From Pseudopyrenochaeta lycopersici (taxonomy: Eukaryota > Ascomycota > Dothideomycetes > Pleosporales > Pseudopyrenochaetaceae), in contig NHZP01000036.1 of the NCBI GenBank assembly GCA_003313425.1, positions 310,001 through 374,000 of the forward strand: a stretch of DNA of 64,000 bases. The letters run 5' to 3'. The notes under the pieces were generated by a model. That model was not told the DNA's origin, made no database searches, and saw only the letters and a list, made by a program, of their open reading frames with translations. Shown piece after piece: positions 1 through 64,000 of this stretch; positions within the stretch are counted from its first letter, which is position 1, and the number at the start of each line of letters is the position of its first letter. A program made the translations under genes and the position numbers.

Positions 1-2
1 CG

Positions 3-263
3 TTCCAGTTTATCAGCAACAGTTATCTGAAGCTGAGGGTCTCCCGGGAAATGGTGTTCATGAACCCTTACGCAGAAAGCCCCCCAGCCGCCCCGCCTGA
101 TGCGCCGGAAGCGTTCGAGTTCGTCGGTATCTGGCGCGATCGGGAGAAAGAGAAAGCAGAACGACAGGAGAGATTGAAGGCACACTGTCCGCTGTCCCCT
201 CGCGGGAGTTGGTTTGAGATGAACCATCCCATGGGCTGGTGCCATCAATCAAGGTACTCCTGA
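3..263 (+). CDS. 3' end of an unrecognised gene (runs off the window)
   Basis: An open frame enters from the left edge and ends at 263, giving 86 residues. It looks coding rather than random: a hydrophobic start, a proline/alanine-rich linker near residues 24-33, an aromatic patch (AFEFVGIW) and then a strongly charged helix (RDREKEKAERQERLK). The internal Met at position 51 is an unlikely start because the frame is open upstream of it. I do not recognise the family. The stop lies about 300 bp outside the left arm of the large inverted repeat. Confidence 0.35.
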   Translation, partial: FQFISNSYLKLRVSREMVFMNPYAESPPAAPPDAPEAFEFVGIWRDREKEKAERQERLKAHCPLSPRGSWFEMNHPMGWCHQSRYS

Positions 264-559
264 CGCATTGATCCGCGCACAAAGGTACGGAGTACCTAAC
301 CAGGGAGATGAAGGTGTGTTCGACCGCCATGGTCGACTTCGCTATCTGACCCAATAGTAGTACTTGGATAAGTCGTCAATGATGTTGAGTGAAGTGGTTT
401 CCCGAAAGCTTTTCCGGAAGACATGTGAGCGGAGGCTGAAGAGCGCTTGTGGATCCGAAGCTAGGTAGTTCGTTAGGATGGGGACCTTGTGTTCCCACCA
501 TCTATTCGAAACCAGGTAACTAAGTTAAGTAAGTTGATTAATTTACTATAATTACTCAA
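264..559. other. Intergenic stretch up to the palindrome
   Basis: No gene, RNA or repeat recognised. The last 40 bases before 560 are AT-rich and share nothing with the outer flank of the other arm, so position 560 is a sharp outer boundary of the inverted repeat. Confidence 0.5.
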
Positions 560-1341
560 CAACCGAGACCGCTGCCGCAACTGCCGCCGAAGCCCTCCCC
601 CCTAACGATAGCGATATCTCCTCTGATGATGAGCGATATACGGATAATTACGATGCGATTCAGTGGGAAGCGATTAAGCAATATATTAAGCCTCTCCGAA
701 CGCAGAAGAGGCAACCGAGCTGGATCTACAAGTACGAATACCGTGTGGCTTCGCTGAAGAATCCAAAACGGACATTTTTCGTCTGTAGACATTGCCATCT
801 TAAGAAGTCCACTCACAATCATATCTTTGATGTTACATCATCTGTTTCAGCTGCCGCACGCCATCTAGGGATGAACAGACCTGGCCATAGATTGTGTAAG
901 GACGGAAAAGTTACTGTCCAGATGGAGTCCAGTCAACAACACAAACTGATGAGGGCGACCTTCCTCAGGCAGAAGAGGATATTTTGCCTCAGCGATGGTC
1001 ATGTTGTCGTACACTGTGGTCGGTATGATATGCTCAAACGTAGTGATGGAAAGAAATATGGAGATTTCCAAATGCCTGCAAACTTTGAACAATACAATGT
1101 ATTGGGAGAAAAGGATCGATTCGGCCCTTTGATCAGCACGAATGGCCTGGTCTTGTGCAAACCCTGCGCAAAATTCCTTTATATCCTTAAAATCGCTAAA
1201 GACAAAGTCGACTTTCGTGTATGGGAGTCAAAGACGAGGATTGCAGGGTCAGTCGTGTTTCGCGGTAAATTTGAGTCCTTGGAGTTGCGCTGCATCGACC
1301 AAGGCATCTCTATAAGTGAGCATTTGTCCCAAAGGGAATAG
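560..1341 (+). pseudogene. hAT transposase N-terminal region, 5'-truncated copy
   Basis: This is the left-arm copy of the frame at 18750-19625, lacking its first 31 or so codons because the arm starts at 560. The protein has a BED-type zinc-finger pattern typical of fungal hAT transposases: a tryptophan/tyrosine entry (SWIYKYEYRVAS), then FVCRHCHLKK with the first cysteine pair, then AARHLGMNRPGH with the closing histidines. After the finger the frame drifts into sequence without hAT catalytic blocks and stops at 1341. There is no DDE core and no C-terminal dimerisation domain, so it is a relic. A smaller Met-initiated version would start at 745. Confidence 0.7.
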
Positions 1342-2635
1342 GTTCATAGAGTCACGCTCAAGCAAAAACTCCTTGGATTGAGATAAAACTATCTCATTTT
1401 CACTTAGTCAAGACTATTTTTCCCGACACCAGTTAGGAATGGAACATTTTGTCGAGACAATTACTTGATAAGTTACTTTAATTGTAAAGAGCCTATGATT
1501 TCGCACTATCCCACTGCGCATCCCTAGGTCACCGACTCATACTGATTTTGGTTTCCAGCGTTATAAAATTGACTTTACGTATGACCTGGTTTTGTCAAGA
1601 CAAGGCTATCAACAAGGCATGACGAGGTGCCTGTATAGAAGCTTTCCTGAATTGCTCCTCGCGCGCTAATAAAAGGGAGAATACATAACCCATAAATGTG
1701 ATCCCTCCAATTCTTGATCATGGTTTTATGACCCAGGTACTCTAGTACATGGGCCACAGGACACTAACTGTCACCTCTACATCCTCCCATCAAGATAGTA
1801 GTGTCTTTGTAATGTCCATTAACCCAATTTCCCGGACGTATAGCCATCTCACACGGAACACATATGGCGAGCTGATACTGTTTATTATATAGTACGTATT
1901 CTGTTATCTGGCGGCTGTTGTATCGGAGCTTAAGGTCTAACCCTAACATTACCCCAACTTCATACTCCTCAACAACCAAGACTGTTTACATTCCATAATC
2001 TCGCATATAGACTATGAAGCATCCGCTATAGTTTTCTGTAGAGTTTGTGTCATACATGTCGTTAGTAGATTTACAGAAGAATATACCGTCAGGAATGCAC
2101 CGCCGCATTGCGTTTTATGGTTTGTGCCTTTGTGTAATCATGACTTAAAGTAGCGTATGTAGCAAAGAAGACGCCGTGTTCTGGCCTAGGAACCTGAGTG
2201 GTTGTAGAGCCTGAGTAGGGGCTTAAGTAATGTAGTAGAGTTATTAGCATCTCTGGAAACCCTGTAGGCATTAATGCAAGGTGACACTTTTGCGGAGCAG
2301 CGATTTCAAAATCGCGGAGTAGGCCATCCCAAGCACGCGGTTGCAATAACTTCCTGCACACCCAAACAGCACTAACCCACTCTAATTCACACACCTTAAA
2401 ACGCCTCTCTACTTTACAAGTAATAGAGTTCTATAGAACACAACGAGATAACAATAACTAAAAAGATAGAAAGGTTCGAGATGTACTCCCTTTAATCCTT
2501 CTAAGTTTTAGGACAACATCTTATTCTTATATATTACTATGCGGTATACAACGTTGGGGGTGGTGTGATTTTGGTGTGCGGGAAATTACTGCACCAGCGT
2601 GTCAAGCACGTGACGTGTCACGCTAGCTGGCGTCA
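1342..2635. other. AT-rich part of the left arm, no confident gene
   Basis: No intact gene seen. On the minus strand two short frames (1764-1979 and 1575-1757) lie back to back across one stop. The first contains a cysteine pair and a basic/aromatic stretch (AICVPCEMAIRPGNWVNGHY) resembling zinc-binding segments of fungal transposon-associated proteins, but this is weak. A further minus frame (2089-2394, 101 codons) is unrecognised. The mirror region in the right arm is 17456-18749. Confidence 0.3.
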
Positions 2636-2696
2636 TGTCACGCCTGTCACGCCTGTCACGCCTGTCACGCCTGTCACGCCGTCACGCCGTCACGCC
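2636..2696 (+). repeat. Tandem 10-bp repeats, left-arm copy
   Basis: The unit CGCCTGTCAC recurs about four times without interruption and then changes to an 8-bp unit CGCCGTCA. Upstream are related palindromic pieces containing TGACGT and GTCACG. The array lies just upstream of the ATP-grasp-like frame, so it could be a promoter minisatellite. The copy in the right arm (17395-17455) has the same number of units. Confidence 0.85.
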
Positions 2697-2731
2697 AACT
2701 AAGCAACACCCATCTTTGGCCACCGCAATGC

Positions 2732-4031
2732 GTGCGGGAGGAGAGAAGACGGCGCATTGCAGAAGGGCTCTGCACAGCAAGCACGGCTTGTAAAGCGCTA
2801 GCTGACGGCGATAACAACACATGTGCTTGCTGTCGCACTCACAACACGGCCAAGAAGCGAAGGCTGCGGGCTCATCACAGTCTCCAGGCTGCAGGCTTGG
2901 GAACGAAAGAGACTGTGGTTGAAGATGATGACGCACATGGAGGCATACGCATCCACCAAGGCTTTGTCGTCTATCTGGCCTTTAGAGCCCTAAGTAACGG
3001 CCGTACTGTCTCGCACACGTGGGACTGGCTCAAGCAACACATGGACCACGACTTACTCTCCGACGGCATCGATGGCCTGCTTCCGACAGTTTTGTTTCTC
3101 CATTGGACGGCCCAAGAGCCAAAGAGCCGAACGCTAGAAGACGTGTACGCTACGATCCGCACACTAAGACACAAACTCGAAGCTCCGATTCGAGCATATC
3201 CGAACGACACAGAAAGCTGGCAAGAAAGAAACAAGCTTGGAGATATCCGCGCGGTGGACAGCATCGCGCACGCGCAATCAGCTCCGAAAGCGTACGCCTT
3301 CCCACCGAAGACCTGTTATGGACTGGGCCCATGTCAATTGGACGATCACGATCTCACCTACCACAAAAGGACACACAGTGGCTGTGGCGTTCATACTAAG
3401 CTTGAAAAAAGCTCGTCCAGAGGCGAGCTTACTTGTAAACGATCGCACACGGAGCTGCAACAGTCGAAGTCAACAAGAACCAGACCAAAGAAGAACCCAC
3501 AGTCTAAGGATCATAGAATCATTAGATACGAGCACGAGCTCTAAACATTCTTCCCGGTTTCATCAGGTGTATATTCCGTCCTTACGCGAGAATGAGTTCC
3601 GTGTTTTCATAGCTACAGTGCGCGATAGTTCGGGCTTGAGGGGTCGCAGTGGTCAAATCATAGCTACAGCGAAGACTGCTTTCAGCAAAGATGACGAACT
3701 TGCATCACGCTCAGTTGTAGAGCAAGATCTGGGGCCTTCGCTTACCATCTCAGACCTGAACCGCTTCTCGCTTTGGGTCTTTGATCGTCTTCGTGAAAGA
3801 CCCGACTCTATGACCTGCTTTGAGTCACTTGAGGTTGGCCTTCGCCTAGACATAGGTATCGCCACTTTGCCTTCGGGTGACCCACGATTCTTTGTGAATG
3901 AGCTGACGAGGTGGTACGGAGCACATTACTTCTCGCATAACATCTACCCAGAACCAATGACTCAGATATGCAAAGCTTTTGCCGACGCCTTCCACGACTA
4001 TTATCGTAACAGTATGGCGAACATCTTTTGA
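2732..4031 (+). CDS. Conserved fungal accessory protein, ATP-grasp-like C-terminus (left-arm copy; split over two frames)
   Basis: Two overlapping frames appear to be one gene. The first (2732-3544) has a cysteine-rich N-terminus (LCTASTACKALADGDNNTC, then ACC), followed by a middle part ending in a KRTHSGCG motif. The second (coding from about 3480 to 4031) reads EFRVFIATVRD, then FDRLRERPD, FESLEVGLRLDIGI and FFVNELTRWYGAHYFS. The RLDIG...FFVNELTR pattern resembles the metal- and ATP-binding end of ATP-grasp enzymes, but that assignment is inference. The frame change lies at about 3430-3540 and could be an intron or a frameshift. No ATG opens the first frame (2732 is GTG and the frame is open upstream), so the 5' end may be missing. 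The identical copy is at 16060-17359. Confidence 0.45.
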
Positions 4032-4142
4032 TCAGGGAATGATGCAGATAGCTCCCAAAATCATGCTAGTGAGTTGCCCTGTTTGCAATTAACTAACTAA
4101 CTAGGGCAGCTCCTCTACGCAAAGAGACCGCTGGAGTTCCAG

Positions 4143-4463
4143 TTGAAGTGGAGCGGTCTGCTTAAAGACTACAGCCTCCAGCAGGAACTCTGCAGATACC
4201 TGCAAGACAACCAATACCTTACACGCACTGAGTGGGCAGCTGCTTGGACTTCTCACCACCAACACTATAACACCATCACAAGTTCGCCTGTTGAAGGAAT
4301 GCACAAGGTCCTGAAGGACTACCTCATGACTTCGAGAGGCGACTTGCTGCGCGTTATCTTTAACCATATTAATCTCAATAGCGCTCAAGTTGTATCATCC
4401 GCAGACCGTCAGAGTAGTCTACCATCACTAACACGCACTCAACGATTGAGACTGACGAAGTAA
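4143..4463 (+). pseudogene. MULE (Mutator-like) transposase C-terminal fragment, left-arm copy
   Basis: About 106 codons match the region after the DDE core of Mutator-like transposases. The signature is a tryptophan-containing block (TEWAAAWTSHHQHYNT) followed by TSSPVEGMHKVLKDYL and then a GDL motif. Nothing of the catalytic core is upstream, where the ATP-grasp-like gene sits instead. It is a fragment left by truncation or recombination. The mirror copy is 15628-15948. It complements, but is not joined to, the MULE N-terminal part at 23560-24405. Confidence 0.65.
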
Positions 4464-5131
4464 TTTTGACCATACTTTGGAGAAGGATGTGGAAGCGATC
4501 TAACAACAACTTAGCGGTTTGATAACGGAAACGAAAGAATGCATGGCATGTTAGCATGGTATAGCATTTCAACAAAGGGTGCGTTAAAGCTTTATTGCAG
4601 TCAGAACCTCTACTGGGCGGTAAAGATAGACTGGCGTTGATATGGGTACTTTTTACTCCGGTCCCGTTGACGGTAGCCGTCGTCAACGCCATCTCGTTGA
4701 CACTGGACGGAGGGCTCTAACCTCGCACACCAGAGGTCGCAGCTATCCACATGGCACCGCTAGCCGACTCGCCGATGCGTCGCTTGACAGGCAAACAGCA
4801 AAATCGTATGAAAAGAGAAAGCACATCCTGCTGAACATTGAATAATAGGGATAGCCAATAGACTTTGCGACTATATTGTTTCCTACATTGATGTGCATCA
4901 AGTCTAGGTTCCCAGTCACTGCCTTTGTAGGAGTGAGCTATCAGATTCAGCCATGGCCATGGTGCAAGCGGTGTTCATCGATGACGTGGTCGGAGTTCTT
5001 GTGCTGAAGTCATGCAGTTCCTGTGAAGCAGGGCTCCTGGACGCTCACCTTCGCTTGTTCATGACGAGCTCGACGGCAATGGGCTGGCGACTTGATCACC
5101 GGTGGAGGGTATACTTTGTCCTTAGTAAGCG
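4464..5131. other. Left-arm stretch without a recognised gene
   Basis: Only short unconvincing frames. Around 4769-4790 there is a 21-22 bp word (starting CTCGCCGATGCG, ending GCTTGACA) that also occurs near 27390-27411 outside the palindrome, a hint of another dispersed repeat. The mirror region is 14960-15627. Confidence 0.4.
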
Positions 5132-5395
5132 TTAGCCCTCAATAGGCGTGAGAGGTGAGGGGCCTACAAGAGCATCTCGATCTGGCGGCGACCAAGGCTG
5201 GCCTGTCTTATCCATAGATGCGAAAACATTGTATCGACCGTTGCGATACGCTAGGAAGTATATGTCCGCGTCGTATTCGTGGCACAGCTTCGACAGCTTT
5301 CCGTAGAGGGTTTTCAAGAGCTTCTGGTAGTTGTTGTTGGCGGCTCGTCTTGCCTTCGTATGCGCTACCAGCTGGGACTGCGATTGGGACGACAT
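5132..5395 (-). CDS. Small MADS-box-like (SRF-type) protein, left-arm copy
   Basis: 87 codons. The N-terminus is basic and glutamine-rich, then YQKLLKTLYGKLSKLCHEYD is followed by ADIYFLAYRNGRYNVFAS and WSPPDRDALV. This layout matches the many small fungal MADS-like proteins: a basic helix, then K-x-x-x-L-C-x-x-x-x-A/D-I-Y, a beta strand over R-N-G-R-Y, and the W-P-P/S-P-P end. The classical SRF DNA-binding N-arm is poorly conserved, so DNA binding is uncertain. It would act in the nucleus if functional. An identical copy is at 14696-14959, and a decayed C-terminal relic with transition-type changes lies at 39432-39505, so the gene is itself repetitive. Confidence 0.55.
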   Translation of the reverse strand: MSSQSQSQLVAHTKARRAANNNYQKLLKTLYGKLSKLCHEYDADIYFLAYRNGRYNVFASMDKTGQPWSPPDRDALVGPSPLTPIEG

Positions 5396-6110
5396 GGCTG
5401 CAGTGCTGGAAACACGACCTGATCGTCTTGCGTAAACTATGAATGTGAGCGGATGATGAATGGAGTAAGATGTCTATTAAAGTGGCGGTTGCTCTTTCAG
5501 ACCCATGTATCACGCTGGCAAGGGATGGACGCTACCACTGACGACCGCGCTAGAAATCACGCTGGCAGCGACTGTGTGCAATAGCCATGAGCCAGTCCAC
5601 GATGGATGGTAGGTCAACTGTGGTGATACTCTTCAGCGGTTGCGCTTGGCACAACTGCAATGCCATTGTCCGTATGCTGTACCGATAGCAGCGCCGACTG
5701 CGAGTCTGAGAAGATCGCATGCTGGCTGCTAGTGTTGGGAAGCATTTTCCATCAAGACCTATACATGGCGGGCCCTGCAGCTGGTTGGCCGCCTCGTTGG
5801 TGGCAAACAGTCCTGCAGTCTTGTTGAGGGTATGTTCCTTACCATGGGTATGGAGCGCATGATGAACGAAGGTCTTTACAGGCAACGCAATAACAGGGAA
5901 AGCGACAGTGTGCAGAAGGAGAGGAAATGGAGACAAACGGCGGGTGCAACCACATAGGCCTAGTCAAAGAGAGGCTAAGAGTGGAATGAAGGGTGGAGGG
6001 TAAGGACTGCTGAGTGCGGAGTGCGAAATGGGCTCCGCGCCAACGTCGAAAGTGGCCTTTCTTCACACGCAGATCTAAGTTTAGAAGCTTACATATCTTA
6101 CTCCTCCATT
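5396..6110. other. Left-arm repeat sequence flanking the MADS-like gene
   Basis: No gene I can support. The part from about 5940 to 6190 is a dispersed repeat: a diverged relative occurs at 38940-39180 in the same orientation, with many C-to-T/G-to-A differences. Short minus-strand frames (5550-5936, 5839-6141) are probably remnants of that repeat. Confidence 0.45.
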
Positions 6111-6407
6111 TCAAGTATCGCTTGCGAATGTGCCGCAACAACTGATCACTTCTGGTCTCTGTTTCCCTTTTTCTTGTCTTTTAAATGTGTGACTTGAACA
6201 GGTAGCCTCAGCCTCGGCAAGCGTAGGTACTCGTCTCTTGTATTCAGGGCAACCTCTATCACTGGCTTTGTGTGGGCCGGCGCAGTTGGTGCATTTTGGG
6301 GTTTCGGAGGCGCAGTCACTTTCCCCGCGAATCAACTTATTCTTTCTTTGAGCCATACATATCCTCAAGAGTCTTGTCAGTGGCAACGCTCTCCGTATCC
6401 CTACCAC
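6111..6407 (-). pseudogene. LINE (Tad1/I-like) ORF1 zinc-knuckle fragment
   Basis: The minus-strand frame contains CTNCAGPHKASDRGCPEYKR, a C-x2-C-x3-H-x6-C zinc knuckle of the kind found near the C-terminus of ORF1 (gag-like) proteins of fungal non-LTR retrotransposons. The frame has no N-terminal half and no adjacent reverse transcriptase. It crosses the inner edge of the palindrome at 6137/6138. Its 3' part belongs to the arm, its zinc knuckle only to the left side. Confidence 0.55.
6138..6226 (+). repeat. Diverged extension of the inverted repeat, left side
   Basis: Past the identical arm, homology to the reverse complement of 13865-13953 continues for about 90 bp, but now with scattered substitutions and a 2-bp indel (for example AAATGTGTGACTTG against AAACGTGTGAGACTTG). 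Beyond about 6226 the two sides are unrelated. The switch from identity to clear divergence within one homologous stretch marks the edge of a homogenised tract. Confidence 0.85.
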
Positions 6408-6792
6408 GGGAACGTCGACTCAATAAGTCAAGGTCACTTCGCATGGACGCATAATTGCTCATAATAGTTGTAGGGACTAGCACTTGGCGACCAGGGCAAT
6501 CAGCAAGAGTGAGGAATAACGGCTGGTACTAAACTGACACTGAAACTCATCTAACCAATCTTATGTCCTGGCATTGCTGATGCAATTTTCCGCCTCCAGC
6601 ACACGGGTTTTGAAGTGGGTGAAACTTCTGCCAAACTGAATAATTAAGAGACCTATCCTGTCTGCTTCACCTTGCTTATTAATTCAGATTCTCCAACGTT
6701 GTTTGCACAACTTGCTTGTCGAGTACGGTAAGGTATTCTTACTATGCTAAACAGGTTACCCATGTATGAGCCGGCGACGCACCAGAAGGTAT

Positions 6793-7056
6793 TTAGGTGG
6801 ACACTTCTTCTCTGCGCTTCTTACCGCCTAAATTGAACACCACTTCCCGAACATGTTGTATTTCTACCCCAATTTCACTAATCTGTGACTCAACTTGACT
6901 GCGTACAGAACCCGAGATTTTCTCTTGGCTTAGCGCAGACTCTGCATGAGCAAGGTCTCGTTGGAGGCGATTGATTTCCTCCATTATTCCTTGGATGTCC
7001 CTGCAAAACCCGTTGCTTGAGAACTCATCATTTGCTGCTCCAGTCGGGCACTCCAT
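6793..7056 (-). CDS. Short coiled-coil protein or gene fragment, unknown
   Basis: 87 codons with a heptad-like pattern from about residue 18 (IQGIMEEINRLQRDLAHAES, then VRSQVESQISEIG and IQHVREVV) and a basic C-terminus (GGKKRREEVST). Frames flanking it are closed. It could be the last exon of a STAND-type or cytoskeletal protein, but no diagnostic motif is present. It lies in the palindrome spacer and so is single-copy here. Confidence 0.25.
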   Translation of the reverse strand: MECPTGAANDEFSSNGFCRDIQGIMEEINRLQRDLAHAESALSQEKISGSVRSQVESQISEIGVEIQHVREVVFNLGGKKRREEVST

Positions 7057-9387
7057 TTCTTTAGTGGCAATTTGAACCCAGCAAATCCCGACCGTGTCTA
7101 CAGATGGTTAGAGTGAGAGATAAATATCGCATAGACCTCTATTCCCCTAATCACTTACGCCTTCTTTGAATAGGTAATCCGATGGAATGAAGATCAAATG
7201 GTGGTATGGATGCATATATCTACACCAGAATGATCAGTCAAGGCACAAGAGCAGGTCGGAGCGAGCCATGCGTCCTTCAATCGCTGCAATTATTAAGATG
7301 ATCAAATCATAGTCAAGCGAAACGATAAGTCCTTCATTTCGAACGGTACGCCTGATTGCATGACACACGCCATGCAAACCTAAAGTTACCTAGTAACTGT
7401 TCCCGTTCTAGCCAGATTTGTAGACTAGGTTATCAAAGTGGTGTGATTTTAGGGCTAAGATGGTATTTGCGCAAGGAACCACGACCAAGCTAAAAATAAT
7501 TATGATAAGTCTTCGAGGATTTGTGTAGTCCCTAATAGTTGAAAGTGTCGACCTGGCTCGTGAAGGCTGAATCTATGATCAAAGCTCGTCATTGGCGGGA
7601 AGAGAGGATCATGGGTCTTTGTATACCAGTTCTAGATCTTTAGCTCGTGACAACCTGCATTAGACTGGTTCCCGCGAATGCAATTTTCTTCCCTTATGGA
7701 CGAGTGGAAACGCAAACCGTTGGTCGCTAGGGTCTATCGGCGAGCTTACTGATAAATATGCCCGAACTTTGGGAGCTTCGGAAAGCTCCGAAACATGTAC
7801 TGTTGACAATCTCAAGCTTATTTCTTCCATCAAGTCAAACTCTATACAATTAAGGGGGAATCCATAGGCGGATTGTTCCGCCTCCGTGCGATTCTTAGAA
7901 AGCGACGCGGAATAGGCTCTTTCTTGCTCTCTCCGAGAAGTCGTTGGTTGTATTTTGGCTGGATGGCCGGGAAGTAGGGGTGGCGGAAAATAGGGGACCG
8001 AGCTTGCTTTGGGGGCGAAGGGGATTTCTGCTCTCCGGAGGATTCTTCCGAGCCTATCGATGACTTTGGTGAGCGGCGATCACAGGCAGCTCCTGTGCTT
8101 CCAAGCCACGAACAGGAGTGATAGCCGCGCAGCAAAGTTTACGGTACTTGAGGAAAGGAAACGGGAGAAGAGTTCCGAAAACTTCTACTTGATGCATGAG
8201 GGTACGGCTAACAAGTCAGTTTTTTGTTATTTTTTCCCCATGAATTAGCAGAGGTGGGGTGACATACATGGAGTGCGGGACGGCAGCCACTGTGGTGGCG
8301 CTGCTTAGATCGGAGTTAAACCTTCAACTTTTATCTCATAGTTTCTTATTGCCATTCCCTAAACCGTCTTTATCACAATGCGGAATGGCACCATGCACGA
8401 TTTATATTGGACTTGAAACGAGATCTTCGACGTAAAACAACGCTACCGTTCTCACCTTTCTAAATCATCTTCTCCTGCGCTCAAGCGCTATCCAGCTGTA
8501 GAGCGTTTCATCGTTTGGCTGTGATGTGCTCTCGGTCTGGGTCTAGGGTTTGGCGGGAGAACGGAAATGTCAGAAGGAACGATGTGGCGTGAAGCTAGTT
8601 CCCATCGAAAACGTATCAGGCTGTCCAATTCCTTCCCGCTCTGATCGTATGGAAGAAAGTTGGGAGTAGCATCTCAGTTTTCCGTCCGAGGAGCGCATAA
8701 CGCATAGAACACAACTTAGCATCTAAGTTCGGGTTACGTTCGAGGAATTCTAGTTTCTTCAGTGAACGAGTCTGAAGTTTTCAGTGATACTTGATGAAAA
8801 TTCATCGCGAATGGTTCGTCATAGAGAGACTTGTCTTCGCTGTCTCGCGATTTAGTGTTCAAGCCACCTTAACGCTAACAGAAATCTAATCTTCGGATAT
8901 CAGGTTTTTCGTGCCATGAGCAATTCCGATCCCTCGCGGTTCCTAGTGCATCGACGTATATAGGTTAGCTTACAGATCGCTCCTCTTTCATCAAACTGTA
9001 TTGTTTAAAGCATCAAATCAGCGGCGCAGATAGGAGTGAGTGGCGGGACTTAACCAACCTTTACAACGAAAAAGTCCACCAAAGCAGGATAGCAGTCATG
9101 AGGCCCACGCAAAAGTTCAATTCAGCCACTTTGCCGTCTGCCACCTGCCACCTGCATGATCACTACCTGCTAAGCTTTACTGTTTATTGGCCAATACTGC
9201 CGTCTGGGTCTTAGGACTCTATCGTCACGAATCTGATACCAAGATTGTTGCATATATTGTTCTGCTCTCAGCCCAAGATGACTCTCATCCGAAATTTGAA
9301 ATAATGTCATCCTCATCTGAGGCTCCATACATTTGTCCCATCTTTCACGTTAGGAATATTTGTAACTTCTCATTCGACTCTTCCAGT
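7057..9387. other. Long non-coding stretch of the spacer
   Basis: I see no gene, transposon or RNA. A minus frame at 7842-8135 and a plus frame at 8009-8248 overlap in opposite directions and have no recognisable motif. The last 200 bp, up to 9387, are an open frame upstream of the Ecl1-like gene and probably its 5' leader. Confidence 0.45.
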
Positions 9388-9831
9388 ATGGCTTTAGAAA
9401 TTGACGGGTTCCCAAGTTTCTGTCTAATCTGCGAGAGGCAGATCGATCAGGGCGTGTATTGCTCTAGCACATGCTGTTTAGCCGATATCAAGAACACGAA
9501 AGGCTCGCGAAAAACGCCCCCTCTTGTATTCTACCTTCCTCCTCCCATCAACTTCACGGCCTATAGCTGTTCAAGCGGAGTCGAAAGGTGTTTCACCAGG
9601 TCGCATCCAGAGCCAAGCCCACCGACTATGCGCATTCCCCCCTCCAAAAAAGACACATCCTCCTGTCGATTTATAACTTCTTCGGTGCTAGAGAGCATTG
9701 TAACACGTGGGTTATCTTCTAAGGCATCCGGAGAACTCGAGTCCTACTTCGGTTCCTTCGACCGTATCCGTGAGCTAAAGAGGCAAAGGATTTTACACAC
9801 CCATCGAATTTGGTTAGGTCAACATCAGTAA
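9388..9831 (+). CDS. Ecl1-family (extender of chronological lifespan) zinc-binding protein
   Basis: 147 residues from the ATG at 9388. The start is chosen because family members begin only a few residues before the first cysteines. The N-terminal motif FCLICERQ...YCSSTC (Cys 12, 15, 25 and 29) followed by LAD matches the Ecl1 type F-C-L-x-C-x-x-Q ... Y-C-S-x-x-C-R-x-x-D, here with a cysteine in place of the usual Arg after the last Cys. A proline/serine-rich middle contains FYLPPP, and the C-terminus ELESYFGSFDRIRELKR matches the conserved helix of filamentous-fungal homologues. In Schizosaccharomyces pombe, Ecl1 proteins extend chronological lifespan and respond to nutrient and zinc limitation; that role here is inferred. 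It is single-copy in the palindrome spacer. Confidence 0.7.
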   Translation: MALEIDGFPSFCLICERQIDQGVYCSSTCCLADIKNTKGSRKTPPLVFYLPPPINFTAYSCSSGVERCFTRSHPEPSPPTMRIPPSKKDTSSCRFITSSVLESIVTRGLSSKASGELESYFGSFDRIRELKRQRILHTHRIWLGQHQ

Positions 9832-9948
9832 AGGGGATGAGATCTCAAGGAAGAGAGCAGAGGAAATTGTATTTGAATAAAAGATCATCACGGTGCGATC
9901 GTTGTCGTATACGATGTGCTCCATCCGCCTGATGTCGAATGGCTATCG

Positions 9949-10341
9949 TTAGAAGCTTCTTGGCGGAGACCAAAAATTTCCCTCATCTGTAATGAGCTTT
10001 TTGGCTGCTGAGAAAACCCGCTCTACCTCACTACTCATCGCTGGTATTGAGAAGGTATCGAAAGCCATACATGCTAAGACTGGAAAGTCAGTTTGATGCT
10101 CCTTCCACCAGGCGATTGGACTCTTTAATCCCTGAAGCCTGGGATCAAATGTCCGTAAGTAGTTGTGGACCAGAGGTTGTGGAGGCATCTCAGACACAGA
10201 GGCACTGGCTGAAAGCACGTCTTGTAAATTAAGCGAAATTGCACATATTCTCGTAGTATGATTGGCGAATATCTCACGCTTTGCACTCTTTGCGACCGAA
10301 CCGCGGCACGTTGCGGGGACAACCAATATCGGCAATGCCAC
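9949..10341 (-). pseudogene. hAT transposase C-terminal dimerisation domain, fragment
   Basis: The minus frame ends with PIAWWKEHQTDFPVLACMAF, then IPAMSSEVERVFSAAKKLIT, the hallmark hAT C-terminal (hATC) block W-W-x4-Y/F-P-x-L-x-x-x-A-x-D-x-L-S-I-P-x-x-S-x-x-x-E-R-x-F-S. No catalytic core is upstream. It may be a separate insertion or a distant part of the same hAT family as the arm fragments; this cannot be decided from the sequence alone. Confidence 0.75.
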
Positions 10342-10689
10342 ATCAGATAGACTGATTGGATCTGGCCCGTATGAGATATCTAAATGTCATCTGATTGACG
10401 TCGGACGGATTGACTGTTGCCAGCACTGGTTGTAGATGTCCCTTTCTCATTTCTGTTGACCAGAGATTACAAGCGGTGCTCGCGTGATAGAGGTGAGGCC
10501 CTGCGAGCTATTGATAAAGGTAGCGAGCTCAGCTTTGTATGAGGCAGCGAGTGGTGCAAACATCACATCTCAGTATACGCCATCCTCGCCATCCTCGCTG
10601 ATTTTGAAATGTGTATGAATCTCCCGTATTGGTTGTCGTCAAATGGTTCTTGGTTAGCGATATACAGCCACACGCAGTCAACCGCTTGA

Positions 10690-12461
10690 TCAGCCAAATG
10701 CAGGATTCCCGTGGGCGATGCAGTCGCGCGGAAGGTCCTGTAAAATGTTAGTATCGCCACAAGGTATTGCGTCGAACCCACGTACTCGAACCACAACAGA
10801 TCCAGCGCGCACAATGGCGCCACCACCAATCCTGACGCCAGCTTCAATGATGCAGCCATCACCAATATAAACATTCTCACCAATCCATACGTCTTGAGCG
10901 GCCTCAGCACCGTTGCTTCCTTTCAAAGCCTTAGTATCGGTGGGTGTCTTTAAAGTTGAAATCGTGATACGAGCGCCAATTTTGGTGTTCCTTCCAATGG
11001 CTATCCGTCCAGAGTCGAGTAATTGGCAGTCTGATCCGATAACCACGTTATCAGCAATAGAGAGATTGTAGCCATATTCGCAGTGGAAAGGTGCTATAAC
11101 GTGTACGTTTCTGCCAAGGTGACCAATTATAGGACGCTCTTCAGCATGGGGCGGTATCCATCTTGCTGCTATGATGGTCTTGAGGCAGCGTCCGAGCTCT
11201 TCCTTTGCGATAACCACTGTGGCGTTGGCAGTACTGTTGAATTGATATACCGCTCTTGTGCAATGTGCACGTTCGTCCACCAACTGCCTATCAAATGGTA
11301 AGAAGGGCTGGCCAGCCAACATTTTCTCTTTCTCAGATTTCTGGATCAACGGCTGCGGTACAAGTTGGATTGGTGGTACACTCGACGGCGCAGTAGTGGG
11401 AGGAGCTATTGAAGATGGAAGCGGTGACAGCGGCGACAGCCGCTGAGAGTGCTGTACAACCCAATAGTGTTGGATTGAAACATTAGCGGCTCTAGAACAA
11501 CGTGAGCTGATTGACAATTATCGGGGTCTCTGAAGGCACACGCGACACCCAACCAGAGAGAGGAGATCCAGGATAAGACAGACTGGATACCCACATTGAC
11601 TTGAGAATGACTTACATAACTGGTGATGGGGTATGGGCAACCACGTGGCCTAGGCTTTGTGGTGCGTGATAGTACAGTTGTGGATTGTGCCGTTGATGTG
11701 GTGGCTCTTGGGAGCGAGATACAGGCTGACCTTGCGTTGCGTGCCTCTCATGGGCTGGGTCGTCAGGAGCTTGGGCATACGGCGATGTATGTTCAGGAGG
11801 GCACGAGACTCTCAGCAGAGGTGGTGGCGCTTGCTCACTCTCGTCACTGTCACCACAGTTGCTAGCCACTGCTGAGTTAAGCTCATGTTCTTCAGCGGCG
11901 ATGGACAGTCCACGAGTGCCACTATGGCCTATTGGGGTTGCTGCTCTGCATGCCGTGTGAGTGCTGTGAGCAGTTCCACAGAGGGGTATGTGGATCTGAG
12001 TGCAAATCGGACACCGATTGTAGACTGCAGCGATCTGCTCCTTTGCCTGTGTGGGTGGTGGAGGCTTTGTGATTCCCTTTTTCGGCCAGTACGTTCTGTT
12101 TGCATAGCCCTCACAAACAAAGCCACCTCGCGTACAGTTGGCACCTAATCATTGTATCAGACGACTATAAGGTATAGCACTTTGCTTGAAACTTACATTC
12201 AGGTTTCGCTTCATCGCACTTCTTCTTTCGTTTCCGACATGTTCCACAACCAGTCTTAGTTCGGTGTGCGAATTGCTGCCCGAAGTCAGTTTAGTCATGA
12301 AGTATTCCAACAGAACATACCCTCTTCGTTTTCTTCAATGACACCTGTACGCCCGCTCGGGTCACCTCGTATGCGTTGGTGTCTGCAAAGCCATTTGAGT
12401 CATTCGTACCACCCGTGGTGGCGTGCAACAGCGGTGGCCCGCCGTTCTGGAATGGCTCCAT
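10690..12461 (-). CDS. Zn2Cys6 transcription-factor domain fused to a maltose-acetyltransferase-type hexapeptide acyltransferase
   Basis: Five exons (12461-12321, 12275-12197, 12144-11616, 11491-10786, 10737-10690), all with GT...AG introns, join to 1,503 nt, an exact multiple of three, encoding 500 residues. Residues about 57-84 form a complete Zn2Cys6 cluster (GCGTCRKRKKKCDEAKPECA, then NCTRGGFVCEGY). A Pro/Gln-rich linker follows. The Mac domain starts at EKEKMLAGQPFLPFD and LVDERAHC. Then come left-handed beta-helix hexapeptide turns (IIGHLGRNVHVIAPFHCEYG, VVIGSDCQL, VWIGENVYIGDGC, VRIGGGAIVRAGSVVV) and an end DCIAHGNPA. The last intron (48 nt) is in frame. Known members of the acetyltransferase family transfer acetyl from acetyl-CoA to sugar hydroxyls; the N-terminus predicts nuclear, sequence-specific DNA binding. 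The C-terminus is a little shorter than usual after GNPA. It is flanked by hAT debris but looks intact. Confidence 0.85.
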
Positions 12462-13864
12462 TATGTACAGTTCACGACTTTTTCATTCTTGCTGGACGCT
12501 CCGTGGCATCTGCGGCGGGTTCAGCAGCCCATCGTTTCTCGGCCTCTGAGGAGCTTTGACGGGGTAGGGTCCGCTGTTCAAGATTCGGACTCTCAAGCGA
12601 CCTGTTCCTGCTAGGAGATTTTGGTATCCGTTCTCAGGCGGTCTGAACAAAGAGCCTAAAGTGGCCACTGCATGTGTTGCTGGCTTCTGGTTTTTGGAGA
12701 TATGGCTCAGGAGGCTCTGAGCACGGACGGAAGCGGAAGGTTTTCTAAGCCAAGTGTCGTATGCTGGAACGGAAAACTTGGCAATGGCCTGGGCTTGATG
12801 TTGCTTGATGTGCTCCGTTATAGTCGAGTATCGATAGAGATGCCTAAAGCCTGAAATCATTCGCCACAGCCAGACGTTGGGTGAGGCGCGAGAGTGGATA
12901 AGAGTGCACAACGAGTGACGAAACTCCAGACGCCAGGCACCGCTTGCCGCGGGCAGCGACTGAGCAGGGGGTCGCTCCTCACTAGGGGCAGAGAGGACCT
13001 GCAGCACAATTGGACCGAACCGCTCCAACCCCCACTTATTATTCGGGTCACCCGAACAGCCATAGCAGCGCTTAAATCTAGATGGGAAGGCTTCGGCACA
13101 CATTCGCGCGGATGATTCGCGTGTACTCGCCTAAAGCTGCTTTGTGAGTGCAGATTCGAGTGGTTTTGCTGGGCGATTTGGCCAACGCGGAACGCCGCGT
13201 TTGCTTATCACATGTTGAGTGCTTCGGGCTGCTAATTAGTGGAGATAGACCTGCTAGCATGCCTTCCTGGATTTGCATCAAACGCGCAAGAGCGGCTTGC
13301 CGTCCACCGAAGCTGCCTCTAAGTTAGGGACGCACAAGCGTGAATTTTGGCGCGGTGCCCGGCCTGCCCATTCCCCTCGATGACGCATGGCAGCTCCAGC
13401 ATTCTCAAGGTGGTCCGATGCACTCTGATCCCAGCAACGGCTCAGTCTTGTGAGGCTGCTATAAAATCCCTCTATGAAGAGGGATTCCTTGATTTGCGTG
13501 ACTCGGAAGTTGGAGATCTTTACGTGGATACAGGAGATAAGAGAGGGGAAGAAGTTTTTTGAGAGAACAACTTCGTGGGTGCTCGATGACGATGATGGAT
13601 TACAAGGATTGTTTGCACGGGTTTTCCACGGCAACGTTGCTGCGGGATCTCGGGGACGATGATCACATTCCTTTTTAGAGTATCGTTCCTTTTAGTGTAT
13701 CGGCGCGTGCAGCAAGAAAGGAACTCTTGGACAATTGATTAGTTCCTTATTCATCAAAGTATAGTCGAGTGGTAAGACCACTCAGCGCCACTCACCACCC
13801 GCTAGGAAGTAAGCGTCTACTATCATGTTAACTTAGTATTTCAAGCCATGCCCCTCGAGCACAT
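12462..13864. other. Spacer region upstream of the Zn2Cys6 gene
   Basis: No gene I can support. A 206-codon minus frame (12483-13103) lies directly upstream of the Zn2Cys6 gene start but has no motif and an amino-acid make-up like translated noncoding DNA. It probably covers promoter and leader. Another minus frame (13278-13634) overlaps plus frames and is likewise unrecognised. Confidence 0.4.
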
Positions 13865-13953
13865 ACGCTTGCCGAAGCTTAGGCTACCTGTTCAAGTCTC
13901 ACACGTTTAAAAGACAAGGAAAAGGGAAACAGAGACCAGAAGTGATCAGTTGC
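13865..13953 (-). repeat. Diverged extension of the inverted repeat, right side
   Basis: Reverse-complement partner of 6138-6226, with about one difference per ten bases plus a 2-bp indel. It ends at about 13865, where the sequence becomes unrelated to the left side. Confidence 0.85.
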
Positions 13954-14695
13954 TGCGGCACATTCGCAAGCGATACTTGAAATGGAGGAGTAAGATATGT
14001 AAGCTTCTAAACTTAGATCTGCGTGTGAAGAAAGGCCACTTTCGACGTTGGCGCGGAGCCCATTTCGCACTCCGCACTCAGCAGTCCTTACCCTCCACCC
14101 TTCATTCCACTCTTAGCCTCTCTTTGACTAGGCCTATGTGGTTGCACCCGCCGTTTGTCTCCATTTCCTCTCCTTCTGCACACTGTCGCTTTCCCTGTTA
14201 TTGCGTTGCCTGTAAAGACCTTCGTTCATCATGCGCTCCATACCCATGGTAAGGAACATACCCTCAACAAGACTGCAGGACTGTTTGCCACCAACGAGGC
14301 GGCCAACCAGCTGCAGGGCCCGCCATGTATAGGTCTTGATGGAAAATGCTTCCCAACACTAGCAGCCAGCATGCGATCTTCTCAGACTCGCAGTCGGCGC
14401 TGCTATCGGTACAGCATACGGACAATGGCATTGCAGTTGTGCCAAGCGCAACCGCTGAAGAGTATCACCACAGTTGACCTACCATCCATCGTGGACTGGC
14501 TCATGGCTATTGCACACAGTCGCTGCCAGCGTGATTTCTAGCGCGGTCGTCAGTGGTAGCGTCCATCCCTTGCCAGCGTGATACATGGGTCTGAAAGAGC
14601 AACCGCCACTTTAATAGACATCTTACTCCATTCATCATCCGCTCACATTCATAGTTTACGCAAGACGATCAGGTCGTGTTTCCAGCACTGCAGCC

Positions 14696-14959
14696 ATGTC
14701 GTCCCAATCGCAGTCCCAGCTGGTAGCGCATACGAAGGCAAGACGAGCCGCCAACAACAACTACCAGAAGCTCTTGAAAACCCTCTACGGAAAGCTGTCG
14801 AAGCTGTGCCACGAATACGACGCGGACATATACTTCCTAGCGTATCGCAACGGTCGATACAATGTTTTCGCATCTATGGATAAGACAGGCCAGCCTTGGT
14901 CGCCGCCAGATCGAGATGCTCTTGTAGGCCCCTCACCTCTCACGCCTATTGAGGGCTAA
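14696..14959 (+). CDS. Small MADS-box-like (SRF-type) protein, right-arm copy
   Basis: Identical to the minus-strand gene at 5132-5395: 87 residues with the KLSKLCHEYDADIYFLAYRN core and the WSPPDRDAL end. The ATG at 14696 is the first Met after a stop and fits the usual short basic N-terminus. It points outward, away from the spacer, like its left-arm twin. Confidence 0.55.
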   Translation: MSSQSQSQLVAHTKARRAANNNYQKLLKTLYGKLSKLCHEYDADIYFLAYRNGRYNVFASMDKTGQPWSPPDRDALVGPSPLTPIEG

Positions 14960-15627
14960 CGCTTACTAAGGACAAAGTATACCCTCCACCGGTGATCAAG
15001 TCGCCAGCCCATTGCCGTCGAGCTCGTCATGAACAAGCGAAGGTGAGCGTCCAGGAGCCCTGCTTCACAGGAACTGCATGACTTCAGCACAAGAACTCCG
15101 ACCACGTCATCGATGAACACCGCTTGCACCATGGCCATGGCTGAATCTGATAGCTCACTCCTACAAAGGCAGTGACTGGGAACCTAGACTTGATGCACAT
15201 CAATGTAGGAAACAATATAGTCGCAAAGTCTATTGGCTATCCCTATTATTCAATGTTCAGCAGGATGTGCTTTCTCTTTTCATACGATTTTGCTGTTTGC
15301 CTGTCAAGCGACGCATCGGCGAGTCGGCTAGCGGTGCCATGTGGATAGCTGCGACCTCTGGTGTGCGAGGTTAGAGCCCTCCGTCCAGTGTCAACGAGAT
15401 GGCGTTGACGACGGCTACCGTCAACGGGACCGGAGTAAAAAGTACCCATATCAACGCCAGTCTATCTTTACCGCCCAGTAGAGGTTCTGACTGCAATAAA
15501 GCTTTAACGCACCCTTTGTTGAAATGCTATACCATGCTAACATGCCATGCATTCTTTCGTTTCCGTTATCAAACCGCTAAGTTGTTGTTAGATCGCTTCC
15601 ACATCCTTCTCCAAAGTATGGTCAAAA
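14960..15627. other. Right-arm stretch without a recognised gene
   Basis: Mirror of 4464-5131. No convincing coding region or RNA. Confidence 0.4.
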
Positions 15628-15948
15628 TTACTTCGTCAGTCTCAATCGTTGAGTGCGTGTTAGTGATGGTAGACTACTCTGACGGTCTGCGGATGATACA
15701 ACTTGAGCGCTATTGAGATTAATATGGTTAAAGATAACGCGCAGCAAGTCGCCTCTCGAAGTCATGAGGTAGTCCTTCAGGACCTTGTGCATTCCTTCAA
15801 CAGGCGAACTTGTGATGGTGTTATAGTGTTGGTGGTGAGAAGTCCAAGCAGCTGCCCACTCAGTGCGTGTAAGGTATTGGTTGTCTTGCAGGTATCTGCA
15901 GAGTTCCTGCTGGAGGCTGTAGTCTTTAAGCAGACCGCTCCACTTCAA
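15628..15948 (-). pseudogene. MULE transposase C-terminal fragment, right-arm copy
   Basis: Identical to 4143-4463, with the SSPVEGMHKVLKDYL signature of Mutator-like transposases. It is a fragment only, with no catalytic core. Confidence 0.65.
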
Positions 15949-16059
15949 CTGGAACTCCAGCGGTCTCTTTGCGTAGAGGAGCTGCCCTAGTTAGTTAGTT
16001 AATTGCAAACAGGGCAACTCACTAGCATGATTTTGGGAGCTATCTGCATCATTCCCTGA

Positions 16060-17359
16060 TCAAAAGATGTTCGCCATACTGTTACGATAATAGTCGTGGA
16101 AGGCGTCGGCAAAAGCTTTGCATATCTGAGTCATTGGTTCTGGGTAGATGTTATGCGAGAAGTAATGTGCTCCGTACCACCTCGTCAGCTCATTCACAAA
16201 GAATCGTGGGTCACCCGAAGGCAAAGTGGCGATACCTATGTCTAGGCGAAGGCCAACCTCAAGTGACTCAAAGCAGGTCATAGAGTCGGGTCTTTCACGA
16301 AGACGATCAAAGACCCAAAGCGAGAAGCGGTTCAGGTCTGAGATGGTAAGCGAAGGCCCCAGATCTTGCTCTACAACTGAGCGTGATGCAAGTTCGTCAT
16401 CTTTGCTGAAAGCAGTCTTCGCTGTAGCTATGATTTGACCACTGCGACCCCTCAAGCCCGAACTATCGCGCACTGTAGCTATGAAAACACGGAACTCATT
16501 CTCGCGTAAGGACGGAATATACACCTGATGAAACCGGGAAGAATGTTTAGAGCTCGTGCTCGTATCTAATGATTCTATGATCCTTAGACTGTGGGTTCTT
16601 CTTTGGTCTGGTTCTTGTTGACTTCGACTGTTGCAGCTCCGTGTGCGATCGTTTACAAGTAAGCTCGCCTCTGGACGAGCTTTTTTCAAGCTTAGTATGA
16701 ACGCCACAGCCACTGTGTGTCCTTTTGTGGTAGGTGAGATCGTGATCGTCCAATTGACATGGGCCCAGTCCATAACAGGTCTTCGGTGGGAAGGCGTACG
16801 CTTTCGGAGCTGATTGCGCGTGCGCGATGCTGTCCACCGCGCGGATATCTCCAAGCTTGTTTCTTTCTTGCCAGCTTTCTGTGTCGTTCGGATATGCTCG
16901 AATCGGAGCTTCGAGTTTGTGTCTTAGTGTGCGGATCGTAGCGTACACGTCTTCTAGCGTTCGGCTCTTTGGCTCTTGGGCCGTCCAATGGAGAAACAAA
17001 ACTGTCGGAAGCAGGCCATCGATGCCGTCGGAGAGTAAGTCGTGGTCCATGTGTTGCTTGAGCCAGTCCCACGTGTGCGAGACAGTACGGCCGTTACTTA
17101 GGGCTCTAAAGGCCAGATAGACGACAAAGCCTTGGTGGATGCGTATGCCTCCATGTGCGTCATCATCTTCAACCACAGTCTCTTTCGTTCCCAAGCCTGC
17201 AGCCTGGAGACTGTGATGAGCCCGCAGCCTTCGCTTCTTGGCCGTGTTGTGAGTGCGACAGCAAGCACATGTGTTGTTATCGCCGTCAGCTAGCGCTTTA
17301 CAAGCCGTGCTTGCTGTGCAGAGCCCTTCTGCAATGCGCCGTCTTCTCTCCTCCCGCAC
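16060..17359 (-). CDS. Conserved fungal accessory protein, ATP-grasp-like C-terminus (right-arm copy; split over two frames)
   Basis: Identical to the left-arm gene at 2732-4031, including the frame change, so both copies share the same state and the change preceded the duplication or was spread by conversion. The C-terminal part carries RLDIGI and FFVNELTRWYGAH. The first part has a CACC/LCTASTACK cysteine cluster. Confidence 0.45.
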
Positions 17360-17394
17360 GCATTGCGGTGGCCAAAGATGGGTGTTGCTTAGTT

Positions 17395-17455
17395 GGCGTG
17401 ACGGCGTGACGGCGTGACAGGCGTGACAGGCGTGACAGGCGTGACAGGCGTGACA
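17395..17455 (-). repeat. Tandem 10-bp repeats, right-arm copy
   Basis: Reverse complement of the array at 2636-2696 with the same number of units. Because such arrays change length quickly, equal counts argue for a very recent common origin of the arms. Confidence 0.85.
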
Positions 17456-18749
17456 TGACGCCAGCTAGCGTGACACGTCACGTGCTTGACACGCTGGTGC
17501 AGTAATTTCCCGCACACCAAAATCACACCACCCCCAACGTTGTATACCGCATAGTAATATATAAGAATAAGATGTTGTCCTAAAACTTAGAAGGATTAAA
17601 GGGAGTACATCTCGAACCTTTCTATCTTTTTAGTTATTGTTATCTCGTTGTGTTCTATAGAACTCTATTACTTGTAAAGTAGAGAGGCGTTTTAAGGTGT
17701 GTGAATTAGAGTGGGTTAGTGCTGTTTGGGTGTGCAGGAAGTTATTGCAACCGCGTGCTTGGGATGGCCTACTCCGCGATTTTGAAATCGCTGCTCCGCA
17801 AAAGTGTCACCTTGCATTAATGCCTACAGGGTTTCCAGAGATGCTAATAACTCTACTACATTACTTAAGCCCCTACTCAGGCTCTACAACCACTCAGGTT
17901 CCTAGGCCAGAACACGGCGTCTTCTTTGCTACATACGCTACTTTAAGTCATGATTACACAAAGGCACAAACCATAAAACGCAATGCGGCGGTGCATTCCT
18001 GACGGTATATTCTTCTGTAAATCTACTAACGACATGTATGACACAAACTCTACAGAAAACTATAGCGGATGCTTCATAGTCTATATGCGAGATTATGGAA
18101 TGTAAACAGTCTTGGTTGTTGAGGAGTATGAAGTTGGGGTAATGTTAGGGTTAGACCTTAAGCTCCGATACAACAGCCGCCAGATAACAGAATACGTACT
18201 ATATAATAAACAGTATCAGCTCGCCATATGTGTTCCGTGTGAGATGGCTATACGTCCGGGAAATTGGGTTAATGGACATTACAAAGACACTACTATCTTG
18301 ATGGGAGGATGTAGAGGTGACAGTTAGTGTCCTGTGGCCCATGTACTAGAGTACCTGGGTCATAAAACCATGATCAAGAATTGGAGGGATCACATTTATG
18401 GGTTATGTATTCTCCCTTTTATTAGCGCGCGAGGAGCAATTCAGGAAAGCTTCTATACAGGCACCTCGTCATGCCTTGTTGATAGCCTTGTCTTGACAAA
18501 ACCAGGTCATACGTAAAGTCAATTTTATAACGCTGGAAACCAAAATCAGTATGAGTCGGTGACCTAGGGATGCGCAGTGGGATAGTGCGAAATCATAGGC
18601 TCTTTACAATTAAAGTAACTTATCAAGTAATTGTCTCGACAAAATGTTCCATTCCTAACTGGTGTCGGGAAAAATAGTCTTGACTAAGTGAAAATGAGAT
18701 AGTTTTATCTCAATCCAAGGAGTTTTTGCTTGAGCGTGACTCTATGAAC
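17456..18749. other. AT-rich part of the right arm
   Basis: Mirror of 1342-2635. Two consecutive plus frames (18112-18327 and 18334-18516) are separated by a single stop and contain the AICVPCEMAIRPGNW segment. They might be one decayed transposon-associated gene. Nothing else recognised. Confidence 0.3.
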
Positions 18750-19625
18750 CTATTCCCTTTGGGACAAATGCTCACTTATAGAGATGCCTTGGTCGATGCA
18801 GCGCAACTCCAAGGACTCAAATTTACCGCGAAACACGACTGACCCTGCAATCCTCGTCTTTGACTCCCATACACGAAAGTCGACTTTGTCTTTAGCGATT
18901 TTAAGGATATAAAGGAATTTTGCGCAGGGTTTGCACAAGACCAGGCCATTCGTGCTGATCAAAGGGCCGAATCGATCCTTTTCTCCCAATACATTGTATT
19001 GTTCAAAGTTTGCAGGCATTTGGAAATCTCCATATTTCTTTCCATCACTACGTTTGAGCATATCATACCGACCACAGTGTACGACAACATGACCATCGCT
19101 GAGGCAAAATATCCTCTTCTGCCTGAGGAAGGTCGCCCTCATCAGTTTGTGTTGTTGACTGGACTCCATCTGGACAGTAACTTTTCCGTCCTTACACAAT
19201 CTATGGCCAGGTCTGTTCATCCCTAGATGGCGTGCGGCAGCTGAAACAGATGATGTAACATCAAAGATATGATTGTGAGTGGACTTCTTAAGATGGCAAT
19301 GTCTACAGACGAAAAATGTCCGTTTTGGATTCTTCAGCGAAGCCACACGGTATTCGTACTTGTAGATCCAGCTCGGTTGCCTCTTCTGCGTTCGGAGAGG
19401 CTTAATATATTGCTTAATCGCTTCCCACTGAATCGCATCGTAATTATCCGTATATCGCTCATCATCAGAGGAGATATCGCTATCGTTAGGGGGGAGGGCT
19501 TCGGCGGCAGTTGCGGCAGCGGTCTCGGTTGGCGCCTCAGGGAGAGCGCTACGGAGCTCCTCGAAGGTTTGAATATTTTCCAGTGTATCACGGGTGCGCT
19601 TTTTCGATCGGGCTTGACATGGCAT
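18750..19625 (-). pseudogene. hAT transposase N-terminal region with BED zinc finger, longer copy
   Basis: 291 codons from the ATG at 19625. A nuclear-type basic start (RSKKRTRDT) and an acidic linker (DSDISSDDERYTDN) precede the BED-like finger (FVCRHCHLKK ... AARHLGMNRPGH). Downstream there is no recognisable RNase-H-like core and the frame ends after about 170 more residues, so it is a truncated gene or a composite of a hAT N-terminus with unrelated sequence. The 94 bp between 19532 and 19625 lie outside the palindrome and are unique to this copy. Confidence 0.65.
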
Positions 19626-20031
19626 GGTAGAGGTCTTTAACGGAGAAGTTAGGCCCGAGGAAGTTCCAGTATTAAAGGGTTTAAGCCAATCACAATCTCC
19701 CAGCTGAATATCGAGGATATGCCTCCTTGTTCCACTTGTACGATGATGGGACTAGATCCATTTGACGAGAAAAGCTAGAGAAGCTTTTTAGGCGGTGATT
19801 ACGTAGCTAGATATTGCAACAGTACGTGCTAATGGAAGAAAAGAGAGATGCTTGTTCTAGTGTAGTAGTAAGCCAACTCGTTTTGTCTGGGCAAATCTGT
19901 TGCCCTAGTTTAGACTTGTCGGTATAGTCGTCGCTAGATTTACAGTCACGCGTCAAAAGTTTTGGTTGCTAAGCGAGCTCACATGAAACACGCTGCACAA
20001 CCTTTTTACTTCAACCACCACCCAGAATGCC
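19626..20031. other. Outer flank of the right arm
   Basis: Probable 5' sequence of the hAT relic. No terminal inverted repeat or gene identified. Confidence 0.4.
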
Positions 20032-20480
20032 ACCACGTCGTTAATTTGGCGCAGAAATCTTAGGGAATGCCCCTAGAGGGCCTAATTTAACGCCCTTACA
20101 GCGATAAGCAATCATCTCCAAAGCTGAGGCTGGTGTCTCAGTTGCAGAGCTAGTTACTGAGTTCAATCGTTCACCCAACTGCATCCGCACCACCATTAGA
20201 CTTAGCCAAAAACGCGCAACACGCGATGAGGCACCTTGTACTGCCGTCCTCCAATCCTATTACCTTATTAGAAAAGGATCATCTATCGCACAGTGCGCGC
20301 GTAGCCAAAGATTGAGTACTCAGACCTAGCTCAAGTAGACGTGGTTGTCAACTCAGATGGCACCTCCTCAAAGCTACCTAGTCGCAGCACACTGTACCGG
20401 ACACTCAAGAGCCGAGGCCTAACTAATTATTGCTATAAGAAGCGCCTAAAGCTGTCTATAGATCATGCTAAGTAGTGGCG
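20032..20480 (+). pseudogene. Tc1/mariner transposase N-terminal relic
   Basis: Reading across frames gives PRGPNLTPLQR, then an HTH-like stretch AGVSVAELVTEFNRSPNCIR and later NSDGTSSKLPSRSTLYRTLK followed by GLTNY. This is the order seen in fungal Tc1/mariner transposases (compare the intact gene at 46333-47460, which has RRGPNLTVQQR and CSRTLYKYLKGQGLTK). Stops and frameshifts interrupt it and the catalytic half is absent. Its terminal repeats were not found. Confidence 0.65.
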
Positions 20481-21101
20481 TGCGTTCTGTTAGAGGTAAC
20501 ATACTTACATTTTGTATGGCATCGCCGCACTCTTAAGTTCTTAACGCCACGAGGTTCACACAACATGCAGCCAACATGAGGGAACTCTTACTCCCTATTT
20601 TGTATGGGTAATAGGCCATACGCGAAAGCGCCGGGCTCATAACCTGTCAAAACTTGGGGGGTGTAAGAGTCTCTCGAGGTTCCCTGGCAGGATGATCGTC
20701 CCTGACCGCATGTAGATATGCAGTTGAGGGTCTTCACTATGGACTCGCTTGTGCCCATAAGTCGAGCGATTCTTTTAATGGTAGCTGGCCGGTTCTTAGT
20801 TTGCCGTTGCATTCTCTATTTAGAACTATAAAAGACTCATTAAGCGCCTCAGCGTTGAATTTAACTCTTACTTGCGCGACCGTGAGGTTTGAATTCCTTT
20901 CCAAGGTTTGTCCGCGGGCATCCACCTACCCCTAGGTTGGCAGTCACGGGTTCAATTCATTCATGTCAATCGCTGGTCAAAAATCCATATAGTCTCACTA
21001 TAGTTATCATACAATACTATCCCAATCCATCAGACATAACCGCTTTGCTAAAAGGAACCAAGCAATCGCTCTGCTAATTAGAAATGCTAGCTTCGCACCT
21101 A
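20481..21101. other. Intergenic region with no recognised gene
   Basis: Minus frames at 20588-20812 and 20737-20925 contain an HTH-like piece (ATIKRIARLMGTSESIVKTL) that could be another transposase relic, but too little remains to name it. Confidence 0.3.
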
Positions 21102-22469
21102 TTAGCCATTTCCACCATCCCCCGCTAGCTCGATGCCACCCTTGCTATCTACGGTCGTTGACCCCTCCAATTCAAACTGACGAAAGCCATATTGCGTAAA
21201 CTTGCCAGTCTTAGGGGCTGGTTTTGCTGAGGATTCATTCATATGCTGGGTGGAAGGCCTATGCGCGATCATGTTCAGATATTGGCGTAAAAATGGCAAG
21301 GTTGCAATCACTACACCAAGATTTGCATCGACGGCGGTCCAGAGCGCTGTAGATAGAGATAAATGGTTAGCATTGGTTCGCCCAACATAGAAGAGCTCTC
21401 AGTAACAGTGCCATGATAGAGGATAGATATTTGCAGTGTATATGCTTGGATATAGAGAGGAACTAGTTGTGGTAGCCAAGCCGCAGTCTTGGGCCTTAAC
21501 TTAGACAAAATCAGAATAAGGCACAGACTTACAGATATTGGTGAACGAGATAAATCCGGTAGATTCTGGCGGGAGTTCAAGAACCACGAATCGAGTTAGA
21601 CAGATAGCAATCTCAATAAGCCCAAGGCCGAAGATACCGTAAAGGGCTATTCGGGCTCGCCTTTGCATCCGCACTGTGTGGAACATATAATACGGCAAAA
21701 TGAATACTACCAGATATGAATTAACGGTGTAACTCAGTCAACAGTGTAGAGCACTTACTGATGATGTCGGAAGAAAAGTGAAGGCCCCATGCAATGTTAA
21801 AAAGCTTACTTGTTTCCTTAAAGCAGCCTTTCCCATCGAGCGTCCTTCAAACAATTAGCTAAGTCGAGCATTTTAGGGTAAGCCGATATAGTCAGATGGG
21901 AATCCATACCAATTTCGTTCTACCGGCAGGCATAGGAAAAGGTTGAGGGAGACAGATACGATAAATCCAGTGGCTGTGTAGACTGCTGTAGCCCACAAAG
22001 CGATTCTGTAAGCCATAAAGATTTCAGGGATAATCTGTACGTAGAACGCTAGAAGGGCGGCCTTGTAAAGGTAGAAGGTCGCAAAGAAGGGGTAACCACG
22101 AGCCCAAAAGTACTGCAACGTATATTAGTTCTGTCGAGCATGTACACATTTGGCCGTAGATGAGGCAGCTCTGATGATCGATTAGGTACTTACTACTAGT
22201 GCCCTCTGCAGTGTAGGTTTATCGCCGTGAAAGCCAGCAAGATTAGCATCGACGTCAGGATGGAGCAACTTCATGCGCATAAAGACGATATCAAATGAGC
22301 AGCATACCGCAGCTGAGCACCAGGCCAAGCAGAGAAATATATCGCTAATAGCAAGGCGCTGCCAGTTGATCCTAAGTTGTAGATAGAGACGGGCTAGAAT
22401 TAAGACAGCTCCAATAGTGAGGAGAACCCATTCGGTCGCGATGACCGCTGCTGCGGTTGAGGAATACAT
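21102..22469 (-). CDS. PTH11-like integral membrane protein (rhodopsin domain), gene A
   Basis: Five exons (22469-22194, 22112-21910, 21844-21759, 21706-21533, 21346-21102) with GT-AG introns give 984 nt, a multiple of three, and 327 residues. About seven hydrophobic segments are visible, among them EWVLLTIGAVLILARLYLQL, IFLCLAWCSAAVCCSFDIVF, a YFW/YKAALLAFYVQIIP region and RIALYGIFGLGLIEIAICLT. The LWTAVDANLGVVIATLPFLR motif of fungal rhodopsin-domain proteins precedes a hydrophilic tail. Members are plasma-membrane, GPCR-like proteins; PTH11 of Magnaporthe acts in surface sensing. The ligand is unknown. The start is the first ATG before TM1; the upstream in-frame codons have no ATG. Confidence 0.75.
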
Positions 22470-22982
22470 GGACCACAACTGTTGCAAACAGGCCAAAGAT
22501 TAATCTGAGGAGGCCACGGAACACTACACGCTTAATAAATGACTAGGAGGGTATCACCGTTATGTATGAATCTGTTTCCACCGCATCCTCATCGAACAAT
22601 CCCTTCCATCATCTGGTCTGAACTGTCTTATTCGAGATTCAGGGCGGCAGCTCACCGTTCACATGAAGCCGTGGCGCAATCAGCAGCCAAGCCAGCAGCA
22701 ATGTGCTTCTTTTTGTTGCGGAGGCTAACTCTTAAGGTTACTAGTACGGGGCTAACGCACATTTAAGGAAAGGTCATTGCGGGCTTTATGGGATTTGCCA
22801 GAGGCGAATTTCGAGCCACATCATGGACCGATAAGCACGGAAGCATCGATTACTAATAGTGGAATCCTGGGGTTCTGACACAAAACCTGATTGGCTAGTT
22901 CTGCCTGTTAACATGCAGGCTTGTGTCACATTACGACGAGGGGCGCTTTATCGCTCATGAATCCAATGCTTCGGGCAACACT

Positions 22983-23095
22983 ATGGACCACCCACTACTT
23001 TATTTTGGACCACCCATCGCACAGGCCACTGCGTCTGTGCGCTTGTATTCGCTCGAAATCGAGTTGTTTACGAACAACTATGGACCACCCATTTG
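22983..23095 (+). repeat. Three spaced copies of GGACCACCCA
   Basis: The word GGACCACCCA occurs three times within about 110 bp, twice inside the longer word CTATGGACCACCCA. The spacing is irregular (about 25 and 70 bp), so this is not a simple tandem array. It might be a cluster of protein-binding sites or subterminal repeats of a transposon end. Confidence 0.5.
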
Positions 23096-23166
23096 AAGTA
23101 CGATGGTCTCCTGTATCAAAATTGTATCAGACTTCAGGTAGCAGTATGCACATACTGGCCGGACGC

Positions 23167-23216
23167 ATCCTACGCGTCCTACACATCCTACGCGTCCTAC
23201 ACATCCTACGCGTCCT
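23167..23216 (+). repeat. 18-bp minisatellite
   Basis: The unit CCTACGCGTCCTACACAT is repeated two and two-thirds times, itself built of two similar 9-bp halves. Confidence 0.85.
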
Positions 23217-23559
23217 CTGCACTTCTAGTTCTGAGTCATTCCTTTTGGCGCGAAGTTATCATGCATATTAGTAGCTTCTATGGAGTAATCCATAGAAAAA
23301 CTGTATATGATCTTTTTCTCCTAGCACCTATCGTGGATTTCGAAGCCCTATGCCAAAGTCCTCATTATGGACGATCCTATCTCAGAGAACCAGCCTTTAG
23401 AAGAGAGCCTCCTTGACGAAGGCTACTTCGAAGCCCCTAGCCTCTAGTCATTAGTCTGTATCCGATGGGAAGTCCATTTCAAGCGATTTTAATCCTTCCC
23501 AAGCTGACCCTTCCGAAACAAGACGGCCGAAAAAGTACTAGGACCTTCCACCACCACCT

Positions 23560-24405
23560 GCTAATTCCTTCGTTTCCTACGAGATTGCAAAATCTACCGC
23601 TCATGACTGAGCTCGTAGCCATGGCTACGACATTTCAGTAAAGAAGGGCTACAAGAATACACAGGGGAAGATAATTCGGAGGGTTCTCTCTTGCACTGGC
23701 GGTGGTAAGCTTGATAATAAGAGGAGGTTGACAGAAGAAACACGCGTTCAAAAGAAAAGAAGCGAAAAGAAGGGAGGATGTCAGGCACAGATCTGGCTTG
23801 CTGCAGATGAACTTAAAGGTCCGGAAGGTACTTGGAGTATCCGCCATGCTCGCGGTACACGAAGCAGCCGACATAACCACCCTAAAGCTCGTGAAGTCGA
23901 TTTACCTGGGCATCGCCGACGCGCTCGAACGCAGCTTGAGGTCAATCCGATAATTCATCAACACCGGGCTGCACGTATCAAACCACAACAGACGCTCGCA
24001 GTTATCCGGCAGCAATTTCCTGACGTTCCTATTATACTTCAAGGCGTTCTAAACGAACATTCACGTCAACGCCGCGATTTCGTTGACAGCCATACGCCTG
24101 CTGAAGCCGCAATCCTTGTCCTTAAAGAGCATGGGTTCTACTACGATCTTGTTATTGGAGAAGATTCCCGAGTTAAACGCCTCTTCTTTGCTGATCAAGA
24201 CTCGATTGAGCTCCTCTGCCGCTAGCCTGACGTCTTTATACTCGACTGCACGTATAAAACGAACGAGTATAACCTCCCAATCCTCAATATCGTCGCCGCG
24301 TCCTGTCAAAATAAGACAATCCAAGTTGGTCTTTGCTTCCTTTCAGGTGAATCAGAGGAAGCTGCGGGGCTTATCCAAATAATCAAATATCCAAATAAAT
24401 CCGGA
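23560..24405 (+). pseudogene. MULE transposase, N-terminal half (FAR1-like DNA-binding region plus start of the catalytic domain)
   Basis: From about 23700 one frame runs GGCQAQIW...W-S-I-R, then HNHPK and PGHRRRARTQ, as in the FAR1/WRKY-GCM1-like domain of Mutator-like transposases. It continues as LVIGEDSRVKRLFFADQDSI, a stop at 24224, and then PDVFILDCTYKTNEYNLPIL, which is the first catalytic block with the LDCTYKTN signature. It ends after FLSGESEE where AT-rich simple sequence begins. One stop is also present near the start. The rest of the catalytic domain and the C-terminus are missing. Confidence 0.75.
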
Positions 24406-24520
24406 CATTGCAATTTGATTCGATTTGGATAAAGTTTACCCTGATTTGATTTGATTTTGATTTTGATTTGGATAGATTTGATTTGATTGGATAGATTTGA
24501 ATTCGATTTATCTGTTTGCA
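24395..24520 (+). repeat. AT-rich low-complexity tract of GATTT-type units
   Basis: A degenerate run of GATTTGATTT and TTTTGATTTGGATA units directly at the end of the MULE relic. It may be slippage or RIP-aided expansion. Confidence 0.7.
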
Positions 24521-24529
24521 ACCCTGGCT

Positions 24530-24640
24530 CTATTTGGTGTCGACGATCGCGGGCGTCCTGTTTAGATGGCGACCAGAAGATAGCAACGCCATGATACACG
24601 AGACCACTCAGCACACTAGACCACTCAGCACACAACACAC
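24530..24640 (-). pseudogene. pogo/Fot1 transposase C-terminal scrap
   Basis: On the minus strand, VYHGVAIFWSPSKQDARDRR closely parallels the tail of the intact pogo transposase at 53987-55711 (QYHGGAVFWSPSKRREAEFR). Nothing else of that transposase is adjacent. Confidence 0.6.
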
Positions 24641-24684
24641 CAGAGCACTTTTAGACCGCTCAAGACGGGAAGACCTTTGATGAC

Positions 24685-25381
24685 GTTGGTATGATGAATA
24701 TGATGCTAAGTGGTGATGAGTGGTGCCGATGCCGATGCTGAGTGGTGATGAGCGAACAAGACTTTGTCGTCAGCACCACTTGATTGAGGAATAGCTCGAA
24801 GCGTGACTCTCTCATGTGAGTATTTCATACAGTGAAAGAATATAAAAAGAAAGTCGAGCCCGCATGCGAATCATATTCTGCGAGCAGTGCAGCCTCCGCG
24901 CCAATACACTCCTCACCTATTATTCGTTCACATTCTGTTGTGAAGCTCTTTGACGTCTGGAAACTCTCGCTTCAATGGGCTCATGTCTAGAGATGCGTAG
25001 TTGCTGGCAGATCTGAATGCTCTAGTAAGACTCATTCATTGCCCGTTGCAAGCCGGCTCATGCGGATATCAAATAATCTTCTCACTGGCGATGAAGTTGA
25101 GCTACTAACGTATCAGAGAGAAGCGCAGGAGATCCTCTGGAAATTGTTCGGCGGAGCACGTTCGGTCCAGCCTCCTAACATCACAGAATGGCTTTTGATG
25201 TTGTGAGGACCTCTTTCGGGCCCTGAGACGGCGCTATATATAGCTAACGTTACTGATAATAGAACAGCCCGAAAAGCAAAGGAGCCCGAATGGATGACAG
25301 CACAAATCAAGTTCAGTCTAACTTATTTTTAGGGACTCACAGGATAGTGACTGCCATACAACATCAACCCGCCGCCCATGA
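24685..25381. repeat. Dispersed repeat R, copy 1 (about 0.7 kb)
   Basis: Near-identical to parts of 51868-52792 and 61065-61985. It begins with a GTGGTGAGTGG/GCCGATGCC-type short-repeat zone and includes a TATATATAG box (about 25230). It ends at CCGCCGCCCATGA, earlier than the other two copies. A small minus-strand frame that is open in copies 2 and 3 is broken here by one extra base in GACGTCAAAGAGC. The class is unknown: it could be a solo LTR or another non-autonomous element. Confidence 0.8.
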
Positions 25382-25542
25382 TACATGCCTTGTCCCGGCC
25401 TATCTTCTTTAAGCCATGCTTCTTCGATAGCTTCCTCAGCACCTGAGGTCCGCATTAGAGATAGTCTAAAGGGAACTAGTGCAGCTATGAAATAGGAACA
25501 ATCTTCTTATTGGACGGCTATACTCTCAACCTTAGGTAGACA

Positions 25543-26705
25543 CTAAAAGCGTGTCTGCTTATGAATGAAGTTCTCCAACGTCTCCAATGCAGCGTCTAAT
25601 AGCCTTGGCTGGCCGAGTGGGAGTCTAATGTACCCTTTCAAACTATTGACTCCTTCTTCACCGAAACAATGTCCTCCAGGCAGAACGACGATGCCTTCTT
25701 GCTCAGCTAACTGTTTGCTGAACGCGACATCATCCGACGCTGATCCGTCCTCATTCAAAATTTGAACGAACGCCGTCGCTGCCCCATCTGGCTTAGCCCA
25801 TCGGCATCGTCGGGCATTGCGCTTAATGAACTCGTCAAGTATGGCCATACTTTCGGCGCAGGTCGTCATATTGCGTTCCATTAACCGGGGTAGTACCTCC
25901 TCACTCAACGCAAATGCGGCAACATTATCATCGAGTCGCGACACGCTGGTAGTCGTATAGTCTCGGAGGGTTGTAATCCGTTGCATAATTTCTGCATCTT
26001 GCGATACTACCCAGCCTACCCTAATTCCAGGTAAGCCGTGGGCTTTAGAGACAGAGCCCGTTGAGATGGCATGGTTATAACCTAAAGAGACTAGAGGCGG
26101 CGGGCGGTTGCCCGTGTGAAATAGAGGGCTGTAAACCTCATCAGAGAAGACCACAATACCATGGTCTCGGGCGAGGGCCAAGATCTGCTCCAGTTTGTCC
26201 TTGGAAATTACGGCCCCGGTAGGATTATTTGGGTTGCTATGATCTTGTCAGTTTCCACTCTGGCACTGCCACACAGATATAGGGAGAGCCAACTTAATAA
26301 TGATAGCCTTAGTGTTGGGCTTAATCATGCCAGCAACCTCTTCCACATTAGAAGACCAATCATTATCCTCATTCATAGCCCACAGGCTAACATCAACTCC
26401 ATTGTACCTCGGCAAAAGATATAACTGCCCATATGTCGGGTACTGACAGACTATATGGTCGCCAGCGCCACAGATTGCAGCCAAAACGAGATAGTTTGCC
26501 ATAACGGAACCCGGTGTGATAACGACGTTTGCAGCTGTTAATGGGGCTTCGGGTGAGGAGTGAATCTTGGCAATTCGCTCTCGAAGCCGCAAAGAACCTA
26601 GCAGCGTGCCATAGGTAAGCTTCAGGTTTGGATCTAGGGCTGCATGGCTAGTATCCGGAGCCAGTTGCTGCAGCTCGTTCAGAGAGAGCGCTGACACGAA
26701 GGAGT
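25543..26705 (-). CDS. Class I/II PLP-dependent aminotransferase
   Basis: Two exons are clear: 26705-26294 and 26236-25543, joined by a 57-nt intron with an AACTGAC branch site, giving 367 residues plus a partial first codon. The upstream exon(s) carrying the start were not resolved (a possible Met lies near 26970, in MQRAEPFKIDQW). The junction restores NNPNNPTGAVISKD, the fold-type I N-x-x-x-N-P-T-G signature. DEVYSPLF follows, then the Schiff-base lysine in STGSVSKAHGLPGIRVGW, and a C-terminal arginine in YIRLPLGQ. The enzyme would transfer an amino group, or carry out a related PLP reaction, in the cytosol. The substrate cannot be read from the sequence. A RidA-family gene, whose family often clears enamine by-products of PLP enzymes, is 32 kb away. 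Confidence 0.8.
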
Positions 26706-26759
26706 CTGAAAGCCCACATAGGCGTCAGCATCACATAGCTACTGTATTCTCCTTTCACA

Positions 26760-28220
26760 ATCTTACCATAGAGACAAATTTTCGCTTCTGGCTATATAAC
26801 GATACACATTAATCTCGGATATACGGAGGGTGATCTTGTCTAAAGGGCTGACGAACCCCATATTCCTCCACTAAAACCCGGAAAGAAAATTTGTTAGCTG
26901 TCCGTAAGAGAAACCCTCGAGTTAGGTTTACCCACTCCACTGGTCGATCTTGAACGGCTCGGCTCTCTGCATGGTGATTTCAATTTGGATTGGGCGATGA
27001 AGTGCTTAAGATCCTTAGACAGACGATCTGTATCACGGTTAGAGACTATTGGGGGCGGGAAGGTAAATATACCATTAGTGTGTGTGTGTGTGTGTGTGTG
27101 TGACTAATATACTGCTTTGTCAAACACGCCCATCATTCGCTATTTTTAAACGCCGGCTATCTCCGACTGTCACGTGGATCAGGTCCGGTCGTCAATCCCG
27201 TCGACAGATGTTCGCGCGAGAAGCAGCCTAGGGTGTAGTCTTGAGTTAGGACCACTTCTGGTAGCGGAGAACGTTTCTGATGAGAGAATGACTTCGGCAG
27301 TAACCACCACCGCATAAGCAGATAGAGATAATCGCTGAAGATTTGGTTTTGCGCCTTCTACCACTCGGCTAGCCGACCTACTATCGGCTCGCCGATGCGT
27401 CGCTTGACAAGTAGTCACTTCAACCAACAAACGCTGCGCAATGGCATTAGACAAAATACACAGTTCGCACTTGGTGCCACAGCTTCCTCCCCAGCTGCCG
27501 CGATGTCTAGCTACAAGCTATATCAACAGCTATGGTCTCGAGAAGACTTGAGCCCAGCAGCTGACCGCCACGAGCATCCGTCTGTCAGAGTGTACTATAA
27601 CCCGGTATCTTATCCATGTAGCAGTAGCTCTAGACGGGTCTCTCAACACTTTCTGCACCTGTAGTTCGCAAGCCTGTTCTATATCTTCTTTCGAGAACCA
27701 TTCATATGGCGTGTTTTCGTCATGGAGTGCCGTAACTTGCCCTGGGTGATCCGCGTGAGAAGCCTTGCGTTATTGTAGATGTTTCCTCATTTTTGTTGAC
27801 AGAGTCATGGGGTGAATCCGCTTTCCACACGTTGGAGCTTCCATTGCTATGTACAAATGGGCCACAAAGACTCTGGAAGGGTGATTGTGCGTACTACGAT
27901 TGGTCGTGGGTGCAATGGAGATTGCTTCCCGGACATTCAATCCCTTTGTCACGTTCAATGAAGAGGATTCGAGGATGGTTCTGGGCGTTTGGTGTCACGG
28001 TAACCACCATTGTTCCCGCAACACCTGAATTGGCTAGCCCTGTCGAGGCCTGAGCTCGAGCACAGGCCTAGCCCCTGAGTATTCTTCTGCACCTCAGTTT
28101 CTGTCCTCTTCTCTTCTTAACGCAACGTCTTGTATTACACCTGAGATTGTACGTAGTATAATAATTAGCTACTTAGTTAAGCGTTGAAATCTCTACTCGT
28201 GGCCTCTCGTGATAATAGCC
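26760..28220. other. Intergenic region
   Basis: No gene supported. It holds a TG microsatellite (27078-27102). Short frames at 27395-27664, 27793-28053 and 27179-27454 lack motifs. The 21-22 bp word near 27390 matches one inside the palindrome arms (about 4769). Confidence 0.4.
27078..27102 (+). repeat. (TG)n microsatellite
   Basis: An uninterrupted alternation of about twelve TG units. Confidence 0.95.
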
Positions 28221-29555
28221 TTATATTAGTAAGGTTACAGATGAGGAGTCTTGTGCTATACTCTCTGAAAGGTGAGATCCTGAGCGTGATCGCGTTGATG
28301 CTGGCCTTGGATCTGGAGTAGTGATAGCGTGTATAGATGTTGCGCTCGGCTTTTTTGACAGCACGCTCATTTGCACTGCGGTGGTAATTTGTTGGCTATG
28401 CTGGCCGGAACCTATATTGACGCTAATATTCTGGCTAAAACCCATACCACCTGTTGTGAAGTTCTGCACGAATTTTCTGAGCATGGGTAGGGTTGCCGAC
28501 ATGAGCGAATAGCCGAGTAAGACTTGCTGCCAGATTACCGTAGCAGCGACGTTCACGCCGGTTTCATTGCTGGAGAAAAAGCGGATCGATGTGACCAGGT
28601 ACGCGATGATGCAGGCGACGGCTCTAAAGGTCGGTTAGCGAGTCTCAGAAATAGGAGGGAGCCACGTAGCTTACGGAAGCCGGAAAGCGAATGCGATGAT
28701 GACAAGGAGCTTTTCGCTCCATGCCATATTGATGCTGATGAGGAAAAGGGCTGGTAATATCACGATTGCGCACTCAAGCATAATCTCTGATATGAAAATT
28801 GCTAGTAATCGGGCTGCCTGGCTCATGCGTAAGCGGTCGTACATTGTGAAAAGATTTTGCTGGAATAAACTGTGAGAAACTTGAGAAGGAGCGACAGACA
28901 TGATTAGCACACTTGACGTTCTGCTGACCTAGCACGACGTAGTTGGGTGAACAATCGACCGAAATGGTCAGTGCAGAAGCCGCTCCCCATGCGCAAGTAA
29001 TGGCTATAGCGACATTGCTGGCCCACCATTGCGTCTTGAGCTCGTAGGTGAATAACGTTCGGATCGTAAGTAGGAGGGAGCATTTTGAAAGACATAGAGC
29101 GACGACGAGGAGGATCCGACTTGCAAAGAAGAACTACGGGTTGAAAAAAGAGTTATTATGCGATCTGACTTCAGGGTTAACCGCTAAGAGGGCTAGGTAC
29201 CTTGACCATGTGAGCTAAGTCTCGAGAGTCAACCATGGAAGTAGCTTTCCCGAGACCGTTATGGTATGCAATAAAAATGGAGATCCACTGGCCGAGGCCG
29301 ACGATCTGATTTGGATGATAAGCAAATCTGGCTTGAAGCTGGTGGGTAATACATGAGGCTGACTTTTGCGCATACAATGACTAGATCATCGAGGCCCCAT
29401 CTGTGCCATTTTACAATGGTGATGCGCACGATGAGGACTAGAAAAGTGAAGACTAAGGTGATAACAGCTGCGATGAATATCGGGGCACCGTAGTCAGTTT
29501 CTGAAACTACAGCAAAGCGATTTCCGGTCGGTGCTGCTGGGGACGGCAGAGACAT
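28221..29555 (-). CDS. PTH11-like integral membrane protein (rhodopsin domain), gene B
   Basis: ATG at 29555 (MSLPSPAAPTG). Exons on the minus strand give TM1 (APIFIAAVITLVFTFLVLIV) followed by WGLDDLVI, then LGQWISIFIAYHNGLGK, then FFFASRILLVVALCLSKCSL and VAIAITCAWGAASALTISVD, then ECAIVILPALFLISINMAW, and finally LMSATLPMLRKFVQNFTTGG with a long Ser/Thr-rich tail. Seven hydrophobic segments, a DD motif after TM1 and the ATLP-x-L-R...F-T-T-G-G motif after TM7 are typical of fungal rhodopsin-domain (PTH11/SAT4-like) proteins. Introns lie at about 29370, 29190, 28915 and 28665; the first is very short (about 37 nt) and uncertain. No stop breaks the gene. Confidence 0.7.
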
Positions 29556-29789
29556 GGGAAGCTGCAAAGTTGTAGATATGGGGATTTGGAGGTTGAAGAT
29601 GATAACGAGTTCCGACTCCGAAACGGCGGAACCACAGGCATATCTTAAACTCGCAGTTGTATTCTGACCAATGTGTCGAGGTGCTGCATTGCGTGAAGGG
29701 TGGTGTTCATTCAGCGACACGAAGATATGCGGCGATGCGGCAAAGCAAGCATGGCCAAGCTGGACCCTCCCTGAGATCATTCAGGCTAG

Positions 29790-31209
29790 TCATAGAGTCG
29801 ATCAGGGATAGTAAAATCGGTTGAAATTTGTAATGTCTATCCCTGGGCGGCTTCGACAGAGTGCTCACTTTGAGGCTCTAGCGTTGTAAGCATCTAACTT
29901 GGTCAAGTCCGTTTTCCAGCCTGTTGTCGCCATTGAATCACATGCAATACAATCCTAAAATTGCGTCTCAAACTTTAGTTACCATAGCCGAGCATTACCT
30001 TGTACTATAGATTATCCCAACCTCCGTTACCTATTAGACCTTATTCATCAACCAAGATCCGTTAAGATCTTAACAGTTTCAAATTTCAATAGTACAGGGC
30101 CTGAAAATTGGGCCCTCCAAAAGGCAGACAGAGATATGGGGTAGTCTGGGACTGGGTTCTGATTCTGGTCCCCTTGGGTCCAAAGTCCCTTCGAACTCCT
30201 TACTGCTTTGAGTGGGATGACTTGTAAGAGTTGAGCTGAAACTGGTTGCGAGGTGCCAAGAACAGGTGTGTGAAGCAGCTGAACTAACCTCGTCCCATAA
30301 TGCAACAAAGGAATGATGTCACGCCAGACGTAGTTGTAATGCGCTGTGGCAAGGCAGAAATTTCTGCCCTATCGCATTATGTAGCTTTGGTTCACTCCTG
30401 AAGACCTGAAACCATGGCAGAGCTGATAGTGGCATCAAAGCAACGTACCTTGTCAGGAGTATGCTGGACTGCTTGGGCCCGCTTTGGTCCGGAGGGCAAA
30501 GCAGGAAAGCCCACCTCCTCAAAGCTAGAAGATCGCATAGACCCGCGCCGCCCCCTCACTCCTTCGCATAAGCTGCCCATCCGCGCCATCACTGCACATG
30601 GCAGACTCGAGAGCGTTTGTCGAGGATATCGTTGAGGGAGTAAAGGGCTTCGTCCTCTGATGCAGCATACTAAATCAGACACCACTAGAACTATGTTGAC
30701 TCTAACCTCAAATAATTGCATACTCTGTAAGTCTCCTGAACGAGCAAAGGTCCTCCGGTCAACTTTGTCGTTAAGAAGCGCGAGACTCCCTCATAGGTAA
30801 GAGAAGCGGGTGAAAGAACAAGGCCGGCGTAGAGCCGTGGTTCCGCATCTCCTAGTGGAGCAACGGGCTTGGGTCTCCCATGTCTTCATGCATCTAAGCC
30901 AATGCTTTATGGCGATACGAGAGGCCCTTGTTTGCTATAGGTGCTTGATGAGACAGCTAATACGGGATTCCAACACCCGTGTGGCTTAGGCACTTAAAGC
31001 TTTGATACAGGAAATGCCCCGGCGGCAAGAGTTGATGGGGGGTCCCTGCCAGGGGTTGGAGCGGGTATAAGAGGCAGTGGAGCGTGAGAACCAGCAGGGT
31101 CAAACCTGAAGACCTTTTCCCCAAATCCCTCCGCCCATCGTTCCCATAGCACAACCCTGCTACTCAATCCTTTTCTGTCTACTGCTCGCAACGCCCCAAC
31201 TCGTTAATC
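29790..31209. other. Intergenic region
   Basis: No supported gene. Frames of 86-109 codons on the minus strand (30048-30308, 30319-30522, 30392-30721) overlap one another and show no domain. The last 150 bp are the likely promoter of the gene at 31210. Confidence 0.4.
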
Positions 31210-31904
31210 ATGGGCACTCGTCACCTTATCTGCGTGTTCTACAACGGTCGCTTCGTCATCGCCCAATACGGTCAGTGGGATGGCTACCCCGAGGGCCAAG
31301 GGGTAAATCTTATGAAATTCTTACGCGTGCCGATTAACATCCAGCGCCTTAAGGATGGACTTAGGCACATCTACGAAGCGTCCGAACAAGAGCTAATTAC
31401 GGCCAAAAGACGAATCAATGAGCTACGCGGACTAGAGAGCAAAATCTGGATGGAATTTGCTGCACAACCCATGTCCAAGTTGACAAGCGAGATCATGGAT
31501 AGGCTCTGCCCTTCTCTCTCCAGAGACACCGGCGCCGCCATACTTGAAGTAATCAGCCGTGCTAAAGACGAAAGAAAGGTCCCAATTAAACTTGCACTTT
31601 CCTTTGCGAACGATTGGTTGTATTGCGAATTTGCATATGTCGTCGACCTTAATACAGAGGTACTTGAAGTCTTTTATGGCACTGAGGAGAAGACACCTGA
31701 TCATCGATTTGGAGATGTGGGAGAGGAAAACGATACGGTCCCGATCTTAACATCCTCATTTAAATTCTCCGCGCTACAAAGTATGGAGAGCGAACAAGAA
31801 TTTCTCGACCGAGTGGCCGAGGACATGGTAAGTGTGTTGGCTTTAATGCAGTCAAGCACGGTGCTAACGAGACTATTTCTCAGGACGAGCTCGAGAGCGC
31901 CTGA
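31210..31904 (+). CDS. Conserved fungal protein of unknown function (MGTRHL-type)
   Basis: The ATG at 31210 opens MGTRHLICVFYNGRFVIAQY, then GQWDGYPEGQG, a start I recognise from a widespread uncharacterised fungal family. A 56-nt intron (31828-31883, GTAAGT...GCTAAC...CAG) near the 3' end removes a longer read-through tail and gives 212 residues ending DELESA. The N-terminal strand pattern and the acidic middle (FYGTEEKTPDHRFGDVGEEN) carry no catalytic signature I can name. The N-terminal motif includes invariant Gly, Arg, His and a Q-Y-G-Q-W-D-G-Y-P loop, suggesting a conserved binding site. It looks intact and the flanks are intergenic. Confidence 0.7.
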
Positions 31905-32924
31905 GGAAGATCTCCGTGCGAAGAAACGACAGAAGATAAAGCCAGTGTGGAGTTTGAGTTAAACACTAGCAGTCTGACCTATTCAGGCTGCGGCTGGGAG
32001 GGACGGAGCAAGTTAAATAATGCGATTGGATTTGCGTCCTCCTCATGGATCTTTGGTTTAGAATAATTTGGATTCATCTTCCGAAAGACAGTAGCATCGA
32101 TCATGGTATGAGAGGACGGCCCGAAAGAGTCTTTAAAATGTGAAGTCAACCAACCGTGTACGGACTTCTCTGAATTTGTACCTCTCAATTCTTTGCAAGT
32201 TTACAGGAACATAAGTAACTATAACAGCGCCTCACACAAAATTTGTGGGTATTACCATAAACATCGCCCAAGTCTTAACAGGATGTAAAGAAATAGAGAT
32301 AGAAAACCTTCGGGTGCTGTTCAACGGAAGGAAACTCCGAACTGCTTATTGCTTTTGGAATGATGATGAACGGAAACTTAGAACTGCTAAGCGGCCGAAG
32401 ATAATTGGGGTTGGAGGGGAGTTGACCCGGCTCAAAGATATTTCTCCAATCTGCTTAATCAGGTTATCATTCCCCGGAAAGTTCGTGCAAGAACAGACCT
32501 TCGTAGAGCCTAGTGCTCGGGTCACGCCAATCTTCACAGGAATGGATATTCAAGGGTGGAGAAAAACCTAAGTAAGTTAGTTTGATAATGTCACCCACTA
32601 CGAAGCGAGACACACAGGGTAGCAGGACAGTTTTACAATTAAAACCCAAAACTTAACTCCCTCGCGAAAGTTTTAATCTAACATCCTATTGAAGCAAGTG
32701 ATGAAGACGCTATTGCCACCGCACGACTGGGCCAGAGACCAACGCACGCACACTGCAAGGATATTATTATGCTGTACTGTAACCACCAGCTTCTTGCGTG
32801 GTGTTGAGTAACTGGCTTTTTTCGATTGAGTGCACTGCTTTGAGTAACACCTCGTAATGCTCCGTTTGAATGAGTTGCCCTCAAGAGCAAGCTCACGTGT
32901 ATCTCCCTTATCCTAATGTAGAAA
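31905..32924. other. Intergenic region
   Basis: A 108-codon plus frame (32245-32571) and a 69-codon minus frame (31979-32188) have no motif and no supporting context. Nothing else seen. Confidence 0.35.
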
Positions 32925-33480
32925 TTTCTTAACGTACTGCTTAGGTGGTTGCTAGCAGTTTTCTATAGGAGCTAGGTCAGGACTAGAGTGACAGTTAAAG
33001 TAGCTCTCAAGCCTATTAGCAATCTTTCCACTGCCTTACTATAGTACAAAGTTGTCTCCTCGTTCAAGCCAGGGCTTAACTACAGGCTTAAGTACCTGAT
33101 TAATATAGGCGCGTTGCGTCATCTTGCTATTAGTATTACTTAGGATGTCGTAGAAAGACTACACACCTAATTCTCTATTTCTACTTTGTCTTCAAGAAAT
33201 ACCCTCTAATTAGCCTACAATACCTCAATCCGCTATAAGACTATCCGCTCGCCTCTCCTCGGGGAGCCTCGGATTCAGTGAGATCTTTCTATACTGTCTC
33301 TAAGTTTACGTGTCGTATATACCGAGTGAAGAAGCGCACAATCCGAACTAGGGACCTTATTATCTCTCCTAGACGTGCTGTAATAATACTGTGACGCCTG
33401 CTTAGATTAGGCTTACGAATGCGGTAGGTCGCAGTATTATAGATCTAGCAAGATTTTATTTAGATACGTCCCGAGATTAT
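32925..33480 (-). pseudogene. Heavily mutated mariner-type transposase relic
   Basis: On the minus strand, disconnected pieces read INQVLKPVVKPWLERGDNFV, later SSPDLAPIENCW and then PPK. These match the C-terminal half of fungal mariner-like transposases, where the catalytic E sits in SPDLNPIEN. Stops and substitutions are dense and the region is AT-rich, as expected after repeat-induced mutation. The N-terminal half is not recognisable. Confidence 0.6.
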
Positions 33481-33620
33481 CTGTAGCTATAAGTCATGGT
33501 TGGCTTTGTCGTGTTCAACTGCGCTGAGAGGTTTCCGGCACACAGGGCTTTTGTTGTAAATTTACCACTAGACCAAAAACATGAATCCATGCCTGGTCAT
33601 AGTGTATGGCGGTTTATATA

Positions 33621-34869
33621 CAGTACTAGGACAAAAGTTTGTTCGCGTCGCGCACGTGCCAGAACAACAACACGCGAACGCGCAGAACCACTGCTTCTCC
33701 AACTCAACATAACTACATTAAAATGAGAGCTTTTGGCACAGAAATTAGTGGTAATCGAATGCAGGGAGGTGAACTATCAGAAAGCCAGCGCAATTATGTT
33801 CTAGCCCAGAAAGAGGCGGGTGTGCGGACTAGGGAAATCGCAGAGACTCTTGGCTGTTCGCAACGCTGCGTTCAGAAGACAATACAACGATGGGAGGCCA
33901 CCACCAGCAACACCTCGCGCCCTCGGATGGGCCGTCCACCTATTTTAACTAGGCACGATCATCGCAAGCTGCTTCGCCTTGCTAGAAAGTTCCCAAAAAT
34001 TGAGTACCGCAAGCTCCTTGAAGAGGCTGGGATGTGGGGAGCTAATGAAGCTACCCCCCATGTATCAAAGAAGACTATTCAACGTACCCTCCTTGAAGCT
34101 GGATTACACAAGTTCAGAGCAAAGCGCAGACCAAAATCAATAGAGCTAGAGCAATTTTACGTCTTAAGTTTGCTGCAGATTGGCATAGCTTCAATTGGCA
34201 GAGGACAGTCTTCAGGTTCAGCGACGAGTGCTCAATCGCCCGAGGCTCTGGCCACAACACACCATGGGTATGGCGATTACCTGATGAGAAATGGAGGCAT
34301 GAGATGATAGATGAGGTTACCACTGCTCGCCAATCTGCTCGCATGGTGTGGGCGTCAATATGGATGACTGCAGGGGGTCGTGTTGGGCGTAGTCCTCTAG
34401 TAATTATGACCGGCGATCCATCAGCACGACGTAAAGGCTATAGTGCGTGGAGTTATACTCAGGCCCTTGAGGAAGGCCTATTGCCTCAATATAGAGCTGG
34501 CGAGAGGTTTATGCAGGATAACTCACGTATCCATACTGCTGCTCTCTCAAAGGAGTGGTTGGAGGTTCACGGCGTATGGACGGTTGACTTCCCACCATAT
34601 TCTCCAGACCTCAACCCAATTGAACACATCTGGTGGGCACTCAAACAGAAGGGTCATGAGCTCCACCCTGAGTTTGATCATATGAGATGACTGGGATCGC
34701 TTTGAAATGGGGTTATTGGAGGCGTGGGCAGCCATCCCCGACTCACTGATCCGCAAGCTGATCACTAGCATGCCACACCGCCTTGACGCTGTAAGACTTG
34801 CACAGGGCTACCAGACTAAATATTAAGTATATTGCGATTAATTTGCGCTAAAAATTGTCTAGTTTAGTC
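33621..34869 (+). mobile_element. Tc1-like element, decayed copy
   Basis: The left end begins CAGTACTAGGACAAAAG straight after a TA (33619-33620). It matches the terminal repeat of the intact Tc1 element at 46195-49410, which starts CAGTACTAGTAACAAAG on one side. The right end shows a degraded counterpart (AATTGTCTAGTTTAGTC) before a TA at 34870-34871. The unit is about 1.25 kb and encloses a broken transposase gene. It is the same family as the 46-49 kb element. Confidence 0.65.
33723..34827 (+). pseudogene. Tc1-like DD34E transposase with frameshifts
   Basis: The frame from the ATG at 33723 carries the HTH region (LSESQRNYVLAQKEAGVRTR, then CSQRCVQKTIQRWE) and an AT-hook-like RPRMGRPPIL. 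A shift near 34140 moves the frame. The continuing frame shows FRFSDECS (first D), FMQDNSRIHTAAL (second D) and YSPDLNPIEHIWW (E, 34 residues after the second D). A further shift near 34687 precedes the tail ending GYQTKY. Catalytic residues are therefore all present, but at least two frameshifts prevent a full product. Confidence 0.8.
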
Positions 34870-35106
34870 TATCCTACGTGATGTTATAGTGCTTTGAAGT
34901 TGAGGGTTTGAGTGGTGATGGGGACGCTAGCCTCCTTGGCGAACAGACTTTTGTCCTGTGACTGTACCAACAGTTTTCCGGCACGCAGGGATGGACGTTA
35001 TCTTCGAGAGAAGACCAAATGTCGCATCCCCGGAGAATGCATCTATCACACTATATTCTCAGTCATTCAAAACCGTAAGCACATCTTTCACGTTCTTCGC
35101 AGCGAA

Positions 35107-35289
35107 ATGCCTTCAATTATCGGAGCGATTCCTCCGCCTCCAGGAATCACGCCAAATTTCATTAACCCACCGTCTCTTCAACACGTTATCTTAATTGCAA
35201 ACATCATCTTACCTGTCATCTCAGTGTTGTTTGTGGCACTGCTGCTTTATACGACAGGCTTTATTATACATTCAGTGGGAGTCAACTAA
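35107..35289 (+). pseudogene. PTH11-like gene fragment (N-terminus and TM1)
   Basis: MPSIIGAIPPPPGITPNFIN followed by one hydrophobic segment (LIANIILPVISVLFVALLLY). The IPPPPGxxPNFxxPP entry matches the start of the intact gene at 41339 (IAPPPGISPDFTHPP). Nothing further of the protein follows, so it is a truncated paralogue. Confidence 0.65.
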
Positions 35290-36068
35290 TCCAGCTAATC
35301 ATGATTCAGAACGGCAGCGACCACAAAGAAATAGTGAGTCTTTTCAAAGTGCTGTACGTCCCTTTGTGTGCCCAAACCCTAAGGGCCTGTGCAGCTCAAT
35401 TATCTTATGCGTTACCGTATTTTCCTGCGTCTTGACCACCCATCCAAATCAAACGCCAGATTTTAAAATGGGCTTTACTCCACAGTAGATTAATCAATTA
35501 TATAGAACTTTTTAGCTTTATGGTATAAAATTCGTGTTAGTATTAACCGCTCGGCTTTATCATGCGGCTGGCTCGCTTCAACCTCGACTCGCCTGCGCTT
35601 TTGGGGCCGGTTGGATTAGCAATCAAAAGCTGCTCACCATTAATATCTCTTCGACTGAAGGTAGCATCGAATCAGACTTGCGTATTGTGACAGAAAAAGA
35701 GTGTGGACTCAGTGTATCTAGATCAATCAATCGATCTAACAAGCCAGTTTTATCTTCGCATGTCAGCCACAGTGTACCTTTGGGTCCCCATAAATACCTT
35801 CCGGGTATCGGTCCAGAAGGTGTGGCAAATTCATGTCACCAAGCATCCAACGACATGCGATGACACAGGGGAGCATGGACGTGAAGTGTGAATGTAAACT
35901 GCGATAAGTTATGTGCAGTATCAACAGTGAGCTTGTCGAGAACGGGATCTGAAAATCTGTCTGATCACCGGCACAACCACCAAGGTCGTTTTGCGTTAAA
36001 TTAACCAGACGAAAAGAACCTCGGCCCTGCCTAAAGAAGCTTCTGATATCCAGGCAAAGTGACCTTGC
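35290..36068. other. Intergenic region
   Basis: Only a motif-less 109-codon plus frame (35534-35863). No other feature recognised. Confidence 0.4.
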
Positions 36069-37185
36069 CTACCCATTGCCTGTAGAAATTGCCAAAGATG
36101 ATATAGTTTCCAAACTGAACGCCCCCTCCAAGATGCTACCTAGCACTTCGGTTGGCTGGGATGCACACGTCAGGACGCCTATTGCGGTGCTGCCCAGGCG
36201 CTTTATAACCGGTAAAGCGATACCAAAGGAGCATAGTAGCTGCAATATGGTATAAGCCTGGCGATGGTCAGACTGCGCCACGAACGAAGGTAGAGACTTA
36301 CCAAGAAAATATACTGGTGAGGGTAGATATCCATAGTCCGGTTGGAGTACGCTATGCTATATAGGACCATGGCCCCAACTAGCTGACATGATGTTGCAGC
36401 TGCATTTGGTATAGCAAGCCAAAGCAGGAACTGCTTCAATGGCAGGCTCTCTTGCCTCGCTGCCGAGTCCTCATGGAGCCTCGATTGTCTCGCTCTTGAC
36501 CTGTTATGAAATCCCAACTGTATGCATGATGCTGCTGAGGCTAGGAATGACCCCATTGCGAGGCGAGAGAGTAATGCTGACTCGTTGAAAAGACGTGGCT
36601 TTTCGTTTCTGTTCTTTGTCAACGATATGAAAGCAACGCAGAGGCTGTATGTCGTACGGCATCGAAGGAGCGATATCTGGTGCTGTAACGACAGTAAATA
36701 GGTACGTAGCCCAGATTGCCCAGGGATGGAACTGCAAAATGTGCAATACTCGAGCGAGCTGATCACAAAACCAGTCAGCTGGAATGGGGATCTTGTTTGG
36801 GAGGTCTTACATTGGTGCCAACGAGAAGTTGCAGGTTGCAAAGCGCAATGATGTCCAGCCAGTATATTTGGCTTTTGGAGTGATGCGCCTGTACGGCTGC
36901 GATAACACCAGATACTGATAGTCCTATTTGAAGAAAGCCGGATACAGCCGCTACTCTTCTTTCCCAGACATAGCTGTAAACCAAAACTTCATTCGCCCTT
37001 GTCCTTTCGCGCAGCTGGACGTCGAAGTACATCAGCACGATGCTGAGTATGATGGAACCCGAGAAGCAGACGAGGAAGCAGATGAGAGAGATGAGAGCCA
37101 TTCCAAGGACAGAGGGGACAGCGGTGCTGCACCAGCGTGGAAAGGCACCCCCGTTATATACCCCCCAAAGATGCCGCTGCTTCAC
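36069..37185 (-). pseudogene. Multi-pass membrane protein gene, 5'-truncated
   Basis: The first visible exon (37185 to about 36812) contains LGMALISLICFLVCFSGSII with a following LSIVLMYFDVQLRERTRANE and a later IGLSVSGVIAAVQAHHS, WLDIIALCNLQLLVGTN. It ends at a GTAAG donor. Further exons have hydrophobic stretches such as WAIWATYLFTVVTA, LSRLAMGSFLASAAS, FLLWLAIPNAAATS and YIFLVSLYL. About six membrane segments are likely. There is no ATG at the 5' end (37185 is GTG, with a stop just upstream) and the sequence there passes straight into the 5'-truncated DNA ligase gene on the other strand. The family is unknown to me. Confidence 0.5.
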
Positions 37186-37204
37186 ATGCCTGAGCGCTTG
37201 TACA

Positions 37205-38737
37205 GGGTTTTAGCGTCGGAAAGGCTTGCATGACGTGCTGCGAGATTGCCTGAGGCTCGACTCGGCAGACTGCAAGATCAAGAAGCAATGCATTCTGGAG
37301 GGAGAGCTACTGGTCTGGAACGATCACAGCGAGCGGATTGAACCCTTCCATAAGATCCGCAAGCATGTGCCACGATCCGGCCGATTCCTTGGAACCCGGG
37401 AAGACTCACCCACCAATATTAATGAGCATCTTATGATTATGTTTTATGATCTGCTCGTACATGATGACACCTCCTATATAACATATACTCACGATGCGCG
37501 CCGGCAGCGGCTTTGCTCACTAGTCCACTGTATTCCCGGCCGAGCGGCCATCGGCAGCCGCGAGAACATCGATTTCTCCTCTCGCCATGCCCCCGAACAG
37601 CTTCGCGAGGCATTCTCTCGAGCCATTGCACAGCGATGGGAAGGCCTGGTGCTGAAGGGACGAGATGAACCTTACTACTCATTCTCTGGAAATAATAGAT
37701 TCATCAAGTTGAAGAAAGACTACATCCAAGGGCTAGGAGACACCGCTGATTTTGCTATCGTGGGTGGCCGCCGCGATCCGATGGACGAACAAGAACTTGG
37801 GATGGGGAAGTTGCGGTGGACATCATTCTATATTGGATGCCTAGAGAACAAGGACCAGGTTTGCCGTCTTGATGTCAAGCCGATATTTCGCGTCATCGAC
37901 AAGGTAGGCCGGCGCGGTATGGCCAAAGAGGATATTCTTTTTCTCAACAGACTTGGATACTTCCAAGAAACACCTTTTTTTTTCTCCACCCCCGAGCTCG
38001 ACGTCAGGTTAGAACGAGGGAAGCTGCCGTGGCCAACCGACTTGTTTAAGCGACCCTTCGTCGCGGATGTAATGGGTGCTGGCTTTGACAAACCGGCTGA
38101 TACCAGGTATTATGCTCTGCGATTTCCTCGGGTGCAGAAGATCCATCGGGACCGTACGTTCAAGGATACGGTTAGCTTTGGCGAGCTGCAAGAATTAGCA
38201 AGGAAGAGCATGGAAATGCCGCAGGAGATCGAGAGCGAAAACAGAAATTGGCTCGAGAAGCTCAAACCAACATACTCTAATCCAGACTACCTGATAAATT
38301 CCATGAATCGCACAATCAGCTCTAGTGATGGCCTAGAGAAATGGGAGAGTGAAGAGCAGGAAAGCGGAAAGGTAAAAGGGGATCATTCACCTTTGGATGA
38401 CAGTTTCTTTCAGCCATTGAAGCGAAAGCTCCTCTCAGAGGATTATCAACCGACCGTCAAACGAGCTAAGGTATCGCTTATTACTTCGACGGACGCTGAG
38501 GGCATGCAGCAGTCCCCTGCTACGTTGATGTGTACAAGCCTTTCTTCTTTCCATGAAGACTCACCGGTCACACTGTCCGCCAACTCTTCAGTGACTGAGC
38601 CCGCAGCGGAAGCGTTCGCAAGAAGTCATGATCGACAGCGAGGGTGTATAGCAACTTCATTTACTCACCAGGAAGTAACGAGTGTGACGGAGCACCAAAT
38701 GGTCAGTTCCTTACGCTTGCAACAAACGGGTAGCTAA
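37205..38737 (+). pseudogene. ATP-dependent DNA ligase-like gene lacking the 5' part and the catalytic lysine
   Basis: The frame is open from about 37209 (RRKGLHDVLRDCL) to 38737. It shows nucleotidyltransferase motif III (MIMFYDLLVHDD), motif IV (WEGLVLKG) and motif V (NNRFIKLKKDYIQG), then an OB-fold-like region and an ALRFPRVQKIHRD stretch typical of fungal ligase-like proteins, and a Ser-rich tail. Motif I (K-x-D-G), which holds the adenylated lysine, would lie just upstream of RKGLHDV and is absent. The preceding sequence belongs to the divergent membrane gene, although a TTTTAG acceptor-like site sits at the boundary. As read, the product could not self-adenylate. The 3' end abuts a dispersed-repeat area. 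Confidence 0.8.
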
Positions 38738-38939
38738 TGCGTAAACTAGCCCGGAAAATGTTCTCGTTGTACCTGCGAGGTATATGTGGTCGATGAGATT
38801 CGTTTTACCACTACAGCATTCTATGAGAAGCTTCCGGAACTCAAGTGCACTTGCAATCATCGAATTCATGGCCATAGTATCATCACCTAAGTAAGGGGTG
38901 TAATAGCTCTGGGGAGGAAGGAGGAGGGAGCGCAACCAG

Positions 38940-39180
38940 ATAAGCGTAGTTAAAGAGAGGCAAAGAGCGGAATGAAGGATGGAGGATGAGGACTGCTGAG
39001 TACGGAATGCGAAATGGGCTTTGCACAAACGTCGAAAGCGGCCTTTCTTCACACAGGATCTAAATTTAGAAGCTTATACGTCATACTCCACCGTTTTGAG
39101 TATTGCTTGCGAACGCGCCCCAACACGATCACCTTTTCTCGTCTTTCAAACGTGTGAGGCTCGAAATGGTGTCTCTTGGG
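38940..39180 (+). repeat. Diverged relative of the palindrome's inner arm sequence
   Basis: Corresponds to about 5940-6190 in the left arm in the same orientation: shared words include AAAGAGAGGC, GGACTGCTGAGT, GCGAAATGGGCT and GGCCTTTCTTCACAC. Differences are mostly C/T and G/A. It shows that the inner arm end is a dispersed transposon sequence that existed before the palindrome. Confidence 0.75.
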
Positions 39181-39431
39181 GTACATATCTTCGCTGCCGT
39201 TCTTCAATGTACCATCCACCGCGTTTTTATTATCCAATCACTAACCTGCCTTGATGGCTTTGATTGTAATACATTCCACATTTGCCGATTTGCTGAGGTC
39301 GCACGGCGCATGTGAACCCGCTGCGTGAGAGGTAACCTGAGCTCGTCCACGTCGAGGCTGATGGCAATGCGACAGCGACTTTATCACCAGCGAGGGATAC
39401 AATCTGTCCTTGAAACGACTTAGTCCTTGAT

Positions 39432-39505
39432 AGCTGTAATGAAGGGGGGCTTACAAAGAATATCTTGACTTGGCGGCAACCAGGACTGACCTGTCTTTGT
39501 AGTAC
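39432..39505 (-). pseudogene. Decayed C-terminal relic of the MADS-like gene
   Basis: About 70 bp match 5157-5215 (the end of the left-arm MADS-like gene), with several C-to-T and G-to-A changes. The reading retains a D-K-T-G-Q-S-W-like end. Only the tail remains. Confidence 0.55.
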
Positions 39506-39565
39506 TCCGTGGCCTTTCACACAACTCGACTCAACTGGTGTCAAGAGCTGACCACCTGTCCACGA

Positions 39566-40000
39566 TCAGTACTCTATCCAGTTGATTGCTGGGGCTGGAT
39601 GGCATACCTGTCCAAGGATCGCTGGTAATTCGATCGTCGTGATGCTAATGATAGCAATCTCATGCAGAACCACCTTCATATGCTCGAACACTACGTAGAT
39701 CGTCTTGTCATCAAGAAAAGCTTCAAGCACTGTGAGGAAATTAGTGTGTCGAAGCTCTTGGAGCATTCGAAGCTCATCTCTGTCGATGGTGTCTGAAAAA
39801 TCTCGGACCAAGACTTCGTCGCAAGGGGAGCCTATTTGTTGTGCGGCCATCACCCGAACGTCGGTACCGAAGCGGAGCTTGCAGGTCTTTCAGTAGCTCG
39901 ACCATGGGCGCGCGAGCTTGACGCCGCCATGCGGTACAATCGGGAAGTGAGCACGCCAGATGAGCTGCGAAGCCTGGCGCCGCTAAGATGTTCACCCGTT
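39566..40000 (-). pseudogene. Protein-kinase-like fragment
   Basis: The minus frame reads DRDELRMLQELRHTNFLTVL, then EAFLDDKTIYVVFEHMKVVL and ELPAILGQV. This matches the alphaC-to-hinge part of a fungal-specific Ser/Thr kinase-like family (M-L-Q-x-I-x-H-x-N-F ... Y-V-V-x-E-H-M ... E-L-x-x-A-I-L-G-Q-V). The VAVK lysine region is out of frame upstream and the catalytic HRD/DFG loops are absent, so it is a fragment. Confidence 0.6.
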
Positions 40001-41338
40001 TTTCAAGATCCAGACACACTGAAAACCAGTGGCTGCACGTCAGCCTTGCCACTCAAATTCTAGGGCTTTACAACCAGCCGCACCTACTGACACCCCCACC
40101 TAACCAAGAACATGGCAAAAGACACCAGGTTTAGTTCTCAGCACTATTGTAAGGTTCGCTTTCCAATGCGATTTTTCGAGCAGTGCAGCGTTCCGCTTTC
40201 TTCTCCTCTTGCTGACCTCGATCGCTAAGACAGTTAGTCCCAACAGTCGAGCCAGTTGCCGCACAGGGGCTTTCGTTTCCCGGATATTCACACAGCAAGT
40301 CTCCGGAAATTAGTGCCGCAAGAGCAAAGACATGGCGCACGCCCATTCAATGCTCATTGGTAGACCCGCACGTTCAGGAACGGGGAACCTGACCCGCCAT
40401 CCCGGTATTTGCGGAATCTCGCGCGAAAAGCTCCTCATGCTCCCTTTGTGGCTGTCAGGCTTGGTAACGATTCATTCCCGTCAGCAATACATGTTTCATC
40501 AATCATTGCCCCTATATTAGGCTTTAGCCATATAAAAGCCACAAGCCACTAATGTTAATAACCTACGCTGCGAAGCGGGAGGGAGCAAAGATCAGCACGT
40601 TCCCTAACTTAATCGCAGCGCACAGGCTTCGCGAACGTTCTGCACACGCTGTCAACACATGTCGCAATGGACCCAGTGGTCTGGGGCCAACAGCTGTTCC
40701 CCACGAATTCTGTCCAGTCCATTGATGGTCTCCTTTTGCGCGCATCTGCAATACGAGGACGGGATTGAGAAACGCTCCCGTATGGATGAACAGCTAAACG
40801 TAAAACGCCCCATTGACGATCCTGAGACCTTTGCTTTCGGGGTAACGATCCTAATGGCTAACTCTGAACGCTATCATGAGTAAAAAAACAACTCTTTCCG
40901 GGACACTGGAGGTATTGATTATGGACCGTTGAGGGCTGAGTCCAACTGCTTGGATGGCGCAAGAACGCACACCATCTCAAGCACATCATTTCGCGCGGAT
41001 GGATCCATCCGAAGCAAAGGCTCTCTCGGGTGGTATACGGCAATACTTCCGATTCCACCACGGAAGTTCTGTGGCGCCTTGGAATTCCGAATGGCTTTCC
41101 GCTGCCGGTTTCTGCGAATCTATCATAGAACTAGCATGATCGTCACCACGATTTCATCGCTTAACCTTGAGAGAGAGAGGAAGAGAGAAGACAATCGACG
41201 ATCCGATGCCTATGATCGGTGTACCTCAACTCTTCTTAAACGATGAAGTACGTAGTTCTTGCAACGCCTGCTCTATCGCACAACTCATATTATTTTCTAT
41301 GGTCGACGAGACTGCTCCTACAATAAACCTATTATTCA
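40001..41338. other. Region without a recognised gene
   Basis: Several 60-105 codon frames on both strands (for example 40659-40883, 40954-41139, 40929-41246). The frame 40954-41139 ends with GGIRQYFRFHHGSSVAPWNS and could be the tail of a decayed gene, but I cannot name it. Confidence 0.35.
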
Positions 41339-42712
41339 ATGTATTCTCCATTTCTTTCGCACCGAAACGAAGTCATTGGTGTGATAGCTCCTCCTCCAGG
41401 TATTTCGCCTGACTTTACCCATCCACCGTCCAGAGTGCAGACTATTTTCACTGTTCATATTGTGACTGGGATTCTCTCCACTCTGTTCATCGGATTACGA
41501 TTTTACACTGTTCGATTCATCACACGTCACGTAAGAGTAGACGATTGTAAGCTGTCCTACCATTCTTACCAATGACCTCAGCTGACGTTTGTAGATATGT
41601 TAATTGTCGCATGGGTTAGGCTCACTTCAATCTGTTTACGGGAAGTTTGCTGAACATCCTGAATTAGATCTTCGCTCTGGTGTATTCCATACTTGGTGCC
41701 ATCAGTACGTAACTCTATTTGTGCCGACACAGGAAATTAACAAAATACTCTCAGCCACTCAGTATGGATTTGGTCGACACCTATGGGATGTCCCAATTAC
41801 CGTTTTTAATCCTAATTTTATGAAAGTAGGTAAATCTATCATCTTAACCCCATGCGCGCTCATAGATAGACTGACTGATGCATTCACAAGGTCGGGGCTA
41901 TTGGCGGAACGTTTTATGGCATCTCAATCATGCTCACAAAGCTCTCTATCCTCACGTTTTTCACTCAATTCGCGCCCTGGGGAAATCTCCGTGTTGCTAT
42001 ATATCTCATCATGGCACTTGTTGTTATGTATAGCCTGGTGACATCATTCGAATGGGTGTACGCCTGCAGGCCACTAGAGAAATACTGGGATCTTACAATC
42101 ACTGGTGGTTCATGCATTAATTGGTTAAAGATCACAGTTTTTAGTGGCGTTATGAACACTACTACGGATGCTGCAATACTTATCCTGCCAGTTCTACTTT
42201 TACGGAATCTCCGACTGCCTAAGAAGCAAAAGATTGGTGTCATGATAGTGTTGATGACAGGAGGTTTGTATGTTTTATCATCGGCTTCTTTATACGGATG
42301 CAGAAATAGCTAACACGCGAATTAGTATTTTGATTGTCAGCATTATAAAATTAAAGATTCAAGCGGATTTGGTCAATACAAAGGATATCTCTTGGGAGGG
42401 CGTCTCGTCGATTGTGTGGTGGTAAGTGCAAACGGTATCGATTTCTGAGGCAAATCTTTCTGACATTAGGCTCTTAGGACGATTGAGGTGCATCTAGCCA
42501 TCGTTTGCGCCTGCCTCCCAGCTGGAAAACCTTTTCTCCGGAAATACATGCCTAACGTCATCGGAAGTAGTTACGGTGCTTCCACTAGGACAAAGAGAAC
42601 CACTGTGCGTTCCACTCATACACAACACCTTGCTTCAAGAGATCCCGGCGAAGACGACCGGGACATAATCTTGGAAGAAAATATACGTAGTAAGCTGCGG
42701 GTACATACTTGA
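41339..42712 (+). CDS. PTH11-like integral membrane protein (rhodopsin domain), gene C
   Basis: Six exons (41339-41546, 41595-41614, 41733-41825, 41891-42267, 42326-42421, 42478-42712) add up to 1,029 nt, a multiple of three, and encode 342 residues. Order: IAPPPGISPDFTHPP entry, TM1 (VTGILSTLFIGLRFYTV), VDDYMLIVAW, YGFGRHLWDVP, GAIGGTFYGISIMLTKLSIL, VAIYLIMALVVMYSLVTSFE, ACRPLEKYWD, MNTTTDAAILILPVLLLRNL, KIGVMIVLMTGGFILIVSII, then IVWWTIEVHLAIVCACLPAG and a hydrophilic tail. The GRHxWDVP loop, the cysteine after TM4 (YACRP...C) and the E-x-x-x-A-I-V-C-A-C-L-P motif are standard for this family. The second exon is only 20 nt, which is unusual and should be treated as tentative. The gene seems intact. 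Confidence 0.75.
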
Positions 42713-43221
42713 ACTGCATACAGGCCTACTAACAATTGTGACATAGGGAGAGGTTCCACCAATATATCCACTACGACAATCGAACTCGCCACGGGACAGG
42801 CTGTTCGAGCAGAGTACAGTTCGGACAAAGGATTAGTCATTATAGATAGCTGAAATGTAGGGCATGACGGTCCTCAATCTCTACCTACACACTAATTAGC
42901 ATTACTTAATGTATTGGTAGGAGAGATATACTGGTCTCCGGATATATAATGGAACCGGGCACATCTTGCGTGGAATGTCTAATTATGTCCATGGTCGAGT
43001 CGCATTCTAGGTTGGATAATCTACTGGGAGAGATATGTTGCGGGCCTAGGATAGACTGCGGAGATCCCATAGATTGATAGCAAATTGGGCTCCGTCTTTC
43101 AGAATGTCTTTAATGACGTTTATATGGTCGATCCTCTTACTTGTCAGCTGCAGAATTTTGAAAGTAATAGTGTTGGCCGCTACGCTGAGCATATAGGGCC
43201 TACAACGTCGCTACAGGACCA
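42713..43221. other. Intergenic region
   Basis: No feature recognised apart from the 3' flank of the PTH11-like gene. Confidence 0.4.
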
Positions 43222-43290
43222 GAGATCAGAATGCTGCGGCAGCGACAGATCCCAGAGACAATCGTTCGGTGGGTGCAAGACTTTTGCACG
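43222..43290 (+). pseudogene. LINE reverse-transcriptase scrap (Tad1-like)
   Basis: A short piece reads RMLRQRQIPETIVRWVQDFC, then TDRQ. It matches the palm region just after the catalytic D of fungal Tad1-clade reverse transcriptases (L-R-x-R-x-I-P-x-x-I-V-x-W-V-x-S-F-L-x-x-R). Nothing else of the element is readable around it. Confidence 0.5.
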
Positions 43291-43685
43291 GACCGACAGG
43301 TAGATCCTCGCCAACGGCTTCACGTCAGCGGTGCAGGCACTCCCATAAGCCGGCGGGCGGACTGTCTCTACAAAGCCTACGCTCACGTTATCCACGTTCA
43401 CCGACTCTGGGGTATCTGAGGCCTGCGACAGCGGACGCGGATGGACCGGCTATCAGTGATAAGAAAGGGTAGCGAAGTACCTCCCTATTTATGTTTGACC
43501 CTGGCTGATGCGTGCAACACGTTTTTGTTAGTTCTTACAAACTATTCGATAATATCTTAAGGCTACAGGAAAAACACGTGCAGAGCATGTTCGCACCTTA
43601 TTGCGACATTGTGCACTGCCTTATTTAGGCCAAAATAGAGTTTTCGACTTTGGTATTCCTTAACTGGTTTAACTGGTTTAGCCAG

Positions 43686-43817
43686 TTGCCCATGTATGTG
43701 GGAGCGCAAGAGGAGAGTAGTGATTTTGCCGAGCTAGCCACGGCGCTTGAGTACATGCCGCTCGCCATTGTTCAAGCGGCGGCGCTTGTTTCACGGTCGA
43801 CAATGTTGGAAATATAG
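43686..43817 (+). pseudogene. NB-ARC/NLR gene fragment
   Basis: The frame reads SSDFAELATALEYMPLAIVQ, then AAALVSR, the L-x-x-A-L-x-Y-M-P-L-A-I-x-Q-A-A-A-x-I segment (GLPLA-type motif) of fungal NLR-like STAND proteins. It ends at a stop at 43815-43817 and neither the P-loop nor the TPR repeats are nearby. It is a fragment of a possible allorecognition or immune-type receptor gene. Confidence 0.6.
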
Positions 43818-44585
43818 CAAGTCTGTAACGACCCACCAGGGCTTCTGTGCTGACTCTGACTTGAGCTTCAAAGGTTCTGAGCTCAGAAATCTCGACCAAG
43901 CCTCGTTGCGTCTCCGAAACCTCGCAGAAGGCTAAGCGCTGTGACTGTGGTAGCCGTCAAGGCTTGCAGGGCGGCTCAGGAAAGAGATCCGACCACATTG
44001 AGTACCAAATGCCGTGGAAGCCTAGGGGACGTTGCATTGCGTTTGCCACAACATATTCTGTCCTCAATCCAAGAATTTACCAAACGGAACCACTCTCGAT
44101 GAGCGCAGTGTGATCAGCGAGAATGGAGTCCCTGATCCGGGACCAGAGCCATTTGACTACTGTAATTCCGCTTGTAGGCGCGATCCCGATGCTTTGGCGT
44201 TGCACCCCATTGGCACAAGTGACTGTGGCTTACGGCTCACGTGTGCGCGGAATTGGTGTGGCTTGTCTTCCACTTCCCCGTGACCATGGGGCTAACGGGG
44301 CTCTGGTGAAATGTGGCGTGATTTTGGTGCCATTCTCCAGGACTTCCGATAGCATATCAGGCCTTTTCAAGGGGCGAGTAGTGCAATGAGTGGTGTTACA
44401 GCGCTGTCTTGTAGATATATCATCCTAAGACGGGGCCCTCGAGATACTCGCTTCTTTCGATGTGGGTAGAAAGAGCGGATCGGTGGACAGCCACCAGCTC
44501 TGTGGAAGAGGAGTGCATTCTCGTTCCCACTTTGCCGTAACACAATTGCTATACCTACTTGGTTTCCCTCGTTGTGTTGCCCTGC
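43818..44585. other. Region between the NLR and HET fragments
   Basis: Overlapping plus frames (44032-44283, 44123-44389) without motifs. The part next to 44585 probably contains the decayed 3' end of the HET gene on the minus strand. Confidence 0.35.
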
Positions 44586-45310
44586 CTATTCTCCAATGAC
44601 GCCTAGCCAAACTTTATTTCGCTTATCGACGGGAAGCATGAGGAGCACGATGTGCAAACCGTGCCCGGCCATGGTGGTATAGGCGCGTGGCATTCGCCGC
44701 ACGTGCCGATAGTTACCTCTGGTATATCCGAGAAATGCAGTGACCGACCTCGCCAGGATTGATGCCTGTGTTTCATTCTTAACAACCTTCCACGACAGAT
44801 CGTATCCCAAAGCGAGCATACTGATATCCTCAGAGTTACTGAGCAAGGCTTCCTGGAGCCGTACAAAGGCCTTATCGCCCTCTCCATATAGTAGCGGCAT
44901 GTTGACGCCCAGCAGTCCTAGCAAGCAATATGCCATATCTTCCACGCGTGTAGTGACTCTTGTAGCCGCCCATGAGAATTTGCAAGCTGCAGAGACCGAA
45001 GACAGCGAAATCTCCCGATCTAACACTCGACGGGATATACTCGTGATTCCTGATAGTAGTCCAACTTGCCTGTTCCGCTCGGCAACCCAAGGACGCGTAG
45101 CAATCGCCATGTTCTCGCCGGTCATGACACTCGAGGTCATCTTTCCTTCGCTGACATTTTGATCTATATCTGAGTGGTGGAGCGAGCAGCTCCTGCAGAG
45201 TCCATCCACGAGTGAACCACCGACTCATTTGGAAGGCTGACCTGCTTTCGAACGGATTTTGTCCCGTTGGCACATCCTCCAGATAGGCATAGCAAACCCG
45301 AGAATCACTG
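44586..45310 (-). pseudogene. HET-domain (heterokaryon incompatibility) gene with frameshift(s)
   Basis: From about 45310 the minus strand reads CYAYLEDVPTGQNPF, then FQMSRWFTRGWTLQELLAPP, the W-F-x-R-G-W-T-L-Q-E-L-L-A-P motif of HET proteins. After a frame change near 45200 it continues as ISLSSVSAACKFSWAATRVT, then TRVEDMAYCLLGLLGVNMPL and LYGEGDKAFVRLQEA, the classical C-terminal HET block. A pyrimidine-rich CCTCCTCCCAG acceptor precedes the first piece, so an upstream exon existed. The N-terminal part of the domain is not found. HET proteins trigger cell death after fusion of incompatible hyphae; this copy looks broken. Confidence 0.75.
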
Positions 45311-46192
45311 GGAGGAGGGAGGGAGAGAGGGAGATGGGTGAGAGGTGTGGGAATGGGAGCTTATCCTGAGCGCTTGCGCAGCGCGCTTGAATACATTGCT
45401 AAGCGTATGGGACCTGCTGCAGTGAAACCGCCGCGTGTTGCGTCCGTAGAGCAAACTGAATCTGGAAACATACCGGACGACATAAGCGAGAGCTGTATGC
45501 AATCTACTCTGGAATAAAATGAGCAGGGGAGCAACCTTCAATGACACCGTCGTTTATGCTTTTATCCGAAGCTGCCAGGATGTCTCCAGTTCTATCATAT
45601 GGAGACATTTCCAAATCTTCCAGTATATGTTCTTCACTTGCGTTCTCAACAACCCTGTGAACACTCTCCCGAATGCCAGACTTGCAGACAATCTCGTCAT
45701 GAATGCGGGACTGACGCAAGTACCCTCCACCATCCGTCGTGTGATTATGTTGTTTTCGAGATGAGCCGTGTTTTGTACCATTCAAACTACCGAGGATGCT
45801 AGGAATGAATCGCTGAACTAACGACTTGAATGCTGCTGTGCAGGAGGTCAAAATAGCGAGATGAATCTCAACGGTTGACCAATTTAGTGCGTCGACCTAC
45901 AATATTAGTTCAGGAGTATATGCGAGAGGAGTGTCTGGGTGTGGACCATACAGTAGACCCTAGTCATGTGTCAGTAAGAGAATCAGAAATAGTATCGAAA
46001 CATTTCTTACATGTATTATCGCTGCGATCTACAAACACGTTAGTTATCAAATGCGAGAGAGTAAAGAAAAAGGAACAACATACAGACCGGATTATTCAAC
46101 ATTACAAGCAAGGAGTGCAAACGCAGAATACTCGCGATAACAACTCTAGGGAGAGTCAACCGTACTGAAAAGTATCACCGGCGTCTTCAAGA
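45311..46192. other. Region upstream of the HET pseudogene
   Basis: Overlapping frames on both strands (45504-45851 minus, 45519-45764 plus, 45875-46168 plus), none recognised. It ends at the TA target site of the Tc1 element. Confidence 0.35.
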
Positions 46193-46332
46193 TACAGTCA
46201 CATGAATGAAGTTTCTTCCGCCAGCGCACGAGCCAGCCTCACATGCATTTGTACGCAAAACTTCAACACCACGTATCTCAGCCAAAATATAATATAATTG
46301 AATTATTTTTAAAGCAGGAGTTGCGCACGCAG

Positions 46333-47460
46333 TCAATATTTAGTTTGCCAACCTCGCGCTTGTCTGCATGCAGCAATTCGTTGTGGCATACTCAAGATGA
46401 GGCGGCGGATGAGCCTCGCTGGTATGCGACGCCAGCACTCTTTCAATGCACTGCAAAAGCCATCCCACTCTTCCTCAGCGGCGCTATAATTGTTATACTG
46501 AGGATAGAATTTATACATGCGCTTCTTGAGATGCCACCAGAGGTGCTCAATTGGGTTGAGGTCAGGTGAGTACGCTGGCCAGTTGATGGTGGTGATGTGG
46601 TGCTCACGGAGGAACTCACGCGTCACTGCAGCTGTATGGATGCGCGCGTTATCCTGCATAAATAGCTGTGTACGACGCCAATGAGGTAGAAGGCCCTTTG
46701 TCAAGGCTTGAATGTAACTTTGGGCAGAGTAGCCACCTTTTGGAGCATTGAAATCGCGCTCCATTATGACAAGCTTACTTCTCCGTGCTTGCCCATGTTC
46801 ATTCAACCATATTGACGCCCACACCATCTGTGCTGGTTTGCTGCTAGTACTGCGGGTTTCTAGCATCCTTGGCTTCCATTTCTCCCATGGGTAGCGGAAA
46901 GCCCACTCTTGATTTTGGCCTGAGCCCTTCTGAACTGAGCACTCGTCTGAGAACTTAAGCGTGCGCCGATGCCACGGGAAGTGCGAGTACTCCCTACAGA
47001 ACTTGAGGCGCCTCAACGCATGCGCGCGGTTGAGCTTAGGACGTATTTTACAGCGAGACTTAGTCAGGCCTTGTCCTTTGAGATACTTGTACAATGTGCG
47101 CGAGCAAGGTGGCTTCGTTGAGGTGCCATCTGGATTCACAACTACTGCTGCTTCAGCAAGCTCTTTGTACTCAATTTTTGGCTGCGCGCGTGCTTTGCGA
47201 TAGATGAGCTTTTTCTGATGAAGCGATAGTATAGGTGGTCTGCCGCTGCGAGGTTTATCTGCTATTGTACCAGTTTGGTGATATTTTTTCCTGAGGTCGC
47301 GTATGCAGCGTTGAGTACGGCCATACGCGTCAGCAACTTCAGCGACCGTAGCACCAGCATGCAACCTCCCAATAATCTGATCCCGCTGCTGGACTGTCAA
47401 ATTAGGCCCTCTGCGCGTATTTTGGTCTATTTCTTGAAGAATTCGGCGTTGTGGTGGCAT
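46333..47460 (-). CDS. Tc1-like transposase, intact (DD34E)
   Basis: 375 residues without stop or shift. An N-terminal HTH spans residues about 22-62 (RRGPNLTVQQRDQIIGRLHA, then RTQRCIRDLRKKY), followed by an AT-hook-like RSGRPPIL. The catalytic triad is D172 (FSDECS), D270 (FMQDNARIH) and E305 (YSPDLNPIEHLWW), with 34 residues between the second D and the E. It would act in the nucleus as a cut-and-paste transposase on the ends listed for its element. The coding part is intact although one terminal repeat is interrupted, so it might still mobilise related copies such as 33621-34869. It lies next to a RIP-damaged pogo copy but shows no such damage itself. Confidence 0.92.
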   Translation of the reverse strand: MPPQRRILQEIDQNTRRGPNLTVQQRDQIIGRLHAGATVAEVADAYGRTQRCIRDLRKKYHQTGTIADKPRSGRPPILSLHQKKLIYRKARAQPKIEYKELAEAAVVVNPDGTSTKPPCSRTLYKYLKGQGLTKSRCKIRPKLNRAHALRRLKFCREYSHFPWHRRTLKFSDECSVQKGSGQNQEWAFRYPWEKWKPRMLETRSTSSKPAQMVWASIWLNEHGQARRSKLVIMERDFNAPKGGYSAQSYIQALTKGLLPHWRRTQLFMQDNARIHTAAVTREFLREHHITTINWPAYSPDLNPIEHLWWHLKKRMYKFYPQYNNYSAAEEEWDGFCSALKECWRRIPARLIRRLILSMPQRIAACRQARGWQTKY

Positions 47461-47541
47461 AGTTATGATACTGCAAAGTCGAGGTGTTGATGTTGGGGGA
47501 GGACGCGTCGCGCTAACGCGGAAGAAACTTTGTTACTAGTA

Positions 47542-49405
47542 ACGTGTCCCACAAGCGAGCGCCGCGCACAAGCGAGCGCCGCACCCCACCAAGTTTGAGC
47601 ACCTCTACCAGCGTACAGCTCAACCATAAATTCAAGTAATCTATAGATATTAATATGCAAGCTTAAGTAGCACCTATAGTATTGTTTTTACACGTGCGCG
47701 AGTTATGCCCAGTCTCTCTGCACCTTTTACAGCGCGATAGAGCCTGGCTGCTAAGGCCTAATTACTCCCTACTTTGACGCATTTTACGCCTAATCTGTTA
47801 ATCAGCCTCTTGTTAAGTAGCTATATCCTCTCTAACTCCCTTTATTAAGACTCCTCCCTTCTAAATCTACTTTCTCTTGCGCTGCTTTTGCTGAGTTACT
47901 GCCTTATTAGCCTTCTTAAGGCTATTAATCCTACCCTCTATCAGCTTAGCTTAATATGCCCCTACTATAGCCCCCTTTGTAAACTAATTAAGCGCCTTAA
48001 TAATTAGGGCTGGTGATGAGCTCTTATGCCGTCGAACGCGATCGCTAATTAGAGTCGATTGAGCCTTAAACTCACGTAGGTTCTTTGGTGTTTGAGGCTC
48101 CTATAGAGCTCCTTGCTGAGCTCCTAACTGAGCTGGTGGTGATAGCGTACGCAGCTGGACATCTAGCCTTAACAAGATAACGTCTGGCTGGAGAGGAACA
48201 AGGCCTGCTCCTCGAAATGCTGAGCGTATATTGACTGCAGTGAAAGCTTGATTAAATGCTGCTTTAAAGGCAGGCAGAAATTCAAGCTTAGTAATGTGGT
48301 TGATGTGGGCCTTGATCAAGCTCTCTATCTGGCGGCTGTACGCCTTCTTAAGAGGAGAGAAGCAGCCAACGTCAAGAGGCTGCAGCAGATGAGATGAGTG
48401 AGGTAGCATGCAGAGGGTATAGATGTTGCTCTCTCTGCAGATCTCTTGAAATTCAAGAGAGTGATGGCTCTTATGGCCATCAAGGATAAGCAGCCGACGC
48501 GCGCCTACTACCCTTATCTTTGTATAAGCATTAAAGTGCTTTAGCCATGCTACTCCAAGCTGATTAGTTGTCTAGCCGTTATTACTAACTGAGATAGCCT
48601 AGTCGCGTAGGATAGCTTCTTCCTGGTACCAGGCACGATGGTGATGCTGGCCAGCAAAGATTAGGAAGGGTGGGGTTGCCTAGCCAGCAGCGTTAATGCC
48701 TTGAATTAACGTTACCCACTCACGGTTGCCTGGCTGGATAGCCTTTAGCCGCCCTCTCCTCTCTGACCTAGTTATGACTAGCTGAGTCGTTATCTTGCCT
48801 ATCATAAAGCTAGCTTCGTTAAAGTTAAATGTATCCTTATCTAGTATGCTGTACTTTGCCTTTGTCTCCTCTACTCGCTTAAACTAGCTATTAACTAACT
48901 TTGGATCCGTACATAGAGCTCTCTGCCTGTTGTACGCTCGGGTAAAACGCGTCGTTAGACTGTCTGTACGCTTGACAAAGTTAGATGGCCAATTTATGCC
49001 AACCTGACCTCCACCACGCGTTGATAGCAGCTCATTAGCCATATCACGGATAGCTGCGTACGTAGGCGGAAATCCACGTTAATCTAGATCAAGTATATAA
49101 TCAACTATCACCTCCTCTTCTAGCTGGGTAAGCTTCCTTGAGTTGGGCTGGCAATCGCGTCGAGCAGTAGTCCCAGCGCGTCGGCGACGGATTGTTCTTT
49201 CAGACACGTTAAAGATTACTGCAGCAGGCTGGTTGCCACTAATTTGATGCGCATGAATAGCTGAGATAGTAAGCTGGATATCTGCTTCGTTTGAAGGCAT
49301 TTGAAGAGCGTGGTGTTGAGCTATTGTACGTTGAGATGAGAGAGGTGCTCAAACTTGGTGGGGTGCGGCGCTCGCTTGTGCGCGGCGCTCGCTTGTGGGA
49401 CACGT
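47542..49405 (-). mobile_element. pogo/Fot1-like element with 65-bp perfect TIRs, nested in the Tc1 end
   Basis: The terminal inverted repeats 47542-47606 and 49341-49405 match over all 65 bases (start ACGTGTCCCACAAGCGAGCG). TA duplications lie at 47540-47541 and 49406-49407. Each TIR contains an internal direct repeat (ACAAGCGAGCGCCGC, twice). The element is 1,864 bp and carries a damaged transposase gene. The perfect TIRs contrast with the decay inside. Confidence 0.93.
48101..49300 (-). pseudogene. pogo-like transposase with RIP-type stops
   Basis: The N-terminal frame (49300-49079) has an HTH region (VSERTIRRRRAGTTARRDC). The middle is broken by stops. The C-terminal frame shows [20 protein letters not shown], then [20 protein letters not shown] and RSAFRGAGLVPL. 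Compared with its relative at 59436-60110 (NWAAGVSDNGWTNNNLG), two tryptophan codons have become TAG, i.e. CpA-to-TpA on the other strand, the preferred RIP change. The second and third catalytic aspartates are readable. Confidence 0.8.
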
Positions 49406-49492
49406 TACTGTACTTACATCAACCCAAGGGCAAATACACCCACCAAGCCTAGCCGCTGTCTTTTCGGTACTGTCGAATGTCACCTTAGGGTT

Positions 49493-50249
49493 TTATAATA
49501 GATAGCTTTTCTTATTCTTACACTTCAAGTCCCAAAGAATGGGGATTGGAAGAACAAATATAACAATATCGAATACAATATTTAGCGCGGGATTAGCGAT
49601 CCAGTAAGCCTTGATGTTAATACAATAGCCTGGCATACTCGGGGTCCAGAGTTTCTCAAAAGGTAAGCATGGTATGAAGCTTACAACTGCAGTTGCAATT
49701 CCGAAGGCAGACACTAACAGGACCCAGATGTATAACACAATGGGAAATTTTTTCGTAACAGCAAATCGAAGGTAAAAAACGAGATAAGATAGTCGCATAA
49801 ACATTAAACAGAGACTATTTAGAAGCTTTGTGCTAGTTAGCTACGCTCTACGAAACATAAGTGCCTCGAATAGCTTACCCCAGATAATAATATGACTTTG
49901 GTGTACACTGGTACGTTCTCAGGTTTAAGGTGTTGCACATGGAGTCCCTGGCCATATCTTGTCGCTATATTGATGTTAGTACAGAACGTGGTAGAGGCAA
50001 ACGAAATTTAATGACCGATAATAAATGAGGACGCATGTGCTAGGCCCAAAAAGAGTGCAATTGTGATAAGGACTACATTGTCAGTGTTGACAAATTCGAA
50101 CGTCGATGCGCTAAGAGTTACACACTATCGTCAGCTCCAATGAGCTTGGTAAGGAAAACCCGAATGAGAAGCCTTGTTGTGACAGCGATGACAGAAACTG
50201 TCATGAATGCAATGCTTAGCCCGATTATCTGGCCTCTTCTATCATCCAT
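49493..50249 (-). pseudogene. PTH11-like integral membrane protein gene, 3'-truncated (gene D)
   Basis: The ATG at 50249 begins MDDRRGQIIGLSIAFMTVSV, then TRLLIRVFLTKLIGADD. Later exons give RYGQGLHVQHL and VYTKVILLSG, then KLSYLVFYLRFAV-like and VLYIWVLLVSAFGIATAVVS, FIPCLPFEKLW, GYCINIKAYWIANPALNIVF and DIVIFVLPIPILWDLK. The last one or two membrane segments and the tail are missing: the frame stops at 49493, about 80 bp before the Tc1 insertion site. The truncation predates or accompanies the transposon insertion. Confidence 0.65.
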
Positions 50250-50269
50250 AGCTTTGGATCGATCTGCAC

Positions 50270-51867
50270 AAGGTAATGACTAAAGTGGAGGAAGGTAAGG
50301 ACAATTATCTAATAATCGTGCATGAAGTACTTTATATTCTTCTTCCATGCGGCAGGATATTTGATTAATCCCACTTTCCTCTCCCGCCAACGAATCAAAG
50401 TGAAGGTAGATCATTTGATGCCTCTGACACACTCTTGCAAACGCCACAACTTCAATGCTCGGATAACTCCGCTAGAGATATCTTAGCATGGAATAATAAC
50501 AGAAGATAAAAAGGGGAGCGGGGGATTCAATGAGCGCTTTATGTACAGGTAGACTTTGCACGCAGTCCATAGGAGCATGGTGCTGTGAGCGTCATTAAAT
50601 GCTTGCAATCTAACTATACCTATACCTCGAATGAGCTGCTTGCAAGGAGCCTAGTACGATCATTCAGTGCGGAAATGAAAATAAACTGCTAGAAAACAGT
50701 TTTCCGGAGCAAACTGAAACCCCATAGTGCCCAGCCTCAAAGATCTAGGGTTGATGGCCCAAGACCCAGGGTCCTGGGTGCCACATCTGTCAGCAATCAG
50801 CAGCTGCATCGCCGGTGAAGTGGAATTTCCTCTTCAACGCCACCACACACCCTCTCCTAAGCCGGTTGCTAGCGCCATTCATGCATATTCCATACCAGTC
50901 TTTGGATTCACATCTAAAATCCTATAGTTACGATGGTTTTTGCGAGTTATTCGCGGGTGGGCAATGTCTTTTCGCACGACCGTGCAATAGCTCCCGAACA
51001 ATCGGGATTCATGTCGAGACTACATCTGTTACAAGAGTACATGCTTCACTCAGCATAGCGGCTTGCTTAGTCAGGTCTTGTGTAGTTAATTAAGATTCAT
51101 TCCATTCGTAACGTCGATCGAAGGTCTTCATAAAGCTAGTGTGTGCAATGTCTTTGGTGGAGGTTTCCGCAGCAGCGGGTGCGATATTCCGTGCCTGCTG
51201 TGGATGCACGAGCATCCATGCGGTGCTACAGTATTCCATCTCGTAAAATAAGTGATGTCGCTGAAATCTAGCTTAAACTCCCACTAGTATCTTTCACATG
51301 TTTGGCGTAACTTAGTTAATACGATTCTCCCGTTGAAGCACCCAGAAAACCTAGCGCGCTCCGCGCCCCACTTCCCCGAAATCTTATTCTGCATCACCGA
51401 TGAGGCTTTCCCCGGAATCCTCCAGCTTCGTCTCCGCCTGAATGGCAACCAATGGGAATTTATGCCGACCTTCTTCGCAAATGTGTTGCATGAAGATGGC
51501 TAGAATAAGGTTCAAAGACATAACCGCGCAACCTGTGGCGTCGTGGCATCTTGGTAGTGGCCTCATTGGTCTGCTACATTTTAATATGAAAGCAAGATTG
51601 GAAACGTATTCCGCACTTCAGCACTTCATTCAGCCCATAGAACGTAACCTTCCTCGGTTCAACAGTATGTTTCCACAACGGCATCCTTAAGGAGCCGAAC
51701 AAGAAGGCAAAATAAGCCTAACTATTAGGCATCAAACAAAAGCGAGTTCAGAGTAAGCGACTAGTAGGACGTGCAAAGTTAACTGAAGAACCGTACGACG
51801 CCAAGTCAACGAAATGGCTGCGCGACGCGCGATTTCGAGTCGAGCTCATAGAAGCCTCCTATGCGCT
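50270..51867. other. Intergenic region
   Basis: No gene supported. Plus frames at 50727-50927, 50815-51093 and 51442-51690 have no motif. Nothing repetitive recognised. Confidence 0.4.
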
Positions 51868-52792
51868 GGTATGATGAATATGATGGTGAGTGGTGGTGAG
51901 TGGCGCTGAGTGGTGCGAAGTGGTGCTGATGCCGATGCCGATGCTGAGTGGAGACGAGCGAACAAGACTTTGTCGTCAGCACCACTTGATTGACTCATAC
52001 AGTGAAAGAATAAAAAGAACGTCGAGTCCGCATGCGAATCACGTTCTGCGAGCAGTGCACCCTCCCCACCAATACACTCCTCACCTAATATTCGCTCACA
52101 TTTTGTTGTGACGCTCTTGACGTCTGGAAACTCTCGCTTCAATGGGCTCGTGTCTAGAGATGCGTAGTTGCTGGCAGATCTGAATGCTCTAGTAAGACTC
52201 ATTCGCTGCCCGTTGCAAGCCGGCTCATGCGGATATCAAACAATCTTCTCACTGGCGATTGAGCTACTAACGTATCAGAGAGAAGCGCAGGAGATCCTCT
52301 GGAAATGGTTCGGCGGAGCACGTTCGGTCCAGCCTCCTAACATCACAGAATGGCTTCTGATGTTGTGAGGACCTCTTTCGGGCCCCGAGACGGCGCTATA
52401 TATAGCTAACGTTACTGATAATAGAACAGCCCGAGAAGCAAAGGAGCCCGAAAAGCAAAGGAGCCCGAAAAGTAAAGGAGCCTGAATGGGAAACTGCACA
52501 GACCAACTTCAATCTATTTTTAGGGACTCACAGGATGGTGACTGCTAGACAACATCAACCCGCCGCCCATGAAGGTGCTCTATTATCAGCTCAGCTAAGT
52601 ACCACATCTAAACCCTTGAGAGTCAGCTGACAAGTCAAGCATGCTTGCAGAACTCGATGGCTTCCTCCTTCCCGTCCCCCTGCCTACCCTGCTATCTCAA
52701 TGCTCGATTATGTCAAGCATAGTACTTCGAATTAGCCCTAAGTTGCCTGCATACCCTTAAAGCGTGCATGAGAGTGCGTACCGACTCTTCAT
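51868..52792. repeat. Dispersed repeat R, copy 2 (about 0.9 kb)
   Basis: Aligns with 61065-61985 along its length and with 24685-25381 for its first 0.7 kb. It has a TATATATAG box near 52400. A 17-bp unit (around AGCAAAGGAGCCCGAAA) is present three times here but once in the other copies, and a block of about 40 bp after CACCACTTGATTGA is deleted here. On the minus strand a frame opening MSLTRAFRSASNYASLDT is open, as in copy 3. Confidence 0.8.
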
Positions 52793-53351
52793 CGTAGATT
52801 GAACATCAGCGATAGAAGTCTGCACCAAGGTCTGTTGACATCACAGCATGAAAACTTTGCATGATTCAGTTGATGAACCGCACCTGCCTCGCCAGGCCCT
52901 CGATGGCTTTTAATATCTCATGCACAGTCGCCGTCGGGCAACCACGTGTACTGCGAAACGCAATCCCGCCACGGATAACTCTTCTCCGGTTTCTGGACGA
53001 ACTTTTGAAGACACTCAGGTTAAAGGTGCTCAAAGGTTTTTCTGCCCCCGCATGATGTCGGCCCCCAGGACTCAGAAGAAGTTACGACTTCTTATGGTTC
53101 TCAACAGTGACTTGGAAGATGCCTCAGGGATCACGCCGGCCTCAGAACGTTTTAGACCTCCCTCGGACATTCCAAACGATTTGTCATCAGCGTCCGACAA
53201 CGAAAGCCAGATCTCAGACTCCCGATTCAGCTGATCAACAAGGCGAAATTATTGGAGAAAAGATCAATGTCCCATGCAAATCAAGGATTTTCATGGACAT
53301 TGACATCGACCTAATCGAATGTTTTCAATCTGGGCCTGGCGATCCCTGCAT
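52793..53351. other. Region between repeat R and the pogo elements
   Basis: Plus frames 52861-53055, 52920-53234 and 53107-53379 overlap. One contains a Ser/Asp-rich low-complexity run (DLSSASDNESQISDS). Not recognised. Confidence 0.3.
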
Positions 53352-53612
53352 GATCATTGTCCTCGTTGGTGGCAAGTGACGCTCGGTAAGCCTTTCTATA
53401 AACTCTACAAGCTCCGCCTCTTGTGTGGGCGTGAGCAATCGTTGTGCAATGGCCTTCTCTTCACGCGACACGCTTAAGCCCTGCTCTCGGCGCGTCAAAG
53501 TTGAGCGCACAACACCATGTTTTTCAGCCAAGTGAGTATACGGGATAGGTTTATCTGTATCCGCTGCACGTCTTTCTGTTACAGCTACCTCTAGCGATAT
53601 CGTGGCGTTGAA
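53352..53612 (-). pseudogene. pogo/Fot1 transposase N-terminal fragment
   Basis: The minus frame reads IPYTHLAEKHGVVRSTLTRR, then LLTPTQEAELVEFIERLTER and HLPPTRTMI. This is parallel to residues about 22-83 of the neighbouring intact transposase (CYQKIATNHGVDRSTLSRRH ... RLPPTRDMI). It is a different, older copy whose end received or bordered the intact element. Confidence 0.7.
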
Positions 53613-53677
53613 ATATTGGGGGTGCAAGATGAGATGGTTGGGGTGTCGGAATGCGCGTTACGAGCGCACAGACAGTA

Positions 53678-55800
53678 CCGTGTCCGTGCGCGCAACGCCC
53701 GGAGTCGCGCAACGCCCGCGAACCACCCCAACAGGTCACCCAAAAATGAGGCTGTAGAGCCACACACTATAGCTATTATCACGAGATTTTGTGGTGGAGT
53801 AGTATAGTGATGCTTGCGATCAATTTAGCCTATTCAAATCTTTCTGGAAGGTTGACTCTGCGGCCGAGGCGCGTGGTGACAGCTAGGGCGGGAGGAACAG
53901 CCTCTGTAGCTGCGCCGCCACCCACAGCATCAACCACACGTTTCTGACGCTTGTTCTTCTGTGTGGGTGGCCATGAAGCCTTCCTCTTAACCCTTTTGGG
54001 ATAATTGTAGAGCTTCTTCAGCGGTGCGCGCTGCTCGCTGACGTGCGCGTTCAGCTGCTTGTTCAGCCTTCTCAGCCTTCGCCTTCTCCCTCTCTATCTT
54101 GAGTGCCTCTCGCGCAACACGCTTCTCCTGTTCAAGCTTCTCCTTGTACAGCTTATTGGACTGCTTCAACTCCTTCATCTCAGCTTTTTTGAGTTGTTCC
54201 TCCTTCTCCTCACGCTCCATCACTCTCTGACGAAACTCAGCCTCACGCCTCTTACTTGGTGACCAGAAAACAGCTCCACCATGGTACTGTTCGCGCTGTT
54301 GGAGAGGCAAGACCTGTTGCTTCTTCTTATGCTTCTTCTTAGTAGTTAACGCCTCCTTGAGGCCCTTCATCTCATGGTGGAGTAGCTCATTTTGAACCGA
54401 GAGATGGTGGAGTGAGCGGCCAAGCTTCCGTGACTCCTTACTGCGCTCATCCTTCACTGCAGAGCGAATGAGCGACTGTACTTTAAGCCAATCCTCTCCG
54501 CTGTAGCACGAAGTAGAGGACTCTTGTGACATTGAGGCCTCTGAGGCGTCGTCAGTAAATCTATTAAGGATTTTGTTAGGGTTAATAGGTGCTATACCCG
54601 TAACTTCGAAGGACCTGAGTACAGTCGCTACAGTGAAGCTGCTCACCCAGGCCTTCCAGAATAGAGGGAAGAAGTCGCCTTTTTTGATGGGGAGCCATCC
54701 CATGCTTCGGTGAGTGTGTTGAGTCAGCTCATTTGTGTAGTTTGATGAAAGAGGCTTAAAGCAGACTACATCTAGCGGCTGAAGCGTGTGGGTTGAATGT
54801 GGAGGAAAGATAGCCAATAGTATCTTGTTGTCGTCGCAGTACCTAATGAAATCCATCGTCAGGTGAGACCCATGGCCATCAACGATTAATAGCCGGTACT
54901 TTCTTCGAGCTTTCTTCTTAGTGTAGCGATCAAACACCTGTTCAAGCCAAGCCAGGCCTACGTCATCGTTCGTCCAGCCAGAGGGGGACGTAGTGAAGTG
55001 TACTGAGTGCTTTCTTGGGTCTATACTCTGTACCCAGCTCGAGTGTACAGCCTTGCCGGCAGCCTGATAGATAAGGCCTGGCGGCAACGCAGATCCATCG
55101 GCACACACACATGCCAGGAGTGTAATCCACTCACGATTGCCATCTTGGAGTGATGCCCTGACCTCCTTCTTCTCCCATCTCCTCTTACTGAAGATCCTCT
55201 TTGACCTGCCAACGACTCCAATCATGAAGCCCTTTTCATCCATATTATATGTGTGCTCAGCGTCAACGTCATACTCTGTTATTTTGTGCTGCAGTAGATC
55301 AAAGTACAGCTTGTACTTATCACCAGAATCAGCGGCGTGGCGAACAGAGTCCATGGCCGTCGTCCATTGTGGTGTGAGGCGATCTTTGTGCCTGTTCATG
55401 AAGCGCGTAACCCAGCTATCAGATACTGCCTCTCGCGCAACTGTCGAGGCGAAATTTCGTATCATATCTCTTGTAGGTGGCAGGCGACGCGCTGTAAGTC
55501 CTTCTATATACTTCACAAGCTCCTCCTCTTGTTGTAGGTTGAGCTTCTGTTGGTTGGTGTCCTTAATTGCGCGTGGTGCCTGAATCTGCTTGTGCCTCCG
55601 CGACAACGTTGACCGATCAACACCATGGTTAGTAGCTATTTTTTGATAGCAAAGTTTTTCGCCGGACTTTAGAGCATTAATCTCTGCAAGCGCATTATCA
55701 ATTGCAGTCATCGTTGTTGTGTTGTTACGCGCCAGAGCATGGGGTACCTTTTTGTTGATCGGGCGTTGCGCGACTCCGGGCGTTGCGCGCACGGACACGG
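53678..55800 (-). mobile_element. Intact pogo/Fot1-like element with 41-bp perfect TIRs
   Basis: The terminal repeats 53678-53718 and 55760-55800 are perfect inverted copies over 41 bp (start CCGTGTCCGTGCGCGCAACG) and contain two GCGCAACGCCCG units each. TA duplications are at 53676-53677 and 55801-55802. The 2,123-bp element encloses one long transposase gene. Perfect TIRs and an open gene suggest recent insertion. Confidence 0.95.
53987..55711 (-). CDS. pogo/Fot1-like transposase (DD35D)
   Basis: 574 residues from the ATG at 55711. An upstream Met at 55798 would lie inside the terminal repeat, so it is not used. The N-terminus has a psq-like HTH (YQKIATNHGVDRSTLSRRHK) and a CENP-B-type HTH (about residues 60-115). 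The catalytic residues are D158 (YNMDEKGF), D278 (LLIVDGHGSH) and D314 (LQPLDVVCF). Then comes a long basic coiled-coil-forming tail (REEKEEQLKKAEMKELKQ). The stop after LSQKG appears premature: one base off, the frame continues for about 53 residues (KRKASWPPTQKNKRQKR ... GRRVNLPERFE), which looks like the ancestral C-terminus. The catalytic domain is unaffected. Confidence 0.92.
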   Translation of the reverse strand: MTAIDNALAEINALKSGEKLCYQKIATNHGVDRSTLSRRHKQIQAPRAIKDTNQQKLNLQQEEELVKYIEGLTARRLPPTRDMIRNFASTVAREAVSDSWVTRFMNRHKDRLTPQWTTAMDSVRHAADSGDKYKLYFDLLQHKITEYDVDAEHTYNMDEKGFMIGVVGRSKRIFSKRRWEKKEVRASLQDGNREWITLLACVCADGSALPPGLIYQAAGKAVHSSWVQSIDPRKHSVHFTTSPSGWTNDDVGLAWLEQVFDRYTKKKARRKYRLLIVDGHGSHLTMDFIRYCDDNKILLAIFPPHSTHTLQPLDVVCFKPLSSNYTNELTQHTHRSMGWLPIKKGDFFPLFWKAWVSSFTVATVLRSFEVTGIAPINPNKILNRFTDDASEASMSQESSTSCYSGEDWLKVQSLIRSAVKDERSKESRKLGRSLHHLSVQNELLHHEMKGLKEALTTKKKHKKKQQVLPLQQREQYHGGAVFWSPSKRREAEFRQRVMEREEKEEQLKKAEMKELKQSNKLYKEKLEQEKRVAREALKIEREKAKAEKAEQAAERARQRAARTAEEALQLSQKG

Positions 55801-55802
55801 TA

Positions 55803-55919
55803 CGGCTCGTGCGGGTGGCTCGCGCTCATAACCTCGCGTGGCACTTAATCCTCCCCTTTTCTTCCCATCTTGGTTATAGATAGCATCTGGACTAGATAGC
55901 TGGAATCCAGTTACTAGAG
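55803..55919. other. Flank of the pogo element
   Basis: GC-rich (CGGCTCGTGCGGGTGGCTCGCGC...) and similar in style to pogo terminal sequence. It may be the far end of the older pogo copy split by the insertion, but this is not proven. Confidence 0.3.
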
Positions 55920-56200
55920 ACCGCTCACAGAACCCTTCTACGAGGTCACAAAGGATACTGAATGGGATACTTCGACGCTAGATCATGTGCTTAGTGGGAT
56001 GGACTTCCTTCTTACACACTACGACGAGTCGCCAAGCAGCAATATAAGAGTAATAGGGTGATGATGGAGCGTCTTCTGACAAGCTGGTACAAATTTGACG
56101 ACTACTACAAGCTACAGATGATGCTCCTGTCTATGTAGCTGCTCTTCTTCTCTATCCAAGCCTCCGCGAGCGATATTTAATGTCTCAGTGGGCTTATCAA
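55920..56200 (+). pseudogene. hAT transposase fragment (region before the C-terminal domain)
   Basis: Pieces in two frames read EVTKDTEWDTSTLDHVLSGM, DFLLTHYDES, MERLLTSWYKFDDYYKL and APVYVAALLLYPSLRERY. This is the ATLD-x-V-L-x-x-M-D-F-L ... W-x-K-x-D-x-Y-Y-x-L-T-D-x-x-P-x-Y-x-A-A-x-x-L-H-P segment of fungal hAT transposases. A frameshift and the absence of flanking domains make it a relic. Confidence 0.7.
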
Positions 56201-56540
56201 TCTAACTTATTCAGATCAGAGTCTCGAAGCAGCCCTGAAAACACTTGGAGGGTTAGCATGGGCAGTTTGTCTCCCAGCATCTTACTTCTTGAAAGCACCT
56301 GAAGGAAGGGGACGTGCTGTGTCCAGCGTGCAATGGTCGGTACCCAATGATCCCCGCACTCCTATTTCTCCGACACGAAAATACAGGCAACTTTTCAAAA
56401 GCCTCAGGCCTATTATAATGCTGTACATGGGAGCAATTGCAACTTTCCTGTAAGGGGCTGCGCAAAGGTTGCCGATGCCTGATGGAAACCCATCATCTAC
56501 GTGCTCCCCCCCAGAGTGCTCTCCAGTCAACATTCGGAAC
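56201..56540. other. Between the hAT relic and the HD-domain gene
   Basis: No feature recognised; 3' flank of the HD-domain gene. Confidence 0.4.
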
Positions 56541-57338
56541 CTATATAAACCCAATGGCGTCTCTACGCTTCTCAAAATCTGCGTCTTCCCTCAAATCGCC
56601 CTGCAAATTCTTGTAGACCTCCACATCGAACATAGCAGGATCAAAAGCTGTTGCACAATCCTCAAATAGACAAGCAGGCTTCAAGCCAACTTCCAACTTG
56701 GTATAACGACTCAGGCCCTCACAATAACCATCTCTTGGCCAAAGATCACATATCGCTCTGATATCGTCAAGGTGGATGCAGGAGCTGCTAGCACCCATCA
56801 GGTCCTGTCCAGCGCCAAGAGTAACCAGAGCAAGCGAAAGACGACAGCGAGAGCTGAAGCCGCGAAACTCAATAGTGTGCCGGGCAATCGACTCACAGAC
56901 CTCATCCGCCCAGTGTCGTAAGAGCTGCTCGGATCGACCTTCGTTGACGACGAAGTCTTCTCTTTGTTCCAGGATCCACTCACGCGCCTTGATCGCCCCC
57001 CAAATCTCGAGTGACAGGCGACTGTGTAGTGCCTCGTGAGCGTCGATCCCCATCTCGTGGAGCACACACGCCAGGAAAATGAGCTCTCGATCAAAGCCTA
57101 AAAGCTTTCCCGGAAGGCCCGTGTCCCAACCTGAGTATCGAGCAATGGCCAGTGCGAATGCATAAGCCCGAAAAGAGTGATTGGCAACCCAGCGGGTATT
57201 CCAGTCTTGTATGAAGGACGCTGCTCTTTGGCATATCCTGCTGTTCGGGATGCTGAAGAAACCAGGACCAAGGGCTGAAGGTTTGGGACGCTCGAGCGAT
57301 GGCACATATTCTACCAAAGGCGTAGGAATGGCATCCAT
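56541..57338 (-). CDS. HD-domain protein, cyanamide hydratase-like
   Basis: 265 residues in one exon from the ATG at 57338. Features in order: RWVANHSFRAYAFALAIAR (His 54 of the first metal-binding helix), ELIFLACVLHEMGID (His 94, Glu 95), LSLEIWGAIKAREWI, WADEVCESIARHT (His 153) and a C-terminal DFEKRRDAIGFI. This is the fold and order of fungal cyanamide-hydratase-type HD proteins, which hydrate cyanamide to urea using a metal centre. The usual H-D pair is H-E here (HEMG), which may alter or weaken metal binding, so the activity is uncertain. No transit or signal peptide is evident, so it is probably cytosolic. The gene seems intact among transposon debris. Confidence 0.75.
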   Translation of the reverse strand: MDAIPTPLVEYVPSLERPKPSALGPGFFSIPNSRICQRAASFIQDWNTRWVANHSFRAYAFALAIARYSGWDTGLPGKLLGFDRELIFLACVLHEMGIDAHEALHSRLSLEIWGAIKAREWILEQREDFVVNEGRSEQLLRHWADEVCESIARHTIEFRGFSSRCRLSLALVTLGAGQDLMGASSSCIHLDDIRAICDLWPRDGYCEGLSRYTKLEVGLKPACLFEDCATAFDPAMFDVEVYKNLQGDLREDADFEKRRDAIGFI

Positions 57339-58187
57339 GAGTGTCTTTACCGAAGTAATATCGAAGTAAAATCGTTGGGTTTGATGGCGTTGACGAGCGC
57401 TGAAAGGTTAAAGAACAGCGTGAGAACAAGACCTGGGGAAAAAGCTGATCAGATGCTAGGAGGGTGAAATAGAAGACTTTTGTAGTAGCTAAACGACTAT
57501 GTCTGAGCCATTTGGGTCCTGATCTTCCACCGGTACTCATAATGTAACGATAGTGTTGACTATGAGAAGGCGCTGAGGGGCTGTGGAGAAAAGCTATGCA
57601 TGAAGATGGAGCCGAAGTTGGATACGTTGGAGACGTTGGAAACTGTTGGAGAAAAATTGGAAACGAAGTAGTTTGCCACGGATGGCTCTTAGTACAAGAT
57701 TGCCTTGTGTCGACCTTTTACGTAACTGGCGAAATGGCTAGCGCAGTTCGCCACTAAGGGATGCAGAATGTCCGAATGCGTTGCGTCGCGCAGTTTGCGG
57801 TCAGCAAATGCTGTTCTTATATTGGGGACTTTGGTGACATGGTAATCTCAAGCGAGGGTTGCGACAAAACAAAAACTCAGCAATCACTGACTTCTTGAAT
57901 TCGATCTGTCCTTTACGGAATGCGTCACTGTACAGGTTTGCACTGGCTTCGCTCACAGTCGAGCATCCTGCGACTGCTAGATCATACGCAATCTCAAATC
58001 ACTCCTCGATGACATAAAATAGTAGTAGAAATTGCAGCGAATCGCAGTACTTTATTCGTTTGCGTAGCTCTATGGTCTTTTCACGTTCACCCAGCCCCCA
58101 GTAACCACGGCATCGGTACGAGGTTCCGCAGCTTCCTAACCCAAACCGACAATGCGCGCATAACTTCTCGCCAGTTTTCGAGCCTAT
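57339..58187. other. Intergenic region
   Basis: Promoter side of the HD gene and 3' side of the RidA gene. A 149-codon minus frame (57091-57540) overlaps the HD gene in another frame and is not supported. Confidence 0.45.
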
Positions 58188-58598
58188 TCACCCTTGACGC
58201 TTTGCCTCGACCTCAAGCTCAATGAGCATGTTGGGAAAGGCCAGATGTGGCACGGCGACGGCTGTCCACACAGGTCGGTGGTTCGGAATCCGCTTTTTCA
58301 AGGCCTCGGCGGTCGGTTCCCACGAGGTGCGGATATCGCAGTGGTAGGATCGTAGCAAGTATACGTCTTCCCAACCTCGCAGACCCGCGGCTTTGAGGAC
58401 AATGTCAACATTCTCCATTGCTAGCCGAATCTGTTTGTTGCTGTCATTTGCATATAGCGCTCCCGATTCGGGGTCCCATCCTCCTTGACCTGAGCATTTG
58501 ATGGTACCGTTGCCTAAATCAACGGACTGAGAATAGTGACCGAGCTCACTGTGCTTTTGCGCAGCTCCGGGAGGGTTGTTGTACGGGAGAGAAGACAT
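58188..58598 (-). CDS. RidA/YjgF/UK114-family protein
   Basis: 136 residues, the usual size. The pattern includes a substrate-entry region (HYSQSVDLGNGTIKCSGQGG), AMENVDIVLKAAGLRGWEDV in the long helix and RPVWTAVAVPHLAFPNMLIE, then LEVEAKR at the C-terminus, which is the R-P-x-x-x-x-x-x-V-x-x-L ... V-E-I-E-x-x-A signature. The family hydrolyses reactive enamine/imine intermediates made by PLP enzymes, usually as a trimer. In the signature segment the Arg before P-V-W-T is present. The position between an HD gene and a pogo pseudogene suggests no operon-like logic. It is intact as read. Confidence 0.82.
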   Translation of the reverse strand: MSSLPYNNPPGAAQKHSELGHYSQSVDLGNGTIKCSGQGGWDPESGALYANDSNKQIRLAMENVDIVLKAAGLRGWEDVYLLRSYHCDIRTSWEPTAEALKKRIPNHRPVWTAVAVPHLAFPNMLIELEVEAKRQG

Positions 58599-58859
58599 GC
58601 CTTTCTCAATATTGCAGGTCGCTACCTAGGGCGCAGTAAACGTCAGCTGAAACTTTCTCTAAATGCAAGTGTTGCTAGGGAGTCAAAGGACGAAACTCAA
58701 CCTAGGTTTTGTTTGACGTACGTCGAAAAAGGGTTTGATGGACAGGGCTTGGAGTGCTGATGCGTATGACGGAAGCAGAAGGAACAAGTGTACAGGGCCA
58801 AGAATTTATATGAGAATAAGCAAAGCCCTAACCCAGATCGACGTCACCGCAACCATCTA
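58599..58859. other. Intergenic region
   Basis: Likely promoter of the RidA gene. No other feature recognised. Confidence 0.4.
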
Positions 58860-60110
58860 ACGTAAACACGTAGCGAGTCGGCCAACTAAGCGAGTCGGCC
58901 ACCCCATCAACTTTCTCGACGCGTGCTCTCCAAACTCTAATGGCTCCACGACGTATTACTCAATTAAGTTACAATGAATCAGATATTGCTTTGGCTATCT
59001 TTGCGCTTAATCGGAAGCAATTGCAAAGCTCCCGGACTGCTGCTTCTACGTACCACGTCCCCAAATCAACGCTGAACGACCGACGCGCCGGAACGCGCGC
59101 CCGACGCGATTGCACTTCCAATTCGAAGAAGCTTACTGAGCGAGAGGAGGATGCTGTTGTTAGATATATATTGGATTTGGATTCACGTGGATTTCCACCT
59201 CACCTAACCTGGCTGCTGTACGTGATATGGCCGATACTTTACTGGGTCTGCGTGGGGCTGGACGAGTTGGACGAGACTGGCCAAAGAACTTTGTCAAGCG
59301 TAGAGGCAGTCTTAAGACACGTTTCAACCGGCCATACGACAGGCAAAGAGCCTTATGTGAGGATCCAGAGGTGATTAGACCTGGTTTACGCGGGTAGAGG
59401 AGACAAAGGCTAAGTACAGCATCCTAGATGAGGACGTGTACAATTTTGACGAAGCTGGCTTTATGATGGGCAAGATCATGACTCAACTTGTTGTGACTAG
59501 GTCTGAGAGGAGGGGTAGAGCAAAGACAATCCAGCCAGGCAACCGTGAATGGGTTACGTTAATCCAGGGAATCAACGCAGCTGGATGGGCAATCCCGCCG
59601 TTCCTAATCTACGCAGCCAAGTATCACTTGTCTGCCTGGTACGAGGAAGATGATCTCCCACTTAACTGGGCAGCTGGAGTTAGTGATAATGGCTGGACAA
59701 ACAATAACTTAGGGGTTCAGTGGCTAGAGCACTTCAACCGGCATACAAAGACGCGCGTGGTTGGCGCACGTAGGCTGCTTATCTTTGATGGCCATGAGAG
59801 CCACCACTCAGCCCAATTTGAAGAGATGTGTAAAAAGAACAACATTTACACCCTCTGTATGCCAGCCCATTCGTCTCACTTACTCCAGCCTCTTGACGTT
59901 GGCTGCTTCTCTCCATTAAAAAAGGCGTACAGCCGTCAGGTTGAAGACCTGATCCGAAACCACATCAACCACATCACCAAATTTGAGTTTCTGCCAGCCT
60001 TTCGGGCGGCCTTTGCGCAAGCGTTTACTCCAGCCAATATTCGCTCAGCTTTCCGAGGCGCTGGGCTTATTCCATTGAATCCAGCTTGGGTGTACGTCTC
60101 CGTACGCCAA
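58860..60110 (+). pseudogene. pogo-like transposase, frameshifted and 3'-truncated
   Basis: A left terminal sequence near 58860-58912 begins after TA with ACGTAAACACGTAGCGAGTC and contains a direct repeat (AAGCGAGTCGGCCA type), the same design as the 47.5-49.4 kb element. The frame from the ATG at 58940 has an HTH region (VPKSTLNDRRAGTRARRDC). Shifts near 59200 and 59375 lead to YNFDEAGFMMG (first D), LLIFDGHESHHSAQFEEMC (second D), LLQPLDVGCF (third D) and FRGAGLIPLNP, where homology stops at about 60090. The 3' end and right TIR are replaced by an SPX-like gene fragment. All three catalytic Asp codons survive. Confidence 0.82.
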
Positions 60111-60124
60111 CACCTGCTGCCTTG

Positions 60125-61075
60125 GAAGAAGCCCTCTGGCAAGCCAGAACTCCAAGGAGAGATATGCGAAGGTCGATGCAGACGTCACAAGGTATGCAAT
60201 TGGGAGCGCTCGAGTATCAAATGCGCTTCTATAACTGACACGCCACACGGTGGGAGAGGAGATTCGTTCACTTTCGTGGTTCCAAGTAGCTCAGCGTACG
60301 GGCTTCACCGAGATCTTGAAGAAATACAAGCGATGGACAAAGGACAAAGAGCTCAGTCGTGTCTTTAAGGAAGAAATCAGCAGTCATCCAGACAGTCTTT
60401 TCCAACTCGATCTTGGCTATCTACTCGACCAATACATCGATGCCCTAGGCGCCTTGCGCTCGATTTTCGACACCGATGGTACAACAACAGCTCACGCTGA
60501 GAATGCTAATGTTCAATCATCCGCTGCCCGGGTTTCGAGAGCTATTGACAGAGGCGACGAGTTAGATTTTGATTTGGCATTGGCGACCACTCCATTGGGC
60601 TCAAACGGAAACAAGGCGACGTACTGGGTATACGCTGATCACATTGTTGAGGTGCAAGTCCTGTTACTCCAGCATATGCGCCTCTATGGTGGTAGTGCCC
60701 GAGCTTCAACGCGAGATGGATCTGCCCAAGTGACACCTGGACGCCGCCAGTCTTCGGCGACAAACATTGATAGATACTTCTGTAACGAAGATGATGTTGA
60801 CCTTATTGTCTTGGACCATGCAGAGGCGTTCGCCATCAAACAAAATGCAAGCACGATAAGCTGGAGCGAGGAGGAAGGGAACATCGGAACCAAAGCTGGC
60901 TGGTAATGCATGGTGGGTTTCTTCCGGAAAGGCAGCAGTCTTTGTACGCAGTGGAGCCGATCTACAAAACCAGTCGCCAGCCGATATCAAGATGGCAAAA
61001 CTTGAACGCAAAGCCTTACAGTCTTTCTTGGGTCCGTTTTTGCAATCAAGTGTTTTCAAGCGCTCCTGAGTGGTG
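60125..61075 (+). pseudogene. SPX/VTC-like gene fragment caught between two repeats
   Basis: The main frame (from about 60250) reads VGEEIRSLSWFQVAQRTGFT, then EILKKYKRWTKDKELSRVFK and LFQLDLGYLLDQYIDALGAL, which fits the C-terminal part of an SPX domain. It continues with DELDFDLALATTPLGSNGNK, ATYWVYADHIVEVQVLLLQH and MRLY. A short exon-like piece precedes it (YAKVDADVTR at about 60160-60191) with a GTATGC donor, but the expected acceptor reads ACACGG instead of ..AG. Near 60890 a one-base shift leads to NAWWVSSGKAAVFVRSGADL and KLERKALQSFLGP, and the homology ends where dispersed repeat R starts (about 61065). SPX domains sense inositol pyrophosphates/phosphate; this copy is cut at both ends. 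Confidence 0.55.
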
Positions 61076-61985
61076 GTGAGTAGTGTTGAGTAGTGGTGAA
61101 GTGGCGCTGAGTGGTGCGAAGTGGTGCTGATGCCGATGCCGAGTGGCGACGAGCGACAAGACTTTGTCGTCAACACCACTTGATCGAGGAATAGCTCGAA
61201 GCGTGACTATCTCATGTGACTATCTCATACAGTGAAAAAATAAAAAGAACGTCGAGTCCGCATGCGAATCACGTTCTGCGAGCAGTGCACCCTCCCCACC
61301 AATACACTCCTCACCTATTATTCGCTCACATTCTGTTGTGATGCTCTTGACGTCTGGAAACTCTCGCTTCAATGGGATCGTGTCTAGAGATGCGTAGTTG
61401 CTGGCAGATCTGAATGCTCTAGTAAGACTCATTCACTGCCCATTGCAAGCCGGCTCATGCGGATATCAAACAATCTTCTCACTGGCGATGAAGTTGAGCT
61501 ACTAACGTATCAGAGAGAAGCGCAGGAGATCCTCTGGAAATGGTTCGGCGAAGCACGTTCGGTCCAACCTCCTAACATTACAGAATGGCTTTTGATGTTG
61601 TGAGGACCTGGTTCGGGCCCTGAGACGGCGCTATATATAGCTAACGTTACCGATAATAGAACAGCCCGGAAAGCAAAGGAGCCCGAATGGAAAACAGCAC
61701 AAATCAAGTTCAGTCTATTTTTAGGGACTCAGATGGTGGCTGCCATACAACATCAACCCGCCGCCCATGAAGGTATTGCCCTCTCAGCTAAGTACCACAT
61801 CTCACCCTTGAGACCCAGCTGACAAGTCAAGCATGCTTGCAGAACTCAATGGCTTCTTCCTTCCAGTTCCCCTGCCTACCCTACTATCTCAACGCTCGAT
61901 TATGACAAGCATAGTACTCCGAAATTAGCCCTAAGTGGCCTGCATACTCTTAAAGCATGCATGAGAGTGTGTATCGACTCTTCAT
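61065..61985. repeat. Dispersed repeat R, copy 3 (about 0.9 kb)
   Basis: Full-length match to 51868-52792. A minus-strand frame (61432-61220) opens MSLTRAFRSASNYASLDTIP and runs 70 codons through FPDVKSITTECERI and GEECIGGEGALLAERDSH, nearly the same as copy 2. A TATATATAG box lies at about 61630. The right end (ACTCTTCATT) adjoins a truncated hAT gene. Confidence 0.8.
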
Positions 61986-62009
61986 TAGGTGTATCTCTTC
62001 ACAGAGTCG

Positions 62010-63344
62010 GAATCATAGAAAACTTGATTCTTTCTGAACGGACGTGCCCAATCCTAGGACGCGATCACAGACTGCTCGGTGAGTACTCACCACTGCAATT
62101 GAAGTACAACTCACCTCTAATCCATCAAATTCAGCCAGTTCACCACCGGTAGCAAGGCTTCTAAAGAACTCACGACGCTGAGGTGACCCACGGACATATC
62201 TAATCACGTTATGAAGTCTTCCAAGCGCCCCTCGCCTTCTCCAGATCTCTCCAACCTTCTTTAGATCGCCTTCGTGCAGCGCATGGTTCATCTCCTTAGC
62301 AATCTTCTTAGCATCCTTTCACATTAAAAACGCGTGTGCGCATATGTTAATTATGTGGCCAGCACACCGTAGACGACGTTTCTTCCGCTGTTTTGCTGTC
62401 ATGCTTGGAAATAGTTCTTGAAACAGGATGTCAACGCAGGTATCGTTGTTTGACACATTATCGGCCATGATAAACCCAATTCGCCTTTGAATATCGTACT
62501 CATTAAACAGGTCAAGCAGAGTGGATGCAAGGTTCTCGCCAGTATGTGATCCAAGAAGCTGACGAAGCCCCAGGACAGCAGAACAGCGTTTACCTGTCCT
62601 ATTAATAAAGTGAGCAACTGAGCCAACAATACAAATACAACTCGGTGCTGTCCAAATGTCAAACGACACGGATATACGGCTTCGAGCCTCGTTTAGGTCC
62701 TTCTTTAGAACTTCCTTTCTTGTTAAGAACGCGTCTTTCACCCATTTGCTGATCGTATTTGCTGCCTTTGGAAGGAGATCTGATAGCCAAGGAGCAAGAT
62801 AGAATAGGACCTCGCGGAAGTAGTCGTTCTCAATTTGGAAGAAGGCAATATGGCAGCAGATAATCCATCGAATTAGGAGCTCCCTGAATATATCAAGATC
62901 TCGTCGAAATACTAGGTGGGCTACTGAGGAACCTAGTGAGGTGATTGTCGTCTGTCCAGGTTTATTACTGATCCGTTCACCCATCTGATTGATCTGGTGT
63001 TTTTGCCTGAGGTGATCAAGAGCAGTTGAGTTGCCTTTATCAACAATTGGTAGCTCCTGCTGACCCCGATCTTTCTCACAGAGATAGCAGTACCAGAACC
63101 GTTTAGCGGAATCTGATCGAAGCTGAATATCCTCGTCGTATGTCCAGATAACAGACTGCCGTTTCTTCGTCGCCTTACGGCTCTTTGCCAGTAATGAACA
63201 TCGCACATAGACCTTGCCCTTCAGCTTAAATTCATCAGGCCGTAGCGAGGGTGCAGAACGGGAGTTAATTGAGGGTAGTGCAAGAATAATATCATCACTA
63301 TTTAACCGCGGCGCGCCACCGAATAGATGAGGGATAGTGGACAT
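62010..63344 (-). pseudogene. hAT transposase, one internal stop and 3'-truncated
   Basis: The ATG at 63344 begins MSTIPHLFGGAPRLNSDD. A BED-like finger follows (WYCYLCEKDRGQQ ... ALDHLRQKHQI), then the N-terminal catalytic region (ISVSFDIWTAPSCICIVGSV with the first catalytic D; FINRTGKRCSAVLGLRQLLG; GFIMADNVSNNDTCVD; LRCAGHIINICAHAFL). A TGA at about 62319 interrupts the frame, which then continues in phase with KDAKKIAKEMNHAL and RLHNVIRYVRGSPQRREFFR. CGA-to-TGA would explain the stop and is RIP-like. The gene ends at dispersed repeat R copy 3, so the last catalytic residue and the dimerisation domain are missing. Confidence 0.85.
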
Positions 63345-64000
63345 GGTAATGATGATAGTGTATGAAAGATAGGACGAAATATGCGAAATTAACATTCTTT
63401 CTGCAGGTATCTTAAGTCTAAGGCCATCTGTTGACATTACACGAATGCCCCAGACGCATTTTTTCGCGTTGTTTTACTAGTAAGTCAAGTATTTGAACCA
63501 TTGGTAGCTGGTTGATGCTTTTCTATGGCTGCGACATCTCTGAGGCTCTGAGCCAACAGTGCAACTACCCAAAACGGCTAGTCTCATGCCTAAACAGGTA
63601 TAAACCATTGGAGCTCCAGGAGCTCCGGAGCCTATAGATCCAGTCCACTGCAGCACTTCAGTCCAGTCCGAAGCAGAATAGGGTGAATCCAGCTCCAATC
63701 CAACTGAGTCCGATCCAATGAGAGCTCTGGTTACGATCGCACAGCTCACGGAATCAAACATGTAAGCCTTTTAAGACTAAGCTAACTCCGCTCCACGACT
63801 ATCAAACCAATGATGTGTGCCTACGAAGCCAACAGCCGCCTCAACCGTCTATCCGCATCCTTTCCGTCGCTCCGCATCCTTCCTACTCCCGCACAACTTT
63901 AACGCTAGCATTCTGTACCACTGGGAAGATGAAGGTAAAAGGGTTAGTTTAATCCTGCCAAGAGTTTTCTTACTCATCCTCGTATAGATGTCGGGAGTAC
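63345..64000. other. 5' flank of the hAT element and right window edge
   Basis: No gene supported. At 63610-63720 there are clustered GGAGCTCC and CCAATCCAACTGAGTCC-type words that resemble hAT subterminal motifs. The exact terminal repeat and target duplication were not identified. Confidence 0.35.

Follow-up and report, generated by a model that had tools for sequence, protein, structure and literature searches.

A perfect inverted repeat with 5.6-kb arms in Pseudopyrenochaeta lycopersici, probably formed by right-to-left ectopic gene conversion

Large inverted repeats have been described on the accessory chromosomes of Fusarium oxysporum f. sp. lactucae (PMC13104227), and accessory chromosome 14 of Zymoseptoria tritici carries a palindrome between 500 and 550 kb with outward-facing Copia remnants flanking it (PMC3681731). 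The human Y palindrome P6 is old, and its repeated gene conversion has been traced in many lineages (PMC3723533). Human inverted copy-number variants have one junction in inverted repeats (PMC10766186), and composite insertions via alternative transposition are known for the maize hAT element Ac (PMC4270019). These systems are compared here as described in the portions of the five reports used. Among the titles listed by literature searches, none dealt with conversion-made palindromes of the present size in a filamentous fungus.

The palindrome described here (palindrome 1) and a second one close to it are like the duplications of F. oxysporum f. sp. lactucae, which, in the part of the report used, are inverted duplications of almost identical sequence, sit in accessory DNA rich in transposons, and have transposons at the boundaries and hAT elements around some of them; those are reported at sizes of 20-500 kb, the inverted pair at 500 kb, whereas the arms here measure 5.6 and 12 kb and the alleles at the edges could be read (PMC13104227). 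The Z. tritici palindrome is likewise transposon-associated in a fungal genome, there, as far as that account goes, on an accessory chromosome and flanked by transposon remnants, with neither a donor nor a recipient named (PMC3681731). With P6, as covered in the source, palindrome 1 shares an arm identity above 99.9% and conversion tracts of several kilobases, but only one genome and one inferred event are concerned here (PMC3723533). The human inverted copy-number variants also contain an inverted copy whose junctions fall at repeats or microhomology; in the portion used they have other copy-number patterns, whereas palindrome 1 has homology at both of its junctions (PMC10766186).

The window, the whole stretch of 64,000 nucleotides analysed, corresponds to positions 310001-374000 of contig C36 in an assembly of 62.7 Mb and 188 contigs. 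Arm-to-arm alignment of the assembled sequence showed that the left arm (560-6137, + strand) is the exact reverse complement of the right arm (13954-19531, - strand), with no mismatch in 5,578 bases, no indel, and all paired coordinates adding to 20091. The perfect identity stopped exactly at 560/19531 on the outer side and at 6137/13954 on the inner side, enclosing a single-copy spacer of 7,816 bp (6138-13953). An exact match of 5.6 kb is not a product of chance. Each arm contained the same 9-bp tandem array with 7.0 units (2636-2696, + strand; 17395-17455, - strand), so that the full alignment bore out the earlier note, made from the letters alone, which had described a near-perfect palindrome with no indel and an equal unit count. 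The fungal nuclear setting that it assumed is consistent with a 62.7-Mb genome and with RIP-like mutations in related copies. A Pfam search of five ORFs in the arms gave no match, and ARAGORN with the bacterial code detected no tRNA gene in the 64-kb window.

The inner edge lies within a repeat, X, which occupies 4354-6233 on the left (+ strand). Nine diagnostic sites of X span this edge, five at 5847-6105 and four at 6138-6226. The left-arm copy carried subfamily-2 alleles at all of the first five and subfamily-1 alleles at all of the last four, while the copy on the right side was of subfamily 2 at nine out of nine, including the four in the matching stretch 13858-13953 (- strand). The X alleles thus place the inner breakpoint between 6105 and 6138, and the 96 bp at 6138-6233 (+ strand) are probably what is left of the original X copy of the left locus, spared by the conversion. 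Other sequence exchange among X copies could yield the same allele pattern. As an observation going beyond the earlier note, homology between the two sides continued through these 96 bases inward of the arms at about 93%, with seven substitutions and a 2-base gap.

At the outer edge, the final 85 bases of a segment U (475-559, + strand) abut a truncated copy of a multi-copy element E (560-939, + strand). The junction 559|560 recurs on C55 (475-1016, 99%) and on C28 (475-939, 98%). In the right arm, E (19152-19703, - strand) extends beyond the arm end, and its extension is matched in other E copies and in C68. Besides C68, at least 18 matches among those listed span all of 19152-19703 (query 353-904), and a 19th nearly does (query 353-900). 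The earlier note had taken E for a hAT gene that is cut where the left arm ends: the cut was confirmed, but it is not a new junction, as it already exists on C28 and C55, and the hAT label found no Pfam match. Alleles private to the two arms start at 656 and 737, and the exchange point lies within 560-655. The possibility that U ends in a transposon terminus at 559 was rejected, as a matching inverted terminus for U was looked for there and not found. Because C55 has the E-to-1016 hybrid and one arm allele, at 816, in common with both arms, the left locus before the event may have resembled the right locus over more than E and X.

Donor and recipient thus had homology in common at both ends already before the event, E on the outer and X on the inner side. 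Neither edge of the right arm interrupts its match to the related sequences, the arm being contiguous with C57 and C97 at 13953/13954 and with C68 at 19531/19532, and its flanks are unchanged relative to these relatives, as in a one-way transfer. As the copy is younger than either end of the left arm, and as the right arm is native at both edges, the left locus was most likely overwritten from the right over an older, different sequence. The reverse direction, with the left arm as the donor, was contradicted at the outer and the inner edge, and the proposal in the earlier note that the right arm was the source could be argued at both edges with relatives. Identity to C68 was 94.1% inside the arm versus 98.1% outside. 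This drop was considered as a breakpoint at 19531 and rejected, since most of it comes from a patch of RIP-like changes in C68: of the 109 differences inside the arm, 94 were C-to-T or G-to-A changes in which C68 had the T or A. Among the matches listed, the nearest other copies of arm pieces were at most 98% identical over stretches longer than 500 bp, and the arms therefore arose long after these repeats had spread, in line with the very recent origin proposed earlier.

The reading that best accounts for these data, to which we give a probability of about 0.65, is that palindrome 1 was made by right-to-left ectopic gene conversion, or homology-directed gap repair, of the left locus. The left locus would formerly have held its own older sequence, with the truncated E behind the tail of U outside and X of subfamily 1 inside. 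A break or gap there would have been repaired on the inverted right locus 7.8 kb away as a template. The broken ends would have met homology in E and X, and about 5.5 kb would have been copied, by an SDSA-like pathway or by a short break-induced replication closed by the second homology, turning the left arm into an exact inverted copy of the right arm. The identity, the direction and the location of both exchange points in pre-existing homology are supported by the alleles, as far as the assembled letters go, while the break, the pathway, the absence of a crossover and the former content of the left locus are what we infer. A crossover inverting the spacer may have occurred instead. As the arms show no difference, the event would postdate any mutation or RIP leaving its mark on them. 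Gene conversion was thus the best fit of the three origins considered in the earlier note. That the ends of the recipient already matched speaks against a plain inverted duplication with new, random ends.

Identity alone does not distinguish one copying event from repeated conversion, and the arms could be an old inverted repeat held identical in the style of the mammalian Y palindromes, with the latest of many conversions now visible. The 5,578 of 5,578 identical positions lie above the 99.9% typical of Y palindromes, the identity is exact in palindromes 1 and 2 and in all sampled stretches of a third, and the 96-bp edge was left unconverted, all of which would suit such an origin. We nevertheless consider it unlikely. 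Both left-arm ends belong to other lineages (the U|E junction and X of subfamily 1), implying that the two arms did not originate together in a single inverted duplication, and the inverted pairs in the 120 kb read included no intermediate one of, for instance, 99.5-99.9%. A somewhat less likely explanation is an assembly artefact, in which right-arm reads were used twice with entry and exit via E and X. Both edges of palindrome 1 do lie within repeats, all pairs found are exactly identical, so that a shared assembly cause is possible for the further pairs too, and such regions are known to be misassembled, according to part of the F. oxysporum report (PMC13104227). Against this, the inner homology is short and imperfect, the edges of palindrome 2 lie outside shared homology, and no listed match starts less than 10 kb from a contig start (smallest coordinate 10,811; contig starts only).

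An inversion with staggered breaks leaves inverted duplications at both breakpoints and would yield perfect inverted arms that flank a single-copy spacer. Each arm should then have one new junction and one old one, whereas the left arm has two junctions foreign to the donor and the right arm two native ones, and this very improbable origin was rejected as its foreign junctions would be misplaced. The least probable is a composite mobile element bounded by terminal inverted repeats of 5.6 kb, the "special mobile unit" of the earlier note, which would suit the symmetric ends and transposon-rich content but is opposed by differing outer flanks with no target-site duplication, by edges inside E and X rather than at termini, and by the matches listed, which included no second copy with the same ends and, outside both arms, only shorter arm pieces of up to 1,882 bases. 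A terminal motif of the Fusarium mimp type gave no match in the window at up to three mismatches.

A second palindrome, also beyond the earlier note, starts at window base 63964, the first 37 bases of its left arm (63964-64000, + strand) being inside the window. It is perfect, with 11,969-bp arms at C36:373964-385932 and 390716-402684. One edge lies exactly at a hAT-type terminus, directly after the terminus CATGTCTG of an element Z that contains a hAT dimerisation domain. On C36, Z is preceded by AGTACTAC and followed by ATCCCAGA, hence without an 8-bp target duplication at the new junction, while on C55 CCCACGCT stands on both sides; on C42 the flanks do not match, as on C36. Palindrome 2 is thus like the composite insertions of maize Ac in that a copied segment is joined exactly to a hAT-type terminus, and unlike them, as they appear in the portion of the source used, in having one terminus only and no 8-bp duplication; palindrome 1 falls outside this comparison (PMC4270019). 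A third palindrome, on C41 (384-400 kb), was sampled only and was identical in every stretch sampled.

It is conceivable, though we hold this only tentatively, that this fungus has, in its repeat-rich contigs, a class of perfect palindromes whose arms measure about 5-12 kb. Each would arise by inverted copying of a neighbouring segment into a break, which for palindrome 1 would lie at homologous repeats and for palindrome 2 at a hAT terminus plus short microhomology, and might be held identical by arm-to-arm conversion. Inverted copying would then act as a standing engine of accessory-region growth that escapes RIP between sexual cycles. The event at palindrome 1 is of a known kind, and its interest is in the recurrence and the exact identity. 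It is an unusually legible record of palindrome formation in a fungal genome, as the alleles allow the donor, the recipient and both points of exchange to be identified. Since a second perfect pair occurs in the 120 kb read, a third was sampled on C41, and some repeat copies bear RIP-like marks whereas the two arms do not differ at all, perfect arms could be used as a clock to date recent inverted copying in regions rich in transposons. Inverted repeats that are long and exact are expected to break easily and to seed new rearrangements.

The spacer of palindrome 1 also contained two segments with copies elsewhere. Segment Y (10568-13857) is continuous with X on C97 and partly on C57. Segment M (6234-9947), which includes an Ecl1-family ORF (9160-9831; Pfam PF12855), has copies on C41 and C73 at about 99% by aligned bases.

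Comparison of the left arm of palindrome 1 (560-6137) with the reverse complement of the right arm (13954-19531) over their full length showed identity at 5,578 of 5,578 bases with no gaps, every coordinate pair summing to 20091. The 9-bp tandem array consisted of 7 units in each arm, so the mirror without indels and the equal unit count described in an earlier note were both confirmed. The spacer was 7,816 bp. Beyond the arms, a further 96 bases on the inner side (6138-6233) were homologous, differing by 7 substitutions and one 2-base gap, and this homology ended where the repeat segment M started. No target-site duplication was found at the outer ends. The region around the palindrome was a mosaic of repeats, with the tail of U at 475-559, E at 560-939 in the left arm and at 19152-19703 on the right side, X at 4354-6233, M at 6234-9947 and Y at 10568-13857. 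The arm halves were searched against the assembly (62.7 Mb in 188 contigs; C36, the contig of the window, is 530,887 bp), and among the matches listed only shorter pieces were found outside the two arms, the longest being 1,882 bases on C43; the repeat counts from these searches are lower bounds. M, also present in copies on C41 and C73, carried an ORF of the Ecl1 family (TORC1 inhibitor family) at 9160-9831. Y carried an ORF with a maltose-acetyltransferase cap and hexapeptide repeats at 10690-11517, and a further copy of part of Y was located at C36:409093-411745.

The right arm is native. Its inner edge was crossed collinearly by C57 (98.4% identity over 13359-14361) and C97 (92.2% over 12349-15084), and its outer edge by C68 (95.9% over 17680-21031, with collinearity over 18800-22858 in a second search), which bore out the earlier proposal that this arm was the source. 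The identity of C68 was 94.1% inside the arm versus 98.1% outside. This drop was considered as a sign against a seamless right arm and was rejected, because the differences inside were mostly RIP-like: 94 of 109 were C to T or G to A with the T or A in C68, and without those transitions 15 differences in 1,852 bases remained inside the arm and 8 in 1,500 outside.

The inner edge was examined by aligning 5730-6233 with ten copies of X. A site was taken as diagnostic when at least four of five subfamily-1 copies (L011, L020, L013, L014 and L017) differed from both subfamily-2 reference copies (L015 on C97 and L050 on C57), with the copies L012, L018 and L016 left out of the selection. Nine sites were obtained. 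Both arms carried the subfamily-2 allele at 5847, 5877, 5886, 6095 and 6105, whereas at 6138, 6209, 6213 and 6226 the left side carried the allele of subfamily 1 and the right side that of subfamily 2. A single exchange between 6105 and 6138 explains all nine sites; because the X groups were set after an earlier alignment had been viewed, this agreement tests consistency and is not blind. Changes specific to the left side were present at 6186, 6190 (the 2-base gap) and 6229, and the remaining left/right difference, at 6172, was non-diagnostic because C57 has the left base there.

At the outer edge, E extended on the right side past 19531 to 19703, as in at least 18 matches spanning query positions 353-904 (one further match spanned 353-900), and on the left side was truncated at 560, directly after 475-559. 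The cut in E, the hAT gene of the earlier note, was real, but the junction was not private to the left arm, as it was also found on C55 (475-1016, 99%) and C28 (475-939, 98%). Upstream of it, C28 and C55 had approximately 1.6 kb in common, to the limit of the fetched stretches; the window includes only the last 85 bases before the junction. The left locus was accordingly a relative of the C28 and C55 copies. Among 20 aligned sequences, only the two arms had C at 656 and A at 737, placing the outer exchange point within 560-655. C55 also had the arms' allele at 816 and the arms' stretch 940-1016, so similarity between the former left locus and the right side may have extended beyond E.

Reading 120 kb of C36 (304001-424000) revealed one further exact inverted pair, palindrome 2, at 373964-385932 and 390716-402684 (11,969 of 11,969 bases identical; spacer 4,783 bp; fetched stretches L053-L056), the first 37 bases of which lie inside the window (63964-64000). 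When C36:374001-378000 was used as query, only the two arms were matched. ORFs in the arm matched DegT/DnrJ/EryC1 aminotransferase, DUF3605, NAD-dependent epimerase, MFS transporter and histidine phosphatase; those for the DegT-family sugar aminotransferase and NAD-epimerase lay close together at C36:375427-379775 (L053:1427-5775). Collinearity with C42 and C55 across the inner edge suggests that the left arm is native there; no relative spanning its outer flank and edge was found. The right arm begins immediately after the terminus CATGTCTG of element Z; in C55, C42 and C70, the sequence that comes after Z is unrelated. A hAT dimerisation domain was detected near this terminus, and the 8-bp duplication CCCACGCT flanked Z in C55; no such duplication was found around Z in C36 or C42. 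The outer end of the right arm, AGTAAGAAAAC, resembled repeat W (AGTAACAAAAC in C5, 10/11; AGGAACAAAAC in C41, 9/11), a likeness suggesting that short microhomology may have joined this edge.

W occurred twice on C41, in opposite orientation, within a third inverted pair at C41:384900-399661 (L062, L063, L065-L071) that was identical at all samples inside the arms: 1,001 of 1,001 bases for 388400-389400 against 395161-396161, 501 of 501 at 386900-387400, and 61 of 61 at both 384900 and 390300. Matches were at chance level at 380900 (22/61), in the middle (243/981) and at ten further 25-base points (2-10/25). If continuous, the arms are approximately 5.5-6.2 kb and the spacer 3.6-3.8 kb. Two other close same-contig pairs were compared and neither was perfect, an inverted one on C56 (98.7% over 2,324 bases) and a direct one on C88 (99.9% over 2,252 bases).

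Creation of the pairs by the assembly is improbable. It would fit their exact identity, and such regions are described as difficult in passages of PMC13104227, but the exchange point falls within 96 bp of diverged homology, the edges of palindrome 2 lie outside homology, and no arm match listed begins less than 10 kb from a contig start (far ends were considered for contigs of known length only). A simple inverted duplication is disfavoured, as it would account neither for the second X subfamily at the inner end nor for an outer junction that also exists at other loci.

Palindrome 1 most likely arose by break or gap repair with an inverted template. At each of its ends the recipient shared inverted homology with the donor, and the intervening sequence was replaced together with part of each end homology, which is the expected product of such repair. 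The break itself, the repair pathway and the lack of a crossover are inferred; with identical arms, inversion of the spacer would leave little trace. Palindrome 2 likewise resembles a product of inverted copying, in this case begun at a transposon terminus and completed with no long homology.

Among 13 copies compared, two relatives of the right side, C68 (L003) and C97 (L015), had a clear RIP-like pattern. In C68, 114 transitions had the T in that copy versus 10 in reverse, and 84 of the 114 were in CpA context; the figures for C97 were 191 versus 10, with 129 of the 191 in CpA context. In the arm itself, 803 of 2,707 C (30%) are CpA. C10 (82 versus 33) and C6 (46 versus 17) leaned in the same direction, and the CpA skew was absent in the nine others (C57, C43, C46, C25, C51, C41, C73, C62 and C36). 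The arms had no differences from each other. According to passages of PMC10294615, RIP in Neurospora targets duplications of at least 400 bp, and the present arms would be long enough to be affected; either they were copied later than the most recent RIP cycle at this locus, or RIP has ceased to function in the lineage.

The phenomenon is already known, and the edges of palindrome 1 are unusually clear. Transposon-rich fungal accessory chromosomes have been reported with palindromes (in passages of PMC3681731) and large inverted duplications (likewise PMC13104227); PMC3723533 and PMC7371428 describe multi-kilobase conversion between palindrome arms of the human Y and copy-number change driven by long inverted repeats in Candida albicans, respectively. 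From its repeat content, C36 may be part of an accessory chromosome. Left of palindrome 1, an ORF with a metallo-beta-lactamase fold was located at C36:305066-305995 (L051:1066-1995). Exact 69-bp inverted repeats at 47538-47606 and 49341-49409, 1,734 bp apart and each with a 17-bp direct repeat, look like the ends of a small transposon with terminal repeats.
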